Origin: a virus
Length of the DNA stretch: 55,082 nucleotides
Reading direction: 5' to 3' (one strand)
IMG/VR virus record: IMGVR_UViG_3300030430_005159
Location: 1-55,082 of that record
A program made the translations under genes and the position numbers. Below the pieces are notes generated by a model. That model had not been told where the DNA came from and ran no database searches. It saw only the letters and a program-made list of their open reading frames with translations. Positions 1 to 55,082 of this stretch are shown piece after piece; the first letter of the stretch is position 1; each line of letters starts with the position of its first letter.

Positions 1-1
1 G

Positions 2-55
2 CCCCCAGAAGGTTACGCAAGAATCGATGACCAGCTAATCAAGCTGATACCGTAG
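2..55 (+). CDS. C-terminal end of a gene cut by the window edge, possible DUF2589 paralogue
   Basis: An open frame runs in from the left edge and stops at TAG (53-55). The last residues read PPEGYARIDDQLIKLIP. The next gene has a similar PPEGLMKVLDMLNDAIAP stretch near its own C-terminus, so this may be the end of a second DUF2589 protein. The stop overlaps the AGGAG that serves the next gene, which fits a tandem co-transcribed pair. Only 17 residues are visible, so the family assignment is inference. Confidence 0.45.
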   Translation, partial: PPEGYARIDDQLIKLIP

Positions 56-64
56 GAGTGAACA

Positions 65-667
65 GTGGCAGATCAACTTGTAAAGATGTCAGACCAGTTT
101 GGTGGTCTTCCCATGGACCAACTCATTGGTGGACCTCTGAAGGCGGCCTGTAGCGCTCAAACGTTGCTTGCTAAGGCTTCCAGTGACTTCATCAAGGACG
201 TGGGGCTCGACACCGACGCAGGCGGCAACATGGCCGCACGCACAGTTGATTTCAGCTTCAATCGACCAAGCACAGCAGCAGACGGCACCGCCACCATGGA
301 AAAGGTGGATCTTCAGGTGCCGCTGCTTGCCATCATCAACACCCCCAGCTTGTCAGTCAAAGAGGCTGAGGTTCGATTTACAATGGAAGTGAAGTCTTCC
401 ACATCGAGCAAAACAACCTCAGATAGCAAGGCTGACCTGACTGCTAAAGCAAAGTACAACGCTGGCTTGTTTAGCTGCGAAGTTACGGTTCACGGTTCAG
501 TGGCAAACCACAGCGAAAACACTCGCGCGTCGGACAACAGCGCCAAGTACGACGTCAAGGTGGTCGCACGGGACGACGGGCCTCCAGAGGGGCTCATGAA
601 GGTTCTGGACATGCTGAACGACGCGATTGCACCATCGCCGACTCCAGCCACCACAACCAAGAAATAA
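65..667 (+). CDS. DUF2589 family protein
   Basis: A 200-residue protein with a GTG start preceded by AGGAG at 54-58, six bases upstream. The N-terminus (DQFGGLPMDQLIGGPLKAAC, residues 11-30) is the signature of DUF2589: a short helical lead with GGPL and a Cys, followed by a beta-rich body. Here the body includes the VDFSFNRP strand region and a Ser/Thr/Lys-rich central stretch around 113-128. There is no signal peptide or membrane segment. The tail is Pro/Thr/Lys-rich. The family is widespread in bacteria, often as adjacent paralogues, and I know of no assigned biochemical role. It is transcribed towards, and ends convergently with, the long leftward gene train. Confidence 0.85.
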   Translation: MADQLVKMSDQFGGLPMDQLIGGPLKAACSAQTLLAKASSDFIKDVGLDTDAGGNMAARTVDFSFNRPSTAADGTATMEKVDLQVPLLAIINTPSLSVKEAEVRFTMEVKSSTSSKTTSDSKADLTAKAKYNAGLFSCEVTVHGSVANHSENTRASDNSAKYDVKVVARDDGPPEGLMKVLDMLNDAIAPSPTPATTTKK

Positions 668-668
668 C

Positions 669-763
669 GTCCCCCTGACCCCCCACCCATGTCGCTTGTC
701 CCATCTCGGGGCGTGAGCATGGGCGATTCCTACCGGGTGGGGGGCTCAGGCCTATTTGGGGAC
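669..763. terminator. Large dyad between convergent genes, probable bidirectional terminator
   Basis: TGACCCCCCACCC (676-688) pairs with GGGTGGGGGG-C-TCA (735-748). An outer GTCCCC/GGGGAC pair (669-674 with 758-763) extends the stem, and CCCATG/CATGGG (686-691 with 718-723) gives an alternative inner stem. It sits between the stop at 667 and the convergent stop at 752. There is no clear U tract on either side. Confidence 0.5.
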
Positions 764-1138
764 CTGAACGATCTCAATGTCGACCATGCCTTCCTGTGTG
801 CAATCGACAATATCAAAAGAGATATCTGATGGCAGGTCACTTACTTTCGAAAGAAAGCTGAAGGTGGCCGAGCGGAGCCGAGCAATGGACTCCTCGTCGT
901 TGCACTTCGGCGAGATCGTCACCACAGTTTTGGACACAAGCTCCGGCTCTGGAGCGGGCTCAGGGTCAACCGATACTTCAGGCTCAGGTGGAGGCAATGG
1001 TGTCGGCTCTGGTTCCGGCACGATCTCCACAGGTTTCGGCTTTGGTTTTTTTGAGCGACCGTCACCCTCAACAGCAAAGCTCAAGCCGGCCGGGAGGATG
1101 ACAAAGGTGCCCAGAAAAATCAGAGCCGTGACAATCAT
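752..1138 (-). CDS. Membrane-anchored or exported proline-rich protein
   Basis: A 128-residue protein, last in the leftward gene train. Residues 3-22 are hydrophobic (ALIFLGTFVILPAGLSFA) and could be a signal peptide or an N-terminal anchor. A Lys/Pro stretch follows, then an acidic Pro-Glu region (about 35-65), the layout of periplasm-spanning linkers in TonB-like and spanin-like proteins. The C-terminal domain (about 68-128) has two Cys and is beta-like. Its start overlaps the previous gene's stop by 4 bases (ATGA), so it is translationally coupled. It lies at the end of the lysis-like block, so a spanin-type role is possible but unproven. No homologue recognised. Confidence 0.6.
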   Translation of the reverse strand: MIVTALIFLGTFVILPAGLSFAVEGDGRSKKPKPKPVEIVPEPEPTPLPPPEPEVSVDPEPAPEPELVSKTVVTISPKCNDEESIARLRSATFSFLSKVSDLPSDISFDIVDCTQEGMVDIEIVQVPK

Positions 1139-1773
1139 TTCTGCTCAGTGATCTCGAACAACTCATCAATCCGCTTCTTCATGCGCTTGATTTGACGCTC
1201 GACATCTTCACCGTCGAAGTCTGCTGAGATCATGGATGTCTTCTTTTGCACGGCGCTCAGCTTCGACTTTACGTCATCCAACTCAGCCTGCATCTTTTGA
1301 GTTGCGGCTTGGCAAGCAGGAGGCTGTTGTCCGTCCATTCCTTTGGACTGTGCTTCGATCTTGAGCTTCTGCATCTCTTGTTCATGCTTCTGCTCGGCAC
1401 GGTCACGGTAGTAGCTCCATGCTTTTGATCCACCGGCAACGGCCATACCAGCCAACGCAATCGCCACCATAGGGGCATAGTCGCCCCCAAGGGATTGGGC
1501 GGCGTCAGCGGCCGCTGTGATGTCCTGAGCAACGCCAACAGACTCTACAAGATCTGGCACGGCAGGAGTTGCCGCAGTCTCAACAGCCGCTGGTGCAGGC
1601 TCTGGAACAGGATCCGGCGCCTTCTCGGGTGCAGGTGGCGGTTTCGGTGCCTCTTGTTTGGTTTCGTTTGCCACAGGTTTTGTCTCCTCTTCAACAGGCT
1701 TTTCGTCGTAGATCCGAATCGGGGAGCCCACATCGAGCTTACAGTCAGACCCCTCTTGTACCACGCACTCCAT
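1135..1773 (-). CDS. Single-pass protein with Pro-rich N-terminus and coiled coil
   Basis: A 212-residue protein. The N-terminal half is acidic and Pro/Ala-rich (Glu-Pro and Ala-Pro repeats, about 25-80). A hydrophobic Ala/Gly/Met helix at about 100-118 (APMVAIALAGMAVAGG) follows, then a highly charged coiled coil (KHEQEMQKLKIEAQ and the region to 212). It is coupled to the downstream gene through an ATGA overlap. The arrangement resembles the inner-membrane partner of a phage spanin pair turned inside the chain, but I do not recognise the family. It belongs to a run of small membrane/coiled-coil genes. Confidence 0.6.
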   Translation of the reverse strand: MECVVQEGSDCKLDVGSPIRIYDEKPVEEETKPVANETKQEAPKPPPAPEKAPDPVPEPAPAAVETAATPAVPDLVESVGVAQDITAAADAAQSLGGDYAPMVAIALAGMAVAGGSKAWSYYRDRAEQKHEQEMQKLKIEAQSKGMDGQQPPACQAATQKMQAELDDVKSKLSAVQKKTSMISADFDGEDVERQIKRMKKRIDELFEITEQK

Positions 1774-1779
1774 CGAGAC

Positions 1780-2088
1780 CTACTTGTTCCGATCCAAGAT
1801 GCGTTCGAGCTTTGCCACGATGTCATTGTGAACTGCCGTGCGTGCAATCAAAAAGTCTTTGGACTGGGAGTCTTCGCGGTCCCGATACTCTTTGATCACA
1901 TTGTCGTAACGCTCACGCATACGCTCTGTGCGTTCGTCATATTCGGCTCGCATTTGTTCTACCTGATCCTGAAAACCTTCAACAAGCTTGTCGAGGCGCT
2001 TCTGCATCGTAATGAACTGGTACAGCAGGAAGGCCGCGAATACTCCGAGGTGGCCGTCTGCAAGCAGCGAGTCGACCAGCGCTTCCAT
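1780..2088 (-). CDS. Small membrane protein with coiled coil, BhlA/UviB-like putative holin
   Basis: A 102-residue protein. One hydrophobic segment near the N-terminus (LGVFAAFLLYQFITM, about 14-28) is followed immediately by a long charged coiled coil rich in Arg/Glu (RAEYDERTERMRERYD). A short N-terminal helix, one membrane span with GVFAxLL and a charged coil is the pattern of BhlA/UviB-type holin-like proteins. The family link is by pattern only. It starts one base from the stop of the YkuD-like gene, so the two are expressed together, which supports a lysis role. Confidence 0.55.
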   Translation of the reverse strand: MEALVDSLLADGHLGVFAAFLLYQFITMQKRLDKLVEGFQDQVEQMRAEYDERTERMRERYDNVIKEYRDREDSQSKDFLIARTAVHNDIVAKLERILDRNK

Positions 2089-2675
2089 CAGACCAAGCCT
2101 TTCTCTTCTTCAAGGATCAACGTGTAAGAAAACGCGTTCCCCCATTTGTCGCGAGCCTTCCGGCAGATGACCATAAACTCATCGAAGTCAGACTCGTTGG
2201 CGAATACTTGGCACCCAGCAGACCACTTATCGATTTGAGTCGAGTGGGCGCCGGCTTTGTGAATGTTGATGCCGTAAAAGCCTTCAGTAATCGAGTCGGG
2301 GTCACAATCGATGACATCATCCTTGTTGTCATCCCGATACACCTTGACGGTGCCGTTGCGCTGACACAGTGCTTCGTACTTGCCTTGATGCAAATCAATC
2401 TTCCACACGCTTCGATACTGACCGGGAACCAATACTGCGGTGCCGTTCACATTGGTCGGGTTTTCGAGCCAATACTTGCCCGGTTCTGTGGTGCATGGCC
2501 ACGCCTTCTCGATCCAATCTCCATCTTCGTCTTTGTACACGCAGTGAATCGTGTCATCGAAGCGATTGGGCTCATGGTGGGCGCTGCGAATGCCAATGAT
2601 GTTGATGTTGTACTCACCATTGAGAAAAACGGTGTGACCCAACGATTTGGCGTAGTCAAGAATCTCAGGATGCAT
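2088..2675 (-). CDS. YkuD-like (L,D-transpeptidase fold) protein, candidate cell-wall enzyme
   Basis: A 195-residue protein read from the ATG at 2675. A longer open frame reaches 2933, but that part lies out of frame over the preceding gene, whose TGA (2679-2677) is two bases before this ATG. The motif GINIHKAG...WSAGCQVF (His139 and Cys155) matches the His-X(n)-S-x-G-C-x-V active-site layout of YkuD L,D-transpeptidases, with A in place of the usual His before Gly-Cys. The segment NPTNVNGTAVLVPGQYR and a Lys-Val-Tyr-Arg-Asp-Asp-Asn-Lys-Asp (Ca-like) segment occur in a phage family I recognise. It may cut or remodel peptidoglycan at lysis; activity is inferred. Confidence 0.7.
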   Translation of the reverse strand: MHPEILDYAKSLGHTVFLNGEYNINIIGIRSAHHEPNRFDDTIHCVYKDEDGDWIEKAWPCTTEPGKYWLENPTNVNGTAVLVPGQYRSVWKIDLHQGKYEALCQRNGTVKVYRDDNKDDVIDCDPDSITEGFYGINIHKAGAHSTQIDKWSAGCQVFANESDFDEFMVICRKARDKWGNAFSYTLILEEEKGLV

Positions 2676-2676
2676 T

Positions 2677-2985
2677 TCAGTTACCACTACTGCAATTGGC
2701 GTTTGTGGCTTGGCAAATCTGTGCGATGTTGACTGCTTGGTGCTGTTGATTTTCAAGCATCTTTGAAACAATGTCTTCCATTTTATCCAGACGCTTTTCA
2801 ACACCTTCAATTTTGACATCGACCACCTCTTGATGAGTAAGCGTGTTTGCTTTCTTGCTTTCCAGCACAGTGACACGCTTGTCGAGGTCTTCCACATCCT
2901 GAGCCGCAGACTCAAGGGAGGCAAATGATACACCTGCCGCGAAAATCACCGTCAGAGCAGGCACTGCGATATCTTTGACTTCCAC
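2677..2985 (-). CDS. Membrane-anchored coiled-coil protein, spanin-like
   Basis: A 102-residue protein. The N-terminal hydrophobic segment (VPALTVIFAAGVSFASL, about 8-24) precedes a heptad-rich coil (VEDLDKRVTVLESKK through KMEDIVSKMLENQ), and the C-terminus carries two Cys (QICQATNANC). An N-terminal anchor plus a periplasmic coil is the layout of phage i-spanins (Rz). No sequence homologue recognised. It is transcribed just ahead of the YkuD-like gene (TGA-A-ATG junction). Confidence 0.6.
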   Translation of the reverse strand: MEVKDIAVPALTVIFAAGVSFASLESAAQDVEDLDKRVTVLESKKANTLTHQEVVDVKIEGVEKRLDKMEDIVSKMLENQQHQAVNIAQICQATNANCSSGN

Positions 2986-2996
2986 GGCACACCTCT

Positions 2997-3380
2997 TTAC
3001 TGTTCAGCGATCTCAGGACAACTATAAGACCCAAGCAGCTTATCCGTCAACTTGGATGGTTCGCATCGTTGCTTGTCTGTTTCACCCGTCCGAATGCACA
3101 GCGCCCACATGCATTGGAGGGACATTGGATCACCGCCAACCTCTTTGATGCAGGGCGGAGGCAGGTCGGTCAGCTTGTCTGCAATCTGACTCTCTCGCTG
3201 AGCCTGCTCCACCGATACTGCCTGCACCTTATCGACCAAGGCTTGATTGCCAGTATTCAACTCTTTGATGGCGTCAGTTTGAGCCTCAAGCGCTTTTGCT
3301 CCGGCATCCGGCTTCAAGCCCCAGCCTGCACCAAAACCCACCCCAAGTGCAGCTAAGACAGCTATAGATGCGATTGTCAT
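2997..3380 (-). CDS. Membrane-anchored Rz-like protein with Cys-rich C-terminus
   Basis: A 127-residue protein read from the ATG at 3380, which puts a hydrophobic segment (TIASIAVLAALGVGFGAGWGL) at the very N-terminus. The open frame extends 18 codons upstream to 3434, but that lead is polar and less likely. GAAGTG lies upstream. The middle is a coiled coil (AIKELNTGNQALVDKVQAV...QIADKL). The end carries Cys residues (PPPCIKEVGGDPMSLQC, CIRTG, RCEPSKL, YSCPEI). Disulphide-linked phage spanins look like this, but the identification is by architecture only. Confidence 0.6.
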   Translation of the reverse strand: MTIASIAVLAALGVGFGAGWGLKPDAGAKALEAQTDAIKELNTGNQALVDKVQAVSVEQAQRESQIADKLTDLPPPCIKEVGGDPMSLQCMWALCIRTGETDKQRCEPSKLTDKLLGSYSCPEIAEQ

Positions 3381-3491
3381 TTCATTCACTTCGAAAAAAT
3401 TTGATGAATCAGAAACAGTCATTGCACAGCACAAATCATCATTAGAGCGCTACATCAGCAAACAATGACTGCTTGATGATAGTAGATGATT

Positions 3492-3752
3492 TTACTTTTT
3501 TGTTGTTGATCGTTTTTTGGGTGCAGCTTTTTTGGCTGCCGGCTTTTTCGCGACAGGTTTTTTAGCTGTTGTAGATTTTTTAGAAGTTTTAGATTTTGCA
3601 TCAGCTTTCAAAGATGCAATTTCAGTTTCGAGGTCCGCAATCTTGGTTTCAAGCAAACTGATTACCTTCAACAAATCGTATCCGGCAGACCGGGCATTGC
3701 CGAACTTCGACTGGAGTTGAATCTTTGCTTTCGAAATCGTTTGATCAATCAT
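3492..3752 (-). CDS. Small coiled-coil protein with histone H1-like Lys/Ala/Pro tail
   Basis: An 86-residue protein. Residues 1-50 form a helical coil (LLKVISLLETKIADLETEIASLKAD). Residues 52-86 are a basic tail of KKPxAKK repeats (KKPVAKKPAAKKAAPKKRS), like the C-terminal tails of bacterial H1-like proteins (AlgP, HctB) and of some phage structural proteins. The tail should bind nucleic acid; the coil suggests an oligomer. It is followed by a 110-base AT-rich gap before the next leftward gene. Role unknown: DNA condensation or a virion adaptor are both possible. Confidence 0.65.
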   Translation of the reverse strand: MIDQTISKAKIQLQSKFGNARSAGYDLLKVISLLETKIADLETEIASLKADAKSKTSKKSTTAKKPVAKKPAAKKAAPKKRSTTKK

Positions 3753-3759
3753 TTTTCAC

Positions 3760-4152
3760 CTATGAGGAAAGAACCGTTACTTTAATGTCAGCGGTTGGTG
3801 GAGTTTGGCTCGAAAGCGCTGCGCTTGTGACGTTCCAAAAACTCAAACCACTCGAAAACGCCCAACCGCCAGAAATGACGTAAGTGGTTTTTTCACCGAT
3901 CGGAGCATACAAGACCAACTCCGGGATCGAGGAAGAGTTGCCACCACCCGTAACGTTGCTGCTCGCGTCAATAATCTTGACGTAACAAGCCGGCTCGTCG
4001 GTTGTGGCGATACCCGCAGTGGCATCGATTTCAACCATGAAGAGTGACCCGGTGCCAGCGGTAACATGCACAGCGGGAGTGTTATCTGCATCGGTGTCGA
4101 CAACGAGTTTTGGAGCAAGGTCGTCTTTGACCGATGTGAGTGCAACAGACAT
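3760..4152 (-). CDS. Small beta-rich protein, paralogue family member A
   Basis: A 130-residue protein with no Lys/Arg clusters, dominated by beta strands and small residues. It shares a pattern with three other products in the window (4152-4526, 47336-47728, 47738-48112): xVxIDNSxN...VxLKLYD, a Pro-x-F/L-V-L-x-A-P-A segment, then a V/I-x-x-G-x-x-F-x-x-G-L-S-L motif and a final VTV strand. Here the motif reads YVKIIDAS, LVLYAPIGEKTTYVISGGWAFSSGLSF. Such compact repeats are typical of virion decoration or fibre proteins. It overlaps its upstream paralogue by one base. Confidence 0.65.
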   Translation of the reverse strand: MSVALTSVKDDLAPKLVVDTDADNTPAVHVTAGTGSLFMVEIDATAGIATTDEPACYVKIIDASSNVTGGGNSSSIPELVLYAPIGEKTTYVISGGWAFSSGLSFWNVTSAALSSQTPPTADIKVTVLSS

Positions 4153-4526
4153 TAGTGCTCCGTCACGATGGTAACAGCGATTGCTTCTTGACCGGACACG
4201 CTGGGTGTCGTGTTGTCAGCCGGTGTAGCGTTTTCCGTAGCCGCAGCAGACAAGGCCGTGAAAGCAACGCCATTAGGGATTTCGAAGGTATACGTGCTCG
4301 CAGCGGGGCATGAAAAAATCCAATCAGGGTTGGTCGAACCCGATGTCGCGGTCACTGCGTTGTAAAGCTTCACGAAAACCGCCGCGTTGTTGCTGTTCGC
4401 GATTTTTACAGAGACAAGCCTACCGGGCCCATCCGTAAGATTAGACGTGACAGAATTTGTTGTCTGAGAGTTGAACGAGATCTTGTAGGAAACGGCCCCG
4501 TCAAATTTGGTCGTAACAAATGCCAT
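4152..4526 (-). CDS. Small beta-rich protein, paralogue family member B
   Basis: A 124-residue product of the same family as its neighbour: RLVSVKIANSNNAAVFVKLYNAV, then WIFSCPAASTYTFEIPNGVAFTALSAAA, then VTIVTEH. Length and strand pattern match the three paralogues. No signal peptide or membrane span. Its stop/start overlaps the next gene, so the pair is co-translated. Probable small virion protein; exact place unknown. Confidence 0.65.
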   Translation of the reverse strand: MAFVTTKFDGAVSYKISFNSQTTNSVTSNLTDGPGRLVSVKIANSNNAAVFVKLYNAVTATSGSTNPDWIFSCPAASTYTFEIPNGVAFTALSAAATENATPADNTTPSVSGQEAIAVTIVTEH

Positions 4527-4529
4527 TCA

Positions 4530-4721
4530 TCACTTCTTCGAGATTGCGCTCATTGCTTTTTCGGCAGAATCGCCAGCGATATAAGCAAGGCTAAGATACA
4601 GCCACTGCTCAGAATCAAGAAGACCACCGGCCAACAGTACAGTTCCGAGAAGGAGCACAGCAAGTCGCCGCCACGATACTCGCTTTTGCGAGCAAAAAAG
4701 TTTGTCGATAAAAGTCTGCAT
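4530..4721 (-). CDS. Small membrane protein, putative holin
   Basis: A 63-residue protein. A basic N-terminus (CSQKRVSWRRL) is followed by a hydrophobic helix (AVLLLGTVLLAGGLL, about 21-35), a short polar turn, and a second weaker hydrophobic stretch (WLYLSLAYIAG), ending in KK. Phage holin-like proteins of this size with K/R before the first span are common beside fibre genes. It lies between the fibre genes and the small beta proteins. Function is inferred from size and position. Confidence 0.5.
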   Translation of the reverse strand: MQTFIDKLFCSQKRVSWRRLAVLLLGTVLLAGGLLDSEQWLYLSLAYIAGDSAEKAMSAISKK

Positions 4722-4744
4722 CAGATTCTCTCAAATAAATTGTA

Positions 4745-5920
4745 CTAAAGCGGCAAGACTACGTCGCAGGTAACCGATGTAAAGTCATCCGAACTGTCTG
4801 CGCCTTGATTGTCGGCAATCTGACTCCACGATGCACCGGCGTTTGTGGACTCCCAAACATCACCATCACTGCAAGCGAGAAGCCATGTGGATCCATCGGT
4901 TGCAACGTCTCGAATACCGTCACTGGACATGCTCAAAGTCACAAGGTTGCTGTTGCTGATCACCTTGCCATTTACGTCAAAGTAGTACAGATCGGATTCG
5001 TTTTTGTTGGTTGTGGCAACGACACGACCTGAAGCGTCTGCGGCCATTTGTCCCTTGTCACCATTGCTCGACATGTGCAAAAGATTGTTCAGTCGAACTT
5101 CGTCTCCCCAATCCGTGATATCAGACGCAGCGCAGGAGCGAACATGAACTTGAGAACTATTGCTGTACATGATCACCCACGAGTTGTTGGTGAAAATGAT
5201 CGCATGGATTCGTCCGGGAACTCCTTTGCCCTGCCCACTACTGAAAGGAGTTGACACAGCAAAGGAAGCACCATCGTTCGTGCTGTAGTAAAAACGATTT
5301 GCCTGAGCGAAAGCCCACTTTCCTAATCCATCGCTAGCAATTCCATTGATAAAAACGCTGCTACTGTGCCCTGAAAGACTCGAAAGATCGATCGCGCTCC
5401 AGTTCGCGCCTCCATCCGTAGATCGATAGATGTCTTCGTCCCCTTGGTGACCAACAGCCATCCAAGTACCGGAAACGGTTCCGTCCGATCGAGCACCCCA
5501 AAGAACCTGCATGATGTTCTTTTTGTTGGTGGCTCCTCCACCCTCTGCTGCCGAGTTGGTCGAAACGTCGGTCCAAGAGGCGGTTGAGGTCACATCGGTG
5601 CCTGAAACCTGAAGCTCACGCGCTCCACCGTCCCGTGTGCAAATGTAAATGCCACTTCCACTGTTGTCTTTTCCAAATGCAATATCAAAGTCGTTGTCGT
5701 TGGTGTCTGCGCTGGAGATGCTGTCGTATGTTGTCCACGAGGTGCGGTCGCTGTTAGCGGCATGTGCAATGAGTGCATCATCTGCACCGATCACCCAACG
5801 GGTAGCACCCAGCGATGGCGACGTAAAGCCATTGCATTCTGCGATCGACGCGTAGGCTACCCCGTTGATCTCAACGATGTCTGCGGCTGCAACGTCGTTG
5901 ACTTTTGTGTAATCAGGCAT
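4745..5920 (-). CDS. BNR/sialidase-like beta-propeller protein, probable receptor-binding fibre tip
   Basis: A 391-residue protein with three clear Asp-box (BNR) motifs, S-x-(D/N)-x-G-x-x-(W/F): RSTDGGANWSAI (about 165-177), YSTNDGASFAVS (about 212-224) and ESTNAGASWSQI (about 358-370). Repeated strands such as WVIGADDALIAHAA, TWMAVGHQGDEDIY, KWAFAQANRFYY and TWLLACSDGDVW fit blades of a propeller. Catalytic residues of sialidases are not evident, so binding is more likely than hydrolysis. It sits 3 bases after the long fibre gene and probably attaches to it. The N-terminal 40 residues would be the docking part. Confidence 0.75.
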   Translation of the reverse strand: MPDYTKVNDVAAADIVEINGVAYASIAECNGFTSPSLGATRWVIGADDALIAHAANSDRTSWTTYDSISSADTNDNDFDIAFGKDNSGSGIYICTRDGGARELQVSGTDVTSTASWTDVSTNSAAEGGGATNKKNIMQVLWGARSDGTVSGTWMAVGHQGDEDIYRSTDGGANWSAIDLSSLSGHSSSVFINGIASDGLGKWAFAQANRFYYSTNDGASFAVSTPFSSGQGKGVPGRIHAIIFTNNSWVIMYSNSSQVHVRSCAASDITDWGDEVRLNNLLHMSSNGDKGQMAADASGRVVATTNKNESDLYYFDVNGKVISNSNLVTLSMSSDGIRDVATDGSTWLLACSDGDVWESTNAGASWSQIADNQGADSSDDFTSVTCDVVLPL

Positions 5921-5923
5921 TTG

Positions 5924-7987
5924 TTAGAGCGTAATGGTTGTGGATGACGGATTGAAGTAGATGACGTTCGTGGTGGCTGTTCCATACCCAACGATGCGAA
6001 CGTGATCGCCCGCCGCCGATGGAGCAGTGAAATCGATTTGCGACTCTGCCTCGCTGACGTAACAGGGTTGGCCAACCGCGAATGTGCCCTCGATGTAGCT
6101 GTTTAGTTTGAAAAACCCTTTCAGCAGAATGCCCGCGCTAATCGCGTCACCCAGTGCAATACCAATCAAAGAATTCGTGGAGCCTACAGCGTCTGCGTCC
6201 GCATACTTCCAATTTCCGCCGGGATGCAAATACATGAGTCTTCCGGCCGAAAGGGAGTCGGTCCCATCCTCAGTTCCGAAGTAAACAATCTCACCGATGC
6301 CTGTATCGTTTGCAAGGTTCGCGATCCCACCAAAGTTGCTGGTGACGCCGAAGGTATCAAAGATGGCCACGGGTGTCGCGCTGTGCGCGCCGGTACCGCT
6401 GCTGGTGGGGATGCCCGATGCAATCTCAACGGAGCCGGGGACCCCCGTACCAGTGCCCAGTCCACCACCGATCGTGATGTTTTTTCCGTCTTGGTTTGTC
6501 CCAGATGTCGCCGTTGCCGATACGTTCGGCAGAGAACTTCCTCCTGTAATACTGACAAGGTCAGCACCGTTGACTCGTAGCTTGATCTCGTTGTCCGTGC
6601 CGAAGTCAATAAGGTTGTCGGCATCGCGACCGATGGTCAGGCTCGCATTCTTGATTTCTGAGATTGCGCTATGGGTTGCAGCCATGCGCGCCGCGGACAG
6701 TGTGCCGGTCGAGATGTTTGATGCATTGAGTGTCGTCAAACTGGCGCCGCTACCAGAAAACACTGTGCTTGACAGTGTCCCCGTGCTTGGGTTGTAGGTC
6801 AGGTTGCCATCCATCTCCAGACCAACGTTGCCCGTACTCGAAGTCGCATCCTCAACAAACGTAATGAGGTTTTCTTCGTTCGTGCTTTCGTTGTCTGTGA
6901 CAAGGACATGGGATGCGTTTGTTGCGTTCGTTGCATTCGTCGCGTTCGTTGCGTTGGTCGCATTCGTAGCGTTTGTGACCGTTACACCGGCAATGACCGT
7001 GTTGAGTGCGACACCACCGACTGTAATCGCGTCAGCTTCCAAAGTGCCGTCAAAGTCTCCATCAACGGCGTCAATGTTGCCTTTGAACACTGTAGCCGTC
7101 AACGTGCCACTGCTTGGGTTGTACGTGAGGTCTCCGTCCATTTCAAGGCCCACGTTACCGGTGGTGCTCGTGGCATCCTCAACAAACGCCAACAGGCACT
7201 CCTCGTCAGTGCTTTCATTGTCAGTCACAAGAACATGTGAGGCATTCGTAGCGTTCGTGGCATTTGTCGCATTCGTCGCATTGGTCGCATTGGTCGCGTT
7301 TGTAACTGTAACGCCAGCAATCACGGTATTCAGTGCTGTACCACCCACTGTGATGGCATCAGCTTCAAGCGTGCCGTCGATGTCCGCATCACCACTGATG
7401 TCCAGCGATCCAGCATCCAACTCGCCTGTGAGCGTGACGTTGCGGAACCCTGTGATGTCTTTGTTAGTGTCGACCGTAACGGCCTTGGATGCAACAACTG
7501 TTCCGGCCGTTGAACCATCAAGCTTGTTGAGTTCCGCAGTGCTCAGTGTTGCGCCATCCAGAATCTCAAGCTCTGTTTCGGTGATTGCGGCGCTGCCGAT
7601 CGTGAAACCTGTGGCGGTCACGACTCCCGACGAGGTAATTGCGCCAGTCTTCAAAGCAGCGTCCGTAAGTGACAAGTCACCAGTTGAGGCGCCTGTAAAC
7701 GTGCCTGTAGCAACCGTGACCTTGTCTTCGCTTTCGTCCCATCCAATAAACACGTTGTTCGAGCTACCACGCTCAATGACAAGCCCTGCATCGCCAGATG
7801 GCGTACCAGAGGTTCCGTTTGCCAACTCAATTAGCTTGTCCGAGATGACGCTGTTGGTCGTAGCAATTGTGGTCGTTGTCCCGTTTACGGTCAAACTTCC
7901 AGTGATGACGGCATCGCCACTAATATCAGCATCGGTAGCGCTGATTTTTTGTCCGCGCCCAGTAAAAGATCCGTTGAATGTGGGCAT
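5924..7987 (-). CDS. Long tail fibre protein with Asn-Ala-Thr repeats
   Basis: A 687-residue protein, a typical low-complexity fibre: Thr/Gly/Ser/Asn-rich strands and the phage fibre phrases SGDAVITGSLTVNGTTTT and GDLSLTDAALKTGAITSSG. It contains an internal duplication of about 108 residues. Each copy runs from GTLEADAITVGG through a block of N-A-T triplets (six, then N-A-S) to VTDNES...NVGLEMDG, TYNPS and GTL; the triplet blocks lie at DNA 7241-7302 and 6911-6975. The C-terminal part (about 500-687) is a different domain with GRLMYLHPGGNWKYADADAVG. Probably a trimeric receptor-binding fibre. Its neighbours are the BNR tip protein and a smaller virion protein. Confidence 0.8.
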   Translation of the reverse strand: MPTFNGSFTGRGQKISATDADISGDAVITGSLTVNGTTTTIATTNSVISDKLIELANGTSGTPSGDAGLVIERGSSNNVFIGWDESEDKVTVATGTFTGASTGDLSLTDAALKTGAITSSGVVTATGFTIGSAAITETELEILDGATLSTAELNKLDGSTAGTVVASKAVTVDTNKDITGFRNVTLTGELDAGSLDISGDADIDGTLEADAITVGGTALNTVIAGVTVTNATNATNATNATNATNATNASHVLVTDNESTDEECLLAFVEDATSTTGNVGLEMDGDLTYNPSSGTLTATVFKGNIDAVDGDFDGTLEADAITVGGVALNTVIAGVTVTNATNATNATNATNATNATNASHVLVTDNESTNEENLITFVEDATSSTGNVGLEMDGNLTYNPSTGTLSSTVFSGSGASLTTLNASNISTGTLSAARMAATHSAISEIKNASLTIGRDADNLIDFGTDNEIKLRVNGADLVSITGGSSLPNVSATATSGTNQDGKNITIGGGLGTGTGVPGSVEIASGIPTSSGTGAHSATPVAIFDTFGVTSNFGGIANLANDTGIGEIVYFGTEDGTDSLSAGRLMYLHPGGNWKYADADAVGSTNSLIGIALGDAISAGILLKGFFKLNSYIEGTFAVGQPCYVSEAESQIDFTAPSAAGDHVRIVGYGTATTNVIYFNPSSTTITL
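6911..7302 (-). repeat. Two 9-bp tandem-repeat blocks inside a duplicated fibre segment
   Basis: Blocks at 7241-7302 and 6911-6975 each hold about seven 9-base units encoding Asn-Ala-Thr (last one Asn-Ala-Ser). They are about 330 bases apart and belong to a duplication of a larger coding unit. Synonymous codons vary between units (AAC/AAT, GCA/GCG, ACG/ACA), so the repeat is conserved at protein level. Confidence 0.85.
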
Positions 7988-7996
7988 CGTCCTTCC

Positions 7997-8425
7997 TTAT
8001 GTTTCGGTGTGCCAATGCAGTCGAGCCTTGCTGACCTTACAGGGTTCTCCGGGCTTGATCCACACGTAGCATTTTCCGGCTTCTGATTGTCCCGATGGGG
8101 CGGTAATGAACAGCTTGTCCAATGAGATGACACAGTGAACCACGCCGCTCGAACCGCCCGTAGTTACTGCTACACCCGTGATTTTCGATGTCAGCGGATC
8201 GTCCCCTGTCGAATCCCACGTCATGTAGACCGCAATATCATCTGTGCCCGCATATTCCGTGAGAACCAAATCAAGCTGTGAAAACGAGCAAGACTGAGGC
8301 AGCGCTCGTGACTTTGCATCACTGGGGGTACCCGTGGTCTGCTCAGCCAAAAGCGTAGATGTGAAAACAGATGTGTCCGTAATGTTCGTCACTGCCGTAT
8401 TCGTGATGAACCCTGATCGAGCCAT
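7997..8425 (-). CDS. Small beta-rich virion protein
   Basis: A 142-residue protein. It has a Thr-rich N-terminus (TNTAVTNITDTSVFTSTLLAEQTTG), beta strands (LDLVLTEYAGTDDIAVYMTWDSTGDDPL, GVVHCVISLDKLFITAP) and a C-terminal CYVWIKPGEPCKVSKARLHWHTE. The strand pattern resembles phage head-fibre or tail-appendage proteins that carry an average-looking DIAVYMTWDSTGDDPLT segment. Nine bases separate it from the fibre gene. No enzyme motif seen. Confidence 0.6.
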   Translation of the reverse strand: MARSGFITNTAVTNITDTSVFTSTLLAEQTTGTPSDAKSRALPQSCSFSQLDLVLTEYAGTDDIAVYMTWDSTGDDPLTSKITGVAVTTGGSSGVVHCVISLDKLFITAPSGQSEAGKCYVWIKPGEPCKVSKARLHWHTET

Positions 8426-8450
8426 GCGAGCCTCCTAATAAAGGGATTGA

Positions 8451-8468
8451 GGGGGCCTTAAAGCCCCC
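8451..8468 (-). terminator. Hairpin between two virion genes, weak terminator or processing site
   Basis: On the minus strand GGGGGC-TTTAAG-GCCCCC lies between the 202-residue gene and the 142-residue gene. It is followed only by a mixed pyrimidine stretch, so termination would be partial. Confidence 0.4.
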
Positions 8469-8486
8469 CGAATCAGTGGTTCAGGA

Positions 8487-9095
8487 TCAGGTAGACGGGT
8501 TGACGATGTCTACGCAGAACACGTCTGAGCGGCAGGAGTTACTCGCCGACGCTGCACTCCATTGAGCACTGATAGCAAGAGTCTGCTCCACAGTTGTGTC
8601 GAGTGCAAATGACGCCTTGATTGTGCGCTTGGCTTGTGTCCCAACGGCATCGGGATCTTGATACTCACACATTGCTACGGCTGTACCAGAAGAACCAATG
8701 GTGCGAACTTGAATCACAGCATCGACATAGAAAACATCATTTGCAGCTACTTCAGCGTCAGTAGTGGTAATAATTTCTTCTCGGCTAGCCAGTGCAGTTG
8801 ACGTTGGTCCGAGGCTCAAGAAAAACTGAAGATCGGGATTACTTGTTACCGCAGTAACAATGCTCATTCCTTGAACACGAATGGTCGAACCGGCAACAAG
8901 CGTGTTGGCAGGAATCGCCAAAGAATCCAAAGCGGTTTCGGTCGTTGTGTTGGTGAGTGCGGAGCTAGCAGCCGTCTTCGTGGCAGCTTGACCACCAACA
9001 TGCATTTTGGCTCCACCACCGCGACCGTGGTCAACCATCATTGCAATACCGTGTTCGAGGGCGCGGCCTCCGGTCAGTTCAGGAATTTGAGACAT
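8487..9095 (-). CDS. Jelly-roll-like virion appendage protein
   Basis: A 202-residue protein with start ATG preceded by GGAG six bases upstream. Residues 50-200 read as a beta sandwich: TALDSLAIPANTLVAGSTIRVQGMSIVTAV, LQFFLSLGPT, ANDVFYVDAVIQVRTIGSSGTAVAMCEY and the LDTTVEQTLAISAQWS strand. The phrase IPANTLxxGSTIRVxG recurs in phage fibre knob and head-fibre proteins. The N-terminal 35 residues (GGRALEHGIAMMVDHGRGGGAK) may be the attachment peptide. First gene after the 2509-residue virion protein. Confidence 0.65.
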   Translation of the reverse strand: MSQIPELTGGRALEHGIAMMVDHGRGGGAKMHVGGQAATKTAASSALTNTTTETALDSLAIPANTLVAGSTIRVQGMSIVTAVTSNPDLQFFLSLGPTSTALASREEIITTTDAEVAANDVFYVDAVIQVRTIGSSGTAVAMCEYQDPDAVGTQAKRTIKASFALDTTVEQTLAISAQWSAASASNSCRSDVFCVDIVNPST

Positions 9096-9150
9096 TTAAT
9101 ACTCCATATGGGGAAGGGGAAGTGGATTCGGGTTTAGGGTAACACAATGA

Positions 9151-9187
9151 CCTATATACGTGGACTTATATTATCAAAGCAACATCG
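9151..9187 (-). promoter_or_regulatory. Candidate leftward promoter in the gap before the fibre genes
   Basis: The 96-base gap 9096-9191 is AT-rich. On the minus strand TTGCTT is followed 17 bases later by GTATAT (18 to TATATA). It would serve the fibre/lysis block. Both boxes are weak. Confidence 0.3.
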
Positions 9188-9191
9188 GTAC

Positions 9192-12100
9192 TTATTGTTT
9201 ATCGGTTTTTGTCTTGTACGTCTCGATGTCCCCGCGAAGCGCACGATTGATTGGTTTTTCGATAACAGGATTTGGAGCCAATCCGCCTAATAAGATTTTT
9301 GTACCTTCGAGCGGGAAAAATTGAACTCTTGGCAAACTAATTCGAGTGCCATCGCTGGAGACAAATGTAAAGGGTTGACCCATGCGAACGGATTGCGTTG
9401 CCGTCTCAAGATCGAATCCACCAACCCGGTCACTCGGGCGTACGAAGGTTTCTTGTCTTTTGTCTCTCGCAAAGCCCAACTCAACAGCACCCGGAATGTA
9501 CGCCAATGCAGGCTTGTCTCCAGAGATGTCTCGGACGAAGTCAGAAACTTGAAGACCAGACTCAATGACTCCAATGTTGGATCGTGCCACAGCCTCAAGC
9601 ATTTTGCCCGCTCGCCCAGTGAAGGGAGTCTGCAAGAAATTCAAAAAGAAAGCCGCACGTTTTTTGTTGTTGGCAACGTAAATTCCGTGGCCGGGCGTCT
9701 CCAGCTTCTCGGGATTTATATACTTTCCTTCATCGTCTGCGAAAGTTCTTTTGATTGAGCCGTAAGGAATGAACTGGATGTCCAAGGAATCTCTGAGCGC
9801 ACCGCCAGTAATGTCATCGTCTAACTGCACGATGTATGAGGGGACTTGGAATGTCGCACGATCCAAGTCGAAGCCGCGTGGGTCCCGACCTATTGCCTGT
9901 TGAAGCAACTGTGATATGAATGGGTTCGCGCGATTGAAAACAGCGTTTAAAGAGGCTTGTTGCTCCAGCGGTCCGACACCGACGCCGATTGAACTTACAA
10001 GCTCTACCAAAAGCTGAAGAATGTCAGCCACCAACATGTACGGCAACCGCACCATTTTGCCGCCAATCATAAATGGCAACGTCACACGAGTCTTGTCATA
10101 CGGCGCCATCCCCAACTCGGGATCTTCGAAATCCAAAGCCTGCAACTGGCTGTTCCGCGCTAACTTCAGTTGGGCAATAATTTTATCTGGATTTTCAACT
10201 AACGTCCGAGCAAACAATTGAGACGCTTGAGAGAAATAGGTCCAAAAAGCGAAGAATGCTTTGAAATACTCTTTATCCATCGCGGATACTTGACTGTAAT
10301 CCAAAGCGATTTTTCGAGTCCCTGTAGCCGCAGCTTGCAAAGATTGTCCCTCATCGACAAGCTGTCGCGCGATGCTGATTCTGGAAATGAGATCGATGGA
10401 ATTAAAAACTTCACGATAAAAATTGTTCAACCGAGCCACAGGATTATTTGGACTCAAAAGTTTTCCGATTGTTAGACCGCCAGCGGATCCGAGCGCCATT
10501 CCTGTTGCAGCACCTACAGGTCCAGCGTTCATGAGGCCAATCGCAGAACCCATGACCCCACCAATTCTCATCGCTGTAAACTCGGGATGTGCTTTGAAGA
10601 ACGCATCACGAATTCTGTTGGATGCTTGTGGGCTGGCCACGGACGCAGCAAACGATTTGTTGAAACCATTGGCAATGAAGTTGTTTGCAAAATGTTCTGC
10701 TGTAAAAATGCGCCCATCAGGTGTGACGTGGGGCCGAGTGTCGGGATTAGATTTGCCGTGACCAAACATTCTGGCCACGACTCCAGCGCTGAAGTTGACT
10801 CCACCTCCGCGCATTTTGTCGGCCGCCAGTTCGATCGGAGTTCTCAAGGTTTCGGCAGCAACCCTCCCTGCTGCTTTTGTGCTCAACCCAGCGTGAATCT
10901 GGCTCAGGCCACCCACAAACATACTGAATGCGTACGGAAGCATTGGCAAGCCTCCAACACCAATCAAAAGTCTGCGGTAATGGGTGGAGGGATTGAAAAC
11001 TAAATCGCCTAACTGCCCAATCATTGTGAGCGTGTTGGACAATTCTTGTTTCGAAAACTTTTTAAGGGCCTCGATATCGAAAGTGTCTGGAATGCTTTCA
11101 TTTTTCTTGTAGAAAACAATGTTGTTTTCACCAATATTTCGTTCGAAATATTTACCAAAAAAAGTTGTAGATACACGCCTGTTGGTTTGTTCAAATATTT
11201 CATTGATGCTATTCAATAGATTATCTGGAATAAGGAATTTTTTGTCACCCAAAAACACCTCGGCAAGGTCGCCTTTAGCGCGAGGGAGGCCAAGAGAGTC
11301 CAATATTCTGCCAGCCTCGAAACGGGCCTCGTTTTCGAACCGCGTGTATGCTTGATTTCTGTTATCGATGTATTTTTCTTCAAAAACACCGAGCGCATCT
11401 TTCACCGGTCTGCCAGCAGGTATTACTTTATCTCCAGCATCCGGTGTCTTGACTATGGTTGTTTTGGTGTCGAATCGCAACTCAGCGCGAATAAACTCGG
11501 CAACCAAGTCTGTGTATTTTGCGCGATCGGCGGGCATGCCCTCAACAGGGTCCAACGTGTCAACAATTTGCCGCCTAAATTTAGCGAAGCCGAGATCAGA
11601 AAGTTGCTTCCCGATTGCATTCAACATTTCATCTTGCTTCATATAAACAAGAATATTTGTCATCATGCTTAGCTCATCACCATATTGTTCGAAATTCCTT
11701 TCGCTTTCCTTTGTGAAAGCCTTCTGTTCTTCGAGTGATCGCCTATATACATCCCTTGATTTTGCTATCAATCCGCCGAGATCTTTTTCGGTCGTCGCTA
11801 CAGCTTTGACTCCAAGCATATTTCCAGTATAAAAATCTTTGTATAACTTTCGTACTGTCTCATGAGAAAAACTATATGTATTAATATTTTTAATTGAGTT
11901 CGCGTCTAAATCTCCGACTGCGCGAGCAAACAAGCTGTTTGTGGTCGCAACAACGTAGTCTCGCTTAGATTGCAAACCGGTCATCAAAATTTGCACAGAC
12001 TCAGCGATAATATTCATCTGCTCCTGAGTAAGGGGGGCATCATCGAGTCCGACCTTTTGAATTTTTAGTTGCCGCAGCGCTTGAAGTGATTTGCGCTCCT

Positions 12101-15100
12101 GACGAGTCATGCCATGGAACCCATCCAAAAGATTTTGAATGGCGTAAAGCTCTTTGTAAAGGACTGGCAATGTGACCGGATCGTCTGCTATTTCGAAACT
12201 TTTAGGAACCCGAAACCCGAACGGCCGAGCGTCAGCAGTTTCGGCATTTTCAAATGCGCGTCGAGTGTCTGCATCGATTCGAGTCTTGTACCCCTCAAAC
12301 AGATCTGTGAGTCGAAATAGCTGGTCGACACTTTCCAGAGCGATTCTGGGTACGAACACCTCGACCATGTCCTTATAAAACTCAAATGGGAACTTTGATG
12401 GATGCGCCTCCGCAAGCCGTGCAAGCTCATTTGGCACGTCTGCCAGACTACGAAGCCACTTGTCCCATTGCGCTACAAACGCTGGATCCGCGTTCTTTTT
12501 TGTGATTTTCGGCAACTCCGCGAGGAACTTTTCCGAAACAAAATCGAGGATGCTTGAAACCCAAGCGAAGTAGGGAACACCGTAAAACCTGAACATCGCA
12601 AAATATTGAGAAACATTTGCGAGATAGCCGGGATGAACTGAATTTCGATCGAGCCTATGAAGTGGGCTTACAGCGGTATCCTGCACCACCTGAATAATTT
12701 TATTGAACTCATTCACGGACAAAATTGTGAGGTTAGCGTCGGGATCCAACAGGCTTATCGGAAGATTGTTTGAAAGAGGGCTCTTGCCGAGTTCTTGAAG
12801 CAAAGTTTTCAGCCCGGCCTGCTCTACTGGCTCCAACACCAAAAACGGCTCAGTGTTGATGATTGTTTGAAGTTTTGTTTGAGCTTTGCGATGCAGCGGC
12901 ATCGCCTCTCTTTCTCGAATGCGGTTTGCAAATGCAGTGATATCTGCCTGTGTGACACCCTCGATGTCCTTGCCCATACCGATATCGGTGAAACCTCGCT
13001 CGCCGTCCTCAGCAAAGTTTCGCCCTCTGGTTCTGCGACCGATTTCATCTGGGGGTAAACCCATGGCGTCAGTCATCATTTGACGTTGTTTATCAATGAT
13101 TGCGGGAACTCTGAACTTCGGCACCGAAAATCGCTCTGTACCCACCGTTACATCAGTTCCCGCACGATGTGCTTTGCGAAACTCTTGAACTCGGATCAGT
13201 GCATAAATTTTATGACCAATATCAATAGGGTCATAGGCAAAGTCGTCAAACGTCTGACGTGCAGAACGCGTTCTTTGACCAGTCCGGGCATCCACTCCCT
13301 CATCCACTACAACTCGCATTTTCAAACCGAAATATGAACGCAACGCCTCCAAAGACATGTTCATTTCGGTTGCAGATGCGGCCGCAGCAACACGGCGTTT
13401 ACGATCGTTAAAAGAACGCTCTTGTTCAGTTCCGCTTACAATGATCGGATCCCGATTTCTCCTGCGTACATCCGACACAATCGCCTGCACAGCGTATCGA
13501 TCCTGAGGAAGCTCACCAAACTCAAGATCCCAGTACTCACGAACTTGACGTGGCAATAGGCCGGGTCGCTTTCGCAGCTTCGAAAAGAAATGATGCAGGT
13601 TGAACCAGAGGTTGTGCATCAGGTCTGATGTGTACGTGTCTGATAATGATTTTGTTCTTCGGTAATGGGTCCAAGCGGACGACAACTCATCACTGCCAGT
13701 TTTGGTAAGCGTTGCCACGCCGGCATCGTCTACCGTGTGGTCGAACATCTTGATCAGCTTTTGAGAAAACTCAGGACCGGTCAAACGAATCAACAATTGT
13801 GAATCGGCAGACCAGAGGTCATCGATTTTTCCATCTTTGAAAATGCTTAGTACGGCTTTGCCGGTTGCAGCGTCGTATTGAAAGTCCGATGCCGGAACAT
13901 CACCATCACCCTGCAATCGCCTTCTGCCGGCGGCTGAAACCAAGTCCATGTTGACATCTGGGCCTTCGTCCAGAAAACGAACCTCAAGGCCGTCGATGAC
14001 TTGTTCTGCAAAGTTGAAAGGAGTCCTCGTGTCGTCTGCTGCCTTGAATGCGCGGTGCTCGATCTGTGCGAGAAACGTTGCCCCATCGTCGGCGCTAATT
14101 CGACCCTGTGATACCGCATCGTTGATGGATTTACGAATGTTGCCGAACGCAGGTGATGACCGAAACGCAGCAACACGATGATTGCCGAGTTTTCGTATGA
14201 CTGCTTCGGCGGATCGTGACACTTCACCTGATTGTCGTGTCACTTGTTCAAAAGCAGCAAGCACAACTTTGAAATCCACACCGATTGCATCGGCAATCTT
14301 TTCAGCAGTTGCACGTTCGAACGCAGTTAAAACCAGCGGGTCGTTGCCTCTTGCGCCTTTTGGTCGCTGCAACGGGTTGACGTTCCGGTTGGTCATGTCG
14401 ATCGCTTGGTCATGCAAAATGTTTCGCATGTTCAACACGGGATCCACGTTTTTATCTCGTGTCGTGCTCCCCATGACTTCTTGTTGGAACGCTCGATTCT
14501 TGAATCCCGGAGCATAGAACCTTTGACGGCTTGCGTATTTTGCGGCACCCGTAGTCATGGTAGCGGCTCGCTTGACGCCTTGAAGCAAGCCTCGCTCAAC
14601 ATTCATCATGTCGAGGGCGCCGCCCGTCAGGTTTGCAAAGTTGTATCCGAAGTCTCCCGGCTTCAAACCCTTGGAGCGAGCGATCTCGTTGAATGCAACG
14701 CCGAAGCCACCTGTTCCCGTGACAAGTCTTGCGTGAGCCTTAGCAAAATAACTTGAGTTTGGTGGTCGAATCCCGATACCTCCCATTCGGTCCAAACCGG
14801 CGCCGGTGGGAAGAGCGATACCGTTTGGAAGACCGAGGGACTCGAACAAAGGCTTGGATGTTGGGGTGGGGCTGAACCCGACCTCCACTTCGGAAAGCAG
14901 TGTTGGCACCGCATTTGCCAAGTCGGTCAATTGACCCATTGTGGAACGTTTCATCAAAACGCCATGATCGTCCGTCTGAACAGGCTTGAGGTATACACCC
15001 AAGGCTTCTTTTTCTGTGATCCGAGTCGCGCGCGCGCCTGTTTCCTCGTTCAAATATCGATTCGTTTCATTTGCCCACGCCTTGACCGCATCGAAGTCAG

Positions 15101-16721
15101 GGGTTGTATTTTCAATCAACGCGGGAAATCCGAAAGAATGACGAAACACACCTGTTGGGATTGCATTGATCATCGACTGCAATTCGGCATCCGTAGCCGA
15201 CATGTCATGAACCGCTTTGATTGCGCCCATCACGTCCGGTGGCAGATCATATTGAAACATCGGATGATCTTCTTTGATCTGGCGAGCAAACTCGATGAAC
15301 GTCGACAGGTCAGGCATCTCTCCGCGCAGTTCAGGGGGCAAGGAGTTGTACGATGAACTGTCAATCCAGTCTTGAATTACTGGCTTGATTTCGTCTTCTT
15401 TTTCAATCTTTACATCGACGTTGTGAAAGCGATCGAGCGCAACCCAATCATCATCTGTGGGCTTTTGTTTGCGAGAAAGAGCATCGACATCCGCCTTTCG
15501 CTTAACCAAAAAGTCCTTCCGTACTTGAGAGCGCATCTCTTTGTACTCATCAGACCTACCCACTTCATCTACAATCTCATGAAGGCCCAACAAAAAGTCA
15601 TCGCCTACAAAGTTTACAAATTCACGAATTGATCGAGTTGCCATCAGTGACGTAAAGAAGTTCGTCGGCACGATGTCTTGCTGTTCAAGCTCTGCCTCAA
15701 GTTTTCGAATTGACTCAGAGCCTTTGTTCCTCAGATCGTCCGCAGAGTTGACCTCGTTGTCCCGCGCCCACTCTGCGACTTTTTCAACACCCAAATATTC
15801 AGCAAGCTCAACAATGTTGTTTACGGCCTCGTCACGGACAGCAGGGGAAGACACCGCCAAGAAACCCACCATGTCGTCTGGGATCCCCATGAGCGTGTAC
15901 AGCCGTTTTGTGAGATCAACGGCGTATTCTCTGGAACTGTATTCTTCAGGCAAAGCGGACAGTCCGCCCAGCACCAATGACGAGGCCGATCCAAGACCGA
16001 AACCCGTCAATCCACCCAACAGACCGCCGCCCACCAAGCCCACGGGACCCGCTGCCTTAAACCCTCCGATGGCACCGACACCTGTGCCCACAGCAGTGGT
16101 TGCCAATGTGAGCGCCTCCAACCTTTCGGGTGTGACCTCGATTCCTAGAATTTCTGGTTCGTCGATTCGCTCTCGAATCAGTTCGAAGTTTTCATCGACA
16201 ATCCTTAGCTCTTGCGCTTGCTCTCCAGTCAACAAGGTTGCAGGATCAGGATCTGGATCAGTTATTGCGTCAGCAAACTTGGCAACAGATTCGCCAAAGG
16301 TCAGGCCCTCGAACATCTCTTGGCTGCGCTGCAATTGAACATCGAAAATCGGAATGGTGCCGGATGCTCCAGCACGGGTGCGAAGGGACACAACAGAAGG
16401 AGTCAAAAACAGGTTTGTATCGAGGGGGTCCCCAACAATTCTGCTTTGATCTTCGATGAATGTGGAGGGATCGTACGTTCTTCCGACAATTGCGTAGCGC
16501 ACTCGCTGCTCGATTTGTTCGTCCGTATCATCGGGGAACTTCTCAATCGAATCAGCGCGTATCTGAGACTTAAACGCAGCCAATGCTTCGTTTCGTTCCT
16601 GTAGATTGATTTCTACTGGAGGTTCGAGGCGAAAAATATCCTCTTCTTCATAGCCGGGAGGAGCCTCTGGCGTGGCGTCGGCAACATCGAACGCAGTAAA
16701 GTCGTCGTCTTTTCTCGCCAT
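9192..16721 (-). CDS. Giant internal virion / polyvalent-type protein
   Basis: 2509 residues from the ATG at 16721. The open frame continues 8 codons to a TTG at 16745, but GAGGAAGAA directly precedes this ATG and the M23 gene stops 7 bases upstream. It is mostly helical. A glycine-zipper hydrophobic segment (GPVGLVGGGLLGGLTGFGLG...LVLGGL, about 217-252) and a second one near 2060-2090 (MGSAIGLMNAGPVGAATGMALGSAGGL) look membrane-active. Near 2160-2200 the segment DKEYFKAFFAFWTYFSQASQLFARTLVENPDK resembles the C-terminal large-polyvalent-protein domains of N4-like and other podoviruses. No lytic transglycosylase or polymerase motif found. Probably ejected with the DNA to build a conduit across the envelope. 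Confidence 0.7.
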   Translation of the reverse strand: MARKDDDFTAFDVADATPEAPPGYEEEDIFRLEPPVEINLQERNEALAAFKSQIRADSIEKFPDDTDEQIEQRVRYAIVGRTYDPSTFIEDQSRIVGDPLDTNLFLTPSVVSLRTRAGASGTIPIFDVQLQRSQEMFEGLTFGESVAKFADAITDPDPDPATLLTGEQAQELRIVDENFELIRERIDEPEILGIEVTPERLEALTLATTAVGTGVGAIGGFKAAGPVGLVGGGLLGGLTGFGLGSASSLVLGGLSALPEEYSSREYAVDLTKRLYTLMGIPDDMVGFLAVSSPAVRDEAVNNIVELAEYLGVEKVAEWARDNEVNSADDLRNKGSESIRKLEAELEQQDIVPTNFFTSLMATRSIREFVNFVGDDFLLGLHEIVDEVGRSDEYKEMRSQVRKDFLVKRKADVDALSRKQKPTDDDWVALDRFHNVDVKIEKEDEIKPVIQDWIDSSSYNSLPPELRGEMPDLSTFIEFARQIKEDHPMFQYDLPPDVMGAIKAVHDMSATDAELQSMINAIPTGVFRHSFGFPALIENTTPDFDAVKAWANETNRYLNEETGARATRITEKEALGVYLKPVQTDDHGVLMKRSTMGQLTDLANAVPTLLSEVEVGFSPTPTSKPLFESLGLPNGIALPTGAGLDRMGGIGIRPPNSSYFAKAHARLVTGTGGFGVAFNEIARSKGLKPGDFGYNFANLTGGALDMMNVERGLLQGVKRAATMTTGAAKYASRQRFYAPGFKNRAFQQEVMGSTTRDKNVDPVLNMRNILHDQAIDMTNRNVNPLQRPKGARGNDPLVLTAFERATAEKIADAIGVDFKVVLAAFEQVTRQSGEVSRSAEAVIRKLGNHRVAAFRSSPAFGNIRKSINDAVSQGRISADDGATFLAQIEHRAFKAADDTRTPFNFAEQVIDGLEVRFLDEGPDVNMDLVSAAGRRRLQGDGDVPASDFQYDAATGKAVLSIFKDGKIDDLWSADSQLLIRLTGPEFSQKLIKMFDHTVDDAGVATLTKTGSDELSSAWTHYRRTKSLSDTYTSDLMHNLWFNLHHFFSKLRKRPGLLPRQVREYWDLEFGELPQDRYAVQAIVSDVRRRNRDPIIVSGTEQERSFNDRKRRVAAAASATEMNMSLEALRSYFGLKMRVVVDEGVDARTGQRTRSARQTFDDFAYDPIDIGHKIYALIRVQEFRKAHRAGTDVTVGTERFSVPKFRVPAIIDKQRQMMTDAMGLPPDEIGRRTRGRNFAEDGERGFTDIGMGKDIEGVTQADITAFANRIREREAMPLHRKAQTKLQTIINTEPFLVLEPVEQAGLKTLLQELGKSPLSNNLPISLLDPDANLTILSVNEFNKIIQVVQDTAVSPLHRLDRNSVHPGYLANVSQYFAMFRFYGVPYFAWVSSILDFVSEKFLAELPKITKKNADPAFVAQWDKWLRSLADVPNELARLAEAHPSKFPFEFYKDMVEVFVPRIALESVDQLFRLTDLFEGYKTRIDADTRRAFENAETADARPFGFRVPKSFEIADDPVTLPVLYKELYAIQNLLDGFHGMTRQERKSLQALRQLKIQKVGLDDAPLTQEQMNIIAESVQILMTGLQSKRDYVVATTNSLFARAVGDLDANSIKNINTYSFSHETVRKLYKDFYTGNMLGVKAVATTEKDLGGLIAKSRDVYRRSLEEQKAFTKESERNFEQYGDELSMMTNILVYMKQDEMLNAIGKQLSDLGFAKFRRQIVDTLDPVEGMPADRAKYTDLVAEFIRAELRFDTKTTIVKTPDAGDKVIPAGRPVKDALGVFEEKYIDNRNQAYTRFENEARFEAGRILDSLGLPRAKGDLAEVFLGDKKFLIPDNLLNSINEIFEQTNRRVSTTFFGKYFERNIGENNIVFYKKNESIPDTFDIEALKKFSKQELSNTLTMIGQLGDLVFNPSTHYRRLLIGVGGLPMLPYAFSMFVGGLSQIHAGLSTKAAGRVAAETLRTPIELAADKMRGGGVNFSAGVVARMFGHGKSNPDTRPHVTPDGRIFTAEHFANNFIANGFNKSFAASVASPQASNRIRDAFFKAHPEFTAMRIGGVMGSAIGLMNAGPVGAATGMALGSAGGLTIGKLLSPNNPVARLNNFYREVFNSIDLISRISIARQLVDEGQSLQAAATGTRKIALDYSQVSAMDKEYFKAFFAFWTYFSQASQLFARTLVENPDKIIAQLKLARNSQLQALDFEDPELGMAPYDKTRVTLPFMIGGKMVRLPYMLVADILQLLVELVSSIGVGVGPLEQQASLNAVFNRANPFISQLLQQAIGRDPRGFDLDRATFQVPSYIVQLDDDITGGALRDSLDIQFIPYGSIKRTFADDEGKYINPEKLETPGHGIYVANNKKRAAFFLNFLQTPFTGRAGKMLEAVARSNIGVIESGLQVSDFVRDISGDKPALAYIPGAVELGFARDKRQETFVRPSDRVGGFDLETATQSVRMGQPFTFVSSDGTRISLPRVQFFPLEGTKILLGGLAPNPVIEKPINRALRGDIETYKTKTDKQ

Positions 16722-16728
16722 TTCTTCC

Positions 16729-17316
16729 TCAGAGTCTTGTTTCAAGCATTAACGAGTCGGCCTCATCATCCATCATGTAATCTTTAAAAACTTCCGGCAA
16801 ACTTTTCAGGGGATCCATTGGGCGAAACCTCCCTTGCGAAATGTCTCCATGCTCGAAGTGAAGGTGCGGTCCCATGCTGTTGCCGGTTGAGCCGGCTTGC
16901 ATGATCACATCACCCGCTAAAACTTCATCCCCTACTTTGAGGTTCGAGGGTATTGATGAGCCATGGAAGAAGCGTGTTTGCGTTCCATCATCGTGATCCA
17001 CATAAACGGAGATTCCAGCGGCACCGCTCGGGTCTTTTTTCATGAATGAAATTGTTCCGTCCATGACAGACATGATGTCGAGGTTGCCGTCAGCAGGACG
17101 CGCTCGCAAGTCCACGCCCTCATGAGCACGGCCCTTGCGAGGCCCAAACACGTCTGTGATAACGAGATTGCCCATGCGGTCCGGCTTTGTCGGTGGATGA
17201 AAAGCAAGTCGGACATCCACTGGTGCAGATGGCTGAAACGTCACATCTTTCGGAAGCGTCTGTTCCGCAAGAAACCGGACGTTTCTTTGGTACTCCTCGT
17301 CGTCGTGTTTGCTCAT
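16729..17316 (-). CDS. M23-family zinc peptidase, virion-associated lysin
   Basis: A 195-residue protein with the full lysostaphin-type site: GRAHEGVD (His65, Asp69), the FFHGS strand (His118) and GPHLHFE (His151/His153), with the usual GDEVLAGDVIMQAGSTGNS loop. No signal peptide and no cell-wall binding domain, so it is likely carried in the particle instead of secreted. Its start overlaps the 903-residue gene (ATGA) and its stop is 7 bases before the giant virion protein. This context suggests that it opens peptidoglycan during DNA entry. Reaction: cleavage of peptide cross-links. Confidence 0.88.
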   Translation of the reverse strand: MSKHDDEEYQRNVRFLAEQTLPKDVTFQPSAPVDVRLAFHPPTKPDRMGNLVITDVFGPRKGRAHEGVDLRARPADGNLDIMSVMDGTISFMKKDPSGAAGISVYVDHDDGTQTRFFHGSSIPSNLKVGDEVLAGDVIMQAGSTGNSMGPHLHFEHGDISQGRFRPMDPLKSLPEVFKDYMMDDEADSLMLETRL

Positions 17317-20024
17317 AATCCTGCCTGATTCATCGTCCCGCGAGGAATATCAAAGTCTGCACTGTTTCGGTTGTACAGATCTTCGAGTTGGGCTTGCTGA
17401 TCTGGGCTCATTCCGAGACCCTCCGCCATCGAGTTCAAACGATCCGTGGCGTTCTGCAAAAATTCCTGACCGGGTTCACGTCCCGCCGTGGTTCGGAATG
17501 CACGGATTCGATCCAAAACGTCGACGTACAATCCCAAGTACGCATCCTGCGATTTCTTATCCACACCCACCTGATCCTCAATCGTTGCAGACTCCATCGC
17601 AATTTGTCCGTCTGCGGGTGCAAATTGGATGTCCTCTGCGGTAGGAGTTTTGACGGGAGCAGGAGCAGGGCTCTTTGTTTTTGCGGGCTTCGGTGCAGTC
17701 ACAATCGCAGATGGCGGAGTCGCTGGTGCTGCTGGAGCAGGAGCAGGCTTCTGTTCGCCGGGCAATCGACCTGTTGGTTTAGTGCCGAGATCCGCCAATG
17801 AACGCGCCAATTCTTCGTCATCACCGGTGAGAGTTGGAACGTCAATGGTCCCAATCTTGCCACCTGAACGGTCCACAGGGCCTCGTGCGGCGAGTCCGGT
17901 AGGCCTTGCCTGTGGTCGCACTCTAAGACCCTCCGACGCCTCCATGACGTCTTCCATGGACGCCATACGGACACCCGCCAAACGATCGCCTTCCTGAATC
18001 TGAGAAATCGACTCGTCCGCCTCTTGAATGACCTGAGCAAACGCTCCCTCAAGGTCGGGACTGGCGCCCGGATCGAAGAAAGCATCCTCGTCTTGCATCA
18101 TGAGGTCTGTGACTTCTTTGGACAGATTCAACAAGGATGTGCCGGCACCGCCCAAAATCGATCGGGTGAGAGCTTGTGGGCCCGACCCTGTGGGTGCAGG
18201 CATTTGGTCTTCCGCAACCCCCAAAGCGCTTTCATGATTCAAGAACTGCATCAAGCTCGTTGCTTGGTTCGATTTTTCGGACGGGAACGTTTCGTCTCTC
18301 AACTCCAAGACAAAATCAGCCACCCGGGCTTCGTCGTCGAGGATTAAGTCTTCGAAATCATCCATGATGCGCCGCAGTTTTTGTCGCTCCACTTCGATTT
18401 GGTCGCCGCCTTTTGTGTCCATCGTCGCAAGTTCATCGATTGCATTGACGAACGCAATCGGAAACCGGCTTTTTACAGAATCAGGCAACTGATTGAAATC
18501 CGCTGCCAACTCTTTTGGTGTTTCAGCGCTGGTTTCATCGAGACTGCTCTTGAGTCGCCGCACGATGGCTGGAACCACACGAACACCCGGAAGGCCAACA
18601 GGGCTGTACTCCGACATGCTGTCTGGCTCACGAATCGTAAGGTCCGGCTCAAAATCATCCGGGCCTTCGGGATCCGATGCCATGATTTGCTCATCAGTCA
18701 GACCGGTGCCAGATGCGGCCACGGGATCGACAGATAGAGGCGTAACAGCCTGCGTCTTGGCTTGAAAGTCACCTGAAAATGCGAGTGATGAAATCGGCAA
18801 CGCTTCTCGAAATCCGGGTGCTGGTAAAAACGGATGACTCAAAAGTTGAAGTTGACCTGTTGTTACCGGCCCCCTTCGAGATGCCTCAGTCAAAATTGCA
18901 TCTCGGCGTTTCGTTAAGCGTTCGATTTCTGCATCGATATCGCCGAACGTCGTTGACGAACTGAACGACTCCGCAACGAACTGGGGACTAGATGCAAGCG
19001 CCTGATATGATTGTGGCAATCGCACTTGTCGGGAGGTCAATTGATTTGTCACGGCCTGCTGAAGTGATTCAGGCAGCTTCGGATTCACCGTTACCTGACC
19101 ACCCTGAACGACCAATCCGGGAAACTGAGACCGAATGTACGCTGTTTTTTCTTGATCTGTAGCAGAGACCGCGGGCGGTTGAGTTGGGCGTGCCTTGACG
19201 GTTCCGTACTTCGGCCTCAATCCGACTTTTACGCGGTAGTGATCGATTTCTTCACTGAGGTCTTCGCCTGCAGGCTTGATTTCCGCGTCCGAAGAGTACA
19301 TTCGGAGTGTTTCGAGACCCTGTTGTGAATCTGCTCCTGCAAGTAGCTCGGGGATCTTGGCTACATCGGTGATGAATTTTTCATTCACCAAATCAGTAAA
19401 TGATCCTACAACTTCTTCATTGAATACTTTTTGGTATTCGTCCTTGAAAAATTGTATGTGACCATCGATTACTTCATTTCTTTGTGGATTGTCTGATCTT
19501 TGCTGCTCAAGCATTTGTTCTATTTTTTGCAATGCATATGCCGCAGTTTTTTTGAATTTTCCTATGTCTTGAACTTGCCCAGTTTTAGGAAATATTCGAG
19601 CAGTTTTTAAATTGGTTACTAAATTACCCCTCGCTTCGTTTCGCGCATTAACATTCGAATTGAATAGTCCCGGATTCAAACGCTTCAGGAAGTCATTGTC
19701 ATTAACAGAATTCTTGAAGTTGTTATTCTCCTCGATCGTTTTTCGAGCGGCCTTACTGTTTTTCTCATTCCACTTACGGACGCCCTCACCAAATTTTCGT
19801 TGTTCTTTTTCGTAGCCGGTCAACGCTCGACGATCGGACTCTTTGCCCCCGCGAGCAGTTCGCCGGCTGTAGGACGCCTTGTACCGTCTCAACGTTGAGA
19901 TTTGACGATCAATCGAGTCGGCTCGGCGCATGGCATCTTTGTTGTCGCCCTGTACCTTTGAATAGTACGCTTTTGCTGACGCATTCAGACGACCCTGAAG
20001 CTCTCGAAGAAAATCTTTGCTCAT
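17313..20024 (-). CDS. Large internal virion protein, mostly helical and low complexity
   Basis: A 903-residue protein. The N-terminal 250 residues are basic and helical (LRELQGRLNASAKAYYSKVQ, RRYKASYSRRTARGGKESDRR). The middle (450-620) is acidic and helical. Residues about 780-835 are a Pro/Ala/Lys linker (APAPAAPATPPSAIV...KPAKTKSPAPAPVKTP). A short helical tail ends in GMSPDQQAQLEDLYNRN. No catalytic motif and no membrane span. It lies between a decoration-type protein and the M23 lysin, overlapping the latter by 4 bases, where podoviruses encode internal core proteins. Unrecognised family. Confidence 0.6.
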   Translation of the reverse strand: MSKDFLRELQGRLNASAKAYYSKVQGDNKDAMRRADSIDRQISTLRRYKASYSRRTARGGKESDRRALTGYEKEQRKFGEGVRKWNEKNSKAARKTIEENNNFKNSVNDNDFLKRLNPGLFNSNVNARNEARGNLVTNLKTARIFPKTGQVQDIGKFKKTAAYALQKIEQMLEQQRSDNPQRNEVIDGHIQFFKDEYQKVFNEEVVGSFTDLVNEKFITDVAKIPELLAGADSQQGLETLRMYSSDAEIKPAGEDLSEEIDHYRVKVGLRPKYGTVKARPTQPPAVSATDQEKTAYIRSQFPGLVVQGGQVTVNPKLPESLQQAVTNQLTSRQVRLPQSYQALASSPQFVAESFSSSTTFGDIDAEIERLTKRRDAILTEASRRGPVTTGQLQLLSHPFLPAPGFREALPISSLAFSGDFQAKTQAVTPLSVDPVAASGTGLTDEQIMASDPEGPDDFEPDLTIREPDSMSEYSPVGLPGVRVVPAIVRRLKSSLDETSAETPKELAADFNQLPDSVKSRFPIAFVNAIDELATMDTKGGDQIEVERQKLRRIMDDFEDLILDDEARVADFVLELRDETFPSEKSNQATSLMQFLNHESALGVAEDQMPAPTGSGPQALTRSILGGAGTSLLNLSKEVTDLMMQDEDAFFDPGASPDLEGAFAQVIQEADESISQIQEGDRLAGVRMASMEDVMEASEGLRVRPQARPTGLAARGPVDRSGGKIGTIDVPTLTGDDEELARSLADLGTKPTGRLPGEQKPAPAPAAPATPPSAIVTAPKPAKTKSPAPAPVKTPTAEDIQFAPADGQIAMESATIEDQVGVDKKSQDAYLGLYVDVLDRIRAFRTTAGREPGQEFLQNATDRLNSMAEGLGMSPDQQAQLEDLYNRNSADFDIPRGTMNQAGL

Positions 20025-20030
20025 GTGAAC

Positions 20031-20558
20031 CTACCTGCTGAGATAAAAAATCAGTAACTTGTCAGAGCTTGTTGCGGTGCCGCCCGTGTTGTCGATTGTA
20101 TCAGCTTTCTTTATCGAGAACTCCGCAGTCAAATCGGTCAAGATGCCCGAGGTCCCATTCTGCTCAAGCACCGCGATCAACTGATCATTCAAGCGGATTC
20201 CGGCAACGGTATGAGCCCCGGCCGATCCTCCAGTAATCAACGCTACCTTGATGCTGTTCGATATCTTCGAGCCAGTGACGCTGCCGTCTGCAAGCATGCG
20301 TGAGCTAATGAATCCGTCGCCTATGAGATCGCTCAGGCCGCTTTTGACGGTGAACGTGGCCTTCGGGATGGCTTGACGTAAAAACGACGCTGTGAACGAT
20401 CCTGCGACCACCAAAGAAGTGAGCACGGACTCTGTGAACGACTGATCCTCGATGTCAGACCCAGACGGTGCCCGAGTCACACTGAACGAAGAATCACCGC
20501 CACTCGGAACCACATCTACGGAGCGGTTTGAAATGTATCGTCCATTTCTCCAAGGCAT
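20031..20558 (-). CDS. Small virion fibre-like protein with a C-terminal beta domain
   Basis: A 175-residue protein. After FISSRMLADGSVTGSKI (a phrase common in phage tail and head fibres) comes AGAHTVAGIRLNDQLIAVLEQN...LTDLTAEFSIKKADTIDNTGGTATSSDKLLIFYL, a small beta domain that I recognise from many phage structural proteins. It is probably a surface or neck appendage. Its start overlaps the stop of the 330-residue gene by one base. No enzyme motif. Confidence 0.65.
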   Translation of the reverse strand: MPWRNGRYISNRSVDVVPSGGDSSFSVTRAPSGSDIEDQSFTESVLTSLVVAGSFTASFLRQAIPKATFTVKSGLSDLIGDGFISSRMLADGSVTGSKISNSIKVALITGGSAGAHTVAGIRLNDQLIAVLEQNGTSGILTDLTAEFSIKKADTIDNTGGTATSSDKLLIFYLSR

Positions 20559-21550
20559 CAGAAGTTTCTGGGGCCGAACAAATTTTGCAGACCGGCAAGA
20601 GCGCGGGCGCGTCGAATTTGCTCAGCCTGCAACAGTTCGGCTTGAGATGTCAGCTTGCCTGCTTCGGTAAGCGCCTCCTGAGCGAGGTCATCTTTGCCTC
20701 TTCGTTCAAGTCGCTCTGACCGTTTTGTCAGTCTGGCCGCTTGGTCTTCGAGGCGACGAGTCGCCGTCTTTGGTCGAGTGGCCCCGAAGGCACCCACAGC
20801 GGCTTTTGCAATCGCGAGCCCTTTCTGTCTTTTGGCATCCTTTTGGATCGCCTCTTCTTCAGCCCTCGCGACTCGAAGATCACCGATTCGCTTTGTTGCT
20901 TCAAGATCTTTTGTTGTTTCGGCAACCTGACGTTGAGTTTCGGCAGCAAGCTCGCCCTCTTCCATGACCCGCTGGGTTTCTCTACCCAGCGCAGCAATGC
21001 CTTGGGCGGCCCTTGTGGGGTCTTGAGCGAGGGCTTCGCCTACTCGTCGACCCGAAGCATCCAACGCCTGTTTGGCTTGTTCTCCGGCAAACTCGATGTC
21101 GACGTCTTGGTCTCTGATTTCTTTGAGGTCTTTGATCTGATCTTTGATGGCTTCTAGAGTGCGTTTGGACTTGTCTTCAGCAGTCCTGATGTCTGACAAA
21201 TCGCCGAGCAGTTGAAGTCCTACCCCAGCACCGGTGCGTTGAGCGTACTGTCTTTCTTCGAGATCTCGCGCAGCCCTAAATGCTTGAATGAGATCCGCAT
21301 CGGCACCTGTAGCGGGGGTGGCGGGAGCAGTCGCAGGCGCAGGCGTAGGCGGAGCAGCAGCCGGAGCAGTGACAGCAGGCGCAGCAGGCGCAGCAGGCGC
21401 AGCAGGCGCAGCAGGCGGAGCGGTAGTGGTTGAACCAAACGCTTGAGGCGCTGGAATGCCAAAACGCGCAAAAAACAAAGACATAGGGTCTGCTGCACTG
21501 AAATTTGTTCCAGGCCCATCAATCGGTGTGAATAAGTCGTGTTCGGACAT
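20558..21550 (-). CDS. Coiled-coil internal virion protein with Ala/Pro-rich linker
   Basis: A 330-residue protein. The N-terminal 35 residues are acidic. Residues about 38-82 are an Ala-Pro linker encoded by 9-base tandem repeats (about 21370-21420). Residues 85-330 are almost entirely charged helix (KRTLEAIKDQIKDLKEIRDQ, LAAETQRQVAETTKDLEATKR, RRLEDQAARLTKRSERLERR). It resembles core or scaffold-like inner virion proteins in composition. It sits directly after the glycine-zipper protein, so the two may form one internal complex. Confidence 0.6.
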   Translation of the reverse strand: MSEHDLFTPIDGPGTNFSAADPMSLFFARFGIPAPQAFGSTTTAPPAAPAAPAAPAAPAVTAPAAAPPTPAPATAPATPATGADADLIQAFRAARDLEERQYAQRTGAGVGLQLLGDLSDIRTAEDKSKRTLEAIKDQIKDLKEIRDQDVDIEFAGEQAKQALDASGRRVGEALAQDPTRAAQGIAALGRETQRVMEEGELAAETQRQVAETTKDLEATKRIGDLRVARAEEEAIQKDAKRQKGLAIAKAAVGAFGATRPKTATRRLEDQAARLTKRSERLERRGKDDLAQEALTEAGKLTSQAELLQAEQIRRARALAGLQNLFGPRNF

Positions 21551-21557
21551 GTGAACC

Positions 21558-21977
21558 TCAGGCTAAAGTTTGCTTGCCGTATGTGCGGCTCATGTATTGA
21601 TCGTAGGGAGTGCCACCACCAACGCCGATGCTCGACGCCAAAACTGCGTCCTCAGGAGAAAAACGCACCCCCGGAAGATCAGTCGCATCTTTTGCTGCTC
21701 TTGCTCTCCGTTCCGATGCCTCTTGCTTTTCCCTTCTTTGCGCACTTTTGAGTCTTGCAGCAGCATTCTTTTCATCTCGACGAGCTTTACGGCGCGCCCT
21801 TTCGATACGCTCTTCGTCGCTTTTCCGGCCTTTTTCGCCGAACAAACCGGCGACAAGCCCCACCCCGGCGCCAATAGCGGTGCCGATTCCGGGCAAGACG
21901 GCGGTTCCGATCGCAGCACCAGATGCTGCGCCCCCTGCTCCCGCCAATGCGTAGTCGCCTGCATCTCCGTTGGCCAT
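21558..21977 (-). CDS. Glycine-zipper virion protein with basic helix
   Basis: A 139-residue protein. Residues 10-47 form a Gly/Ala-rich hydrophobic zipper (GAGGAASGAAIGTAVLPGIGTAIGAGVGLVAGLFG). Residues 50-95 form a very basic charged helix (DEERIERARRKARRDEK...RREKQEASERRARAAKD). The C-terminus has PGVRFSPEDAVLASSIGVGGGTPYDQYMSR. The same plan occurs in small podovirus ejection proteins that insert in membranes (T7 gp14-like size and position). Assignment by architecture and place. Confidence 0.65.
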   Translation of the reverse strand: MANGDAGDYALAGAGGAASGAAIGTAVLPGIGTAIGAGVGLVAGLFGEKGRKSDEERIERARRKARRDEKNAAARLKSAQRREKQEASERRARAAKDATDLPGVRFSPEDAVLASSIGVGGGTPYDQYMSRTYGKQTLA

Positions 21978-21998
21978 GAATCCCTCTGTGTATTTATA

Positions 21999-22793
21999 TC
22001 ACTTGTAATGGCAATCTACGACGAAGTTTCTCGCATCGAAAAGCAGATGCTTTACATTTTCATCATCTCGCCTTTTCAGTCGATAAACGCATCGATAGCT
22101 GACTTTGTTCTCGCCCTTGGTCAAAGAAATCACATTTGTAAATGATTGATTTTGACGACGCATGTTGTATTGTCCTTCGCCTCGCGAAAAAATCCTGCGA
22201 CGACTGCGTACAACGGCCTGAGGGCCCGATCCATCCATGGTGTCAACAAACAGCATGGTTTCTGCCACAATTCGACCCGCCAACAAACATCGATGATATG
22301 CGGCTCGTTGTCGATCTCCACCTTCTTCTAAGTCACGCAATTTGTTTCGATAGCCGTCCGAGCCACCTTGATCCAAGGTGTAAAAATTGCCCATCACAAA
22401 TGCAGCGCAACTTTCTCTTACAAACACAGTCGCAGCCATTCCCTCGATTGGCTGCCAAGCGCTGACCTTCGTTCGAGTGGTATCAGAGTCGTAGTTCAAC
22501 GCCAAAACGCTGCCGGATTGCTCGTGTCGATAATATCGATCCAAGCGGTTGCCTGTTCTCTGCCGGAACACAGTGTCGGAGGATACCGCCTCTACCCGGG
22601 GGTGTGGGCTGCCATAGAACTCCGGTTTTTCGATGTGTTGAGACTGAATAAAGTCGGTGTCAGCAAAGTCAACGTCCGGGTTGATGCCACCGTTGAGGAA
22701 TCTTTGAAGCTCAAGAAATCGAGCCCTCAAATCTTCCGCATCCACGGGATCGTTGGGGTTCACATCTTTAAAAATAGTTGGATCGATGGGCAT
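21999..22793 (-). CDS. Tail appendage protein, shared N-terminal motif (1 of 3)
   Basis: A 264-residue protein. Its N-terminus (PNDPVDAEDLRARFLELQRFLNGGINPDVDFADTDFIQSQHIEKPEF) matches the layout of the next two genes: a strand with Pro, an Asp-x-(L/F)-N-like helix, ING/LNGG...D, then an I/F-xx-xx-I segment. In phage fibres this layout (DFNxxxxxxxxxINGxLDxxN) precedes a variable beta body. Here the body holds AAYHRCLLAGRIVAETMLFVDTMDGSG. The three genes are adjacent and co-directional, which suggests a set of related fibres or a hetero-oligomeric knob. Confidence 0.65.
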   Translation of the reverse strand: MPIDPTIFKDVNPNDPVDAEDLRARFLELQRFLNGGINPDVDFADTDFIQSQHIEKPEFYGSPHPRVEAVSSDTVFRQRTGNRLDRYYRHEQSGSVLALNYDSDTTRTKVSAWQPIEGMAATVFVRESCAAFVMGNFYTLDQGGSDGYRNKLRDLEEGGDRQRAAYHRCLLAGRIVAETMLFVDTMDGSGPQAVVRSRRRIFSRGEGQYNMRRQNQSFTNVISLTKGENKVSYRCVYRLKRRDDENVKHLLFDARNFVVDCHYK

Positions 22794-22794
22794 A

Positions 22795-23751
22795 TTATTT
22801 TTGTATTTTGTATCCGTAAAGATTGAAATCTGAAACGAAGAATCCGAAAAATTCTGGTTTCAAGCAACCGTCTGGGCTTGCACCTCCAGCTTTTGTATCC
22901 CCTCCTCCGGCAAACCAATCATTGTGAGAACCCCAAACGGCAAACTGCACATTGTCGTATGCGATCAACGGGTCCAACAAATGAGCGACCGTATAGTCAA
23001 CGCTCAACGCAAATGGCTGACTATCTCTATAAGAAATATCATATCGTGCAGGACTTGACGTGCTGGGATCTGTGGTGTCTCGGTGCTCTCCAGAAGTGCC
23101 AGTAGTGACACCCGTATTGCTCCTTTCTTCGTTTAAGCCTCGACCTGAATGGTTAAGGTGAAAAAATGCCGATAAATCCGCCGTAAAATCACCAGTCGTT
23201 ACAGTACCTCCAACGGTTTTACATGTGACGAATGACAAACTACTGTCACTCGGTATTTTGCCACCGAAAGCACAACTGAATTCTTGGTGAGTTGACGGAA
23301 CGTTTTGCCAGCCTTCATCGTCACCAGTCACTCCGTCCTCGACGTTGAATCGATATCTCAACATCATTCGTATGACTGGATTTGTCCCCTCAAAAAATGT
23401 CTTGAACCCATAGTCTGGGAGAGTAATTCTACAGCTTGCTCTCACCAGTATTTTATCCGTACGTGAAATATCAGAGAACGTAATTCTATTTTTAGAAATC
23501 CAGTTTTGATTATCTGCTCTCCAAAGCTGATATATCCCTCTCCTATCGCCGGTAATCGTTGTACTTCCAAAACCATCTTCGAAGTGATTTGAAAACACAG
23601 TGTTTTCTTTCACTAAGTTTTGATTGATTGCTTCATTTGCAATATTTTGTCCATCAATCTTCAGGTCCGCCAAGGCTTTATTCAATTGATTAAATTTGTT
23701 GGACGTTATCTCGTCGCCTTCTTCGAACTCGGGCACCACTAATCGACTCAT
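22795..23751 (-). CDS. Tail appendage protein, shared N-terminal motif (2 of 3)
   Basis: A 318-residue protein. The N-terminus FEEGDEITSNKFNQLNKALADLKIDGQNIANEAINQNLV matches its two neighbours' lead, then a beta-rich body follows with RASCRITLPDYGFKTFFEG and AFFHLNHSGRGLNEERSN. It ends DFNLYGYKIQK. No signal peptide, no enzyme motif. Overlaps the 343-residue gene by one base. Probably one of three related adhesion or neck appendage subunits. Confidence 0.65.
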   Translation of the reverse strand: MSRLVVPEFEEGDEITSNKFNQLNKALADLKIDGQNIANEAINQNLVKENTVFSNHFEDGFGSTTITGDRRGIYQLWRADNQNWISKNRITFSDISRTDKILVRASCRITLPDYGFKTFFEGTNPVIRMMLRYRFNVEDGVTGDDEGWQNVPSTHQEFSCAFGGKIPSDSSLSFVTCKTVGGTVTTGDFTADLSAFFHLNHSGRGLNEERSNTGVTTGTSGEHRDTTDPSTSSPARYDISYRDSQPFALSVDYTVAHLLDPLIAYDNVQFAVWGSHNDWFAGGGDTKAGGASPDGCLKPEFFGFFVSDFNLYGYKIQK

Positions 23752-24782
23752 TACGCCTTCCTATATTGAACAACAAGGTTGGATGTTTTAACAAAACAAT
23801 CGATTCCGATTTCAATTTTTGAAACTGAAGACTCACCCTGAGCGACCCCTTTGAACTCATCGACCTCAACGAATCTTCGTTCCGGCAAGGGGTAAAGCGC
23901 TCTTTGAGTTGAGTCTGAGACTTTGGGGTTGAACTCACCGATTGGATCACCTTTTTTTGTAATACCCGCCAGTCCTCGCGGACTGGATTCGAGCTTGATG
24001 TTGGAGACACCTCGCACCATGCTCTGAATTTTGTTTTTTCCGGCAACAACGGGTACACATCCGGTCAAGTAAATTCCGTTGCGAATCAGTCCGTTGAAAA
24101 GCAGCCCTGTTTCAGAAATTGTGGTGCCGTTAACGTCCACCTTGAAAGAAACGGCAAAGCGGTCAATGGGTCGACCAATCCAGCGGCCTTGCGGAAAGTT
24201 CTTGTGCTTGAATCCTTCAAAACTGCTTTCCGGGGTATAATTCTCAATGATAAGAAGCCCATCTTCTTTGAAAACTTCACTGCAACTTACGCCCATCCAG
24301 CCTCCGGGAGGAGTTGCAGGATTTCCGCAAATAGTGTCGTGTTGAAAAAAAGGTTCGAAGTTTTTCTTGGAGACTTTCAATTTTTGCGCAGCCTCATCCG
24401 CGCTCACTAAACCATTGCCTTTCCACTCATACGAGGCCATAAAATCAATAATCACCCACCCGTCGGACGATGCGTCAAACTCGACAACGGGCATCTCGAC
24501 ATTGTTTGCATCATCTCGGCTGACGTAGCCGATCGTGTTGTGATTCAACTGGAACCGTGACTCTTCGGAAAACAGACCATCCAAACTTGAAACAAAATTT
24601 TCAGTGAACGCTCCAGACTCGAATCGACCTTTATCAATACCGTTTCCGGCTGGATTTTCGAAATTGTCAGAGTCAAGATTGCCGTTGATTTCATCAACAA
24701 ATTGTTTCAGGTTTAAGTTGAAGTCGTCAGGGTGAACGATTTCGCCAAGTTCTGGGCGTATTGAAGGGAACTTGATGGCCAT
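23751..24782 (-). CDS. Tail appendage protein, shared N-terminal motif (3 of 3)
   Basis: A 343-residue protein. The clearest version of the lead: GEIVHPDDFNLNLKQFVDEINGNLDSDNFENPAG, the standard (DFN)x(n)INGxLDxxNF anchoring pattern of phage appendage proteins. The body is beta-rich (WVIIDFMASYEWKGNGL, FAVSFKVDVNGTTISETGLLFNG, GVSNIKLESSPRGLAGI). It starts 3 bases after the nozzle gene stops, so it is expressed with the tail genes. Confidence 0.68.
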   Translation of the reverse strand: MAIKFPSIRPELGEIVHPDDFNLNLKQFVDEINGNLDSDNFENPAGNGIDKGRFESGAFTENFVSSLDGLFSEESRFQLNHNTIGYVSRDDANNVEMPVVEFDASSDGWVIIDFMASYEWKGNGLVSADEAAQKLKVSKKNFEPFFQHDTICGNPATPPGGWMGVSCSEVFKEDGLLIIENYTPESSFEGFKHKNFPQGRWIGRPIDRFAVSFKVDVNGTTISETGLLFNGLIRNGIYLTGCVPVVAGKNKIQSMVRGVSNIKLESSPRGLAGITKKGDPIGEFNPKVSDSTQRALYPLPERRFVEVDEFKGVAQGESSVSKIEIGIDCFVKTSNLVVQYRKA

Positions 24783-24785
24783 GAC

Positions 24786-27041
24786 CTACCTCTTGTCTGC
24801 CGACAACACATCGGTCAGCGAGCGAATATTCCGCTGTTCACCGGTCTTAACGTCTACACTGTATCCAACAATCATCATGCGATTCGGCAGCACGTTCTCC
24901 GCATCTTGCAAAATCCGAATCGCAAACTCTGTGGTCAAAGCCTTGTGCATGTGACTGACATCGAATCGAATGACCACTGGTCGATGAAATCCAAACTTGT
25001 CACCGTTATCAAATCGAGCAATTTTTGGGAACAAGCTGGATGCGTTGCCGTACACAGGCTGTCTTTCCGACTCATCAGTATGTTGTTGCTTCCGACCTTT
25101 GTTTTTGTCCAGAGCATCAATATACGAACGATTGACCTTGAAGTTGGTCTTGATTGGCTCATCACCATATGCGACCGCATACAGATTGATGTAGGCCACC
25201 TGAACCGCACTGAAAACACTGTTGAACGAAATAGGCGCCGTCTCATACACTGGAAAATCAGTTGTCGCGGTGTAAAAGGCATCGGGGACACCATCTTGAT
25301 TTAAATCAAGAGTTGCGGAAGTACTGCCTCTTTCGTTTTTGATGCGGAAAAAGTTCGAAAACACATGAATGCCGGGCGAGTTGACCAAGTCGTGCGACCC
25401 GAAAAGTACGTACGGAACTCTGCCTCGCACTTCTGTAGAGCATTGAATCGGGTAGTTTTCCCTGAAACTCCAAGACCCAATCGTGTAATGCCACACGAGC
25501 AACAGATTGTTTTTCTTGCCAATCGTAGGAACGCAGAGCCAATACTCTTTGTTGATGCGATCGATGGTCCCCACGGCAGATCCGGCACTGCTGTAGCAAA
25601 TGCGCTCCACCAAATCCTTGATCGGCGTACTCAGCTTCACAACGACTGTTGCATCGTTGGTGTCTTCGAGCATGCCCTTTAGAACATACACGCCGTTGCT
25701 GGCAAGAAATACCAAGCCAGTGTTCGGAACATCTTTGATCGAGTTGGGCGCAATGCATCCAATGTCGCGAGTAAGTGTTTGAACGAAGAAACCTTGCCTT
25801 GAGTCACCTTTGATGAAAAAGATGCCGTGCTCTTTGAACACCACAAGAGCATTGGTTGTGGAATAAAGGCCGGTGATGTCCCCTGCTTCAGCATCGCCAA
25901 TATCAAATACATTGCCCTCAGGGAACACCTCTGGTGTTCCGGGGGCACTGAATCGAATCCGATTGTCGGGCATGCCAGCCACAAAAAGCGTATTTTTGAA
26001 GGCCGTAATAAACCTGCCTTGCGCCGGAAATGGTCCAAAGTCTTCAGGGTCGCGTATGGCGCCAAGATTTGAATCACTGACGCCATCCTCAATCACAGTC
26101 GTTTCGTTGTCTTGAACCTCTTTGAGAAAGAAAAAGTTTCGGCCGACTTCGGCTGTAATCGGATTACCAAAATCATCGTAGATGTCTCGTGTGCGGTAAA
26201 TGCGTCGAGCAACCACATTTGGTCCGCCCACCGGCAAAGTCAGTGCCACATATCGACGAAGCCCATCGGCACATTCGAACTGACAAATATCACTCGGATC
26301 TGAGAGGGGACTCTCTTGTCCTCGACTGTTTACGAAGCTGACTCGATATTGATACGCGCAAAGTTTGGCATCGAGAAAATTGTCCTCTTTTGATTTTGCG
26401 CCTTTCGGCTTGAGGCTACCCAGTCCCTGACCTCTTACCCTCGTCCCCAAAAAGTATTTTGTTTCATTCTCGTCTGGATCCTCTACTGCCTCTCGATAGA
26501 AATCCCGAAACACCACTGTTGCAGATGGCGAAGACGGTGAGGCTGAAAAACCAGCAGGGCTTACAAATCGTCCGTCGAAAACCGATGGCTCATCCGCTCC
26601 ATTGACGATGTAGAGTCGACCACCAAAAGTGACGCTTTGCGAACCGATCGAGGACGTAGATGGTGTGAACCTTTTTCTTGAGCTTGCAGTTGCAACGCCG
26701 TTGTATGGCCTCCCTTCGAGATCCTCAAGAAAATCAAACGGATCGACTGATGGGTCATTGAACTTGAAGGGTGACAAGCGGGCAAGCTGACCTTTGCCAG
26801 TTTCAAACAAAACAAATCGTTGAGCACCGTTGTGTCGAAGCAAAAAATGAATCGAGGTGATTTCTTTTACGGAACCCCAGTCGAACGAGGAGCCGGTGAC
26901 TACGTCGTATGCTCCGGCTTGACGCCAGCCATCATAGTCATCCCAACTCATCTCTTTGATTTCTTCGGCGGAGTCAGCCGATACTCGCCACCGCTGGTCC
27001 ATTCCGCGAAGCCGCGCGACCTCTAAACGTTGAGTCTTCAT
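24786..27041 (-). CDS. Tail nozzle / stabilisation-type beta-propeller protein
   Basis: A 751-residue protein rich in repeated beta segments: YRVSFVNSRGQESPLSDPS, VARRIYRTRD, FITAFKNTLFVAGMPDNRIRFSAPGTPEVFPEG, DITGLYSTTNALVVFKEHGIFFIKGD and GLVFLASNGVYVLKG. The phrase NRIRFSAPGxPE with NALVVFKEHG is typical of P22 gp10-like and related tail nozzle or stabilisation proteins, which close the tail channel in podoviruses. The N-terminal 60 residues would dock on the adaptor encoded just upstream (4-base overlap). No enzymatic motif. Identified by pattern and gene order. Confidence 0.72.
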   Translation of the reverse strand: MKTQRLEVARLRGMDQRWRVSADSAEEIKEMSWDDYDGWRQAGAYDVVTGSSFDWGSVKEITSIHFLLRHNGAQRFVLFETGKGQLARLSPFKFNDPSVDPFDFLEDLEGRPYNGVATASSRKRFTPSTSSIGSQSVTFGGRLYIVNGADEPSVFDGRFVSPAGFSASPSSPSATVVFRDFYREAVEDPDENETKYFLGTRVRGQGLGSLKPKGAKSKEDNFLDAKLCAYQYRVSFVNSRGQESPLSDPSDICQFECADGLRRYVALTLPVGGPNVVARRIYRTRDIYDDFGNPITAEVGRNFFFLKEVQDNETTVIEDGVSDSNLGAIRDPEDFGPFPAQGRFITAFKNTLFVAGMPDNRIRFSAPGTPEVFPEGNVFDIGDAEAGDITGLYSTTNALVVFKEHGIFFIKGDSRQGFFVQTLTRDIGCIAPNSIKDVPNTGLVFLASNGVYVLKGMLEDTNDATVVVKLSTPIKDLVERICYSSAGSAVGTIDRINKEYWLCVPTIGKKNNLLLVWHYTIGSWSFRENYPIQCSTEVRGRVPYVLFGSHDLVNSPGIHVFSNFFRIKNERGSTSATLDLNQDGVPDAFYTATTDFPVYETAPISFNSVFSAVQVAYINLYAVAYGDEPIKTNFKVNRSYIDALDKNKGRKQQHTDESERQPVYGNASSLFPKIARFDNGDKFGFHRPVVIRFDVSHMHKALTTEFAIRILQDAENVLPNRMMIVGYSVDVKTGEQRNIRSLTDVLSADKR

Positions 27042-28522
27042 GATTTACTCGGGATGCCGAAGCGCTCACGATCGGCCATTGCACGATCGAATCCTCGACG
27101 CACGTACATGCGATCAGTGCGCGATAAATACTTGTTCTTCATTCGCTCTAAAAGGTCCTTTGCTCGCGCTTCATAGACTTGGCTGTACGTTGCAAGGCCG
27201 TGCTGCAAACAAATGTCCTTGAGGGAAGAATAGACCAGATAATGGTGATATTGAATCGGCCATTCCGGCGCGTCTGCATCATTCACAAGCCTGAAGGGTC
27301 GCTTGTGATAACGAGCCTCGACCATGTAATCGTCTTTCGGTGTGTACCAAAGGCGAAGAAACTGTCGAGGACCAATCTCATTCAGTCGTGACACCTCAAA
27401 GATGTCGCCCGAAGGAGCTACGAAGTCGGAGAACAGCACAGTCGCTCCCGCCAACTCATGGCCCTCATCAGAAAAAGTGGTATCGTTTTCATCGACCGTT
27501 CCGATATGCCTCCAGTTGCCGACCCCGTTTTTTAATAAGTCGGTGGTCATGGATTCAAACCCATCTACCGGCTCAACCAGTCGACGGTATATTTTTTTCA
27601 ACCGGCCGGTGTCTTTTGTGGTGCTCGGATCTCTTAAAGCAGACGTATCCATCAGTTTGCTGATTATCACCCTCACTTTGGATGTGTCCGTGCCAAAGCC
27701 GGCCGTGCTTATAGAAGCCGTTGGGGAGGGCGGACTCTCCATTCCGGCAAACAAAAACGTGTAGCAATACTCGTACACTTGGTCTTTTGCAAGACCGCGT
27801 GCTGGCACAAAGCTATCTCCCTCAAGGAACAACGTTCCGGTGATATCGTCAGTGCTCAAGCTGGGCGCGTAGTCCGGCGGCTGCAAGTTTGAATGCATCT
27901 CTTCGATGCTGACAAACGGATCCCCTGTGTCCACACGATCGAGGTACAGATTTTCCTCTTTCCTTGCGTCCAAAAACATGAACCGACCGCGGTTGCGACC
28001 CTTTGTGGTTTTTGTGGATGTGTAGTCTACTGCATCTGTTCCCGTATAGGGAATGGTCTCGGTGAATGAAATCCCACGATCCATGATGCCCAACACTTCA
28101 ACGCAATCCCGGGGCATCGGATATTTGGTGTACCTGATCTCCCAAGAAGTGTAGCTCCCGGCCGGAATGTCAATATCGACCACGAACGTTCGTGCATCGA
28201 TTCGTCTTGTGATCAAAAACTCTTGGTTGTTCAATACGAAAGTTTGACCCTCAATGTCTTTTGGTAGATTGACCGAAGATGCTGAGGTCGGCAGGGAGAG
28301 CCTGCGGGCACCGACTGATGTAATTGTATTGGTTGTGCTGCCCAAAATGTCCGCACGAATCAAAAACTGAAACCTCTTCTGCATGAACAGCCACTGATAC
28401 TGGCTTGAGATTTGCAGATAATGACGATTGATGACTCGCGTCAGGTTGTCATCGTACTGTTTGAGGTCCGGGTTGTAGTCCAACGCAGAGTTGATTTCTT
28501 GGCGGATTTCTTTGAGATTCAC
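27038..28522 (-). CDS. Head-tail adaptor protein
   Basis: 494 residues read from GTG at 28522, which is preceded by GGAG six bases away. The longer frame would use a TTG (28534) inside the U tract of the terminator, which is unlikely. The N-terminal helices (IRQEINSALDYNPDLKQYDDNLTRVINRHYLQISSQYQWLFMQKR) match the helical lead of head-completion/adaptor proteins, where a long helix with SxYxWxF sits on the portal ring. The rest is beta-rich (YTFLFAGMESPPSPTASIST) with a helical end (ARAKDLLERMKNKYLSRTDRM). Lies between capsid and nozzle genes, as expected. Confidence 0.7.
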   Translation of the reverse strand: MNLKEIRQEINSALDYNPDLKQYDDNLTRVINRHYLQISSQYQWLFMQKRFQFLIRADILGSTTNTITSVGARRLSLPTSASSVNLPKDIEGQTFVLNNQEFLITRRIDARTFVVDIDIPAGSYTSWEIRYTKYPMPRDCVEVLGIMDRGISFTETIPYTGTDAVDYTSTKTTKGRNRGRFMFLDARKEENLYLDRVDTGDPFVSIEEMHSNLQPPDYAPSLSTDDITGTLFLEGDSFVPARGLAKDQVYEYCYTFLFAGMESPPSPTASISTAGFGTDTSKVRVIISKLMDTSALRDPSTTKDTGRLKKIYRRLVEPVDGFESMTTDLLKNGVGNWRHIGTVDENDTTFSDEGHELAGATVLFSDFVAPSGDIFEVSRLNEIGPRQFLRLWYTPKDDYMVEARYHKRPFRLVNDADAPEWPIQYHHYLVYSSLKDICLQHGLATYSQVYEARAKDLLERMKNKYLSRTDRMYVRRGFDRAMADRERFGIPSKS

Positions 28523-28531
28523 GTCAGACTC

Positions 28532-28574
28532 CAAAAAAGAAAACGGCTGCTGGAGAAGTATACCCCAGCAGCCG
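28532..28574 (-). terminator. Intrinsic terminator between head genes and tail genes
   Basis: On the minus strand a 10-bp perfect stem (CGGCTGCTGG with CCAGCAGCCG, 28574-28544) and an 11-base loop are followed by TTTTCTTTTTT. This is a textbook rho-independent terminator. It sits after the decoration gene, and the tail genes begin within 10 bases of its U tract. Tail gene expression therefore depends on read-through or antitermination. Confidence 0.9.
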
Positions 28575-28606
28575 AAAATGGACCGAGGTCCGGTAGCGAA
28601 TATGGC

Positions 28607-29080
28607 TTAGAAGAGGCCCTGATCGATGATCATGACATCTGCCAATCCTGCGGTGTCGGCCTCAAGGGAAAACCCGCAAGCTGGAACCACGTCAGAAGCA
28701 ACAAGAACCTGCGCTTTACCTACTGCGGCCGTACCTGCATTGGACACACAAAGCACTTGGCCAGCAGTCATGCTGACGTCTACATTTGCATCAACAAACT
28801 TACCAGCAGTTTGAATCTTGATGTTCTTGAATGCTTCAGCAGCGCCTGATGAATTATCGAAGGTCTCAGTGATGACGCCAAAAACCAAAGGCTCACCGTT
28901 CGCAGTGTTACTTGCGACCGTTGCGGTGCCTCCGAGTCCATTCTCAGTATCCGTAAGATAAATCTTCATCCAATCACCCTTGGTGATTGTTGCTCCCGCA
29001 GCAGCGCGAACTCGAAGAGTTACAAACTTCTTCGGAAAATTGGCGTCTCCGTCGACACCATCGATCTTGTGAATTGCCAT
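28607..29080 (-). CDS. Capsid decoration-type protein
   Basis: A 157-residue beta-rich protein just after the major capsid gene. Its segments (FVTLRVRAAAGATITKGDWMKIYLTDTENG, NGEPLVFGVITETFDN, AGQVLCVSNAGTAAVGKA, ASDVVPACGFSLEADTAG) resemble phage head decoration/cement proteins with an A-G-x-x-I-x-K-G-D lead. No enzyme motif. Likely binds the expanded capsid surface. Confidence 0.7.
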   Translation of the reverse strand: MAIHKIDGVDGDANFPKKFVTLRVRAAAGATITKGDWMKIYLTDTENGLGGTATVASNTANGEPLVFGVITETFDNSSGAAEAFKNIKIQTAGKFVDANVDVSMTAGQVLCVSNAGTAAVGKAQVLVASDVVPACGFSLEADTAGLADVMIIDQGLF

Positions 29081-29117
29081 GTTGTCCTCCCTCTTTTGAC
29101 TAAATGGCTATGAAATA

Positions 29118-29144
29118 GGGTGGGGATCACCGCGACCCCCACCC
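29118..29144 (-). terminator. Hairpin after the major capsid gene, partial terminator
   Basis: On the minus strand GGGTGGGG pairs with CCCCACCC (8 bp, 11-base loop) and is followed by TATTTCAT. Placed just after the capsid stop, it may lower downstream transcription or stabilise the capsid message's 3' end. Confidence 0.5.
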
Positions 29145-29156
29145 AATCAGGATGAC

Positions 29157-30215
29157 TTAGAAAGTTTCCAAGTCGAATGCGAGACCGCTGGAGCCGAGGT
29201 GCTTGGCGATCAACTGACCACGGCACCGAAGCTTGGCAGCGCGAACGTCGTACTCACCCGAAACAGTCTCGAAGTCCGACAGGTCGAAGTAGCCCTTCGG
29301 ATCCCACAGGACGTAGATGTCGTTCATGTTCAGGAAGTAGAAGCTGATGGGATCAGCAGTGGTTCCCGAGGATCCACCGTCGTTGGGCATGTTGTACTCA
29401 ACGTTGATTGGAATGCCTTGGAAGACCTCGACCATACGTCCACCGTCGATCTGTGCTTGATCCACGTAGCGCTCGTGAGCCCGCAGAGCGCGCTTCAGAT
29501 TCTTGAAGCCAGCACGAGAGGCAAGAATCACGTTGGGAGCGCCAGAGGGCGACACAGCGTTGATTTCAACCAGCAGATCGTACAGACCAGCAAGGCCGTT
29601 CGCGTTGAAAGACCCTGCACCATCGAAGCGCTGGTTCTGCCAACCGGTCTTGTCTTGGAAGCTTCCCTTGTCGACACCGCCAACAGAGTTGACTTGAGCG
29701 CCCACAGCGAGATCTTCGAGGAACCCTTGGTGGTCACCAGAGGTCACGTCGATTCCGTTCAGGGTGTTCCAGTCGTTCCAGCCGGTTTGGTTGCCCTTGA
29801 CGATTTGCTTGACGAACTCACGCTTGAGTGCGTTTGCAGTCATGGTCACCCGGCTTTCGAGGATCGAAAGGACGGCTGCATCGCCTTGGTTAACCATTTC
29901 TTCTTCCGAGGAGATGGCAACAGGGCGCACAACGTGACCAAAGTCATACTGTGCAGGTTGGAACACGTCCTCGACACTCAGGTCAATGCGCTCGAAACCG
30001 GTTTGCATGCGGGTTGTGGAAGAGTGCTCACCGAAGCCAAGCGGAATGACAATGCGTGATCCACCGGCTTGAGTTGGGCGACCTGCACCGTGAATACGCT
30101 CCTGTGCGTCAAGAAACGCGACAGACTCGTAGATGTTGTCGCGAAAATCCTTCATCAGGATGTGCATGGTGGTGGAAAGCAGTTCGTTTCCAATAGTCAG
30201 GGGAGTAGTTGCCAT
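29157..30215 (-). CDS. Major capsid protein, HK97 fold
   Basis: A 352-residue protein in the standard position after scaffold and before decoration protein. It contains the E-loop-like region after RIVIPLGFGEHSSTTRMQTGFERID, the long spine helix region (DAAVLSILESRVTMTANALKREFVKQIVKGN), a P-domain with NGLAGLYDLLVEINAVSPSG, and an A-domain end GIPINVEYNMPND...YFLNMNDIYVLWDPKGYFDLSDFE. ATG start with GGAG-like SD in front. Length is normal for this class. The capsid is assembled on the scaffold encoded 12 bases upstream. Confidence 0.88.
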   Translation of the reverse strand: MATTPLTIGNELLSTTMHILMKDFRDNIYESVAFLDAQERIHGAGRPTQAGGSRIVIPLGFGEHSSTTRMQTGFERIDLSVEDVFQPAQYDFGHVVRPVAISSEEEMVNQGDAAVLSILESRVTMTANALKREFVKQIVKGNQTGWNDWNTLNGIDVTSGDHQGFLEDLAVGAQVNSVGGVDKGSFQDKTGWQNQRFDGAGSFNANGLAGLYDLLVEINAVSPSGAPNVILASRAGFKNLKRALRAHERYVDQAQIDGGRMVEVFQGIPINVEYNMPNDGGSSGTTADPISFYFLNMNDIYVLWDPKGYFDLSDFETVSGEYDVRAAKLRCRGQLIAKHLGSSGLAFDLETF

Positions 30216-30227
30216 TTTTGGCTCCTA

Positions 30228-31208
30228 TTAGCGGTAGTTGTTGGAGATAACCTTAGCAGCTTCGGGATTGGACTGGAGCCAAGCAGCAATCGAAGCCGCA
30301 CCTTGCTTCTTGACATCAGGGGGAATTTCCACGGAATCAGGCGATCCGCTAACTGAACTTCTCTGCACGCGACGAGCCGCTTCAGAACGAGCACGTCGCT
30401 CTTGGTCCGAACGTCGCCGTTGTTCGACCATAATCTTTCGGGCACGCACAATTTCATACGCATCTTGCGTAGAGATTGGAGCATCTGTTTCTCGACGATC
30501 GCTGACCAGTTTAGCGACTTCCTTCTTGAATGCAGCGTCCTTCATTTCTGGGTGTGCATCCAAAAAATCCAAGTACGCATGCTCTTGCCGGCGTTGCGCC
30601 GATACTTCTTGCATTGGCGCAAATACGCTGGACACTGCTTCGGCGATGCCGCGGTTGATTCGCGCTTGGATTCCATCCTCCGACATAATGTCGGGAAGTT
30701 CAGATTCCTCTACCTTCAAAGACTCTCGAATCCGGGGATCGTCGATGATGGACGCGAACTCCGCTTGTCGGCGCGCGAAATCACGCTCCAAGCTTTGAAT
30801 CTGTTGCTCACGCTTTTGATACTGCTCTTGACGAGACGCATGGCTAGACTCAAGCTCGTTTTGCTTTTGCTTGTAGGCCAAACGGAAATTGTGCAGCATG
30901 CGCCGCGCAACAGTCGGCAGTTCTTTGATGTCCTGCTCAGTGATGTTTCCGTAGAAATCATCTGTCGCAAGCTCTTGGTCGTCAATATCGGAAAAGAGCG
31001 GGTCGAAACTTCGTTCATCAACCGCTTGAAACTCGGATTCATCGGCGCTTGACGCGGCGCCATCGTCTTCTTGCCCGAAAGAATCGATCTCTTCACCCGA
31101 GTTGTCGGAAGCAAAATCAACCCCACCGGCGACGTCATCGTCCCCCAAAAGGCCCGTTGATCCTGCTGATTCCGTCATCTCGATTTCATTATTTTCTTCG
31201 TTTTGCAC
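30228..31208 (-). CDS. Scaffolding protein
   Basis: A 326-residue protein with GTG start and GAGGAG six bases upstream. The first 110 residues are acidic (GLLGDDDVAGGVDFASDNSGEEID). Residues 110-290 are a long charged coil (RLAYKQKQNELESSHASRQEQYQKREQQIQSLERDFARRQAEF, KIMVEQRRRSDQERRARSEAARRV). The C-terminal tail ends in AAKVISNNYR. Acidic N-terminus, coiled centre and small helical tail, directly before the major capsid gene, are the scaffold pattern. Confidence 0.8.
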   Translation of the reverse strand: MQNEENNEIEMTESAGSTGLLGDDDVAGGVDFASDNSGEEIDSFGQEDDGAASSADESEFQAVDERSFDPLFSDIDDQELATDDFYGNITEQDIKELPTVARRMLHNFRLAYKQKQNELESSHASRQEQYQKREQQIQSLERDFARRQAEFASIIDDPRIRESLKVEESELPDIMSEDGIQARINRGIAEAVSSVFAPMQEVSAQRRQEHAYLDFLDAHPEMKDAAFKKEVAKLVSDRRETDAPISTQDAYEIVRARKIMVEQRRRSDQERRARSEAARRVQRSSVSGSPDSVEIPPDVKKQGAASIAAWLQSNPEAAKVISNNYR

Positions 31209-31234
31209 GAAAACTCCTCACTTGTTTATTATTG

Positions 31235-31263
31235 CATATACAACTGTATCACTAACATTTCAA
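31235..31263 (-). promoter_or_regulatory. Candidate leftward promoter before the scaffold gene
   Basis: On the minus strand TTGAAA and TATATG are separated by 17 bases in the 58-base AT-rich gap 31209-31266. It would start a capsid-gene transcript about 30 bases ahead of the scaffold start codon. Confidence 0.5.
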
Positions 31264-31266
31264 TGA

Positions 31267-32028
31267 TTACTGCATTCCAGCACGAAGCATATCATCATCT
31301 TCGTTCATTTCAGTCGGTGCTGGGGACATGTCCGCTTCTTGTGGTCCCTCGTCACCGGCCATTTCAGGTCCCTGCTGAATTGCTGCAACACCCTCGATGA
31401 ACTTTTTGTCTTTGGCCATCATCTTGAGTTGTGCAGTAACCTTGCGAAGGTCGGTATCGTTTGCAATGCCGAACGGGTCGAAACCGAACTTGCCAACAAA
31501 ATCACCGCCGGAAACCATTGCAATCAACTGAGCGATGGCAACCAGAGCCAAAAACACATCCGCTGGAATCGGAGCATCGATTTTTCCGTTTTGAGCAGCA
31601 GATGAATCGAGTGTGATTTGTGGCAACGGCTCAGCAGAAATCTTGCTCATGGTGTCGTTGATTTGCTTGGTCAACGTTTCCAAAGACTTCACGGAGTAAG
31701 GCTTATCGGGCGGCGGAGCAGACTTTGCAAGCTGATCCAACTCGCTTTCCATCTGTGCAGTCGCATCCATGCCTTCTGCGGGGGGCTGCTCTGCCATGTC
31801 CCCGCCTTCGTGACCGGGCCCTTTTTCAGAGTGCATCATGCCCTTTTCGTCATGATACCCGCCCTTCTCTTTGTGCATCATGCCCATTTCCTTGTGCATC
31901 ATGCCTTTCTCTTTATGCATGGGGCCCTTTTCTTTGTGCATGGGGCCCTTTTCCGTGTGGTACATGCCCCGCTCCATCATGGTCGCGTATCGAGGCATAC
32001 CTCGCCGTTTCATCTTCATTCCGGGCAT
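31267..32028 (-). CDS. Met/His/Lys heptad-repeat protein with hydrophobic helix
   Basis: 253 residues from the ATG at 32028, preceded by GGAG and one base after the stop of the zinc-ribbon gene. A longer frame to 32061 lies inside that gene. Residues 22-76 are seven-residue repeats of the type M-H-K-E-K-G-x. A hydrophobic stretch (PADVFLALVAIAQLIAMVSGG) lies around 160-180, and the end is acidic with Met. His/Met-rich repeats of this type can bind Cu, Ni or Zn. It is in a head-gene operon between portal and scaffold, so it may be a head component or assembly aid; family not recognised. Confidence 0.6.
   Translation of the reverse strand: MPGMKMKRRGMPRYATMMERGMYHTEKGPMHKEKGPMHKEKGMMHKEMGMMHKEKGGYHDEKGMMHSEKGPGHEGGDMAEQPPAEGMDATAQMESELDQLAKSAPPPDKPYSVKSLETLTKQINDTMSKISAEPLPQITLDSSAAQNGKIDAPIPADVFLALVAIAQLIAMVSGGDFVGKFGFDPFGIANDTDLRKVTAQLKMMAKDKKFIEGVAAIQQGPEMAGDEGPQEADMSPAPTEMNEDDDMLRAGMQ
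31800..31965 (-). repeat. Tandem 21-base coding repeat (MHKEKG)
   Basis: Seven or so 21-base units encode M-H-K-E-K-G-(P/M/G) with small variations (YHTEKG, MHKEMG, YHDEKG, MHSEKG). Unit length is exactly seven codons. Such repeats readily expand or contract. Confidence 0.85.
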
Positions 32029-32029
32029 C

Positions 32030-32629
32030 TTAACTCCGTTGTTCCTTGTCTCGTGACTCACGAAACTGTCTAAAAGCTGGGTGGTGATCTAACCGCTCAC
32101 AATAGTCAGCGTACTCTTTTTCTTCTTTTTCAACTCTGGTATCCCATTTACTAAACTCTTTTTCAACATCCCAGTCCCCATCTACTGGAGTGAGACCCCG
32201 AGCTTTGCAAATATCTCTACGATGTTGCTTACTTTGCAACATTACACCAAGGCCACGATCGAAGTATGGAAACTTTTCACTAAACCGGTCGATTTTTGCC
32301 ATGGGAACCCATCTTGAATTCGTAGATCCACACTTATTGCATGGCTGGCTATCTTCAAAATGTTCACCCTTGCTGAAGTCTATAAGCTCTTCAAACTGAT
32401 GGTCACAGTCTCTGCATTGGTACATGTGCATGACCAGCCCATTGGTCCGGGCACTGCTTCGAGTCACCTTATTGTACGGATCGTTTGTTTGTGAATCGGC
32501 AACCCGAAACACTCTTCGACTCACTCCACCACAATCATTGCAGTCCAAAGTGTCCGGTCGATTTACAAACCGGCATCGGTGATCTTGTTCAGAACCGCAC
32601 GTCTCACATTGATAACTATAGGTTGGCAC
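32030..32629 (-). CDS. FmdB-like double zinc-ribbon protein
   Basis: A 199-residue protein with two CxxC...CxxC units. The first is YQCETCG (about 6-12) with LDCNDCGG (about 33-40). The second is MYQCRDCDHQFEELIDFS with PCNKCGS, which matches the FmdB regulatory ribbon. The second half (YFDRGLGVMLQSKQHRRDICKARGLTPVDGD) is a phage-type extension and the rest is charged. The ribbons probably bind zinc. Such genes often lie beside portal genes in aquatic phages as here; molecular role unknown. Overlaps the portal gene by 14 bases. Confidence 0.78.
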   Translation of the reverse strand: MPTYSYQCETCGSEQDHRCRFVNRPDTLDCNDCGGVSRRVFRVADSQTNDPYNKVTRSSARTNGLVMHMYQCRDCDHQFEELIDFSKGEHFEDSQPCNKCGSTNSRWVPMAKIDRFSEKFPYFDRGLGVMLQSKQHRRDICKARGLTPVDGDWDVEKEFSKWDTRVEKEEKEYADYCERLDHHPAFRQFRESRDKEQRS

Positions 32630-35006
32630 TCAAACTCTCCACTAATTGTGCAATCGCTGCCGGCTGTTGGTCCGGTGGCAACTGAGCAATCTGGTCTAAT
32701 ACTTGTGCGACTTCAGGTTGGTTGGGCAGCATCTCTCGCAATGTCGCGATTGCTTGATCTGGGGGAAGCTGAGCAACTTGTTGAAGGATCGATGCCGGAT
32801 CCGCTTGACCCTCAGGAGGGGGCTCTGGTGGAGCGCCAGATGCGGGTGGAGCGCCAGATGCGGGTGGAGCGCCCGGTGGAGGGGCAGCAGCCGGCTGAGC
32901 GGCAGGAGCCTTTTGCTCTTGCTCATCAAGCTCGGCTTGGAGTTCGTCGGGGTGCAGGTCCTTGGGAAGATCGAAACGATCGGCCAAAACTTGCATATAG
33001 TTCCGGGCGATGATGCCTTGAGGTCCGCCTTGAGTTGCTTGAGTCCACAGCGCCATGTAGGGCTGCATCAATGCGACCAAGTTTTGCTGCATGGCCGCGT
33101 CACTAAGCGGCGTCCGGCCACCCTCTACAAAGCTGATTTCGAAGGATGCATCGAGATCTTCAACGGTCACTGAAATAATCTCAGTCCGATCTCGCAACGT
33201 CAATGATTCCTGAGTAACGTTGAAGCCATCATCTTCTTCTTCGACACCCAGTGAAGACACCACATCTTCATCAACCAAGGGCTCTTGCATTGATGCAGTG
33301 CTTCGAGCGAGCGCCATGTCCACCTGTTGCTGTTCTCGCTCGCCCTCCGCCTCGCGAAGCTCTGCTTTGCGACCAGCCAGCGTTGAGCCCAACAGTTGAA
33401 GCTCTTGCTCGTTCATGTCCTCAAGGATGCGTTTGCCTGTGATGGATGAAGACAAGTCACGGAAATCATCGGAGTCGACATCGATGCCCGCGACTTCGGC
33501 CAGCGCTTTGATTTCAACGATTCCAAACTTCTCTTCTTCGCGAGGCTCGTCACTGGGCTCTGCACCGTCCGGTTGAGCACGGGCGCCCACCTCAGCCATG
33601 TCGACTGCCTGTGCCTCGTATGCGCCTGAACTGTCTCCCTCATCGACCATGGCCCCAATCAAGGCGCGGAGCATCAACTCGGTCAGATTTGAGAGCCACT
33701 GGTCCTTGATGGCCGCGTGCAAACCAAACTCGGATTCGGTGTACATTTGTACGGTTTCGATTTCAAAGGCAGTCGCTTTTGTCACGATCCCACGAGATGC
33801 GGGACTGGTGCCAATCACCCGCTCGATGTCAAGCTCTACGTCTCGCACGTAGGATTGAATGTTGCTGGAGATCGCGGCGTTTGAAATTGGAACGATTGCA
33901 TCATTCAGCGGTCGTTCGTACCCAGAGTCCACCTCAAGAATCAAACCATCGTGACCTTCGGTCAGCAGCGTCATTTCATCTGAGTTGAACGTGCCCTTTC
34001 GGGTCACATACTGACGAGTATCTTTGCGCGTTGCCATTGCCATATAGGAACGGTAGGCGTTCAGTTCTTTGAACTGCGGCATCAATCGCCGAGTGTGAGC
34101 GATGCCGCGCAGAGGGAACTCGGGCTCGTAGTTGAAAATCAACGGAACAATGTGAGCCATGGGGTCGCCGTTGTGACGAGCGAAAGGCAGGGGGCCCACA
34201 TAAACGGGCTCTTTCGAGTCCTTCCCTTGGCCCAAGATGTAAATCTCCAACCGGCCTTCGTATTTGATGTCAGGGTTGTTTGGGTCGACGTAGCAATCAA
34301 CAAGGTTGCAGAACTCAAGAACACGGACAAAGTTGTTGTCCTCTTGAGCAGTCTCGTAGCGCCGGCGATTTTTCTTGTCGTCGCTGTAAGAGTCGGACGC
34401 AGACAAAAAATCTACCCGCCGAGTGCCTGCCAAGTCTTCGATACCGTATTCTTCCTCGACCTCATGCTTGGGTCGGTAGTACAGGTGGCCTCGAAACCGC
34501 TCGTCATCCACGTCGGAGACTTCTGTATCGAGCAGCATCTCCCAAATTGGAATGACTCGCATCCAAACTCGGTCAAGGGCGCTGCCTCTGCCGTGGTGAT
34601 ATCCCACCTTGATTCCAGCGCCCGGATACAAAATCGCCTGACGCAAAGCGGTCATGACTCGCTCATGAATCTTGCGACTCGAAAGCATCCTGTTCACGGC
34701 AAGCTCTGCCTTGGCAGGGTCCCCCTTCCCAGCAGGGTCCGCACCCAAAATGACCCGGCTGGCCCGTGGATACAGGGCCGACAAGTAAGCGGTGATCACG
34801 CCCCAGAGACGATTGACCTCGATCTCCACTTCACGCAGACGACGATTCCGCTTGGGCATGTCGTCACCCGTGATGTACTCCCAATACTTGGTCATGTATG
34901 TATGCTTATACAAGGACCAATCTTTTCTATTATTGCGAGCATATCGATCGTGAGCACGAACAAATTCATGAATGAGCTTGGGGCTGATTTGATCTTTTTG
35001 TTTCAC
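32616..35006 (-). CDS. Portal protein
   Basis: A 796-residue protein with GTG start overlapping the terminase stop (GTGA). Typical portal features are the N-terminal helix HEFVRAHDRYARNNRKDWSLYK, then WGVITAYLSALYPRASRVILGADP, RQAILYPGAGIKVGYHHGRGSALDRVWMRVIPIWEMLLDTEVSDVDDERFRGHLYYRP, and a long helical wing ending in LSANL. The C-terminal 150 residues carry a Pro-Gly-Ala linker with GAPPASG repeats and Gln-Leu-Pro-Pro-Asp-Gln repeats (QLPPDQ). Position between large terminase and zinc-ribbon/scaffold confirms it. Longer than an average portal, mainly because of this tail. Confidence 0.85.
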   Translation of the reverse strand: MKQKDQISPKLIHEFVRAHDRYARNNRKDWSLYKHTYMTKYWEYITGDDMPKRNRRLREVEIEVNRLWGVITAYLSALYPRASRVILGADPAGKGDPAKAELAVNRMLSSRKIHERVMTALRQAILYPGAGIKVGYHHGRGSALDRVWMRVIPIWEMLLDTEVSDVDDERFRGHLYYRPKHEVEEEYGIEDLAGTRRVDFLSASDSYSDDKKNRRRYETAQEDNNFVRVLEFCNLVDCYVDPNNPDIKYEGRLEIYILGQGKDSKEPVYVGPLPFARHNGDPMAHIVPLIFNYEPEFPLRGIAHTRRLMPQFKELNAYRSYMAMATRKDTRQYVTRKGTFNSDEMTLLTEGHDGLILEVDSGYERPLNDAIVPISNAAISSNIQSYVRDVELDIERVIGTSPASRGIVTKATAFEIETVQMYTESEFGLHAAIKDQWLSNLTELMLRALIGAMVDEGDSSGAYEAQAVDMAEVGARAQPDGAEPSDEPREEEKFGIVEIKALAEVAGIDVDSDDFRDLSSSITGKRILEDMNEQELQLLGSTLAGRKAELREAEGEREQQQVDMALARSTASMQEPLVDEDVVSSLGVEEEDDGFNVTQESLTLRDRTEIISVTVEDLDASFEISFVEGGRTPLSDAAMQQNLVALMQPYMALWTQATQGGPQGIIARNYMQVLADRFDLPKDLHPDELQAELDEQEQKAPAAQPAAAPPPGAPPASGAPPASGAPPEPPPEGQADPASILQQVAQLPPDQAIATLREMLPNQPEVAQVLDQIAQLPPDQQPAAIAQLVESLSANL

Positions 35007-36571
35007 GAAACTCTCGCTCCACTCATGACATTAAAGGGATTTCTGCGAGCATGATATCTCTTATTGCGTCTCATGGGCATGTCTTTGGCCTGCGGCATTT
35101 TGCGACGATTCCACTCGGCAAGCATCAATGCGTCGGCGTGGTCATCGTGGTAGCCGTCTTGCCCTTCGATCTTGCCATTGTGCTCGCGAATGTGCATGAG
35201 TTCTTGAACCGTGGATAGATCGTTGAGAAGCAGTGCGTCCCCATTAACGATTTGCCGGAGATGTGCATACGCCTCTTCTTTGTTGCCCCGAGTGGTGGTC
35301 CAATACTTGGGTGTTCTGCTTGCGTTTTGACCCGGCGCAGGTGGTTTGTGCCACAAGGGAATGCCCACCTTCTGAAACTCTCGCAAAACAACGGGCCCAG
35401 CACCGCCTGTGTTGGCTTCTACGAGCGTACGGGCCTTGTTGTAGTGGAGTGCAAGTTCGGCGGCTTTACGCGCAAACAGGACCTCTCCACCTTGATTCAT
35501 GGACAACGTCGCGACTTGCCGACCGTCCGCACTGAGAACCTGCGCCACCGCATAGTCGCCGCCATTGCACCATGAAGGGTCGACGCCAACTGCGTAATTC
35601 ATTCCCGGATACGGTCGCTCGAAGATTCTCAACTCACCCTCGACGGGCTGTAGAGACGACAAAACGCTGTTCAAATAGTCGGTATCAAACCAACTTCCGT
35701 CATGAATGGCAAAGCCGTCTTCGATTGTGAGCGGGTACTCTCGCCTGAACCTTCGAATGCCAATGCCGTTGACGCCGTGAATCTTGTCGTGGCGCCAATA
35801 CAACTGACGCATCGTCAAGTCGTGTTGTTGACCCAGAAGCCACTCTTCTTGGTCCGGTTCCCACCCATCGGGAACATCCGCCTGATATGCGAAGTGATCC
35901 GACCACTTGAAGAAACGAAAACGAACGGTTTTGTCGCCCTTTTGTTTGGCCTCGATGGCGCTCAGCACTTTGGAGTGAAACAAGTTGCCGGGGCCGTCCG
36001 CAGTCGAAATGATGATGATTTTCTTGTGCGGTCCTTCGTGAAGCGTCGAAGTCACCGATGCCCACACATCCTCTGCGTTTGGCCAGAAAGCAAGCTCGTC
36101 GGCATGCAGCCGCTGGTACGTCCAGCCCCGAGCATCACTCTTACCGCCTGCCGTCATGCATCGGAAACCCGCCATGCTGTCTTTGAAGATCAACTCTCGC
36201 TTGTTTGATCGTTCGATGGGCTTCTTTAGCATTTGTGGAAGCGACCGGTAATAGTGCCGAACCCGACCAAAGATTGCATCTGTTGAGTCGTACGAGTCAG
36301 CGACCACCAAACAGCGGGCCGGATCCATGGTCCAATACAGGTAGTTGAAGTTGTACGCCGTCGCGACCGTTGTGTCTCCAATCTGACGGGGCTTGTAGTG
36401 AATGACCGTCTCTGCATCGGAGTGAAAGTCTTGCAGCGCCATGACCTGCTCGGCAAATGGCGTGTTGAAAAAGCGCTCTTGCCCCTTCTCGTCGACGATT
36501 TTCAACCGAGAGATGAACTCCCCCGGCGTTTGCGCGAGTTGAGCAAGAAGCTTTTTGTCGTGTTCATTCAC
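35003..36571 (-). CDS. Terminase large subunit
   Basis: A 522-residue protein with GTG start. The ATPase domain has a Walker A-like KPRQIGDTT (60-68), Walker B LHADELAFW (155-163) and motif III STADG (189-193). The RNase H-fold nuclease domain has GVDPSW (Asp331), VEANTGG (Glu385) and HDDHADAL (Asp477/Asp480), so all catalytic acids appear present. It cuts concatemers and powers DNA into the head through the portal. TerS-like gene upstream (stop overlaps) and portal downstream. Length normal. Confidence 0.92.
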   Translation of the reverse strand: MNEHDKKLLAQLAQTPGEFISRLKIVDEKGQERFFNTPFAEQVMALQDFHSDAETVIHYKPRQIGDTTVATAYNFNYLYWTMDPARCLVVADSYDSTDAIFGRVRHYYRSLPQMLKKPIERSNKRELIFKDSMAGFRCMTAGGKSDARGWTYQRLHADELAFWPNAEDVWASVTSTLHEGPHKKIIIISTADGPGNLFHSKVLSAIEAKQKGDKTVRFRFFKWSDHFAYQADVPDGWEPDQEEWLLGQQHDLTMRQLYWRHDKIHGVNGIGIRRFRREYPLTIEDGFAIHDGSWFDTDYLNSVLSSLQPVEGELRIFERPYPGMNYAVGVDPSWCNGGDYAVAQVLSADGRQVATLSMNQGGEVLFARKAAELALHYNKARTLVEANTGGAGPVVLREFQKVGIPLWHKPPAPGQNASRTPKYWTTTRGNKEEAYAHLRQIVNGDALLLNDLSTVQELMHIREHNGKIEGQDGYHDDHADALMLAEWNRRKMPQAKDMPMRRNKRYHARRNPFNVMSGARVS

Positions 36572-37134
36572 TACGCTTCACCGGGACGGACCGTCCAAGC
36601 ATCGCCACCACCCGATCCGAAGTATTGACGCAACTCGTTCAGGGCATCCGATTCGGCCTGATCTTTTTTGGCAGATGCTGAATCGAAACGAGTCTTGGCA
36701 TATTGGCGATACGCCCACTCTTCACCCTCGGTCATGGCATCGCGGACACCGGTCCAGTACTGCATGTCCAGCATCTTGAATTCTTCTTCCGACAACTCGC
36801 GAGTGTCGGGGAACTCAGAATAAAACCAGTCTCTGAATTTGCTGCTTTCTTCGCACCACCGATTCCAAATCCTTTCATTGATACGGACTCCGGTGTACGA
36901 TTTGTTTCGGGTGGCATCAAACCACTCATTGCGAAAAAATCGATTGCGGTTTGCCATCTTGTAGGCCAACTCGCGAAACTTCACCTGCTGAACAGAGGGC
37001 TTGAAATCGTCTTCTCCGGGCTCAAGCCACTTATCGACATCCGGGTGCCCCACATGATTGGTGTCTTCGTTGATCTCGTATTTGCTCAGTCGACTAAAAA
37101 AGACCACATCATTATCGTCATGTTCATCAGACAT
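36571..37134 (-). CDS. Probable terminase small subunit
   Basis: A 187-residue mostly helical protein with good SD (AGGAG, spacing 7) before ATG 37134. The N-terminal 50 residues are acidic and disordered-looking; residues 55-150 form helices with SVQQVKFRELAYKMANRNRFFRNEWFDA...ERIWNRWCEESSKFRDWFYSEF, which could include the DNA-binding helices. The C-terminal tail is short and charged. It lies directly upstream of the large terminase and overlaps it, the usual place for TerS. No clear family signature. Confidence 0.6.
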   Translation of the reverse strand: MSDEHDDNDVVFFSRLSKYEINEDTNHVGHPDVDKWLEPGEDDFKPSVQQVKFRELAYKMANRNRFFRNEWFDATRNKSYTGVRINERIWNRWCEESSKFRDWFYSEFPDTRELSEEEFKMLDMQYWTGVRDAMTEGEEWAYRQYAKTRFDSASAKKDQAESDALNELRQYFGSGGGDAWTVRPGEA

Positions 37135-37145
37135 ATGAATCTCCT

Positions 37146-37166
37146 GTCAATGCATTATCACACATA
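37146..37166 (-). promoter_or_regulatory. Weak leftward extended -10 site before the small terminase gene
   Basis: On the minus strand TGTGATAAT (TG-N-GATAAT, extended -10 style) sits about 16 bases ahead of the AGGAG that serves the 37134 start. No good -35. The 46-base gap between divergent genes could hold promoters for both. Confidence 0.3.
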
Positions 37167-37180
37167 GAGGTCTATCCACC

Positions 37181-37351
37181 ATGATCAATAAACAAAACGC
37201 ATCACCTGAGCAGTTCTATACAGTCTTGCAAAAACTGAAAGAAGAAGGCGTAATCGGTGAAGAACCAGCCCCCGACGAACGTCAGGAGCGGTTGGATTAC
37301 ATCATCAAGCTCACGAACCTCTTCAGGCAACGAATCTACCACAAAGACTAA
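37181..37351 (+). CDS. Small rightward ORF inside the leftward gene train
   Basis: A 56-residue ORF with ATG at 37181 and TAA at 37349-37351. The product (MINKQNASPEQFYTVL through FRQRIYHKD) is charged and helical, with ordinary codon use. AGAGG lies about 10 bases before the ATG. It fills the only strand-free gap (37135-37347) in this part of the genome, pointing against all neighbours, and its stop overlaps the SSB stop by a few bases. No known family. May be a real small gene; a transcript check would decide. Confidence 0.5.
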   Translation: MINKQNASPEQFYTVLQKLKEEGVIGEEPAPDERQERLDYIIKLTNLFRQRIYHKD

Positions 37352-37764
37352 AACGGGATCTCTTCGTCTTTTCGTGAGTACGAGTTGTCGTTTCCGCTGA
37401 ATGACTTGTTTTGGGCCTGAACAATCGAGGAGTTGTCTGCTCGGCCACCCAAGAATCGCACGTTGTCCGCAACGATTTCAGTGGAAAACTTTTCGACACC
37501 GGCCTTGTCGGTGTATTTACGAGTCTGGATTCGACCCTCGACAAACAGTTCCTTGCCCTTCGAGCAGAACTTGGCCACGTTGTCAGCGGTGCGGCCCCAA
37601 ACAGTCACGTTGTGCCACTCGGTGTGATCGACCCATCCATCGCCTTCTTTGCGTCGATCGCTGGTTGCCATGCGCAGGTTGACGACTGAGATGCCGTTGC
37701 CGGTTGTGCGAAGCTCTGGATCTGCTCCAAGTCGGCCCACAAGAATTGCTTTATTCACGCTCAT
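37348..37764 (-). CDS. ssb: Single-stranded DNA-binding protein
   Basis: A 138-residue OB-fold SSB with the usual strands: NKAILVGRLGADPELRTTGNGISVVNLRMATSDRR, TEWHNVTVWGRTADNVAKFCSKGKELFVEGRIQTRKYTDKAGVEKFSTEIVADNVRFLGGR. The C-terminus ends in the acidic tip DEEIPF, which in bacterial SSBs binds partner proteins. It covers single-stranded phage DNA during replication or recombination. It overlaps the stop of the upstream basic-protein gene (ATGA). Unusually placed among packaging genes. Confidence 0.92.
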   Translation of the reverse strand: MSVNKAILVGRLGADPELRTTGNGISVVNLRMATSDRRKEGDGWVDHTEWHNVTVWGRTADNVAKFCSKGKELFVEGRIQTRKYTDKAGVEKFSTEIVADNVRFLGGRADNSSIVQAQNKSFSGNDNSYSRKDEEIPF

Positions 37765-38177
37765 TTTTTCTTCTTCCTTTCATAGATATTGTACCCGGCG
37801 GCCAAGGCGGCATTGTGTTCGTCTTTGGACATGTCCGGGTCTTTTTTGTATTCACTGCGCATGTGTTTCGCCAGAAACTTGTTCAACTTCGGATCGCCCT
37901 TTTCTTTGCTTTTCTTGCCCTTCTTCACCTTCGTTGCGACGTAGGTCGGCTTTCCTCCAACGCCCTGCGGCTTTGCTCGCTTGCGACGAACTGCGCTATC
38001 AATTTCCTTTGCAGTCATCTTCTTGGCTTTCGCGCGAGGCACGCATTTCGGATACCCCCGCTTGGATTTTTTCGCAGATTTCCGGCCACACTTTTGAAAC
38101 TTACCGTTCTTCTTGGGGGCCCCGATATCGACCCAATCCTCGTCCTTGAACCATTTTCCCAATCCACCTCTAGCCAT
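37761..38177 (-). CDS. Small basic MARGGL-type protein (DUF5872-like)
   Basis: 138 residues read from ATG 38177, two bases after the stop of the upstream gene; a longer frame to 38231 lies over that gene. The lead MARGGLGKWFKDEDWVDIGAPKKNGKFQKCGRKSAKKSKRGYPKCVPRAKAKKMTAKEI...AVRRKRAKPQGVGGKPTYVATKVKK matches a small phage/bacterial family of this layout, which I think is DUF5872; the number is from memory. Two Cys in a CGR...KCVP frame may be a metal or nucleic-acid site. Very Lys-rich C-terminus. Function unknown; likely DNA or RNA binding. Confidence 0.75.
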   Translation of the reverse strand: MARGGLGKWFKDEDWVDIGAPKKNGKFQKCGRKSAKKSKRGYPKCVPRAKAKKMTAKEIDSAVRRKRAKPQGVGGKPTYVATKVKKGKKSKEKGDPKLNKFLAKHMRSEYKKDPDMSKDEHNAALAAGYNIYERKKKK

Positions 38178-38179
38178 GA

Positions 38180-38704
38180 CTACCCCATCCGATACCCGCC
38201 ACCGCGCTTCTTGTAAGTTCGAACAAGCCATGCGTTGGCGTATGCACTTGGGTAAACATCAAACTTGCGCTTTGCTTCTGCTTTCACGCGAGCGTACAAC
38301 GCTTTGTTTGTAGGGATTGGCTTCTTTTTCTTCTTCTTTTTCTTTTTGGGATTGCCGGTTTCATACATCATGTCGGGGCCGGCAAGAGCCACAACCAACG
38401 TGTCGATGACCTGCTCGTGCTTTTCCATTGGAGACGGCCGATCGTCCATCATTTGCTCGATCTCGCGTTTCAACGAGTCTGAAATGAACCCATCGATCAC
38501 AAGCTCACGAAATTCCTCAGGGAAACAAGACAAGGTTTTCTTGATCTGCTGATTGAGTTCGTACGACTCAAGAGGGCCGGGATTCTTCTTGAACATGGCC
38601 ATCGCCCGCAGCCCATCGAGCATGTCCAACTCGGACTCGTGCTCCTCTTCATGGTGATGGTCCATGAAGTCGTCTTTCGACATGGCGTGATCGTAAAAAA
38701 ACAT
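38180..38704 (-). CDS. Protein with acidic His-rich N-terminus and DUF5872-type C-terminal tail
   Basis: 174 residues from ATG 38704, which overlaps the upstream stop as TGATG; the longer frame to 38773 lies over that gene. Residues 5-35 are His/Glu/Asp-rich (MDHHHEEEHESELD). The centre is helical (MFKKNPGPLESYELNQQIKKTLSCFPEEFRELVIDGF). A nine-lysine run is followed by PIPTNKALYARVKAEAKRKFDVYPSAYANAWLVRTYKKRGGGYRMG, a motif seen at the C-terminus of many phage proteins of the neighbouring basic family. Lys/Arg-rich tail suggests nucleic-acid binding. Confidence 0.65.
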   Translation of the reverse strand: MFFYDHAMSKDDFMDHHHEEEHESELDMLDGLRAMAMFKKNPGPLESYELNQQIKKTLSCFPEEFRELVIDGFISDSLKREIEQMMDDRPSPMEKHEQVIDTLVVALAGPDMMYETGNPKKKKKKKKKPIPTNKALYARVKAEAKRKFDVYPSAYANAWLVRTYKKRGGGYRMG

Positions 38705-39117
38705 CAGTTCACTCTCCCGGCCCAAACCTTGCACACCCGCATGGACGCACACTTGAAGTCTAAGGCCTGACAATATCCGAGTTCACCGGCCTCAACCGCC
38801 AACTCAGGGTCACCTTCATCACCGATTCCTTCGGCAATGCATTGCAAAATTTGCGGGGATCGATCGAAAAACGAGCAGTTCCCGCAGCGCATCTGCATGA
38901 CGTTTTCAATCGTGTCATTGAACATGTCAGCATATTGCTGCCAAAACGCCTGATTGCCGCCGGTCTCATCCAACTGAGGATTGGCCGGACCATACATCTT
39001 GGTATCAATCGCTTTTTGGCGATTCTCAAGGTTCAACTCCAGATCTTTCGTCGCACGAGGACACCCGTTTGGCTGGCCAAACTCTCTCATGCTTCTCATC
39101 AACATTCCGTCGTGCAT
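38704..39117 (-). CDS. Small Cys-rich protein with possible metal site
   Basis: 137 residues from ATG 39117 (TGATG with the upstream gene; the frame extends to 39162). The C-terminal half has MRCGNCSFFDRSPQILQCIAEG and LGYCQALDFKCASMRVCKVWAGR, i.e. Cys pairs CxxC, C, C, C, C. This CGNC...GYC...C...C plan is recurrent in phages (high-potential-iron-sulphur-like or zinc). Residues 1-60 are helical. Part of a block of four co-translated small genes. Function unknown. Confidence 0.65.
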   Translation of the reverse strand: MHDGMLMRSMREFGQPNGCPRATKDLELNLENRQKAIDTKMYGPANPQLDETGGNQAFWQQYADMFNDTIENVMQMRCGNCSFFDRSPQILQCIAEGIGDEGDPELAVEAGELGYCQALDFKCASMRVCKVWAGRVN

Positions 39118-39416
39118 CAGCCCTTCACCTTCGATCCTGCTCGCCACTGAAAGCAGGACCAATACTTAGCGGTCAGTTTGTTTTTTGCAGCAGGCTTGTC
39201 GCATCCATGACGTGACCTAAAGTTTTTTCGAGCCTTGGGATTATCACGTCGAATGGCCATATTGGCATCACCGAAGCGAATCACCTTCTTCTTGCCACCG
39301 GAGCTAGCGACCACGACAAACTTCTTCTTGCCGTAACCGGGCTCACCCTTACGGATTCGTCGGGGCTTGTTTGTTTTCATGCCCCCCTTGAGAAGTTGTT
39401 CGGCAGATTGGCCCAC
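39117..39416 (-). CDS. Small basic protein with GYGKKKFVV motif (DUF5754-like)
   Basis: A 99-residue protein. The core KGEPGYGKKKFVVVASSGGKKKVIRFGDANMAIRRDNPKARKNFRSRHGCDKPAAKNKLTAKYWSCFQW is a family I recognise in phages and giant viruses (I believe DUF5754; from memory). It is basic and has two Cys. The listed start is GTG 39416 (AAGGA upstream); an ATG at 39380 with AAGGGGG also exists and would give 87 residues. Couples to its neighbours. No biochemical role known to me. Confidence 0.75.
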   Translation of the reverse strand: MGQSAEQLLKGGMKTNKPRRIRKGEPGYGKKKFVVVASSGGKKKVIRFGDANMAIRRDNPKARKNFRSRHGCDKPAAKNKLTAKYWSCFQWRAGSKVKG

Positions 39417-39419
39417 GGA

Positions 39420-39770
39420 TCAGTCGTCCTTCATCTTCTTCGCGATCGATTTCACTCGGCCAGACTGCTTTTTATGCATCGCCGAAGCTCCCGTGAGTTG
39501 TTGCGAAATCTCCTCCAAGTCCTCCTTGGGGCCGCCATGCTCGAATTGATGCATGCCTTTTTCCCGACGACCCATGAACATTTGCAGTGCCTTGAGTGCG
39601 CTGGCGCGTTGATCGGACGTGACGGGTTTGGGGTCTCCAAGCTCATCGGCAACGTTTTGAGCGAGACCCTTTTCTTGCATTCGGGGGTTTCGGTATCGTT
39701 TGGACAAAATGGTTTTGCCCTGTTCAAGGGCGCCCATCAATCGCTTCTTGTCAGCGTCTCGGTTTTGCAT
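39420..39770 (-). CDS. Small charged helical protein
   Basis: A 116-residue protein with ATG 39770 and AAGGA upstream. It is helical and charged (DKKRLMGALEQGKTILSKRYRNPRM, RASALKALQMFMGRREKGMHQFEHGGPKEDLEEISQQLTGA) with a Lys-rich end. No known family, no membrane span. Located between the 280-residue protein and the GYGKKKFVV protein; probably part of the same small-gene block. Confidence 0.55.
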   Translation of the reverse strand: MQNRDADKKRLMGALEQGKTILSKRYRNPRMQEKGLAQNVADELGDPKPVTSDQRASALKALQMFMGRREKGMHQFEHGGPKEDLEEISQQLTGASAMHKKQSGRVKSIAKKMKDD

Positions 39771-39781
39771 GAGGAAAGTCC

Positions 39782-40624
39782 TTATTCAGCAGGGGGTTGT
39801 TCTTCTACGAGGCCGGTGCCCGCACGATCAGAGGTGTTCATGCCCTTCATCAAGGATTCACGCTCCTCATTCGCTCGGACCTGCTCCAGATACTCAAGGT
39901 ACTCCAGCCTGCCAAGCTTTTGCATGTCCATGGTGTCGACTGCGGGAGTGCCATCGCCACTGGTTTTCATGCCGTATGAGATCTCGTTGCGAAACGCTTC
40001 TGCCCTTTCGGATGCATTTTCCAACTCAACAGAGTTGGGACGGATCATGTTTTCTTCGGCTTCTGTGTTTGCTTGTCGAAAGCCGACATCGTACGCTGGA
40101 TTTGCGCGAACTTGACTAAGAAAATCAGACCGTAGACGCGGAGAGGGTGGAGGTGGAAGTTGATTACGACGGACCTCATCCCTCATTCGATTGTATCCAA
40201 GATCTTCAGCGATCTCGTTCATAGAAGGACCGGAAAATCCTTCGACCATCGCCCGCTTCTTCATACGGTCAAAGTAAGTGTCTGAAGGCATCGTGTTTGC
40301 TAGATCCAGCGCATCGCCCATTGGAGAACGCTCCATCAAGGGAGGTGCTGGACGAGTGGCAGGTCGCGCGTCCGAGGAGGCAGACGGAGGCGGAGGAGGT
40401 TCCCGATCCGACTCGACCTCGATCAACGACATTCCAAAAATGTTCCGAAGTGTTTCATTAATCAAATCGACGTTTGCGCCCTCAGATAGAGTCTGAGACA
40501 GGTATTCTAACTCTCGCTGATCCTCGGGGCTCAAGCTTTGTTTGTCCGAAAGCTGCACGTACCTTCCCATCATCAAAGCCTGACTGGGGTCGATTCTGTC
40601 TCGGTTATTTTTATGACTGGGCAT
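39782..40624 (-). CDS. Helical protein with Pro-rich linkers, unknown function
   Basis: A 280-residue protein, mostly charged helix. Two Pro-rich linkers (REPPPPPSASSDARPATRPAPP, about 74-95, and RRNQLPPPPSPR) separate helical blocks. The end (LEYLEYLEQVRANEERESLMKGMNTSD) is coiled. No recognised domain. It starts 8 bases after the stop of the 2232-residue polyvalent gene and could be a partner or chaperone of that protein; this is inference from position alone. Confidence 0.5.
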   Translation of the reverse strand: MPSHKNNRDRIDPSQALMMGRYVQLSDKQSLSPEDQRELEYLSQTLSEGANVDLINETLRNIFGMSLIEVESDREPPPPPSASSDARPATRPAPPLMERSPMGDALDLANTMPSDTYFDRMKKRAMVEGFSGPSMNEIAEDLGYNRMRDEVRRNQLPPPPSPRLRSDFLSQVRANPAYDVGFRQANTEAEENMIRPNSVELENASERAEAFRNEISYGMKTSGDGTPAVDTMDMQKLGRLEYLEYLEQVRANEERESLMKGMNTSDRAGTGLVEEQPPAE

Positions 40625-40632
40625 GAATACCT

Positions 40633-43600
40633 CTACAGCAACTCTACGTCGCCAATAAGCTCTTTGAACAGCAGGAACGATATCAATCCTGCTTCATTGA
40701 GATCTTGTACATTACTCATATCACTTTTCAGCCTAATTTTCTCTGAACTGTTGAGTTGCACAGACTGCAATGGATGGCCGAACAGTTTTGCTTTGTTGAA
40801 GATGTATCGATTCATCGGTCCGTTTTTGCCGATGAGATCCACCACTGCGGTGCCATCAGTGTTTGTTTTTTCGAATCGTTGTCGCTGCTCTTCTTCCTGC
40901 AAAGCCCGGATCGTCTCGTCTGAAATGATTTTCGGACCGCGAGACCCCTTGATCGTAAATGCTCGTGTCTCATCCAAATCGAAGATTGGGTAGAAGCTCG
41001 TGTCATAGAAGAAGTCATCTCCGCGAGCGCCACGCTCCTGTTCCAGCGCCATGAGGCGGCCCTCAGCCTCTTTGAACTTGGCTCCGGTGTCGTCGTACCA
41101 TTCACGCAATGCCATGCCTTGTGAGCCCTCCTGATCATCTCTGGGAAGCTCTCGATATTCGGCCTCGATCATCAGCATCAGTTCCAACAACTCGTCAGCC
41201 AACTGCTTGCGGTCTCGGTACGTGGATCGGAAGTCTTCGATTTCAGACAGGTCCAAAGACATCACCTGCTTCATCGGCTCGTTTGGATCACCGATCTCGG
41301 GTGACTCAGATGGGATTCGTTCTGCCGGCAGTGTCGAGAATCGTCCTGAGGCAAACATTTCTTTCGGGTTGACGAACATGCTGAACACCTCGATGTCGTC
41401 AATCTCGGAGGTCATGTCTGGGTTGGGGTTGCCCTCTTCCTCTTGTCGCTGAGAGCGCACGGCGGCAGCAGCGGGGATTGTTGCGCCTACTCCGATGCCC
41501 TTGAGAATGTTTCCGCTTGGGTCAAACGTTCCTACGTTGCCGGTAGCTGACTTGATTTGCTCCGGCTTGAAGGCCATGTAGTGGTAGGTGCCGGGGGTGA
41601 CGCCTTCCATTCCCAGTTTTTGAAAGCCTGTGGATCCATCTCTGGGGCCAAAAAAATGGTACGCATCGGCAATGATACCGTCGAAACCCATTTGCTCGAA
41701 GACTTGTCGGATAAACTCCGAGGTACCATCCTCGCCCATCTCCGTTTCAAAATAATAGTTACCGTCTTTTACCTCTTTGAAGATATCAAAGGCATCTACC
41801 TCTTGTTCGGTTCTACCTATTCGGGAACTTGCGCTTAGCTCTTCTATAATAAAGGTCTTGAGATTTTGAACGTTGGCTGGTGCTGTGTCGAAGTTGCCCG
41901 CAACATCATCGATGGTCTCAAGCAGGTCAATTACTGAGCCGCTTTCATCCACGATGTTACCGACCTCGTCGAACTCAACATCATAATCAAAAGTCGTCCT
42001 GCCTTTGGTTCCCGATGGATCCAAGTAGACAGGGTTTTCGATTTTGACATACGTCTTCATTACACTGAAGGCTTCGTCTCCAAGAACCCTCTGTCGAGCA
42101 ATTTGTTCGATTAAGTCGGGCTCAAGTTCGTCTTTGAGTTTCTCTACATCTCCGGTCTTAATCGCCTCCAGCAATTCGGTATCCGTCGACTCAGTTCGAT
42201 CCATATATCGCTGGGCTGCATTCAAGATGTCATCGTCATCAGCATCGTCAAGACTGTAGATTCTATCAATCTCTTGATCCACCCTGTTTTGAATGTCAGG
42301 GCCTTCGGCGCGAGCATAATTTACGTTTACATCATCAACATTGTCACTTGTGTAAATGGCCGAACCAAACGCGCTCTCGGGGGAACCCGCACGGAACTCA
42401 TCGAAATCGCCGGACGTTCCATGGAACACCGGCAGGGGCTTACCATCGTCATCCACTACCTTGGAGTCACCAAAAAATCGCTTGAACTCTGGCGTGTCGG
42501 TCTGGGCGGCGGCGGAGGCGGGGGTGTCCGCTAGGTTTGGGCGATATGTCTTACCCACAGGAAGGTAGTTTGGATCATAGTCGTCGCTATCTGGAACGTG
42601 CCACGCTGCATCTGGAGTGACTGATTTACCACCAGCAGCCCTCTCGTCCGGCAATAGCCTCACATTCGACGCAGGATCGACCAAGCTCTGCATCATTTCG
42701 GGCGTGATGTCTCTGCCTCTATCAATCACACCCCTACCAAATACGTGAACAGGTACTGGTACATCGGGCTGAATGGAATCAAGCGCAGTCATACGAGCGC
42801 GACCCTCATGCTGGACGACCCGAAAGCTACCAGCATCGTCTCCCTCTTCGACCAACCCAACCTTAAGGAAGGGGGGGCCGATCGGTTTACCATCCTCAAT
42901 CGCCTCAGTGACTGCTTTGACCGTATCAGCAGCACGCTCAGTCGGGCGAACCGGATTGAGCCCGAGAAAATCTCGTGGCTTCATCCACGCAACGAAGCCC
43001 ATGTATGCAACGTTGGTGTTGTTTGGAACGGCACCCATGCCATCTTTAGAGTCAAATACAACCTTGCCAGCCGTTTGCCGGCCCTCATAAGCTGAGGTTT
43101 CTGTCGGAACCTCCAAGTCGGAAACACGAGCACCCTTGGCGGCTTCGTCGGCCTTACCCAACTGCTGAATCGGCTTCTCCATACGGGAGATAAACTCAGT
43201 GCCCGGTCGCGCCGAAAGCTCATCAAGCGGAGAGTCAAGCAACTTTTCCGTTTGCAGAAGCAACTCAGACAGTGCGTTCTGGTCTTTCTTCGAGATGCCC
43301 AACAGTTCGGCGACCTTCTCAACAAACGTAGTCCAAGCAGACTTGGTGCCGACCTTGACGGTCATCAAGTATTCTTGAAACGGCCTGTTCGTCAGCCCAT
43401 AAGCAACGAACTCCTTTTGATCCTGTGTCGCCCTGACCAGCAGTTGTCTCAAATCAGGATCAATCTCGTCCGAGTTAATTTGTTGCCGAGCCACCTCCAC
43501 GACATTGTTGCGAAGATCAATAATTGCACTGGAGGCTTCCTCCAGTTTCGTGCCCTTGTTGGCCACCAAATTGCCATCGCGCAGCCTTCGAACTGTTGCG

Positions 43601-46600
43601 GCATGCACCAACTCATGGAGCGCTACCTCCGCAGTGGCACCGGATTGATCCACGACCCCCCGAATGAACACATCGTTGAAAGCTTCACCTTCGGATGACC
43701 AGTTCAGACCCTGAGTGACCGACCGGAGACGACTTTCGTGTGCAGTCATCAAAGCCAGCGAGTTGAACACGCTGACATCTAAGTCGCCCTTTTTGGCTGA
43801 CTCCACTACAAATTCAGGAAAATCTTCTGCTTTGCCGGTGAGAACGTGTACATCCGTGTCCTCCAAGTGCGGCATGATTCGCTTCGCGATGGTTTTGTAT
43901 GTGGGATTGTCTGCATTTTTCGCAATGAACTCGGCCAACTCCGTGCCCGACTTGATCTTACGCATGGCGTCAATCGCGCCCTCGACAGTCAAGTCACCCA
44001 AGCCAACGTCTACTTTATCGCCCCTCTCAGGGACGCCCTCTATTGGCTTGAGTCTAGATTTCGCTACTCCCACCAAGTCGGAACCCTCAACCACCTTGTT
44101 GAGTCGGGAGCCCCGGTAAAGGGCCATGCCGCCCAGCCCAATCGCTCCCAGAGCGGCAGCCGCTGAAAGCTCCTCTTCCTCCGCTGCGGCGGCTCCTACG
44201 GCGATTCCGGGCAATGCAACGCTGTACAGCTTCTGGGGCTTGATGACCCGGTCTTTGACTTTGTCGGTGAGTTCGAAGAAGGGGACTTCGATGGCATCTC
44301 CCTTTCGAACGAGTCGATCAAGCGTCGTCTGCATTACCTGAGTGCGAGGAGGCCCCCCCGGAGTTCGGGGTACTCCGACTTTCGAAAATCCGACATCTCT
44401 CAACTCAATATATGTCGTCCCTTGCTTCGCCTTCGTCTCTCTCTTGGCGATGCTGGGGATGAGCTTGTCGTAGTAGTATTGGTTGCCGCCAAACACTGTT
44501 TCAGCTTGTTCTGCGCCGCGCGCTACTTCCCCGCCTTGTTTTTTCAGTTCTGCAAGACGCTTCAAAAACGCTTCGGGGTTGCCCATCACATCGAGCGCCT
44601 CATTTTCCGGCAAAGTCACCAAAGGCGTGATCATGTCCGAACGGCTAAACGCTACGCCGTCATAGCCCCCCTCCGCCGCCTCGCGGAAGATGCGCTTGAT
44701 TGAGAGGGCTGTCCAATCCTTGGTGTCTTTGAATGGGGCGTCGGGGACAGGTGGACCCCCGCTCGTCATAATGTTCCACCGTTCCCTAAACGTGTCGAAA
44801 CCGCCGACACCAAATTGAGCGTAAAACGTGGGCGGCGAAAGGAAACTACGATTGAATTGCTTGTCCGGGTCATTCCGCTTGATGGCTTCAGCGAAGTTCT
44901 TTTCAGCCTCGCGCTGCTCTTTAGCCGAAGCTTTTACTTTTGCCTCTAAGGCAGTCATTTTTTCGAAACTAAGGTTACCTTCGCCGAGTGATTCCGAGTA
45001 ACGTTTTTGTGCGGCTTGCGCCTCACGTTGGGCCTCCATGCGACGATTGAAGGCTGACTCAAGATCGTCAGGAAGTTTTTTAGGCTTACTTTCATAGCCC
45101 GAGTTTCGACCCTTCTGATGCCAGTCAGACTGGATCTCCTCAACAAACAAGATCCTGCGGCCCTTGCTGTCGACACGGTCCTTCGTGCGGATGTGGACCA
45201 TGACGTTGGGAATTTTTCTGTGGTGAGATTCGGTGAAGTCATCTTTGACACCCATCGAAGCTCGTTTCTCTGGGTTCTCTCTAAGGTAAGCTTCGATTCT
45301 ATTTTTTTGGTAATCTTTATTGCGCTCAAAGAATGGAACAAATTCGTCGCTATAGTCATTCTGCTTGTACCAATCTAAAAACTCGTCGGTCACCTTGATA
45401 TTGGTAGGAACCGTCAGCAGAATCTCTTGGTAGTCCTCGCCGCCGGGGACAGTGTAATATTCCCACTGGGGTTTTGAACCCGGTCCTGAAAACTCGTCTT
45501 CCTTGACGCGCTTGATATCGTAAAGTTCCCTGAGACGCTTCGTCTTGGGCAGCGACTCAAACTCCTGAAGCGCAGCGAGTCGAGTCACGGCCTCTGGCAT
45601 GCTGTTCAAGATGTTGGCAGACTTTTTAATGTCTTCGTGCTGCTCTAAAAATTTACCTATGGGTGCGTCAGGATGTGTACGAGCGGTCATTGACTCGTCT
45701 AGTTTGGTGTACTCTTGGTCAACCATCCGCGCATACTCAGGATCAGCCAGCTTCGCGTTGACCGCATCGCGCGCCTTTATGATCAGCGCGGCCTCCTCAA
45801 GCGTCCACGTATACGGACTCCTACCCGAATCGATTAAATCGGTGATTTCATCAAAAAATGGCTTGATATCCGGTGGGATATTGTCGAAATCCTCCAACTT
45901 ATTGATGTCAACAATGTAGTCCGTGTATTCCCCACGAAAGAAAGTGGGAGAGTTGCGAAGGCGGTCCACTGAGTCGAGCACATTGTTTGGTGTCAGCTTG
46001 CTCGCAACAGCGGTTGCCTCATCCCTGATGTCATCGAAAGCAGCTTGGTATTCAACGCGCAAATCTTTCAACTCTTTTGGAGGCTCTTTTGGCGACGTAC
46101 TCAGCCGAACCTCTTCGATCTGGACCTTGTTTTCATCCAGATGTTTGATCAACTCGTCTTTGGTGACGCTTTTTTTGCCCGCCGCTTTCGCGTTTTCAAT
46201 AAACTCAGGAATCTTTGTGTCGACGATCTCTGATTTTTTGGCGCCCTTGCCACTCAAAAACTTCTCAACGTCGTCCACCCCCAGCTTGTTCGGCACTTTT
46301 TGCGTTACAACCTTTTCGATTTCGGACTCAAATACTGGATTTTTCAACTCAGGATCAATTCGAAGTGACTGCTGATACTCTTTGATCTGAGTTTTCACGA
46401 AAAAGGGAACATTCAACGCCTGAAAAACAGCCGAATTTGCAGATTGTTCTGCGGCATCGGCCACCGCATCGATCAGACCTTGCTCGTCTATTTTCTTTTG
46501 ATTCTTTTCAATTCGTCGACGTGTTTGCTCTTTTTGCTCCGATAAGAATTCCTCGATTTGTTTTTTTGCAGAGGGCTCAATTGTTTTCAAATCGATGTCT

Positions 46601-47331
46601 TGAACCAGAAATTTTTCGATTTCACTGTCCGGTATTTGGATTCGAACGTCGGAAGAAATCTTGCCAGCACCCGTAGCAGCGTCGTCGCCGCGAATCGCAC
46701 GCTTCAGCGCCGCTCCACTCAGCAAACTGCCCACCAATGGTGCCGCTGCCAACTGAATCAGGCCTGCCGTACCAGATATGCCAACGTCTACCAAGTGAGA
46801 CGTGCGCCGCTCAGGGTCCGAAACCGCCAATCGACCCGATTGCGTAGCCGAAAGCAGGTCAGAAAACCCGCTTGGGTCCTTGAATGACGCGATATCGGCC
46901 AAGTTTCGGGTCGCTTCGGCGTCTCCCTCGAAGGCTTTTTCGGCCATTTCGTCCAACGCACGGTTCGCCCGACGTATGGAACCCACCGGATCCATGCCAA
47001 TTGCACGCAACTCGCTCTCGCGAAGGTCCGTCACAAACTCCGGTTCGCCCTTTACGTCCTCGCCACCAAAGAAATAATCCGCCGCGTCGTCCAACTTTTG
47101 ACCCGCAGACTGCCGAAGCTCCGTAATCTGGGTCTCAAGCTCACCGCCCGGCGCCACATAATCCCGAATCTGCTGGTATTTCTGCCGCAAATCCTCAATC
47201 GAAGACTCCTCGGACTCGTCACGAACATCGGCAGCTACCTGAGCGCGGAGCGCAGGTTCGTCCAGAGGCTGGCCCTTCTCCTTTCGGAAGCCCCTCATGT
47301 TCCCCATCAGCACGTCATCGAATGACGCCAT
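40633..47331 (-). CDS. Giant polyvalent protein: metallopeptidase, ART-like and ParB-like segments
   Basis: A 2232-residue protein with ATG start. Visible parts, with approximate residues: helical N-terminus (1-550); a polyvalent-protein domain with FVEEIQSDWHQKGR (about 727-741) and WTALSIKRIFREAAEGGYDGVAFSRSD (about 870-900); LHELVHAA (about 1238), an HExxH zinc-metallopeptidase site; QHEGRARMTALDSIQ (about 1505), a ParB-like HEGRxR motif; FKRFFGDSKVVDDDGKPLPVFHGTSGDFDEF (about 1612-1645), matching ADP-ribosyltransferase domains of polyvalent proteins; a helical end. Phages inject such chains with the genome to attack or protect against the host (Iyer, Aravind and colleagues). Activities are predicted from motifs only. 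Confidence 0.78.
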   Translation of the reverse strand: MASFDDVLMGNMRGFRKEKGQPLDEPALRAQVAADVRDESEESSIEDLRQKYQQIRDYVAPGGELETQITELRQSAGQKLDDAADYFFGGEDVKGEPEFVTDLRESELRAIGMDPVGSIRRANRALDEMAEKAFEGDAEATRNLADIASFKDPSGFSDLLSATQSGRLAVSDPERRTSHLVDVGISGTAGLIQLAAAPLVGSLLSGAALKRAIRGDDAATGAGKISSDVRIQIPDSEIEKFLVQDIDLKTIEPSAKKQIEEFLSEQKEQTRRRIEKNQKKIDEQGLIDAVADAAEQSANSAVFQALNVPFFVKTQIKEYQQSLRIDPELKNPVFESEIEKVVTQKVPNKLGVDDVEKFLSGKGAKKSEIVDTKIPEFIENAKAAGKKSVTKDELIKHLDENKVQIEEVRLSTSPKEPPKELKDLRVEYQAAFDDIRDEATAVASKLTPNNVLDSVDRLRNSPTFFRGEYTDYIVDINKLEDFDNIPPDIKPFFDEITDLIDSGRSPYTWTLEEAALIIKARDAVNAKLADPEYARMVDQEYTKLDESMTARTHPDAPIGKFLEQHEDIKKSANILNSMPEAVTRLAALQEFESLPKTKRLRELYDIKRVKEDEFSGPGSKPQWEYYTVPGGEDYQEILLTVPTNIKVTDEFLDWYKQNDYSDEFVPFFERNKDYQKNRIEAYLRENPEKRASMGVKDDFTESHHRKIPNVMVHIRTKDRVDSKGRRILFVEEIQSDWHQKGRNSGYESKPKKLPDDLESAFNRRMEAQREAQAAQKRYSESLGEGNLSFEKMTALEAKVKASAKEQREAEKNFAEAIKRNDPDKQFNRSFLSPPTFYAQFGVGGFDTFRERWNIMTSGGPPVPDAPFKDTKDWTALSIKRIFREAAEGGYDGVAFSRSDMITPLVTLPENEALDVMGNPEAFLKRLAELKKQGGEVARGAEQAETVFGGNQYYYDKLIPSIAKRETKAKQGTTYIELRDVGFSKVGVPRTPGGPPRTQVMQTTLDRLVRKGDAIEVPFFELTDKVKDRVIKPQKLYSVALPGIAVGAAAAEEEELSAAAALGAIGLGGMALYRGSRLNKVVEGSDLVGVAKSRLKPIEGVPERGDKVDVGLGDLTVEGAIDAMRKIKSGTELAEFIAKNADNPTYKTIAKRIMPHLEDTDVHVLTGKAEDFPEFVVESAKKGDLDVSVFNSLALMTAHESRLRSVTQGLNWSSEGEAFNDVFIRGVVDQSGATAEVALHELVHAATVRRLRDGNLVANKGTKLEEASSAIIDLRNNVVEVARQQINSDEIDPDLRQLLVRATQDQKEFVAYGLTNRPFQEYLMTVKVGTKSAWTTFVEKVAELLGISKKDQNALSELLLQTEKLLDSPLDELSARPGTEFISRMEKPIQQLGKADEAAKGARVSDLEVPTETSAYEGRQTAGKVVFDSKDGMGAVPNNTNVAYMGFVAWMKPRDFLGLNPVRPTERAADTVKAVTEAIEDGKPIGPPFLKVGLVEEGDDAGSFRVVQHEGRARMTALDSIQPDVPVPVHVFGRGVIDRGRDITPEMMQSLVDPASNVRLLPDERAAGGKSVTPDAAWHVPDSDDYDPNYLPVGKTYRPNLADTPASAAAQTDTPEFKRFFGDSKVVDDDGKPLPVFHGTSGDFDEFRAGSPESAFGSAIYTSDNVDDVNVNYARAEGPDIQNRVDQEIDRIYSLDDADDDDILNAAQRYMDRTESTDTELLEAIKTGDVEKLKDELEPDLIEQIARQRVLGDEAFSVMKTYVKIENPVYLDPSGTKGRTTFDYDVEFDEVGNIVDESGSVIDLLETIDDVAGNFDTAPANVQNLKTFIIEELSASSRIGRTEQEVDAFDIFKEVKDGNYYFETEMGEDGTSEFIRQVFEQMGFDGIIADAYHFFGPRDGSTGFQKLGMEGVTPGTYHYMAFKPEQIKSATGNVGTFDPSGNILKGIGVGATIPAAAAVRSQRQEEEGNPNPDMTSEIDDIEVFSMFVNPKEMFASGRFSTLPAERIPSESPEIGDPNEPMKQVMSLDLSEIEDFRSTYRDRKQLADELLELMLMIEAEYRELPRDDQEGSQGMALREWYDDTGAKFKEAEGRLMALEQERGARGDDFFYDTSFYPIFDLDETRAFTIKGSRGPKIISDETIRALQEEEQRQRFEKTNTDGTAVVDLIGKNGPMNRYIFNKAKLFGHPLQSVQLNSSEKIRLKSDMSNVQDLNEAGLISFLLFKELIGDVELL

Positions 47332-47335
47332 GATA

Positions 47336-47728
47336 TCAGGTACCGATCAGTGTGACAGAGACCGTGCCCGTTGGCGCCGTCGTCCCAGCCGTGCCCGCTG
47401 TGGTCACCACTGCCAAGTGCAGGTAGTTGCTCGTAGCAAACTGCACGCCGCCCGGAATCAGCATCTCGACCGAACGAGAAGCCGGAGCCTTCAACACAAA
47501 CGAAGGAACCGTCGTGCCCACTGAAAGCTGACCGGCATCCGCGTTGGTGCTCTCGTACAGCTTCAAATACACCGCTTCCGTCGAGTTGGCGCTGTTGTCC
47601 AGCTTCACCACGAACATCTGTGGCGCCGTCTTGTTGAACACGTTCGCAACCGGAGTCGCGTTGGCTGCCGTCTCCCTGAAAATCAAGGTTCCAAGCGGAC
47701 TACTTACAGTCTTGAGAATATCGGCCAT
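47336..47728 (-). CDS. Small beta-rich protein, paralogue family member C
   Basis: A 130-residue product of the four-member family. FVVKLDNSANSTEAVYLKLYES, then VPSFVLKAPASRSVEMLIPGGVQFATSNYLHLAVV, then VSVTLIGT correspond to the same strands in the copies near the left of the gene train. No signal peptide. It lies 4 bases after the polyvalent gene start (downstream order: this gene is transcribed just before it). Probably a small virion protein. Confidence 0.65.
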   Translation of the reverse strand: MADILKTVSSPLGTLIFRETAANATPVANVFNKTAPQMFVVKLDNSANSTEAVYLKLYESTNADAGQLSVGTTVPSFVLKAPASRSVEMLIPGGVQFATSNYLHLAVVTTAGTAGTTAPTGTVSVTLIGT

Positions 47729-47737
47729 GAATCTACC

Positions 47738-48112
47738 TCAGCTAAAAATCACGGTCACGGACACATTCTGAGTCGGATCGCCGATATTGCTCGTGGCGCC
47801 GGACTGCACGCAGCGAAGCGAAAGACCGTTTGCAATCGTCAAGCCGCTCGGAAACGAAATCGTGCGGTTTGCCGCGTTGTCGATCACAAACACGTAGTCC
47901 GGCTCCGTTGCGTCCACGTCAATGCCACCATCGACCAAGTTGTCATACAGTTTCAAGAACGATCGATCGTTTGTATTTAAACTGTTATCCACAATAATAG
48001 AGTGTACAGTTGCCGCTCCATTTGTAATGTTTTGAAGCGCTGAACTTCCCAGATCGGTCTCGACGACAATCTTGTTTGTGACGTACGAATTATCAAGCGT
48101 TGTTGTTGCCAT
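47738..48112 (-). CDS. Small beta-rich protein, paralogue family member D
   Basis: A 124-residue family member: VHSIIVDNSLNTNDRSFLKLYDNL, DYVFVIDNAANRTISFPSGLTIANGLSLRCVQSG, VSVTVIFS. It has the same order of strands as the three others, with highest similarity to the neighbouring copy. It is first after the terminator at 48168-48201, so it may start a transcript. Pairing of a 124- and a 130-residue copy occurs here and again at 3760-4526. Confidence 0.65.
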   Translation of the reverse strand: MATTTLDNSYVTNKIVVETDLGSSALQNITNGAATVHSIIVDNSLNTNDRSFLKLYDNLVDGGIDVDATEPDYVFVIDNAANRTISFPSGLTIANGLSLRCVQSGATSNIGDPTQNVSVTVIFS

Positions 48113-48167
48113 GCTGTCTCCGACGAATCGTTCCCGACAACTTTACCTTATATCGCCAATATAGCAA

Positions 48168-48201
48168 ACAAAGAAAAGGGCCCCACAAAACGCAGGGCCC
48201 T
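48168..48201 (-). terminator. Intrinsic terminator after the rusA operon
   Basis: On the minus strand AGGGCCC pairs with GGGCCCT (7 bp, 11-base loop) and is followed by TTTCTTTG. It lies between the RusA stop (48272) and the start of the next gene (48112). The gap 48113-48271 also holds a run of AAAC-type tandem bases and no ORF of note. Confidence 0.75.
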
Positions 48202-48271
48202 CGCAAACAAACAAACAACATAGGAGAGTTACTTCCCACCAAATGGTAACGCGGCGGTCAGAAAACGTCAA

Positions 48272-48787
48272 TCACCACGGCAAATCATCGTCGATTGGGC
48301 ATTCCACAGGTTGAGCCATGTGGTCCGGCAACTCATCCCACCAGCCCGACTCAGGTTCCGGTTCGGCCATGCGTAGCCGCAAGCACAGCCTTGGACCCCG
48401 ATTCCGCTCGGCATAACAGTCCAGTATGGTCACTCGAACGACCTGTGAGTCGTCGCGTACCACGCCTGCCATCACGAGCGCGTCCAACGCCGATTTGCAG
48501 ATGTTGTCTGCGTCTGGTTTGGAAACCTTATATATGACGTGATCTGGATCTCGTTTTCGCATCAGACGCTTTGGCCTGTGTGCGAACGCGGCAATCTCGA
48601 CCTCTACAGGACCGTCAATCGGTGCCTTGCGCCAACGACTCGACATGATCGTCGCAGCAGAGCGCTCCCAGTCGGCCGTCTTCTTTGGTGTGTACAAACG
48701 AACGGATCCGCCGATGCTTGCGCCCCGCGGTCTGCCTTTGCCAATCGGAGGACCCGCTATCTCGACCCTGTAGAGCCAGTCACTCAT
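48272..48787 (-). CDS. rusA: RusA-family Holliday junction resolvase
   Basis: A 171-residue protein with the RusA core: the N-terminal strand AGPPIGKGRPRG, then SKPDADNICKSALDALVMAGVVRDDSQVV (90-117). The acidic residues of KPDADN, the conserved Lys98 and the DD pair (112-113) match the metal-binding set of RusA endonucleases. It cuts four-way junctions so that replicated DNA can be packaged. The C-terminal 30 residues are acidic and Trp-rich. Start overlaps the upstream gene's stop, so it is co-translated. Confidence 0.9.
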   Translation of the reverse strand: MSDWLYRVEIAGPPIGKGRPRGASIGGSVRLYTPKKTADWERSAATIMSSRWRKAPIDGPVEVEIAAFAHRPKRLMRKRDPDHVIYKVSKPDADNICKSALDALVMAGVVRDDSQVVRVTILDCYAERNRGPRLCLRLRMAEPEPESGWWDELPDHMAQPVECPIDDDLPW

Positions 48788-49094
48788 AGTTTTCCTCGTG
48801 CCAACGCATTAGCTCGTTTCGCAATCCCGATATGTCAGGCACGCCATCCACAGACTCGCAGGCCATGTAGATCTCGTCGACCACACGGAACAACGCCTGA
48901 ATCATGCCCCTGTTTTCCACGTGACGCTCCAAGTCATGCAACGCCCACGGCACATCCAACCTTGCAGCCACCGTCTTGCACCACGGCGGAACACCACGCC
49001 AGTCTTCTGGAGACATCGCCTGATTTGCAAGCCAAGCGTGCCAATCGCGAATCGCGACCATCAGGTTTCTCGACACAAACGCAGAATCCAGCAT
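48780..49094 (-). CDS. Small protein of unknown function
   Basis: 104 residues from ATG 49094, coupled by TGATG to the 321-residue gene; the open frame reaches 49178 over that gene. Helical with VAIRDWHAWLANQAMSPEDWRGVPPWCKTVAARLDV, and acidic towards the end. Trp-rich. No recognised family and no metal motif. Placed between the unknown 321-residue protein and RusA, so perhaps part of a recombination/replication block. Confidence 0.5.
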   Translation of the reverse strand: MLDSAFVSRNLMVAIRDWHAWLANQAMSPEDWRGVPPWCKTVAARLDVPWALHDLERHVENRGMIQALFRVVDEIYMACESVDGVPDISGLRNELMRWHEENYE

Positions 49095-50059
49095 CAGTTC
49101 CACCTCGGGCAGGGCTTGTTGTTGCCCAATGAGTTCGAGAAGTGCATGGGATCGCGCAGATCGCTCCATTCTTCCCATTCGACGTAGTTCAGAATCTTCT
49201 CAATCTCGTCATCCTCCAGACGCACCCATCGGACGACACGCTTGGACGCGACAAACGCCAAAGACGACGGCAAGGATTCTGGATCCTCGATGTACTGCCT
49301 GCGGACCCTGCGCCAGAAGTTCTGTGCAAGCTTGTCGGTACGGCGTGTGTGCAATCGCATGTATCGGCCAAACTCCTGATCGGGCACGCCCAGCATGGCT
49401 CGGTTGTGGACACGAATGCGCTTTTTGAACAGATACAGGCCGCTGGAGTCAACATCTGGGCCGTGCTTGAACAGATACTGGTGAATGAACCGCATTGTTG
49501 CCCATGCACAGCGCTGCTTGTGAGCAACCCCGACTTTGCGCTCTATATAAGGGTCATATGAGGCAAGCTTTTTGTCATGCTCTGTCTCAAGCAAGATTGT
49601 GTACGCTGCCGGAAAAAGCCGGCGCGGTGTGCCCTTCTTTGCGCGCAAAACAGCCAATCTGCCATCAGGATCACTGATTGCCACCTGATAACGGTCAGAT
49701 GAAAGTTGCCATGTCCCGGTTGCGAGCGATTTGGCTCGTACGTCCTCTGCGTGCTCCCAGTCAATAGGCTTGGTCTTGTACTTGCTCACCATGGTCGCTG
49801 TTTCGACCTTGCGGAGAACATCCAAAAACTTTTCCGACAAACCGTCGTATTTGACCACAATGTCTCCCGGCTTCAAATGGTTTTTGGCGCTTTCTGGAAT
49901 TGCGGTCAAACGAACAAACTGCACGCCCTGTGGAGACCCTTCGGGCAAAATGCAGGAACGATAGGTGGCGATTTCGGCCTCGCTGTCTACGGGCAACCCC
50001 AAAACGCCCTCTATGCCAGCAGCAGGAAATCGGTTCACTAAGCAAACGTAGTCTTTCAT
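49094..50059 (-). CDS. Unknown 321-residue protein, first gene of the leftward train
   Basis: Start ATG 50059 with GAGG upstream. The N-terminal third has VVKYDGLSEKFLDVLRKVETATMV (about 68-91) and GRLAVLRAKKGTPRR. The C-terminal part is basic and helical (WATMRFIHQYLFKHGPDVD, GRYMRLHTRRTDKLAQNFWRRVRRQYIEDPESL) and could bind nucleic acid. It is followed by the small unknown gene and rusA through coupled starts. Preceded by a promoter-like sequence at 50077-50105. Family not recognised. Confidence 0.5.
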   Translation of the reverse strand: MKDYVCLVNRFPAAGIEGVLGLPVDSEAEIATYRSCILPEGSPQGVQFVRLTAIPESAKNHLKPGDIVVKYDGLSEKFLDVLRKVETATMVSKYKTKPIDWEHAEDVRAKSLATGTWQLSSDRYQVAISDPDGRLAVLRAKKGTPRRLFPAAYTILLETEHDKKLASYDPYIERKVGVAHKQRCAWATMRFIHQYLFKHGPDVDSSGLYLFKKRIRVHNRAMLGVPDQEFGRYMRLHTRRTDKLAQNFWRRVRRQYIEDPESLPSSLAFVASKRVVRWVRLEDDEIEKILNYVEWEEWSDLRDPMHFSNSLGNNKPCPRWN

Positions 50060-50076
50060 AAATACCTCGGCTGGCC

Positions 50077-50105
50077 AGTTTATGATTGCGAAAGGTTCGC
50101 GTCAA
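50077..50105 (-). promoter_or_regulatory. Leftward promoter, TTGACG-N17-TAAACT
   Basis: On the minus strand a -35 TTGACG and a -10 TAAACT are 17 bases apart, with GG after the -10. It lies just upstream of the 50059 start, so transcription would begin very near the ribosome binding site. The same -10 (TAAACTGG) occurs in the rightward promoter at 52108-52135. Confidence 0.6.
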
Positions 50106-50150
50106 CCCTGACCTTTTCAAAAATCAAAAACGTGAATCGCTCATCATTAA

Positions 50151-50167
50151 GGGGGGCTCCGCCCCCC
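50151..50167. other. Short perfect hairpin GGGGGGC/GCCCCCC
   Basis: GGGGGGC and GCCCCCC (7 bp, 3-base loop) lie between the leftward promoter of the 321-residue gene and the possible ORF at 50316. No U tract on either side, so it is unlikely to be a classical terminator. Confidence 0.4.
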
Positions 50168-50315
50168 AGCGCGCAAAAAACGTTGATTATGGGGGGGTCG
50201 CGTGTGTGTGCGCGTGGAATCGGGCGCGCGCGGGCGTGGCTCCGCCAAAACCCAGGGGGGAGGCCGTTTTTCGCGAAAAATACCGCGCATGGGGGGGCGG
50301 GTATGGCGGGGCGCG

Positions 50316-50678
50316 TCACACGGCACACCCCCCACCGCCAAACAGCCGGGCCACCACACGGGCCGCGCTACGGGCGACGGTCGCCACGCGGGCGCATGCG
50401 GCACGCGATACGCGAACCACGCGCGCGGGGATTGCGCGAACGGCCGCGACCATGGGGGCGACGGCGCGAGCGGTGACCGCGACCACGGGGGCGACGGGCG
50501 CAAGGGGGGCCACGGCAGGCGGGGCCGGGTTGACTGGAACCACCACCACACGGGGGGCGCCCACCACGCGAAGCGCAGCGGCCTTGACCCACGCGACGAA
50601 GCGACCCGTGCGCGTACACCGCGCCCGTTGACGGGGGGCGTCCGCTGTGAGGTTCGAAAATGCGAGGGTGAGTTCCAT
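50316..50678 (-). CDS. Possible 120-residue Ala/Val/Arg-rich protein
   Basis: ATG 50678 gives a product starting MELTLAFSNLTADAPRQRARCTRTGRFVAWVKAAALRV, with an Arg-rich lead, a Pro/Ala/Val middle and an ARVATVARSAARVVARLFGG end. Third codon positions are strongly G/C. GGAGG lies only one base from the ATG, which is tight. A 20-base near-repeat (GCGACCAYGGGGGCGACGG) occurs at 50446 and 50479. Many other frames are open here because of high GC, so this is uncertain. No family recognised. It may be a real gene of the strand-switch region. Confidence 0.4.
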   Translation of the reverse strand: MELTLAFSNLTADAPRQRARCTRTGRFVAWVKAAALRVVGAPRVVVVPVNPAPPAVAPLAPVAPVVAVTARAVAPMVAAVRAIPARVVRVSRAACARVATVARSAARVVARLFGGGGCAV

Positions 50679-50880
50679 ACCTCCAGCGTAACCATACCGG
50701 GCACACCTGACAAGGGGGGGCAAGCAAAAAAGTAAAAATACTTTGGCACGGGTATTGCATGCGTACACGTACGCGGGCGCACGGTTTCCTTTTGTTGCGA
50801 AAACGGCGAGACGCTGAAAAAGGGGTCCACAAAAAAAAATGAAAAAAAATTCCTCAATGATTCTAATAACTTACGGCGAT
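50679..50880. other. Non-coding stretch with palindromes and A/T runs
   Basis: No gene seen. It contains AAAGTA-AAAA-TACTTT (50729-50744) and the near-palindrome GCGTAC-AC-GTACGC (50761-50774), then A-runs at about 50830-50850. The mix of palindromes and A/T-rich sequence next to a strand switch is typical of regulatory DNA. Confidence 0.45.
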
Positions 50881-50888
50881 ATTGACTA
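50860..50888 (-). promoter_or_regulatory. Candidate leftward promoter, TAGTCA-N17-TAGAAT
   Basis: On the minus strand a -10-like TAGAAT lies 17 bases after TAGTCA. It would transcribe towards the possible ORF at 50316-50678 and the leftward genes. The -35 is weak. Confidence 0.35.
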
Positions 50889-50901
50889 TTTTTTTTGGAT
50901 A

Positions 50902-51800
50902 CCACACTTGCACTACCTGCCATACCGTGCAATCTTGTTTGTGTGGCGGGGGAACACCCCCCAAAACAAAACAAGACAAGCTCTTTCAAATCGCGAATAG
51001 ATTGTACGTGCAAGATGGAATCAGCCCACGAACCCGAAGGGTGACGGCATTCCGAGACGCAAGCCGGGCGGACGAACCCGGCCGCCGATGACCAGTAGGG
51101 GGAGGACTCTGTCGCCCGCCGAAAGTCACAAGCGAAGCCAAGCAACACCAAGGGAACGGAAACCGGCCACGGCCGGGTCCCAAGTGAGTGACAGCGGGAG
51201 CGAAGGTAGGCGCGTTTAGTGGCGAGGACCCCAGCAAACGGGCGAGCCGAATCGGTGAACATCCCACGTGCATGCATAGGCGATTGAAGACGCCTGACAC
51301 CCCATGACCCCCCGCGGCTTAGCCTGACGTGAGGGGGACCCGACACCCGGCCGCGCTCAAGCGGCCACCCAAACAAGGCCGGCGGATAGCTCTCCGCAGT
51401 CTACAAAACGAGCCGCCCGCCCCGTGTGCGACACCTACGGGGGCCCCGTGTGCCGTGGCCACGGGAAGCAATGCGCCCCGGCGAGCGCGTAATCGCCGCC
51501 CCTTTTTTGAGCAGTCCCCCGGCGCATGTTCGCCGAGCCTGCCCACGGTCGCGGTCCCGATACCAGCCGCTTACCCTCGTGACCAGCGCCGCGCATATCG
51601 GGGGGAAGCCGGAAGGCACAGCGGCGCATTTATCCGCGACATAGTCAAACCTAAGCCCCGCGCGGGGGGCTCGCTCATCCACCGCCGGGCGTCCGGGCAG
51701 GGTGAGAGTCGTAAACAGGGCGCCCACTACATAGCCCGCGCCGTGGGCTCCCCTCGCGTATCGAGTAGGGTAGAGCCCCGGCGCGCGGCGGACCTCTACC
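50902..51800. ncRNA. Candidate structured RNA: dense local hairpins in a gene-free GC-rich region
   Basis: No convincing gene lies in this stretch, but perfect local stems are closely spaced. Examples: CCACACTTGCAC with GTGCAA...GTGTGG (50902-50946); ACCC-GAA-GGGT (51032-51042); GCCGGG...CCCGGC (51063-51082); GGGA[CCGGC-CACG-GCCGG]TCCC (51152-51181); AGGCG...CGCCT (51278-51295); GGCCGC-GCTCAA-GCGGCC (51349-51366); GCGGA-TAGCTC-TCCGC; CGGCG-CATGTT-CGCCG (51520-51535); AGCCCC...GGGGCT (51654-51671); GGTAGAG...CTCTACC (51769-51800). High GC makes chance stems common, so alignment is needed. Strand is not settled. Large phage RNAs such as GOLLD and ROOL are the obvious known comparison, but I see no specific match. 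Confidence 0.35.
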
Positions 51801-52073
51801 AAAAAAGCGCGTATTTCTTCAAGTGTGCCGGTTTCCCCTGAACCTTTCGCAGTTTGCAGGGTTTTTCGCGGTTTCGCTCCGCGCAAGTCTCGCGCAGTTT
51901 ACCCGGCGGCGGTGCGTTTCGCCCGCCCTATCGTTCGGCCCATTCTCGGCGTTGAACGCCCGGTATCGCGTGGCCGTTGGTGCTTTGAAACTCGCCGAAA
52001 ACGACGCGCGGGGGACCCACTCGCACCCTACCAAAACGCTCGAAACCTTGGGCGCCCCGGTGTTCCGGCCCAA
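51801..52073. other. Non-coding GC-rich stretch
   Basis: No gene or clear structure supported. Several overlapping open frames exist on both strands but look like by-products of composition. It joins the hairpin-rich part to the repeat array. Confidence 0.35.
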
Positions 52074-52107
52074 CCTGTCCCGGACCCTGTCCCGTACCCC
52101 TTCGCAC

Positions 52108-52135
52108 TTGACACACCCGACGCACCTGTTAAACT
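52108..52135 (+). promoter_or_regulatory. Rightward promoter, TTGACA-N16-TAAACT
   Basis: A perfect -35 (52108-52113), and TGT before the -10 TAAACT (52130-52135) giving an extended -10. It lies among the GTCCC repeats and points at the rightward operon. Spacer is 16 bases. The leader to the first start codon (52438) is about 300 bases. Confidence 0.65.
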
Positions 52136-52229
52136 GGGGTCATGCAATCACAAGGTATGCCAAGTCGTCAAACTGTCCCGTACCCTATCCCGGCGAACTG
52201 TTCAGCTTCCCCGGTGGTTTTCTCGGTTT

Positions 52230-52341
52230 GTCCCAACCGTCCCAACCTATTCCGGCACATTTTGAGTCGTCTGTTTCTCTCTCTACTACTCCCCCTCTAC
52301 TCGTCTACTTTTTTACTCAAGTAGGTTAGGACGGTTAGGAC
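52230..52341. repeat. Inverted pair of tandem 9-bp repeats
   Basis: GTCCCAACC twice (52230-52247) and its near inverse, GGTTAGGAC twice (52324-52341). The arms differ by one C/T step per unit. Read as minus-strand RNA the arms pair fully with G-U at those positions; as DNA they could bind a dimeric protein at both sides of the pyrimidine tract. Confidence 0.6.
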
Positions 52342-52437
52342 AAATGACCATAACCGGCCGCCAACCGAAACCTTTCGCTGTCCCATACGGTGGGACGTTT
52401 GTCCCATGACCCGGGACAGCCAACCCTTGGAGGCCCC

Positions 52438-52653
52438 ATGTCTTACGAAACTATTGAGCGCGGACCCCACGGCGATAAGCTGTGGTGCATCACCGAGTGC
52501 AAAGCCTGCGAGGGTCGCGGGACCGTCTGGTACCCCGGATGCGATGCTGCCCCTGCCGACTGCGGACAGTGCCACGGCATGGGCGAGATCGCCCGATTCA
52601 AGCGCCTTGACCTCAACGGCAAGCCCCTTGGGGCGTGGCGTACCTCCGACTAA
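52438..52653 (+). CDS. Small DnaJ-type zinc-finger protein
   Basis: 71 residues from the ATG 52438 with GGAGG five bases upstream; an upstream in-frame ATG exists at 52390 but lies over the inverted repeats. It has CKACEGRG and CGQCHGMG, two CxxCxGxG units, the zinc-binding element of DnaJ central domains, here only one pair. No J domain. Probably binds zinc and may present or bind a peptide. First gene of the rightward operon, behind the operator-like array, so it may be expressed early. Confidence 0.75.
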   Translation: MSYETIERGPHGDKLWCITECKACEGRGTVWYPGCDAAPADCGQCHGMGEIARFKRLDLNGKPLGAWRTSD

Positions 52654-52683
52654 ACCCGATTCAACAGTGCGGACAGCCCTTTT

Positions 52684-52732
52684 GGCAGTTTCGTAATCCG
52701 CCTTCAGCGAAAAAGCACGGTTAAAAACTGCC
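52684..52732 (+). promoter_or_regulatory. Stem GGCAGTTT/AAACTGCC in the leader of the next gene
   Basis: GGCAGTTT (52684-52691) pairs with AAACTGCC (52725-52732), 8 bp with a 33-base loop, in the 118-base gap between two genes. Not followed by a U tract. May be a leader element or a protein site. Confidence 0.4.
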
Positions 52733-52771
52733 ACCCCTTGCAAGCAAACACCCGACACCGGAGGCCCTCGT

Positions 52772-53491
52772 ATGGCGTTCCCTTCTCGTATGGCGTTCCC
52801 TTCCTATCTCGCGACCGCTACAACCACGAATCGAAAAACAGGCAACGTGCCCACCATCGCCATCGGCGCCACCCGCGAGGAATCGCTGGACTCGTGCCGC
52901 GCCGTGGGCTGTCCGTTGCTGCACAAAAAGCACGGCGGCGAGGGCGATGGCGATAATCCCCTGTGCTATTCCCAACATGGCACCCCGTCGTTCTCTCACT
53001 CCGCCATGGTCAAGGCCCACGCGAAGGGCAAGCGGTACAGCCTCCGGGGTGCGCTGGCGAATGCATCGCGGGCCGCTCGCATGGTTCGGCTCGGGTCCAT
53101 CGGTGACCCGGCGGCCCTCTCCCCGATTGACGGGGCGTACATTCGCAAGGCCGTCAGGGACGAAGGGTTCGCCTTGGTTGGCTACACCCACGGGTGGGCC
53201 ATGGACATGGCGAAGCGCTGGAAAGGTCACATCATGGCCTCGTGTGAGACCTTGGAGCAAGCCGATACCGCCATTGCGGACGGGTGGCGGGCCGTGGTTG
53301 TACTGCCCGAAGACTTCGAGGGCACGACCTTCGACACCCCAGACGGTCACCGGGGCATCGTTTGCCCGGCTCAGCTTGAGCCCGATATCGTGACCTGCAA
53401 TACCTGCCGGGTGTGCGATGCCTCGAAGGCGGGGCCGGTTGTCGGCTTCATCGACCACAGCCCCGGCAAGGCTACCAAGCGCAAGCGCTAA
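52772..53491 (+). CDS. TGN...C..CP..CY-type phage protein, nucleic-acid-related unknown
   Basis: A 239-residue protein with GGAGG upstream. It matches a phage family that I recognise from actinophages and others: TGNVPTIAIGATREESLDSCRAVGCPLLHKKHGG...LCYSQHG near the N-terminus, then RMVRLGSIGDPAALSP, LVGYTHGWAM and a C-terminal CNTCRVCDASK. Four Cys in the N-terminal part and CxxCxxC near the end look like metal sites. The start has two near-identical MAFPS leads (MAFPSRMAFPS), so either of two ATGs 18 bases apart could be used. Function unknown. Confidence 0.7.
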   Translation: MAFPSRMAFPSYLATATTTNRKTGNVPTIAIGATREESLDSCRAVGCPLLHKKHGGEGDGDNPLCYSQHGTPSFSHSAMVKAHAKGKRYSLRGALANASRAARMVRLGSIGDPAALSPIDGAYIRKAVRDEGFALVGYTHGWAMDMAKRWKGHIMASCETLEQADTAIADGWRAVVVLPEDFEGTTFDTPDGHRGIVCPAQLEPDIVTCNTCRVCDASKAGPVVGFIDHSPGKATKRKR

Positions 53492-53507
53492 ACCTGAACC
53501 CCTTACC

Positions 53508-53537
53508 GGGGGCTTCGGCCCCCACTGGAGAATCTCA
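53508..53537 (+). promoter_or_regulatory. Leader cassette 1: hairpin GGGGGC-TTCG-GCCCCC plus SD
   Basis: The 6-bp stem with a UUCG loop (53508-53523) is preceded by ACC and followed by ACTGGAGAATCTC then ATG. Repeated upstream of three other starts with different stems. Confidence 0.75.
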
Positions 53538-53857
53538 TGCCCACTGTTACCATCGCAACCGTAGACGGAACGCAAGAAGTACCCGCAAGGCCGACCAACA
53601 TTCCGGGGCTGGTCATCACCGGCCCTCGGACCTGTTACTCAATCACCCACGTTGCCAGCGGATACCAAGTCTGCCACGCGAGCATTCACAACGTGAACGC
53701 GACCCTGCCACAAATCCGCGCGGCCATGATTAAGGCGGGCATCGGTGAGATTGACTGGACCCTGCCCGGCGACCGCTTGCCGTTCGACGCCTGCCGCGCG
53801 TGGTGCATCCGCTTCGGCGACTATGTGAGTGTGCCGAGCATTGCTCAGCTTCCCTAA
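53537..53857 (+). CDS. Small protein, unknown (possible immunity/adhesion-type fold)
   Basis: A 106-residue protein behind hairpin cassette 1. It is beta-rich (TVTIATVDGTQEVPARPTNIPGLVIT, YSITHVASGYQVCHASIHNV) with a helical centre (LPQIRAAMIKAGIGEIDWTL) and two Cys near 89-93 (DACRAWC). No family recognised. It lies between the 239-residue gene and a small acidic gene. Confidence 0.65.
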   Translation: MPTVTIATVDGTQEVPARPTNIPGLVITGPRTCYSITHVASGYQVCHASIHNVNATLPQIRAAMIKAGIGEIDWTLPGDRLPFDACRAWCIRFGDYVSVPSIAQLP

Positions 53858-53872
53858 GTAGAACCCACAACC

Positions 53873-53900
53873 GGGGCCTCGCGCCCCATTGGAGACCCTA
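53873..53900 (+). promoter_or_regulatory. Leader cassette 2: hairpin GGGGC-CTCGC-GCCCC plus SD
   Basis: A stem of 5 bp (53873-53887) with ACC ahead, then ATTGGAGACCCT and ATG. Same layout as cassette 1. Confidence 0.72.
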
Positions 53901-54070
53901 TGCCCGTCCGCATCACCATTGAATTCGACACCAACATTGACCCCGACACCCTCAAGGCTCGCGTCGTCGCGGCCATCGGTCGGGGCGAGCCAGCCCTCGA
54001 AGACAACGTCCGCGAGTACTGCGAGGCCGACCCCGACACCGTGACCGTAACGGTCATCGAGGAGGACTGA
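53900..54070 (+). CDS. Small acidic protein
   Basis: A 56-residue protein (MPVRITIEFDTNIDPD through ITVIEED-type end). Acidic with several beta strands. SD TTGGAGA follows hairpin cassette 2. The TGA overlaps the next ATG (TGATG), so the next gene is co-translated. Unrecognised. Confidence 0.7.
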   Translation: MPVRITIEFDTNIDPDTLKARVVAAIGRGEPALEDNVREYCEADPDTVTVTVIEED

Positions 54071-54246
54071 TGCCAGACTGGACCATGGAAAACCTGCTGA
54101 CTGAGATATTGGGCCTAATCGAAAACATCGACGCAGCATTGGATGAGGGCGACGATGAGGCAACCCAAGAGGCTATCGATACAGCCTGGGCGATCGTACA
54201 CCATGAAACAAAACAGGCTTGGCTCAACTCTGTGCTTTCTATCTGA
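54070..54246 (+). CDS. Small acidic helical protein
   Basis: 58 residues, ATG overlapping the previous stop. Helical: MENLLTEILGLIENIDAALDEGDDEATQEAIDTAWAIV, with an acidic centre and HHETKQAW near the end. No known family. Could partner the acidic protein before it. Confidence 0.65.
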   Translation: MPDWTMENLLTEILGLIENIDAALDEGDDEATQEAIDTAWAIVHHETKQAWLNSVLSI

Positions 54247-54261
54247 ACCCCAACCCGAACC

Positions 54262-54289
54262 GGGGCACCGTGCCCCATTGGAGCAAACA
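54262..54289 (+). promoter_or_regulatory. Leader cassette 3: hairpin GGGGCA-CCG-TGCCCC plus SD
   Basis: GGGGCA (54262-54267) pairs with TGCCCC (54271-54276) around a three-base loop; then ATTGGAGCAAAC and ATG 54289. ACC precedes. Confidence 0.72.
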
Positions 54290-54510
54290 TGCTTTTGCCA
54301 CGAGACACCACCCGGCTGGCCGCGGCCATCGATGCCGGTATCGTCAAGTTCAACCACACCCACGCGTTCCAGTGCACCACCGAAGGGTGCACCAATCCCC
54401 TGCTCGAGCCCATCGCCTTCAACGCCACGAGCCGCATCGATGGCGAGTACATCTGCGAAGGCTGCCGCGAGTGGGAGACCACGCAAGGAACCAAGTGCCC
54501 GCAAGGGTGA
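54289..54510 (+). CDS. Small Cys-rich protein, probable zinc ribbon
   Basis: A 73-residue protein. FQCTTEGC (about 27-34) and EYICEGCREWE (about 53-63) give a C-x4-C...CxxC set, a ribbon-like zinc site. Behind cassette 3. A further Cys is at the end (TKCPQG). Such small ribbons in phage early operons usually bind a host factor or nucleic acid; no specific family seen. Confidence 0.7.
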   Translation: MLLPRDTTRLAAAIDAGIVKFNHTHAFQCTTEGCTNPLLEPIAFNATSRIDGEYICEGCREWETTQGTKCPQG

Positions 54511-54520
54511 ACCATCAACC

Positions 54521-54562
54521 GGGGGCGCAAGCCCCCACCATTCAAACAACGGGAGCCCATCA
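54521..54562 (+). promoter_or_regulatory. Leader cassette 4: hairpin GGGGGC-GCAA-GCCCCC plus distant SD
   Basis: A 6-bp stem capped by a GNRA (GCAA) loop (54521-54536), with ACC ahead; GGGAG is about 8 bases before ATG 54562, further from the hairpin than in the others. Confidence 0.7.
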
Positions 54563-55020
54563 TGGGAACATCTACGCCCAACGGAATCGTCATCGCTCAT
54601 GATGACCATGACCTTCAACCCCCACACCTCGCGTTCATCGACGAGGCACTGTCCGATTGGGACGGCTCATTCATGCTTCGGGTGCTGACCTTGCCCGATG
54701 ACTGCCCCAGCCTGCCCTCCGCCCTCTACGGGCCCACCGCCGGCGATGCACCCGTAACCGAGGACCGCGTAACGTATGAGAAGCGGAACAATCGGCCCGG
54801 CCCCTCGCGTCTCATCGATGCACCGATGCGGCCTGCCCGCAACATGGTGGTCATCGGCATGCGCGTCGAGGACGGGACGCTCATGCTGTTCACGGCCTAC
54901 GGCACGCAGTCTGCCAGCCCCTCGCCTCGCGAGTGGTGGGACGCAGGCATGAAGCCTCACGAGGCCGTTGAGGCGGCGCAGTTTTGGTCAACGCATGCTC
55001 TTGCAACGGGGGGTGAGTGA
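54562..55020 (+). CDS. Unknown 152-residue protein
   Basis: Behind cassette 4, ATG with GGGAG. Acidic and beta-rich, with NMVVIGMRVEDGTLMLFTAYGTQSASPSPREWWDAGMKPHEAVEAAQFWSTHA near the end. The stop overlaps the next ATG (TGATG). No metal motif or family recognised. Confidence 0.6.
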   Translation: MGTSTPNGIVIAHDDHDLQPPHLAFIDEALSDWDGSFMLRVLTLPDDCPSLPSALYGPTAGDAPVTEDRVTYEKRNNRPGPSRLIDAPMRPARNMVVIGMRVEDGTLMLFTAYGTQSASPSPREWWDAGMKPHEAVEAAQFWSTHALATGGE

Positions 55021-55082
55021 TGCCTGTTGGTTTCGATGAATGGTGCAAGATGAGCGGTGTGCCAAACCGTTGGGAGTCTACG
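55020..55082 (+). CDS. Start of a gene cut by the window end
   Basis: The ATG overlaps the previous TGA. Only 21 codons are visible (MPVGFDEWCKMSG and on). Product cannot be judged. It shows the rightward operon continues. Confidence 0.6.
   Translation, partial: MPVGFDEWCKMSGVPNRWEST

Follow-up and report, generated by a model that had tools for sequence, protein, structure and literature searches.

A phage polyvalent protein with a conserved carrier and a putatively exchangeable cargo bay

The stretch of DNA analyzed here (the window) comprises 55,082 nucleotides of an IMG/VR virus record, IMGVR_UViG_3300030430_005159, with matches to TerL, a major head protein, and an internal virion protein. 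One ORF on its minus strand (40633..47331) opens with ATG and stays unbroken for 2232 codons; it has orthologues with the same neighbours in related phages. We consider it likely that the product is a phage-type polyvalent protein in which a fixed carrier holds an exchangeable payload, that the protein would be ejected into the host, where its domains would be catalytically active, and that its cargo is swapped by homologous recombination at a docking DNA within the gene. Comparison with relatives shows that the putative carrier has three parts: the N-terminal and C-terminal shells and, between them, an EIQSDW module whose end is acidic and rich in Gly and Ala. The payload, as shown by homology or fold, consists of a metallopeptidase, a ParB/sulfiredoxin (Srx)-like domain, and a HYD-type ADP-ribosyltransferase (ART).

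The modules are arranged along the chain in the order EIQSDW, metallopeptidase, ParB/Srx, and ART, so that at least two disparate activities are joined in one phage-encoded protein. This agrees, domain by domain and against the description by Iyer et al. 2017 (PMC5512222), with the polyvalent reading proposed in the initial annotation. The four motifs on which that reading was built were all located in the ORF, with FVEEIQSDWHQ from residue 729, LHELVHAAT from 1238, QHEGRARM from 1507, and FKRFFGDSKVVDDDGKPLPVFHGT from about 1616 in the ART region. They are not chance strings, because the ART region has a Pfam match, the metallopeptidase has a PHROG match and relatives, the ParB block has homologues, and the EIQSDW motif belongs to a family. 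The gene was also correctly placed between small beta-rich proteins and packaging genes, as two small paralogues lie upstream (47336-48112) and TerL lies downstream (35003-36571). A tRNA-Thr call inside 47336-47728 is likely false; no Rfam match was found in the window, and the gene there is conserved.

The comparison set consisted of the window and five related phages, G001 to G005, all of which are metagenome contigs. The N-terminal shell and the EIQSDW module are present in all five relatives and the C-terminal shell in four, and the middle section is different in each. G001 aligns with the window protein at residues 1-1083 and 1953-2232 with nothing shared between, and G003 does likewise. 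The G004 protein stops at the anchor position and has neither the bay nor the C-terminal shell. A small ART-like cassette is found in the bay of G001 and at the N terminus in G004, with 79% nucleotide identity between the two copies. Among the phages where this shuffling is seen, the terminases are 90-94% identical. The proposal that the domain combination may be new held up, since none of 50,697 phage records has the same combination, none covers 80% of the query, and the nearest five relatives differ in the middle. The best reading is that the observed combination captures one state of a bay whose cargo can be exchanged. KPPA(A) motifs were rejected as markers of the joints; all nine are located within the bay, yet none occurs in the window.

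All features of the protein described below are on the minus strand. The N-terminal shell (residues 1-240, 46612..47331) is 37-50% identical to those of G001, G002, G003, and G005, is more weakly conserved in G004, and contains a hydrophobic stretch at residues 191-209 in a hydrophobicity scan. The EIQSDW module (residues about 346-1046, 44194..46296) belongs to a profile family of 125 proteins and is found in at least 119 viral stretches; its extent is wider than the block first assigned to it. Its landmarks are, in order, a VTKDEL head, PGGxNYRE, EEIQSDWHQ, VPDAPFK, YDK, and an LTxxV...KLY tail. The EEIQSDWHQ motif (residues 731-739, 45115..45141), which was also the search pattern, is invariant in the alignment. 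No Pfam model matched any of 79 diverse members, all 79 matched PHROG 7348, and a PDB sequence search with the profile returned nothing. The AF2 model of the module (pLDDT 85.5, pTM 0.73) was searched with Foldseek over residues 340-1062, and the output was dominated by helical inserts. Significant BFVD matches were phage proteins, mostly uncharacterized and several of polyvalent type. FemX, FemA, SSAT, and Eis2 were among the PDB fold matches, which were weak (E 0.18 and worse) and for which the aligned query region was not reported. A hydrophobic stretch following the module was rejected as a general feature, as it is strong only in the window protein's own family; in many other relatives the module is followed by a Gly/Ala-acidic tail or directly by a metallopeptidase.

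The first cassette of the bay (residues 1075-1397, 43141..44109) matches PHROG 2206, annotated as virion RNA polymerase, with an E of 1.9e-19. The HExxH residues are H1239, E1240, and H1243, and E1307 is the predicted third zinc ligand. A Glu equivalent to E1307 is kept in 21 of 21 aligned rows, and the relatives were retrieved by HE[LF]VHAAT only, so that the third-ligand Glu was not part of the selection. The metallopeptidase motif noted at the outset is borne out by the profile match and by this downstream Glu, and the cassette is a predicted zincin-type metallopeptidase. About 20 viral relatives were recovered with the profile. Residues 1107-1397 are 58-59% identical to three giant proteins (L152, L155, and L168) that are otherwise unrelated to the window protein, and no relative was found when genome contigs were searched for loci with the metallopeptidase alone. 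In comparison with G002, the 323 codons of the cassette form a clean insertion that separates the docking segment from the ParB cassette; when they are removed, the flanks give a contiguous match to G002 (111/138 nt).

The second cassette (residues 1408-1597, 42541..43110) carries the HEGRxRM motif from residue 1508 and is 83% identical at the amino acid level to G002, 62-63% to L140, and 52-56% to L141. Homologues of the block occur in three other viral contigs and as stand-alone bacterial proteins. The predicted fold of the G002 copy, with a pLDDT of about 80 over the block, has human sulfiredoxin as its top three PDB matches (probability 0.90-0.99, E 0.02-0.14, TM to target 0.46-0.54). ParB-type Pfam models did not match the window block or four related blocks, a PDB sequence search with the ParB profile found nothing, and a search of genome contigs with the ParB alignment found no relative; the seven-row alignment is too divergent as a search query. 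The alignment for the second structure model omits HEGRHR rows that were misaligned on HELVHAAT and row A7, misaligned on the EIQSDW part. The ParB-like assignment stands at the level of a sulfiredoxin-like predicted fold, sequence profiles of known ParB families did not match, and according to the model the cassette is an alpha+beta fold of the ParB/sulfiredoxin superfamily.

The third cassette (residues 1610-1940, 41512..42504) scores 53.4 bits with PF18760 (ART-PolyVal), above the cut-off of 31.2, at an E of 6.2e-14. The ART assignment was correct in kind, with a full domain above the cut-off, but the domain extends to about residue 1940 and not 1720 because of a long insertion. In a sequence alignment with relatives, the predicted active-site triad is H1637/Y1660/D1884, as in a HYD-type ART. 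The second-site Tyr is not kept in G002, and therefore not every ART of this kind need be active. The cassette is followed by the right joint, a Gly/Ala-rich acidic stretch (residues 1942-1969, 41425..41508) with nucleotide identities of 91.7% to G005 and 82% to G002 and a synonymous identity of 21/26 to G005; this joint is weaker than the docking segment and is common to three of the phages only. The C-terminal shell (residues 1973-2232, 40636..41415) is 38-47% identical in pairs between the window and G001, G002, G003, and G005, and a Pfam search of it matched no known domain.

The left anchor of the bay is the docking segment (residues 1013-1072, 44116..44295), which ends in a Gly/Ala-rich acidic tail. 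Its synonymous identity to the window is 52/56 in G001, 52/56 in G003, 58/59 in G005, and 39/53 in G002, and four phages are 93-98% identical at synonymous sites over the 60 codons that lead into the bay. The pooled value for neighbouring genes is 41-45% over 7-13 genes, which is near saturation, and 34% is expected from codon usage. The docking segment is more alike at synonymous sites than TerL, with Fisher p values of 4e-12 (G001) and 1e-19 (G005). As an exact pattern, the docking DNA was found in only four relatives, one of them in two contigs. Because this DNA is near-identical between otherwise diverged relatives, it looks like a swapping site, and the sequence data support that cargo exchange between related phages has happened. 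Cassettes would be swapped by homologous recombination anchored in the approximately 180 bp of DNA directly upstream of the bay, plausibly driven by RusA and an annealase of RecT type that the phage encodes. RusA is encoded beside the polyvalent gene, and RecT is encoded in G001 and G003, the two largest relatives (1e-27 to 1e-28); the records of the window and of G005, which may be fragments, yielded no RecT.

Synonymous sites can also stay identical under conserved elements, and an antisense ORF (44126-44341, plus strand) overlaps the docking segment. The protein could then be an ordinary polyvalent protein built by slow domain accretion, in which the docking DNA is a selected DNA or RNA element (a structure, an internal promoter, or an overlapping gene) and not a site of exchange. 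We regard this as unlikely. RNA structure was rejected, as the segment folds no better than shuffles (z +1.12), and the window has no Rfam match and the segment no promoter-like site. Moreover, windows of high and low identity alternate along the gene at positions that differ between pairs, which a single element would not give, and the ParB cassette is likewise too similar at synonymous sites (73% between the window and G002 versus 46% in TerL, p 3e-9). It is very improbable that the cargo differences are assembly artefacts in which different phages were joined at the shared segment. Every relative is a metagenome contig and an identical stretch of this length can cause mis-joins, but two separately assembled contigs of G005 agree in structure over 13.9 kb (13,865 bp, 99.93%, no gap), a single ORF reads through both shells without a frame change in the window and four relatives, the genes on either side are similarly diverged from those of the window, and each cargo module is an entire domain joined in frame.

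A further alternative concerns where the protein acts. With replication-type genes (RusA, SSB) on one side and TerL on the other, the gene is outside the tail/ejection block and not beside the internal-virion-like gene at 24786-27041. The protein could instead work late, within the infected host cell, in a role such as processing protease or host-modifying factor produced before lysis. We find this rather unlikely, as the metallopeptidase part is common to annotated internal virion proteins of Autographiviridae as well as the virion RNA polymerase PHROG, two internal-virion genes of pelagiphage HTVC028P flank an EIQSDW homologue, and injection has been argued for the polyvalent-protein class (Iyer et al. 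2017, PMC5512222). The protein probably enters the host together with the phage DNA. Under the injected-carrier reading, the virion would carry the protein and release it with the DNA, the metallopeptidase may cut the chain into working pieces, the ART would modify host proteins, and the ParB/Srx domain may act on nucleotides or DNA.

Conserved carriers whose effector part is swapped by recombination beside a conserved boundary sequence are known from polymorphic toxins of the Rhs/CdiA type. By analogy, the cargo-carrier logic proposed here may be comparable to their swapped tips, although the window cargo comprises several domains and lies inside the chain, with a conserved C-terminal shell after it. 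Closer to the window protein, the internal virion protein with an endolysin domain of phiKMV-like Autographiviridae (phiNV3, phikF77) has a homologous metallopeptidase-like stretch (27-28% identity), but its overall build is different; no lysozyme domain was found in the window protein, and the matched stretch lacks EIQSDW, ParB, and ART. HTVC028P gp34 shares the EIQSDW module, head and tail motifs included, but at 954 residues it has no counterpart of the bay or of the C-terminal shell. Known phage polyvalent proteins, such as P1 DdrB and the N4-like vRNAP fusions, also join metallopeptidase, ART, ParB/Srx, and uncharacterized domains in one long chain (Iyer et al. 2017, PMC5512222). In contrast to these, the EIQSDW module of the window protein has no Pfam model, its ParB/Srx block has no Pfam match, and comparison of relatives reveals a fixed carrier, a bay with exchangeable content, and docking DNA.

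Earlier descriptions of polyvalent proteins presented them as shuffled architectures gathered from distant phages. In the present set, the shuffling is seen among phages with 90-94% identical terminases, where the docking segment and the module joints can be identified and an insertion reconstructed. We tentatively suggest, as a possibility somewhat short of even, that injected phage proteins can be dedicated cargo carriers whose enzyme payload is renewed by recombination at homogenized docking DNA in the coding sequence. The carrier part would then be the EIQSDW module, which may be a binding domain or an enzyme of divergent GNAT fold. Widespread in viruses as it is, this module is a worthwhile target itself. 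How phages renew an injected payload becomes a testable question, and the cargo list of a phage group would be a catalogue of candidate early-infection effectors.

The gene at window 40633-47331 (-) is an intact ORF of 2232 codons with an ATG start, which begins a few bases past the stop codon of gene 47336-47728 in an IMG/VR virus record that also encodes TerL and a major head protein and has a match to an internal virion protein. The initial annotation had read the product as a polyvalent protein, a class already known since 2017; the domain evidence bears out both this class and the proposed domains, and every motif that it quoted was found in the protein. Upstream of the giant gene lie two small adjoining paralogues (47336-48112, -), which are related to genes 3760-4152 and 4152-4526 and weakly match a virion structural PHROG. 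ARAGORN predicts a tRNA-Thr at 47454-47532 (-), within a conserved coding gene, and because there is no Rfam match this call is probably false.

Five related phages (G001-G005) encode orthologues of the 2232-aa protein amid the same neighbour genes. The N-terminal shell (aa 1-240) and the EIQSDW module are alignable in all five relatives and the C-terminal shell (aa 1973-2232) in four, and the content of the bay between the shells differs among them. The window bay holds a metallopeptidase, a ParB, and an ART. The G001 bay holds only a small ART-like piece, while that of G002 contains ParB, helical modules, and ART. The G003 bay consists of an ART-like piece, a ParB of a second type, a piece similar to DUF5591/ArcS, and helical modules; that of G005 has helical modules and ART, with a further ART close to the N-terminus. 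(Both "small ART-like piece" and "helical module" are names given from reading the sequences, without profile support.) The G004 protein, at 976 aa, stops at the anchor position (codons 1013-1072 in the window protein). One small cassette is found in the bay in G001 and near the N-terminus in G004, the copies being 71% (amino acid) and 79% (nucleotide) identical. Comparison of the relatives shows a fixed carrier with exchanged cargo, a metallopeptidase insertion, and near-identical docking DNA.

Several other features of the bays were observed. An unnamed, probably helical module of variable copy number, with 41-72% identity between relatives, is present in G002, G003, and G005 and carries the motifs RGAPESAM ... 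HIGDLTxRLGH ... VYNEVQRLANDAA. Nine KPPA(A) motifs occur in G001, G002, G003, and G005, all within the bay, none in the shells, and apparently at module joints; none was found in the window protein or G004. Residues about 1450-1565 of the G003 protein (L137) are weakly similar to archaeosine synthase ArcS/DUF5591, a possible tRNA- or deazaguanine-related activity within a polyvalent protein.

The ART, metallopeptidase, and ParB/Srx identities are supported by homology or fold. The ART matches PF18760 at 53.4 bits (Pfam cut-off 31.2), which makes its family membership certain, and in the alignment to relatives H1637, Y1660, and D1884 fall at the H-Y-D sites given for this clade by Iyer et al. 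(PMC5512222). For the metallopeptidase there is a match to PHROG 2206 (virion RNA polymerase, 1.9e-19); the N4-type enzyme has an HEXXH metallopeptidase in its C-terminal part (Iyer et al., PMC5512222). Among relatives gathered via a DNA pattern for HE[LF]VHAAT, E1307, which lies outside that pattern, is kept in 21 of 21 metallopeptidase rows of the alignment, which is what a third zinc ligand would show. No Pfam model was matched by the ParB-like block, and membership of the DdrB-like family found no profile support. The three best PDB matches to a model of the G002 block (83% identical to the window's) are sulfiredoxins, which supports placement in the ParB/Srx superfamily by predicted fold. 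A stand-alone 182-aa bacterial protein from a Bosea plasmid (L006:4986-5534) matches this cassette at 32-33%.

The window metallopeptidase cassette has counterparts at 58-59% identity in giant proteins on three other contigs, which share only this cassette with the 2232-aa protein. Deleting codons 1075-1397 (323 codons) restores an unbroken match to G002 over the joint (111/138 nt), and the window arrangement is therefore the anchor-ParB order of G002 with an inserted metallopeptidase. A second giant protein of the window (9192-16745, -; 2517 aa) is conserved over its whole length, at 33-41%, in G001, G003, and G005 and shows no sign of cargo exchange against these three; L155, one of the giant proteins with the metallopeptidase cassette, is distantly similar to it.

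Nucleotide comparison revealed an unusually alike segment directly before the bay. Counting same codons where the residue is identical in both proteins, codons 1013-1072 of the 2232-codon gene agree at 52/56 with G001, 52/56 with G003, 58/59 with G005, and 39/53 with G002. For TerL, whose protein is 90-92% identical in the relatives, the share is 41-47% (three phages comparable); it is 41-45% for pooled neighbouring genes, and codon usage alone predicts 34%. Fisher tests of the docking segment versus TerL gave 4e-12 (G001) and 1e-19 (G005). The share is also raised in the EIQSDW part, in blocks that differ by pair, and in the ParB cassette of window versus G002 (73% versus 46% for TerL), and is near baseline in the N-terminal 240 residues (G005 excepted) and the C-terminal shell. 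This patchwork is the pattern that recombination leaves. A fixed functional element could instead keep the docking DNA near-identical; however, RNA folding of the segment is not unusually good, and this explanation is less likely. The cargo joints could also be assembly chimeras, but the G005 structure was assembled twice, gapless, from different datasets, which argues against this. Recombination being the preferred reading, RecT, present in the two largest related records, may drive the cargo exchange; a RusA-type resolvase gene lies near the 2232-aa gene. Rad52-like phage recombinases have been proposed to drive relaxed homologous recombination (PMC3945230).

A single-pattern scan found at least 119 EIQSDW stretches in viral contigs, which one profile unites with the 2232-aa protein; the VTKDEL head at the N-terminal end of the module is found again in about 40 of them. 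Among 79 diverse members no relevant Pfam model was hit, and PHROG 7348 (a 2564-position profile named endolysin) matched all 79. The AF2 model of the module is good (pLDDT 85.5, pTM 0.73) and had no significant PDB match in the fold search. Weak-score GNAT-fold matches were to SSAT in both fold searches and to FemX, FemA, and Eis2 in the second, and in the second half of the module the predicted elements follow an order like that of GNAT beta4-alpha3-beta5-alpha4-beta6-beta7. Since the fold search gave no aligned query region, the GNAT likeness is a lead only. Directly after the module, many unrelated EIQSDW proteins (L017, L068, L076, L087, L095, L106, and L131) carry another HExxH metallopeptidase-like block (STFLHExGH...).

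As context for a possible ejection, annotated internal virion proteins contain homologues of the metallopeptidase part. HTVC028P gp34 is an EIQSDW protein (profile E 2e-44), and the annotations of the two genes that flank its gene read internal protein A and internal virion protein. We propose that the 2232-aa protein would be packaged in the virion and ejected, may process itself, and would modify host targets. The significance of these findings is that EIQSDW is a very common domain without a Pfam model and that cargo exchange, together with its DNA site, is visible among close relatives.
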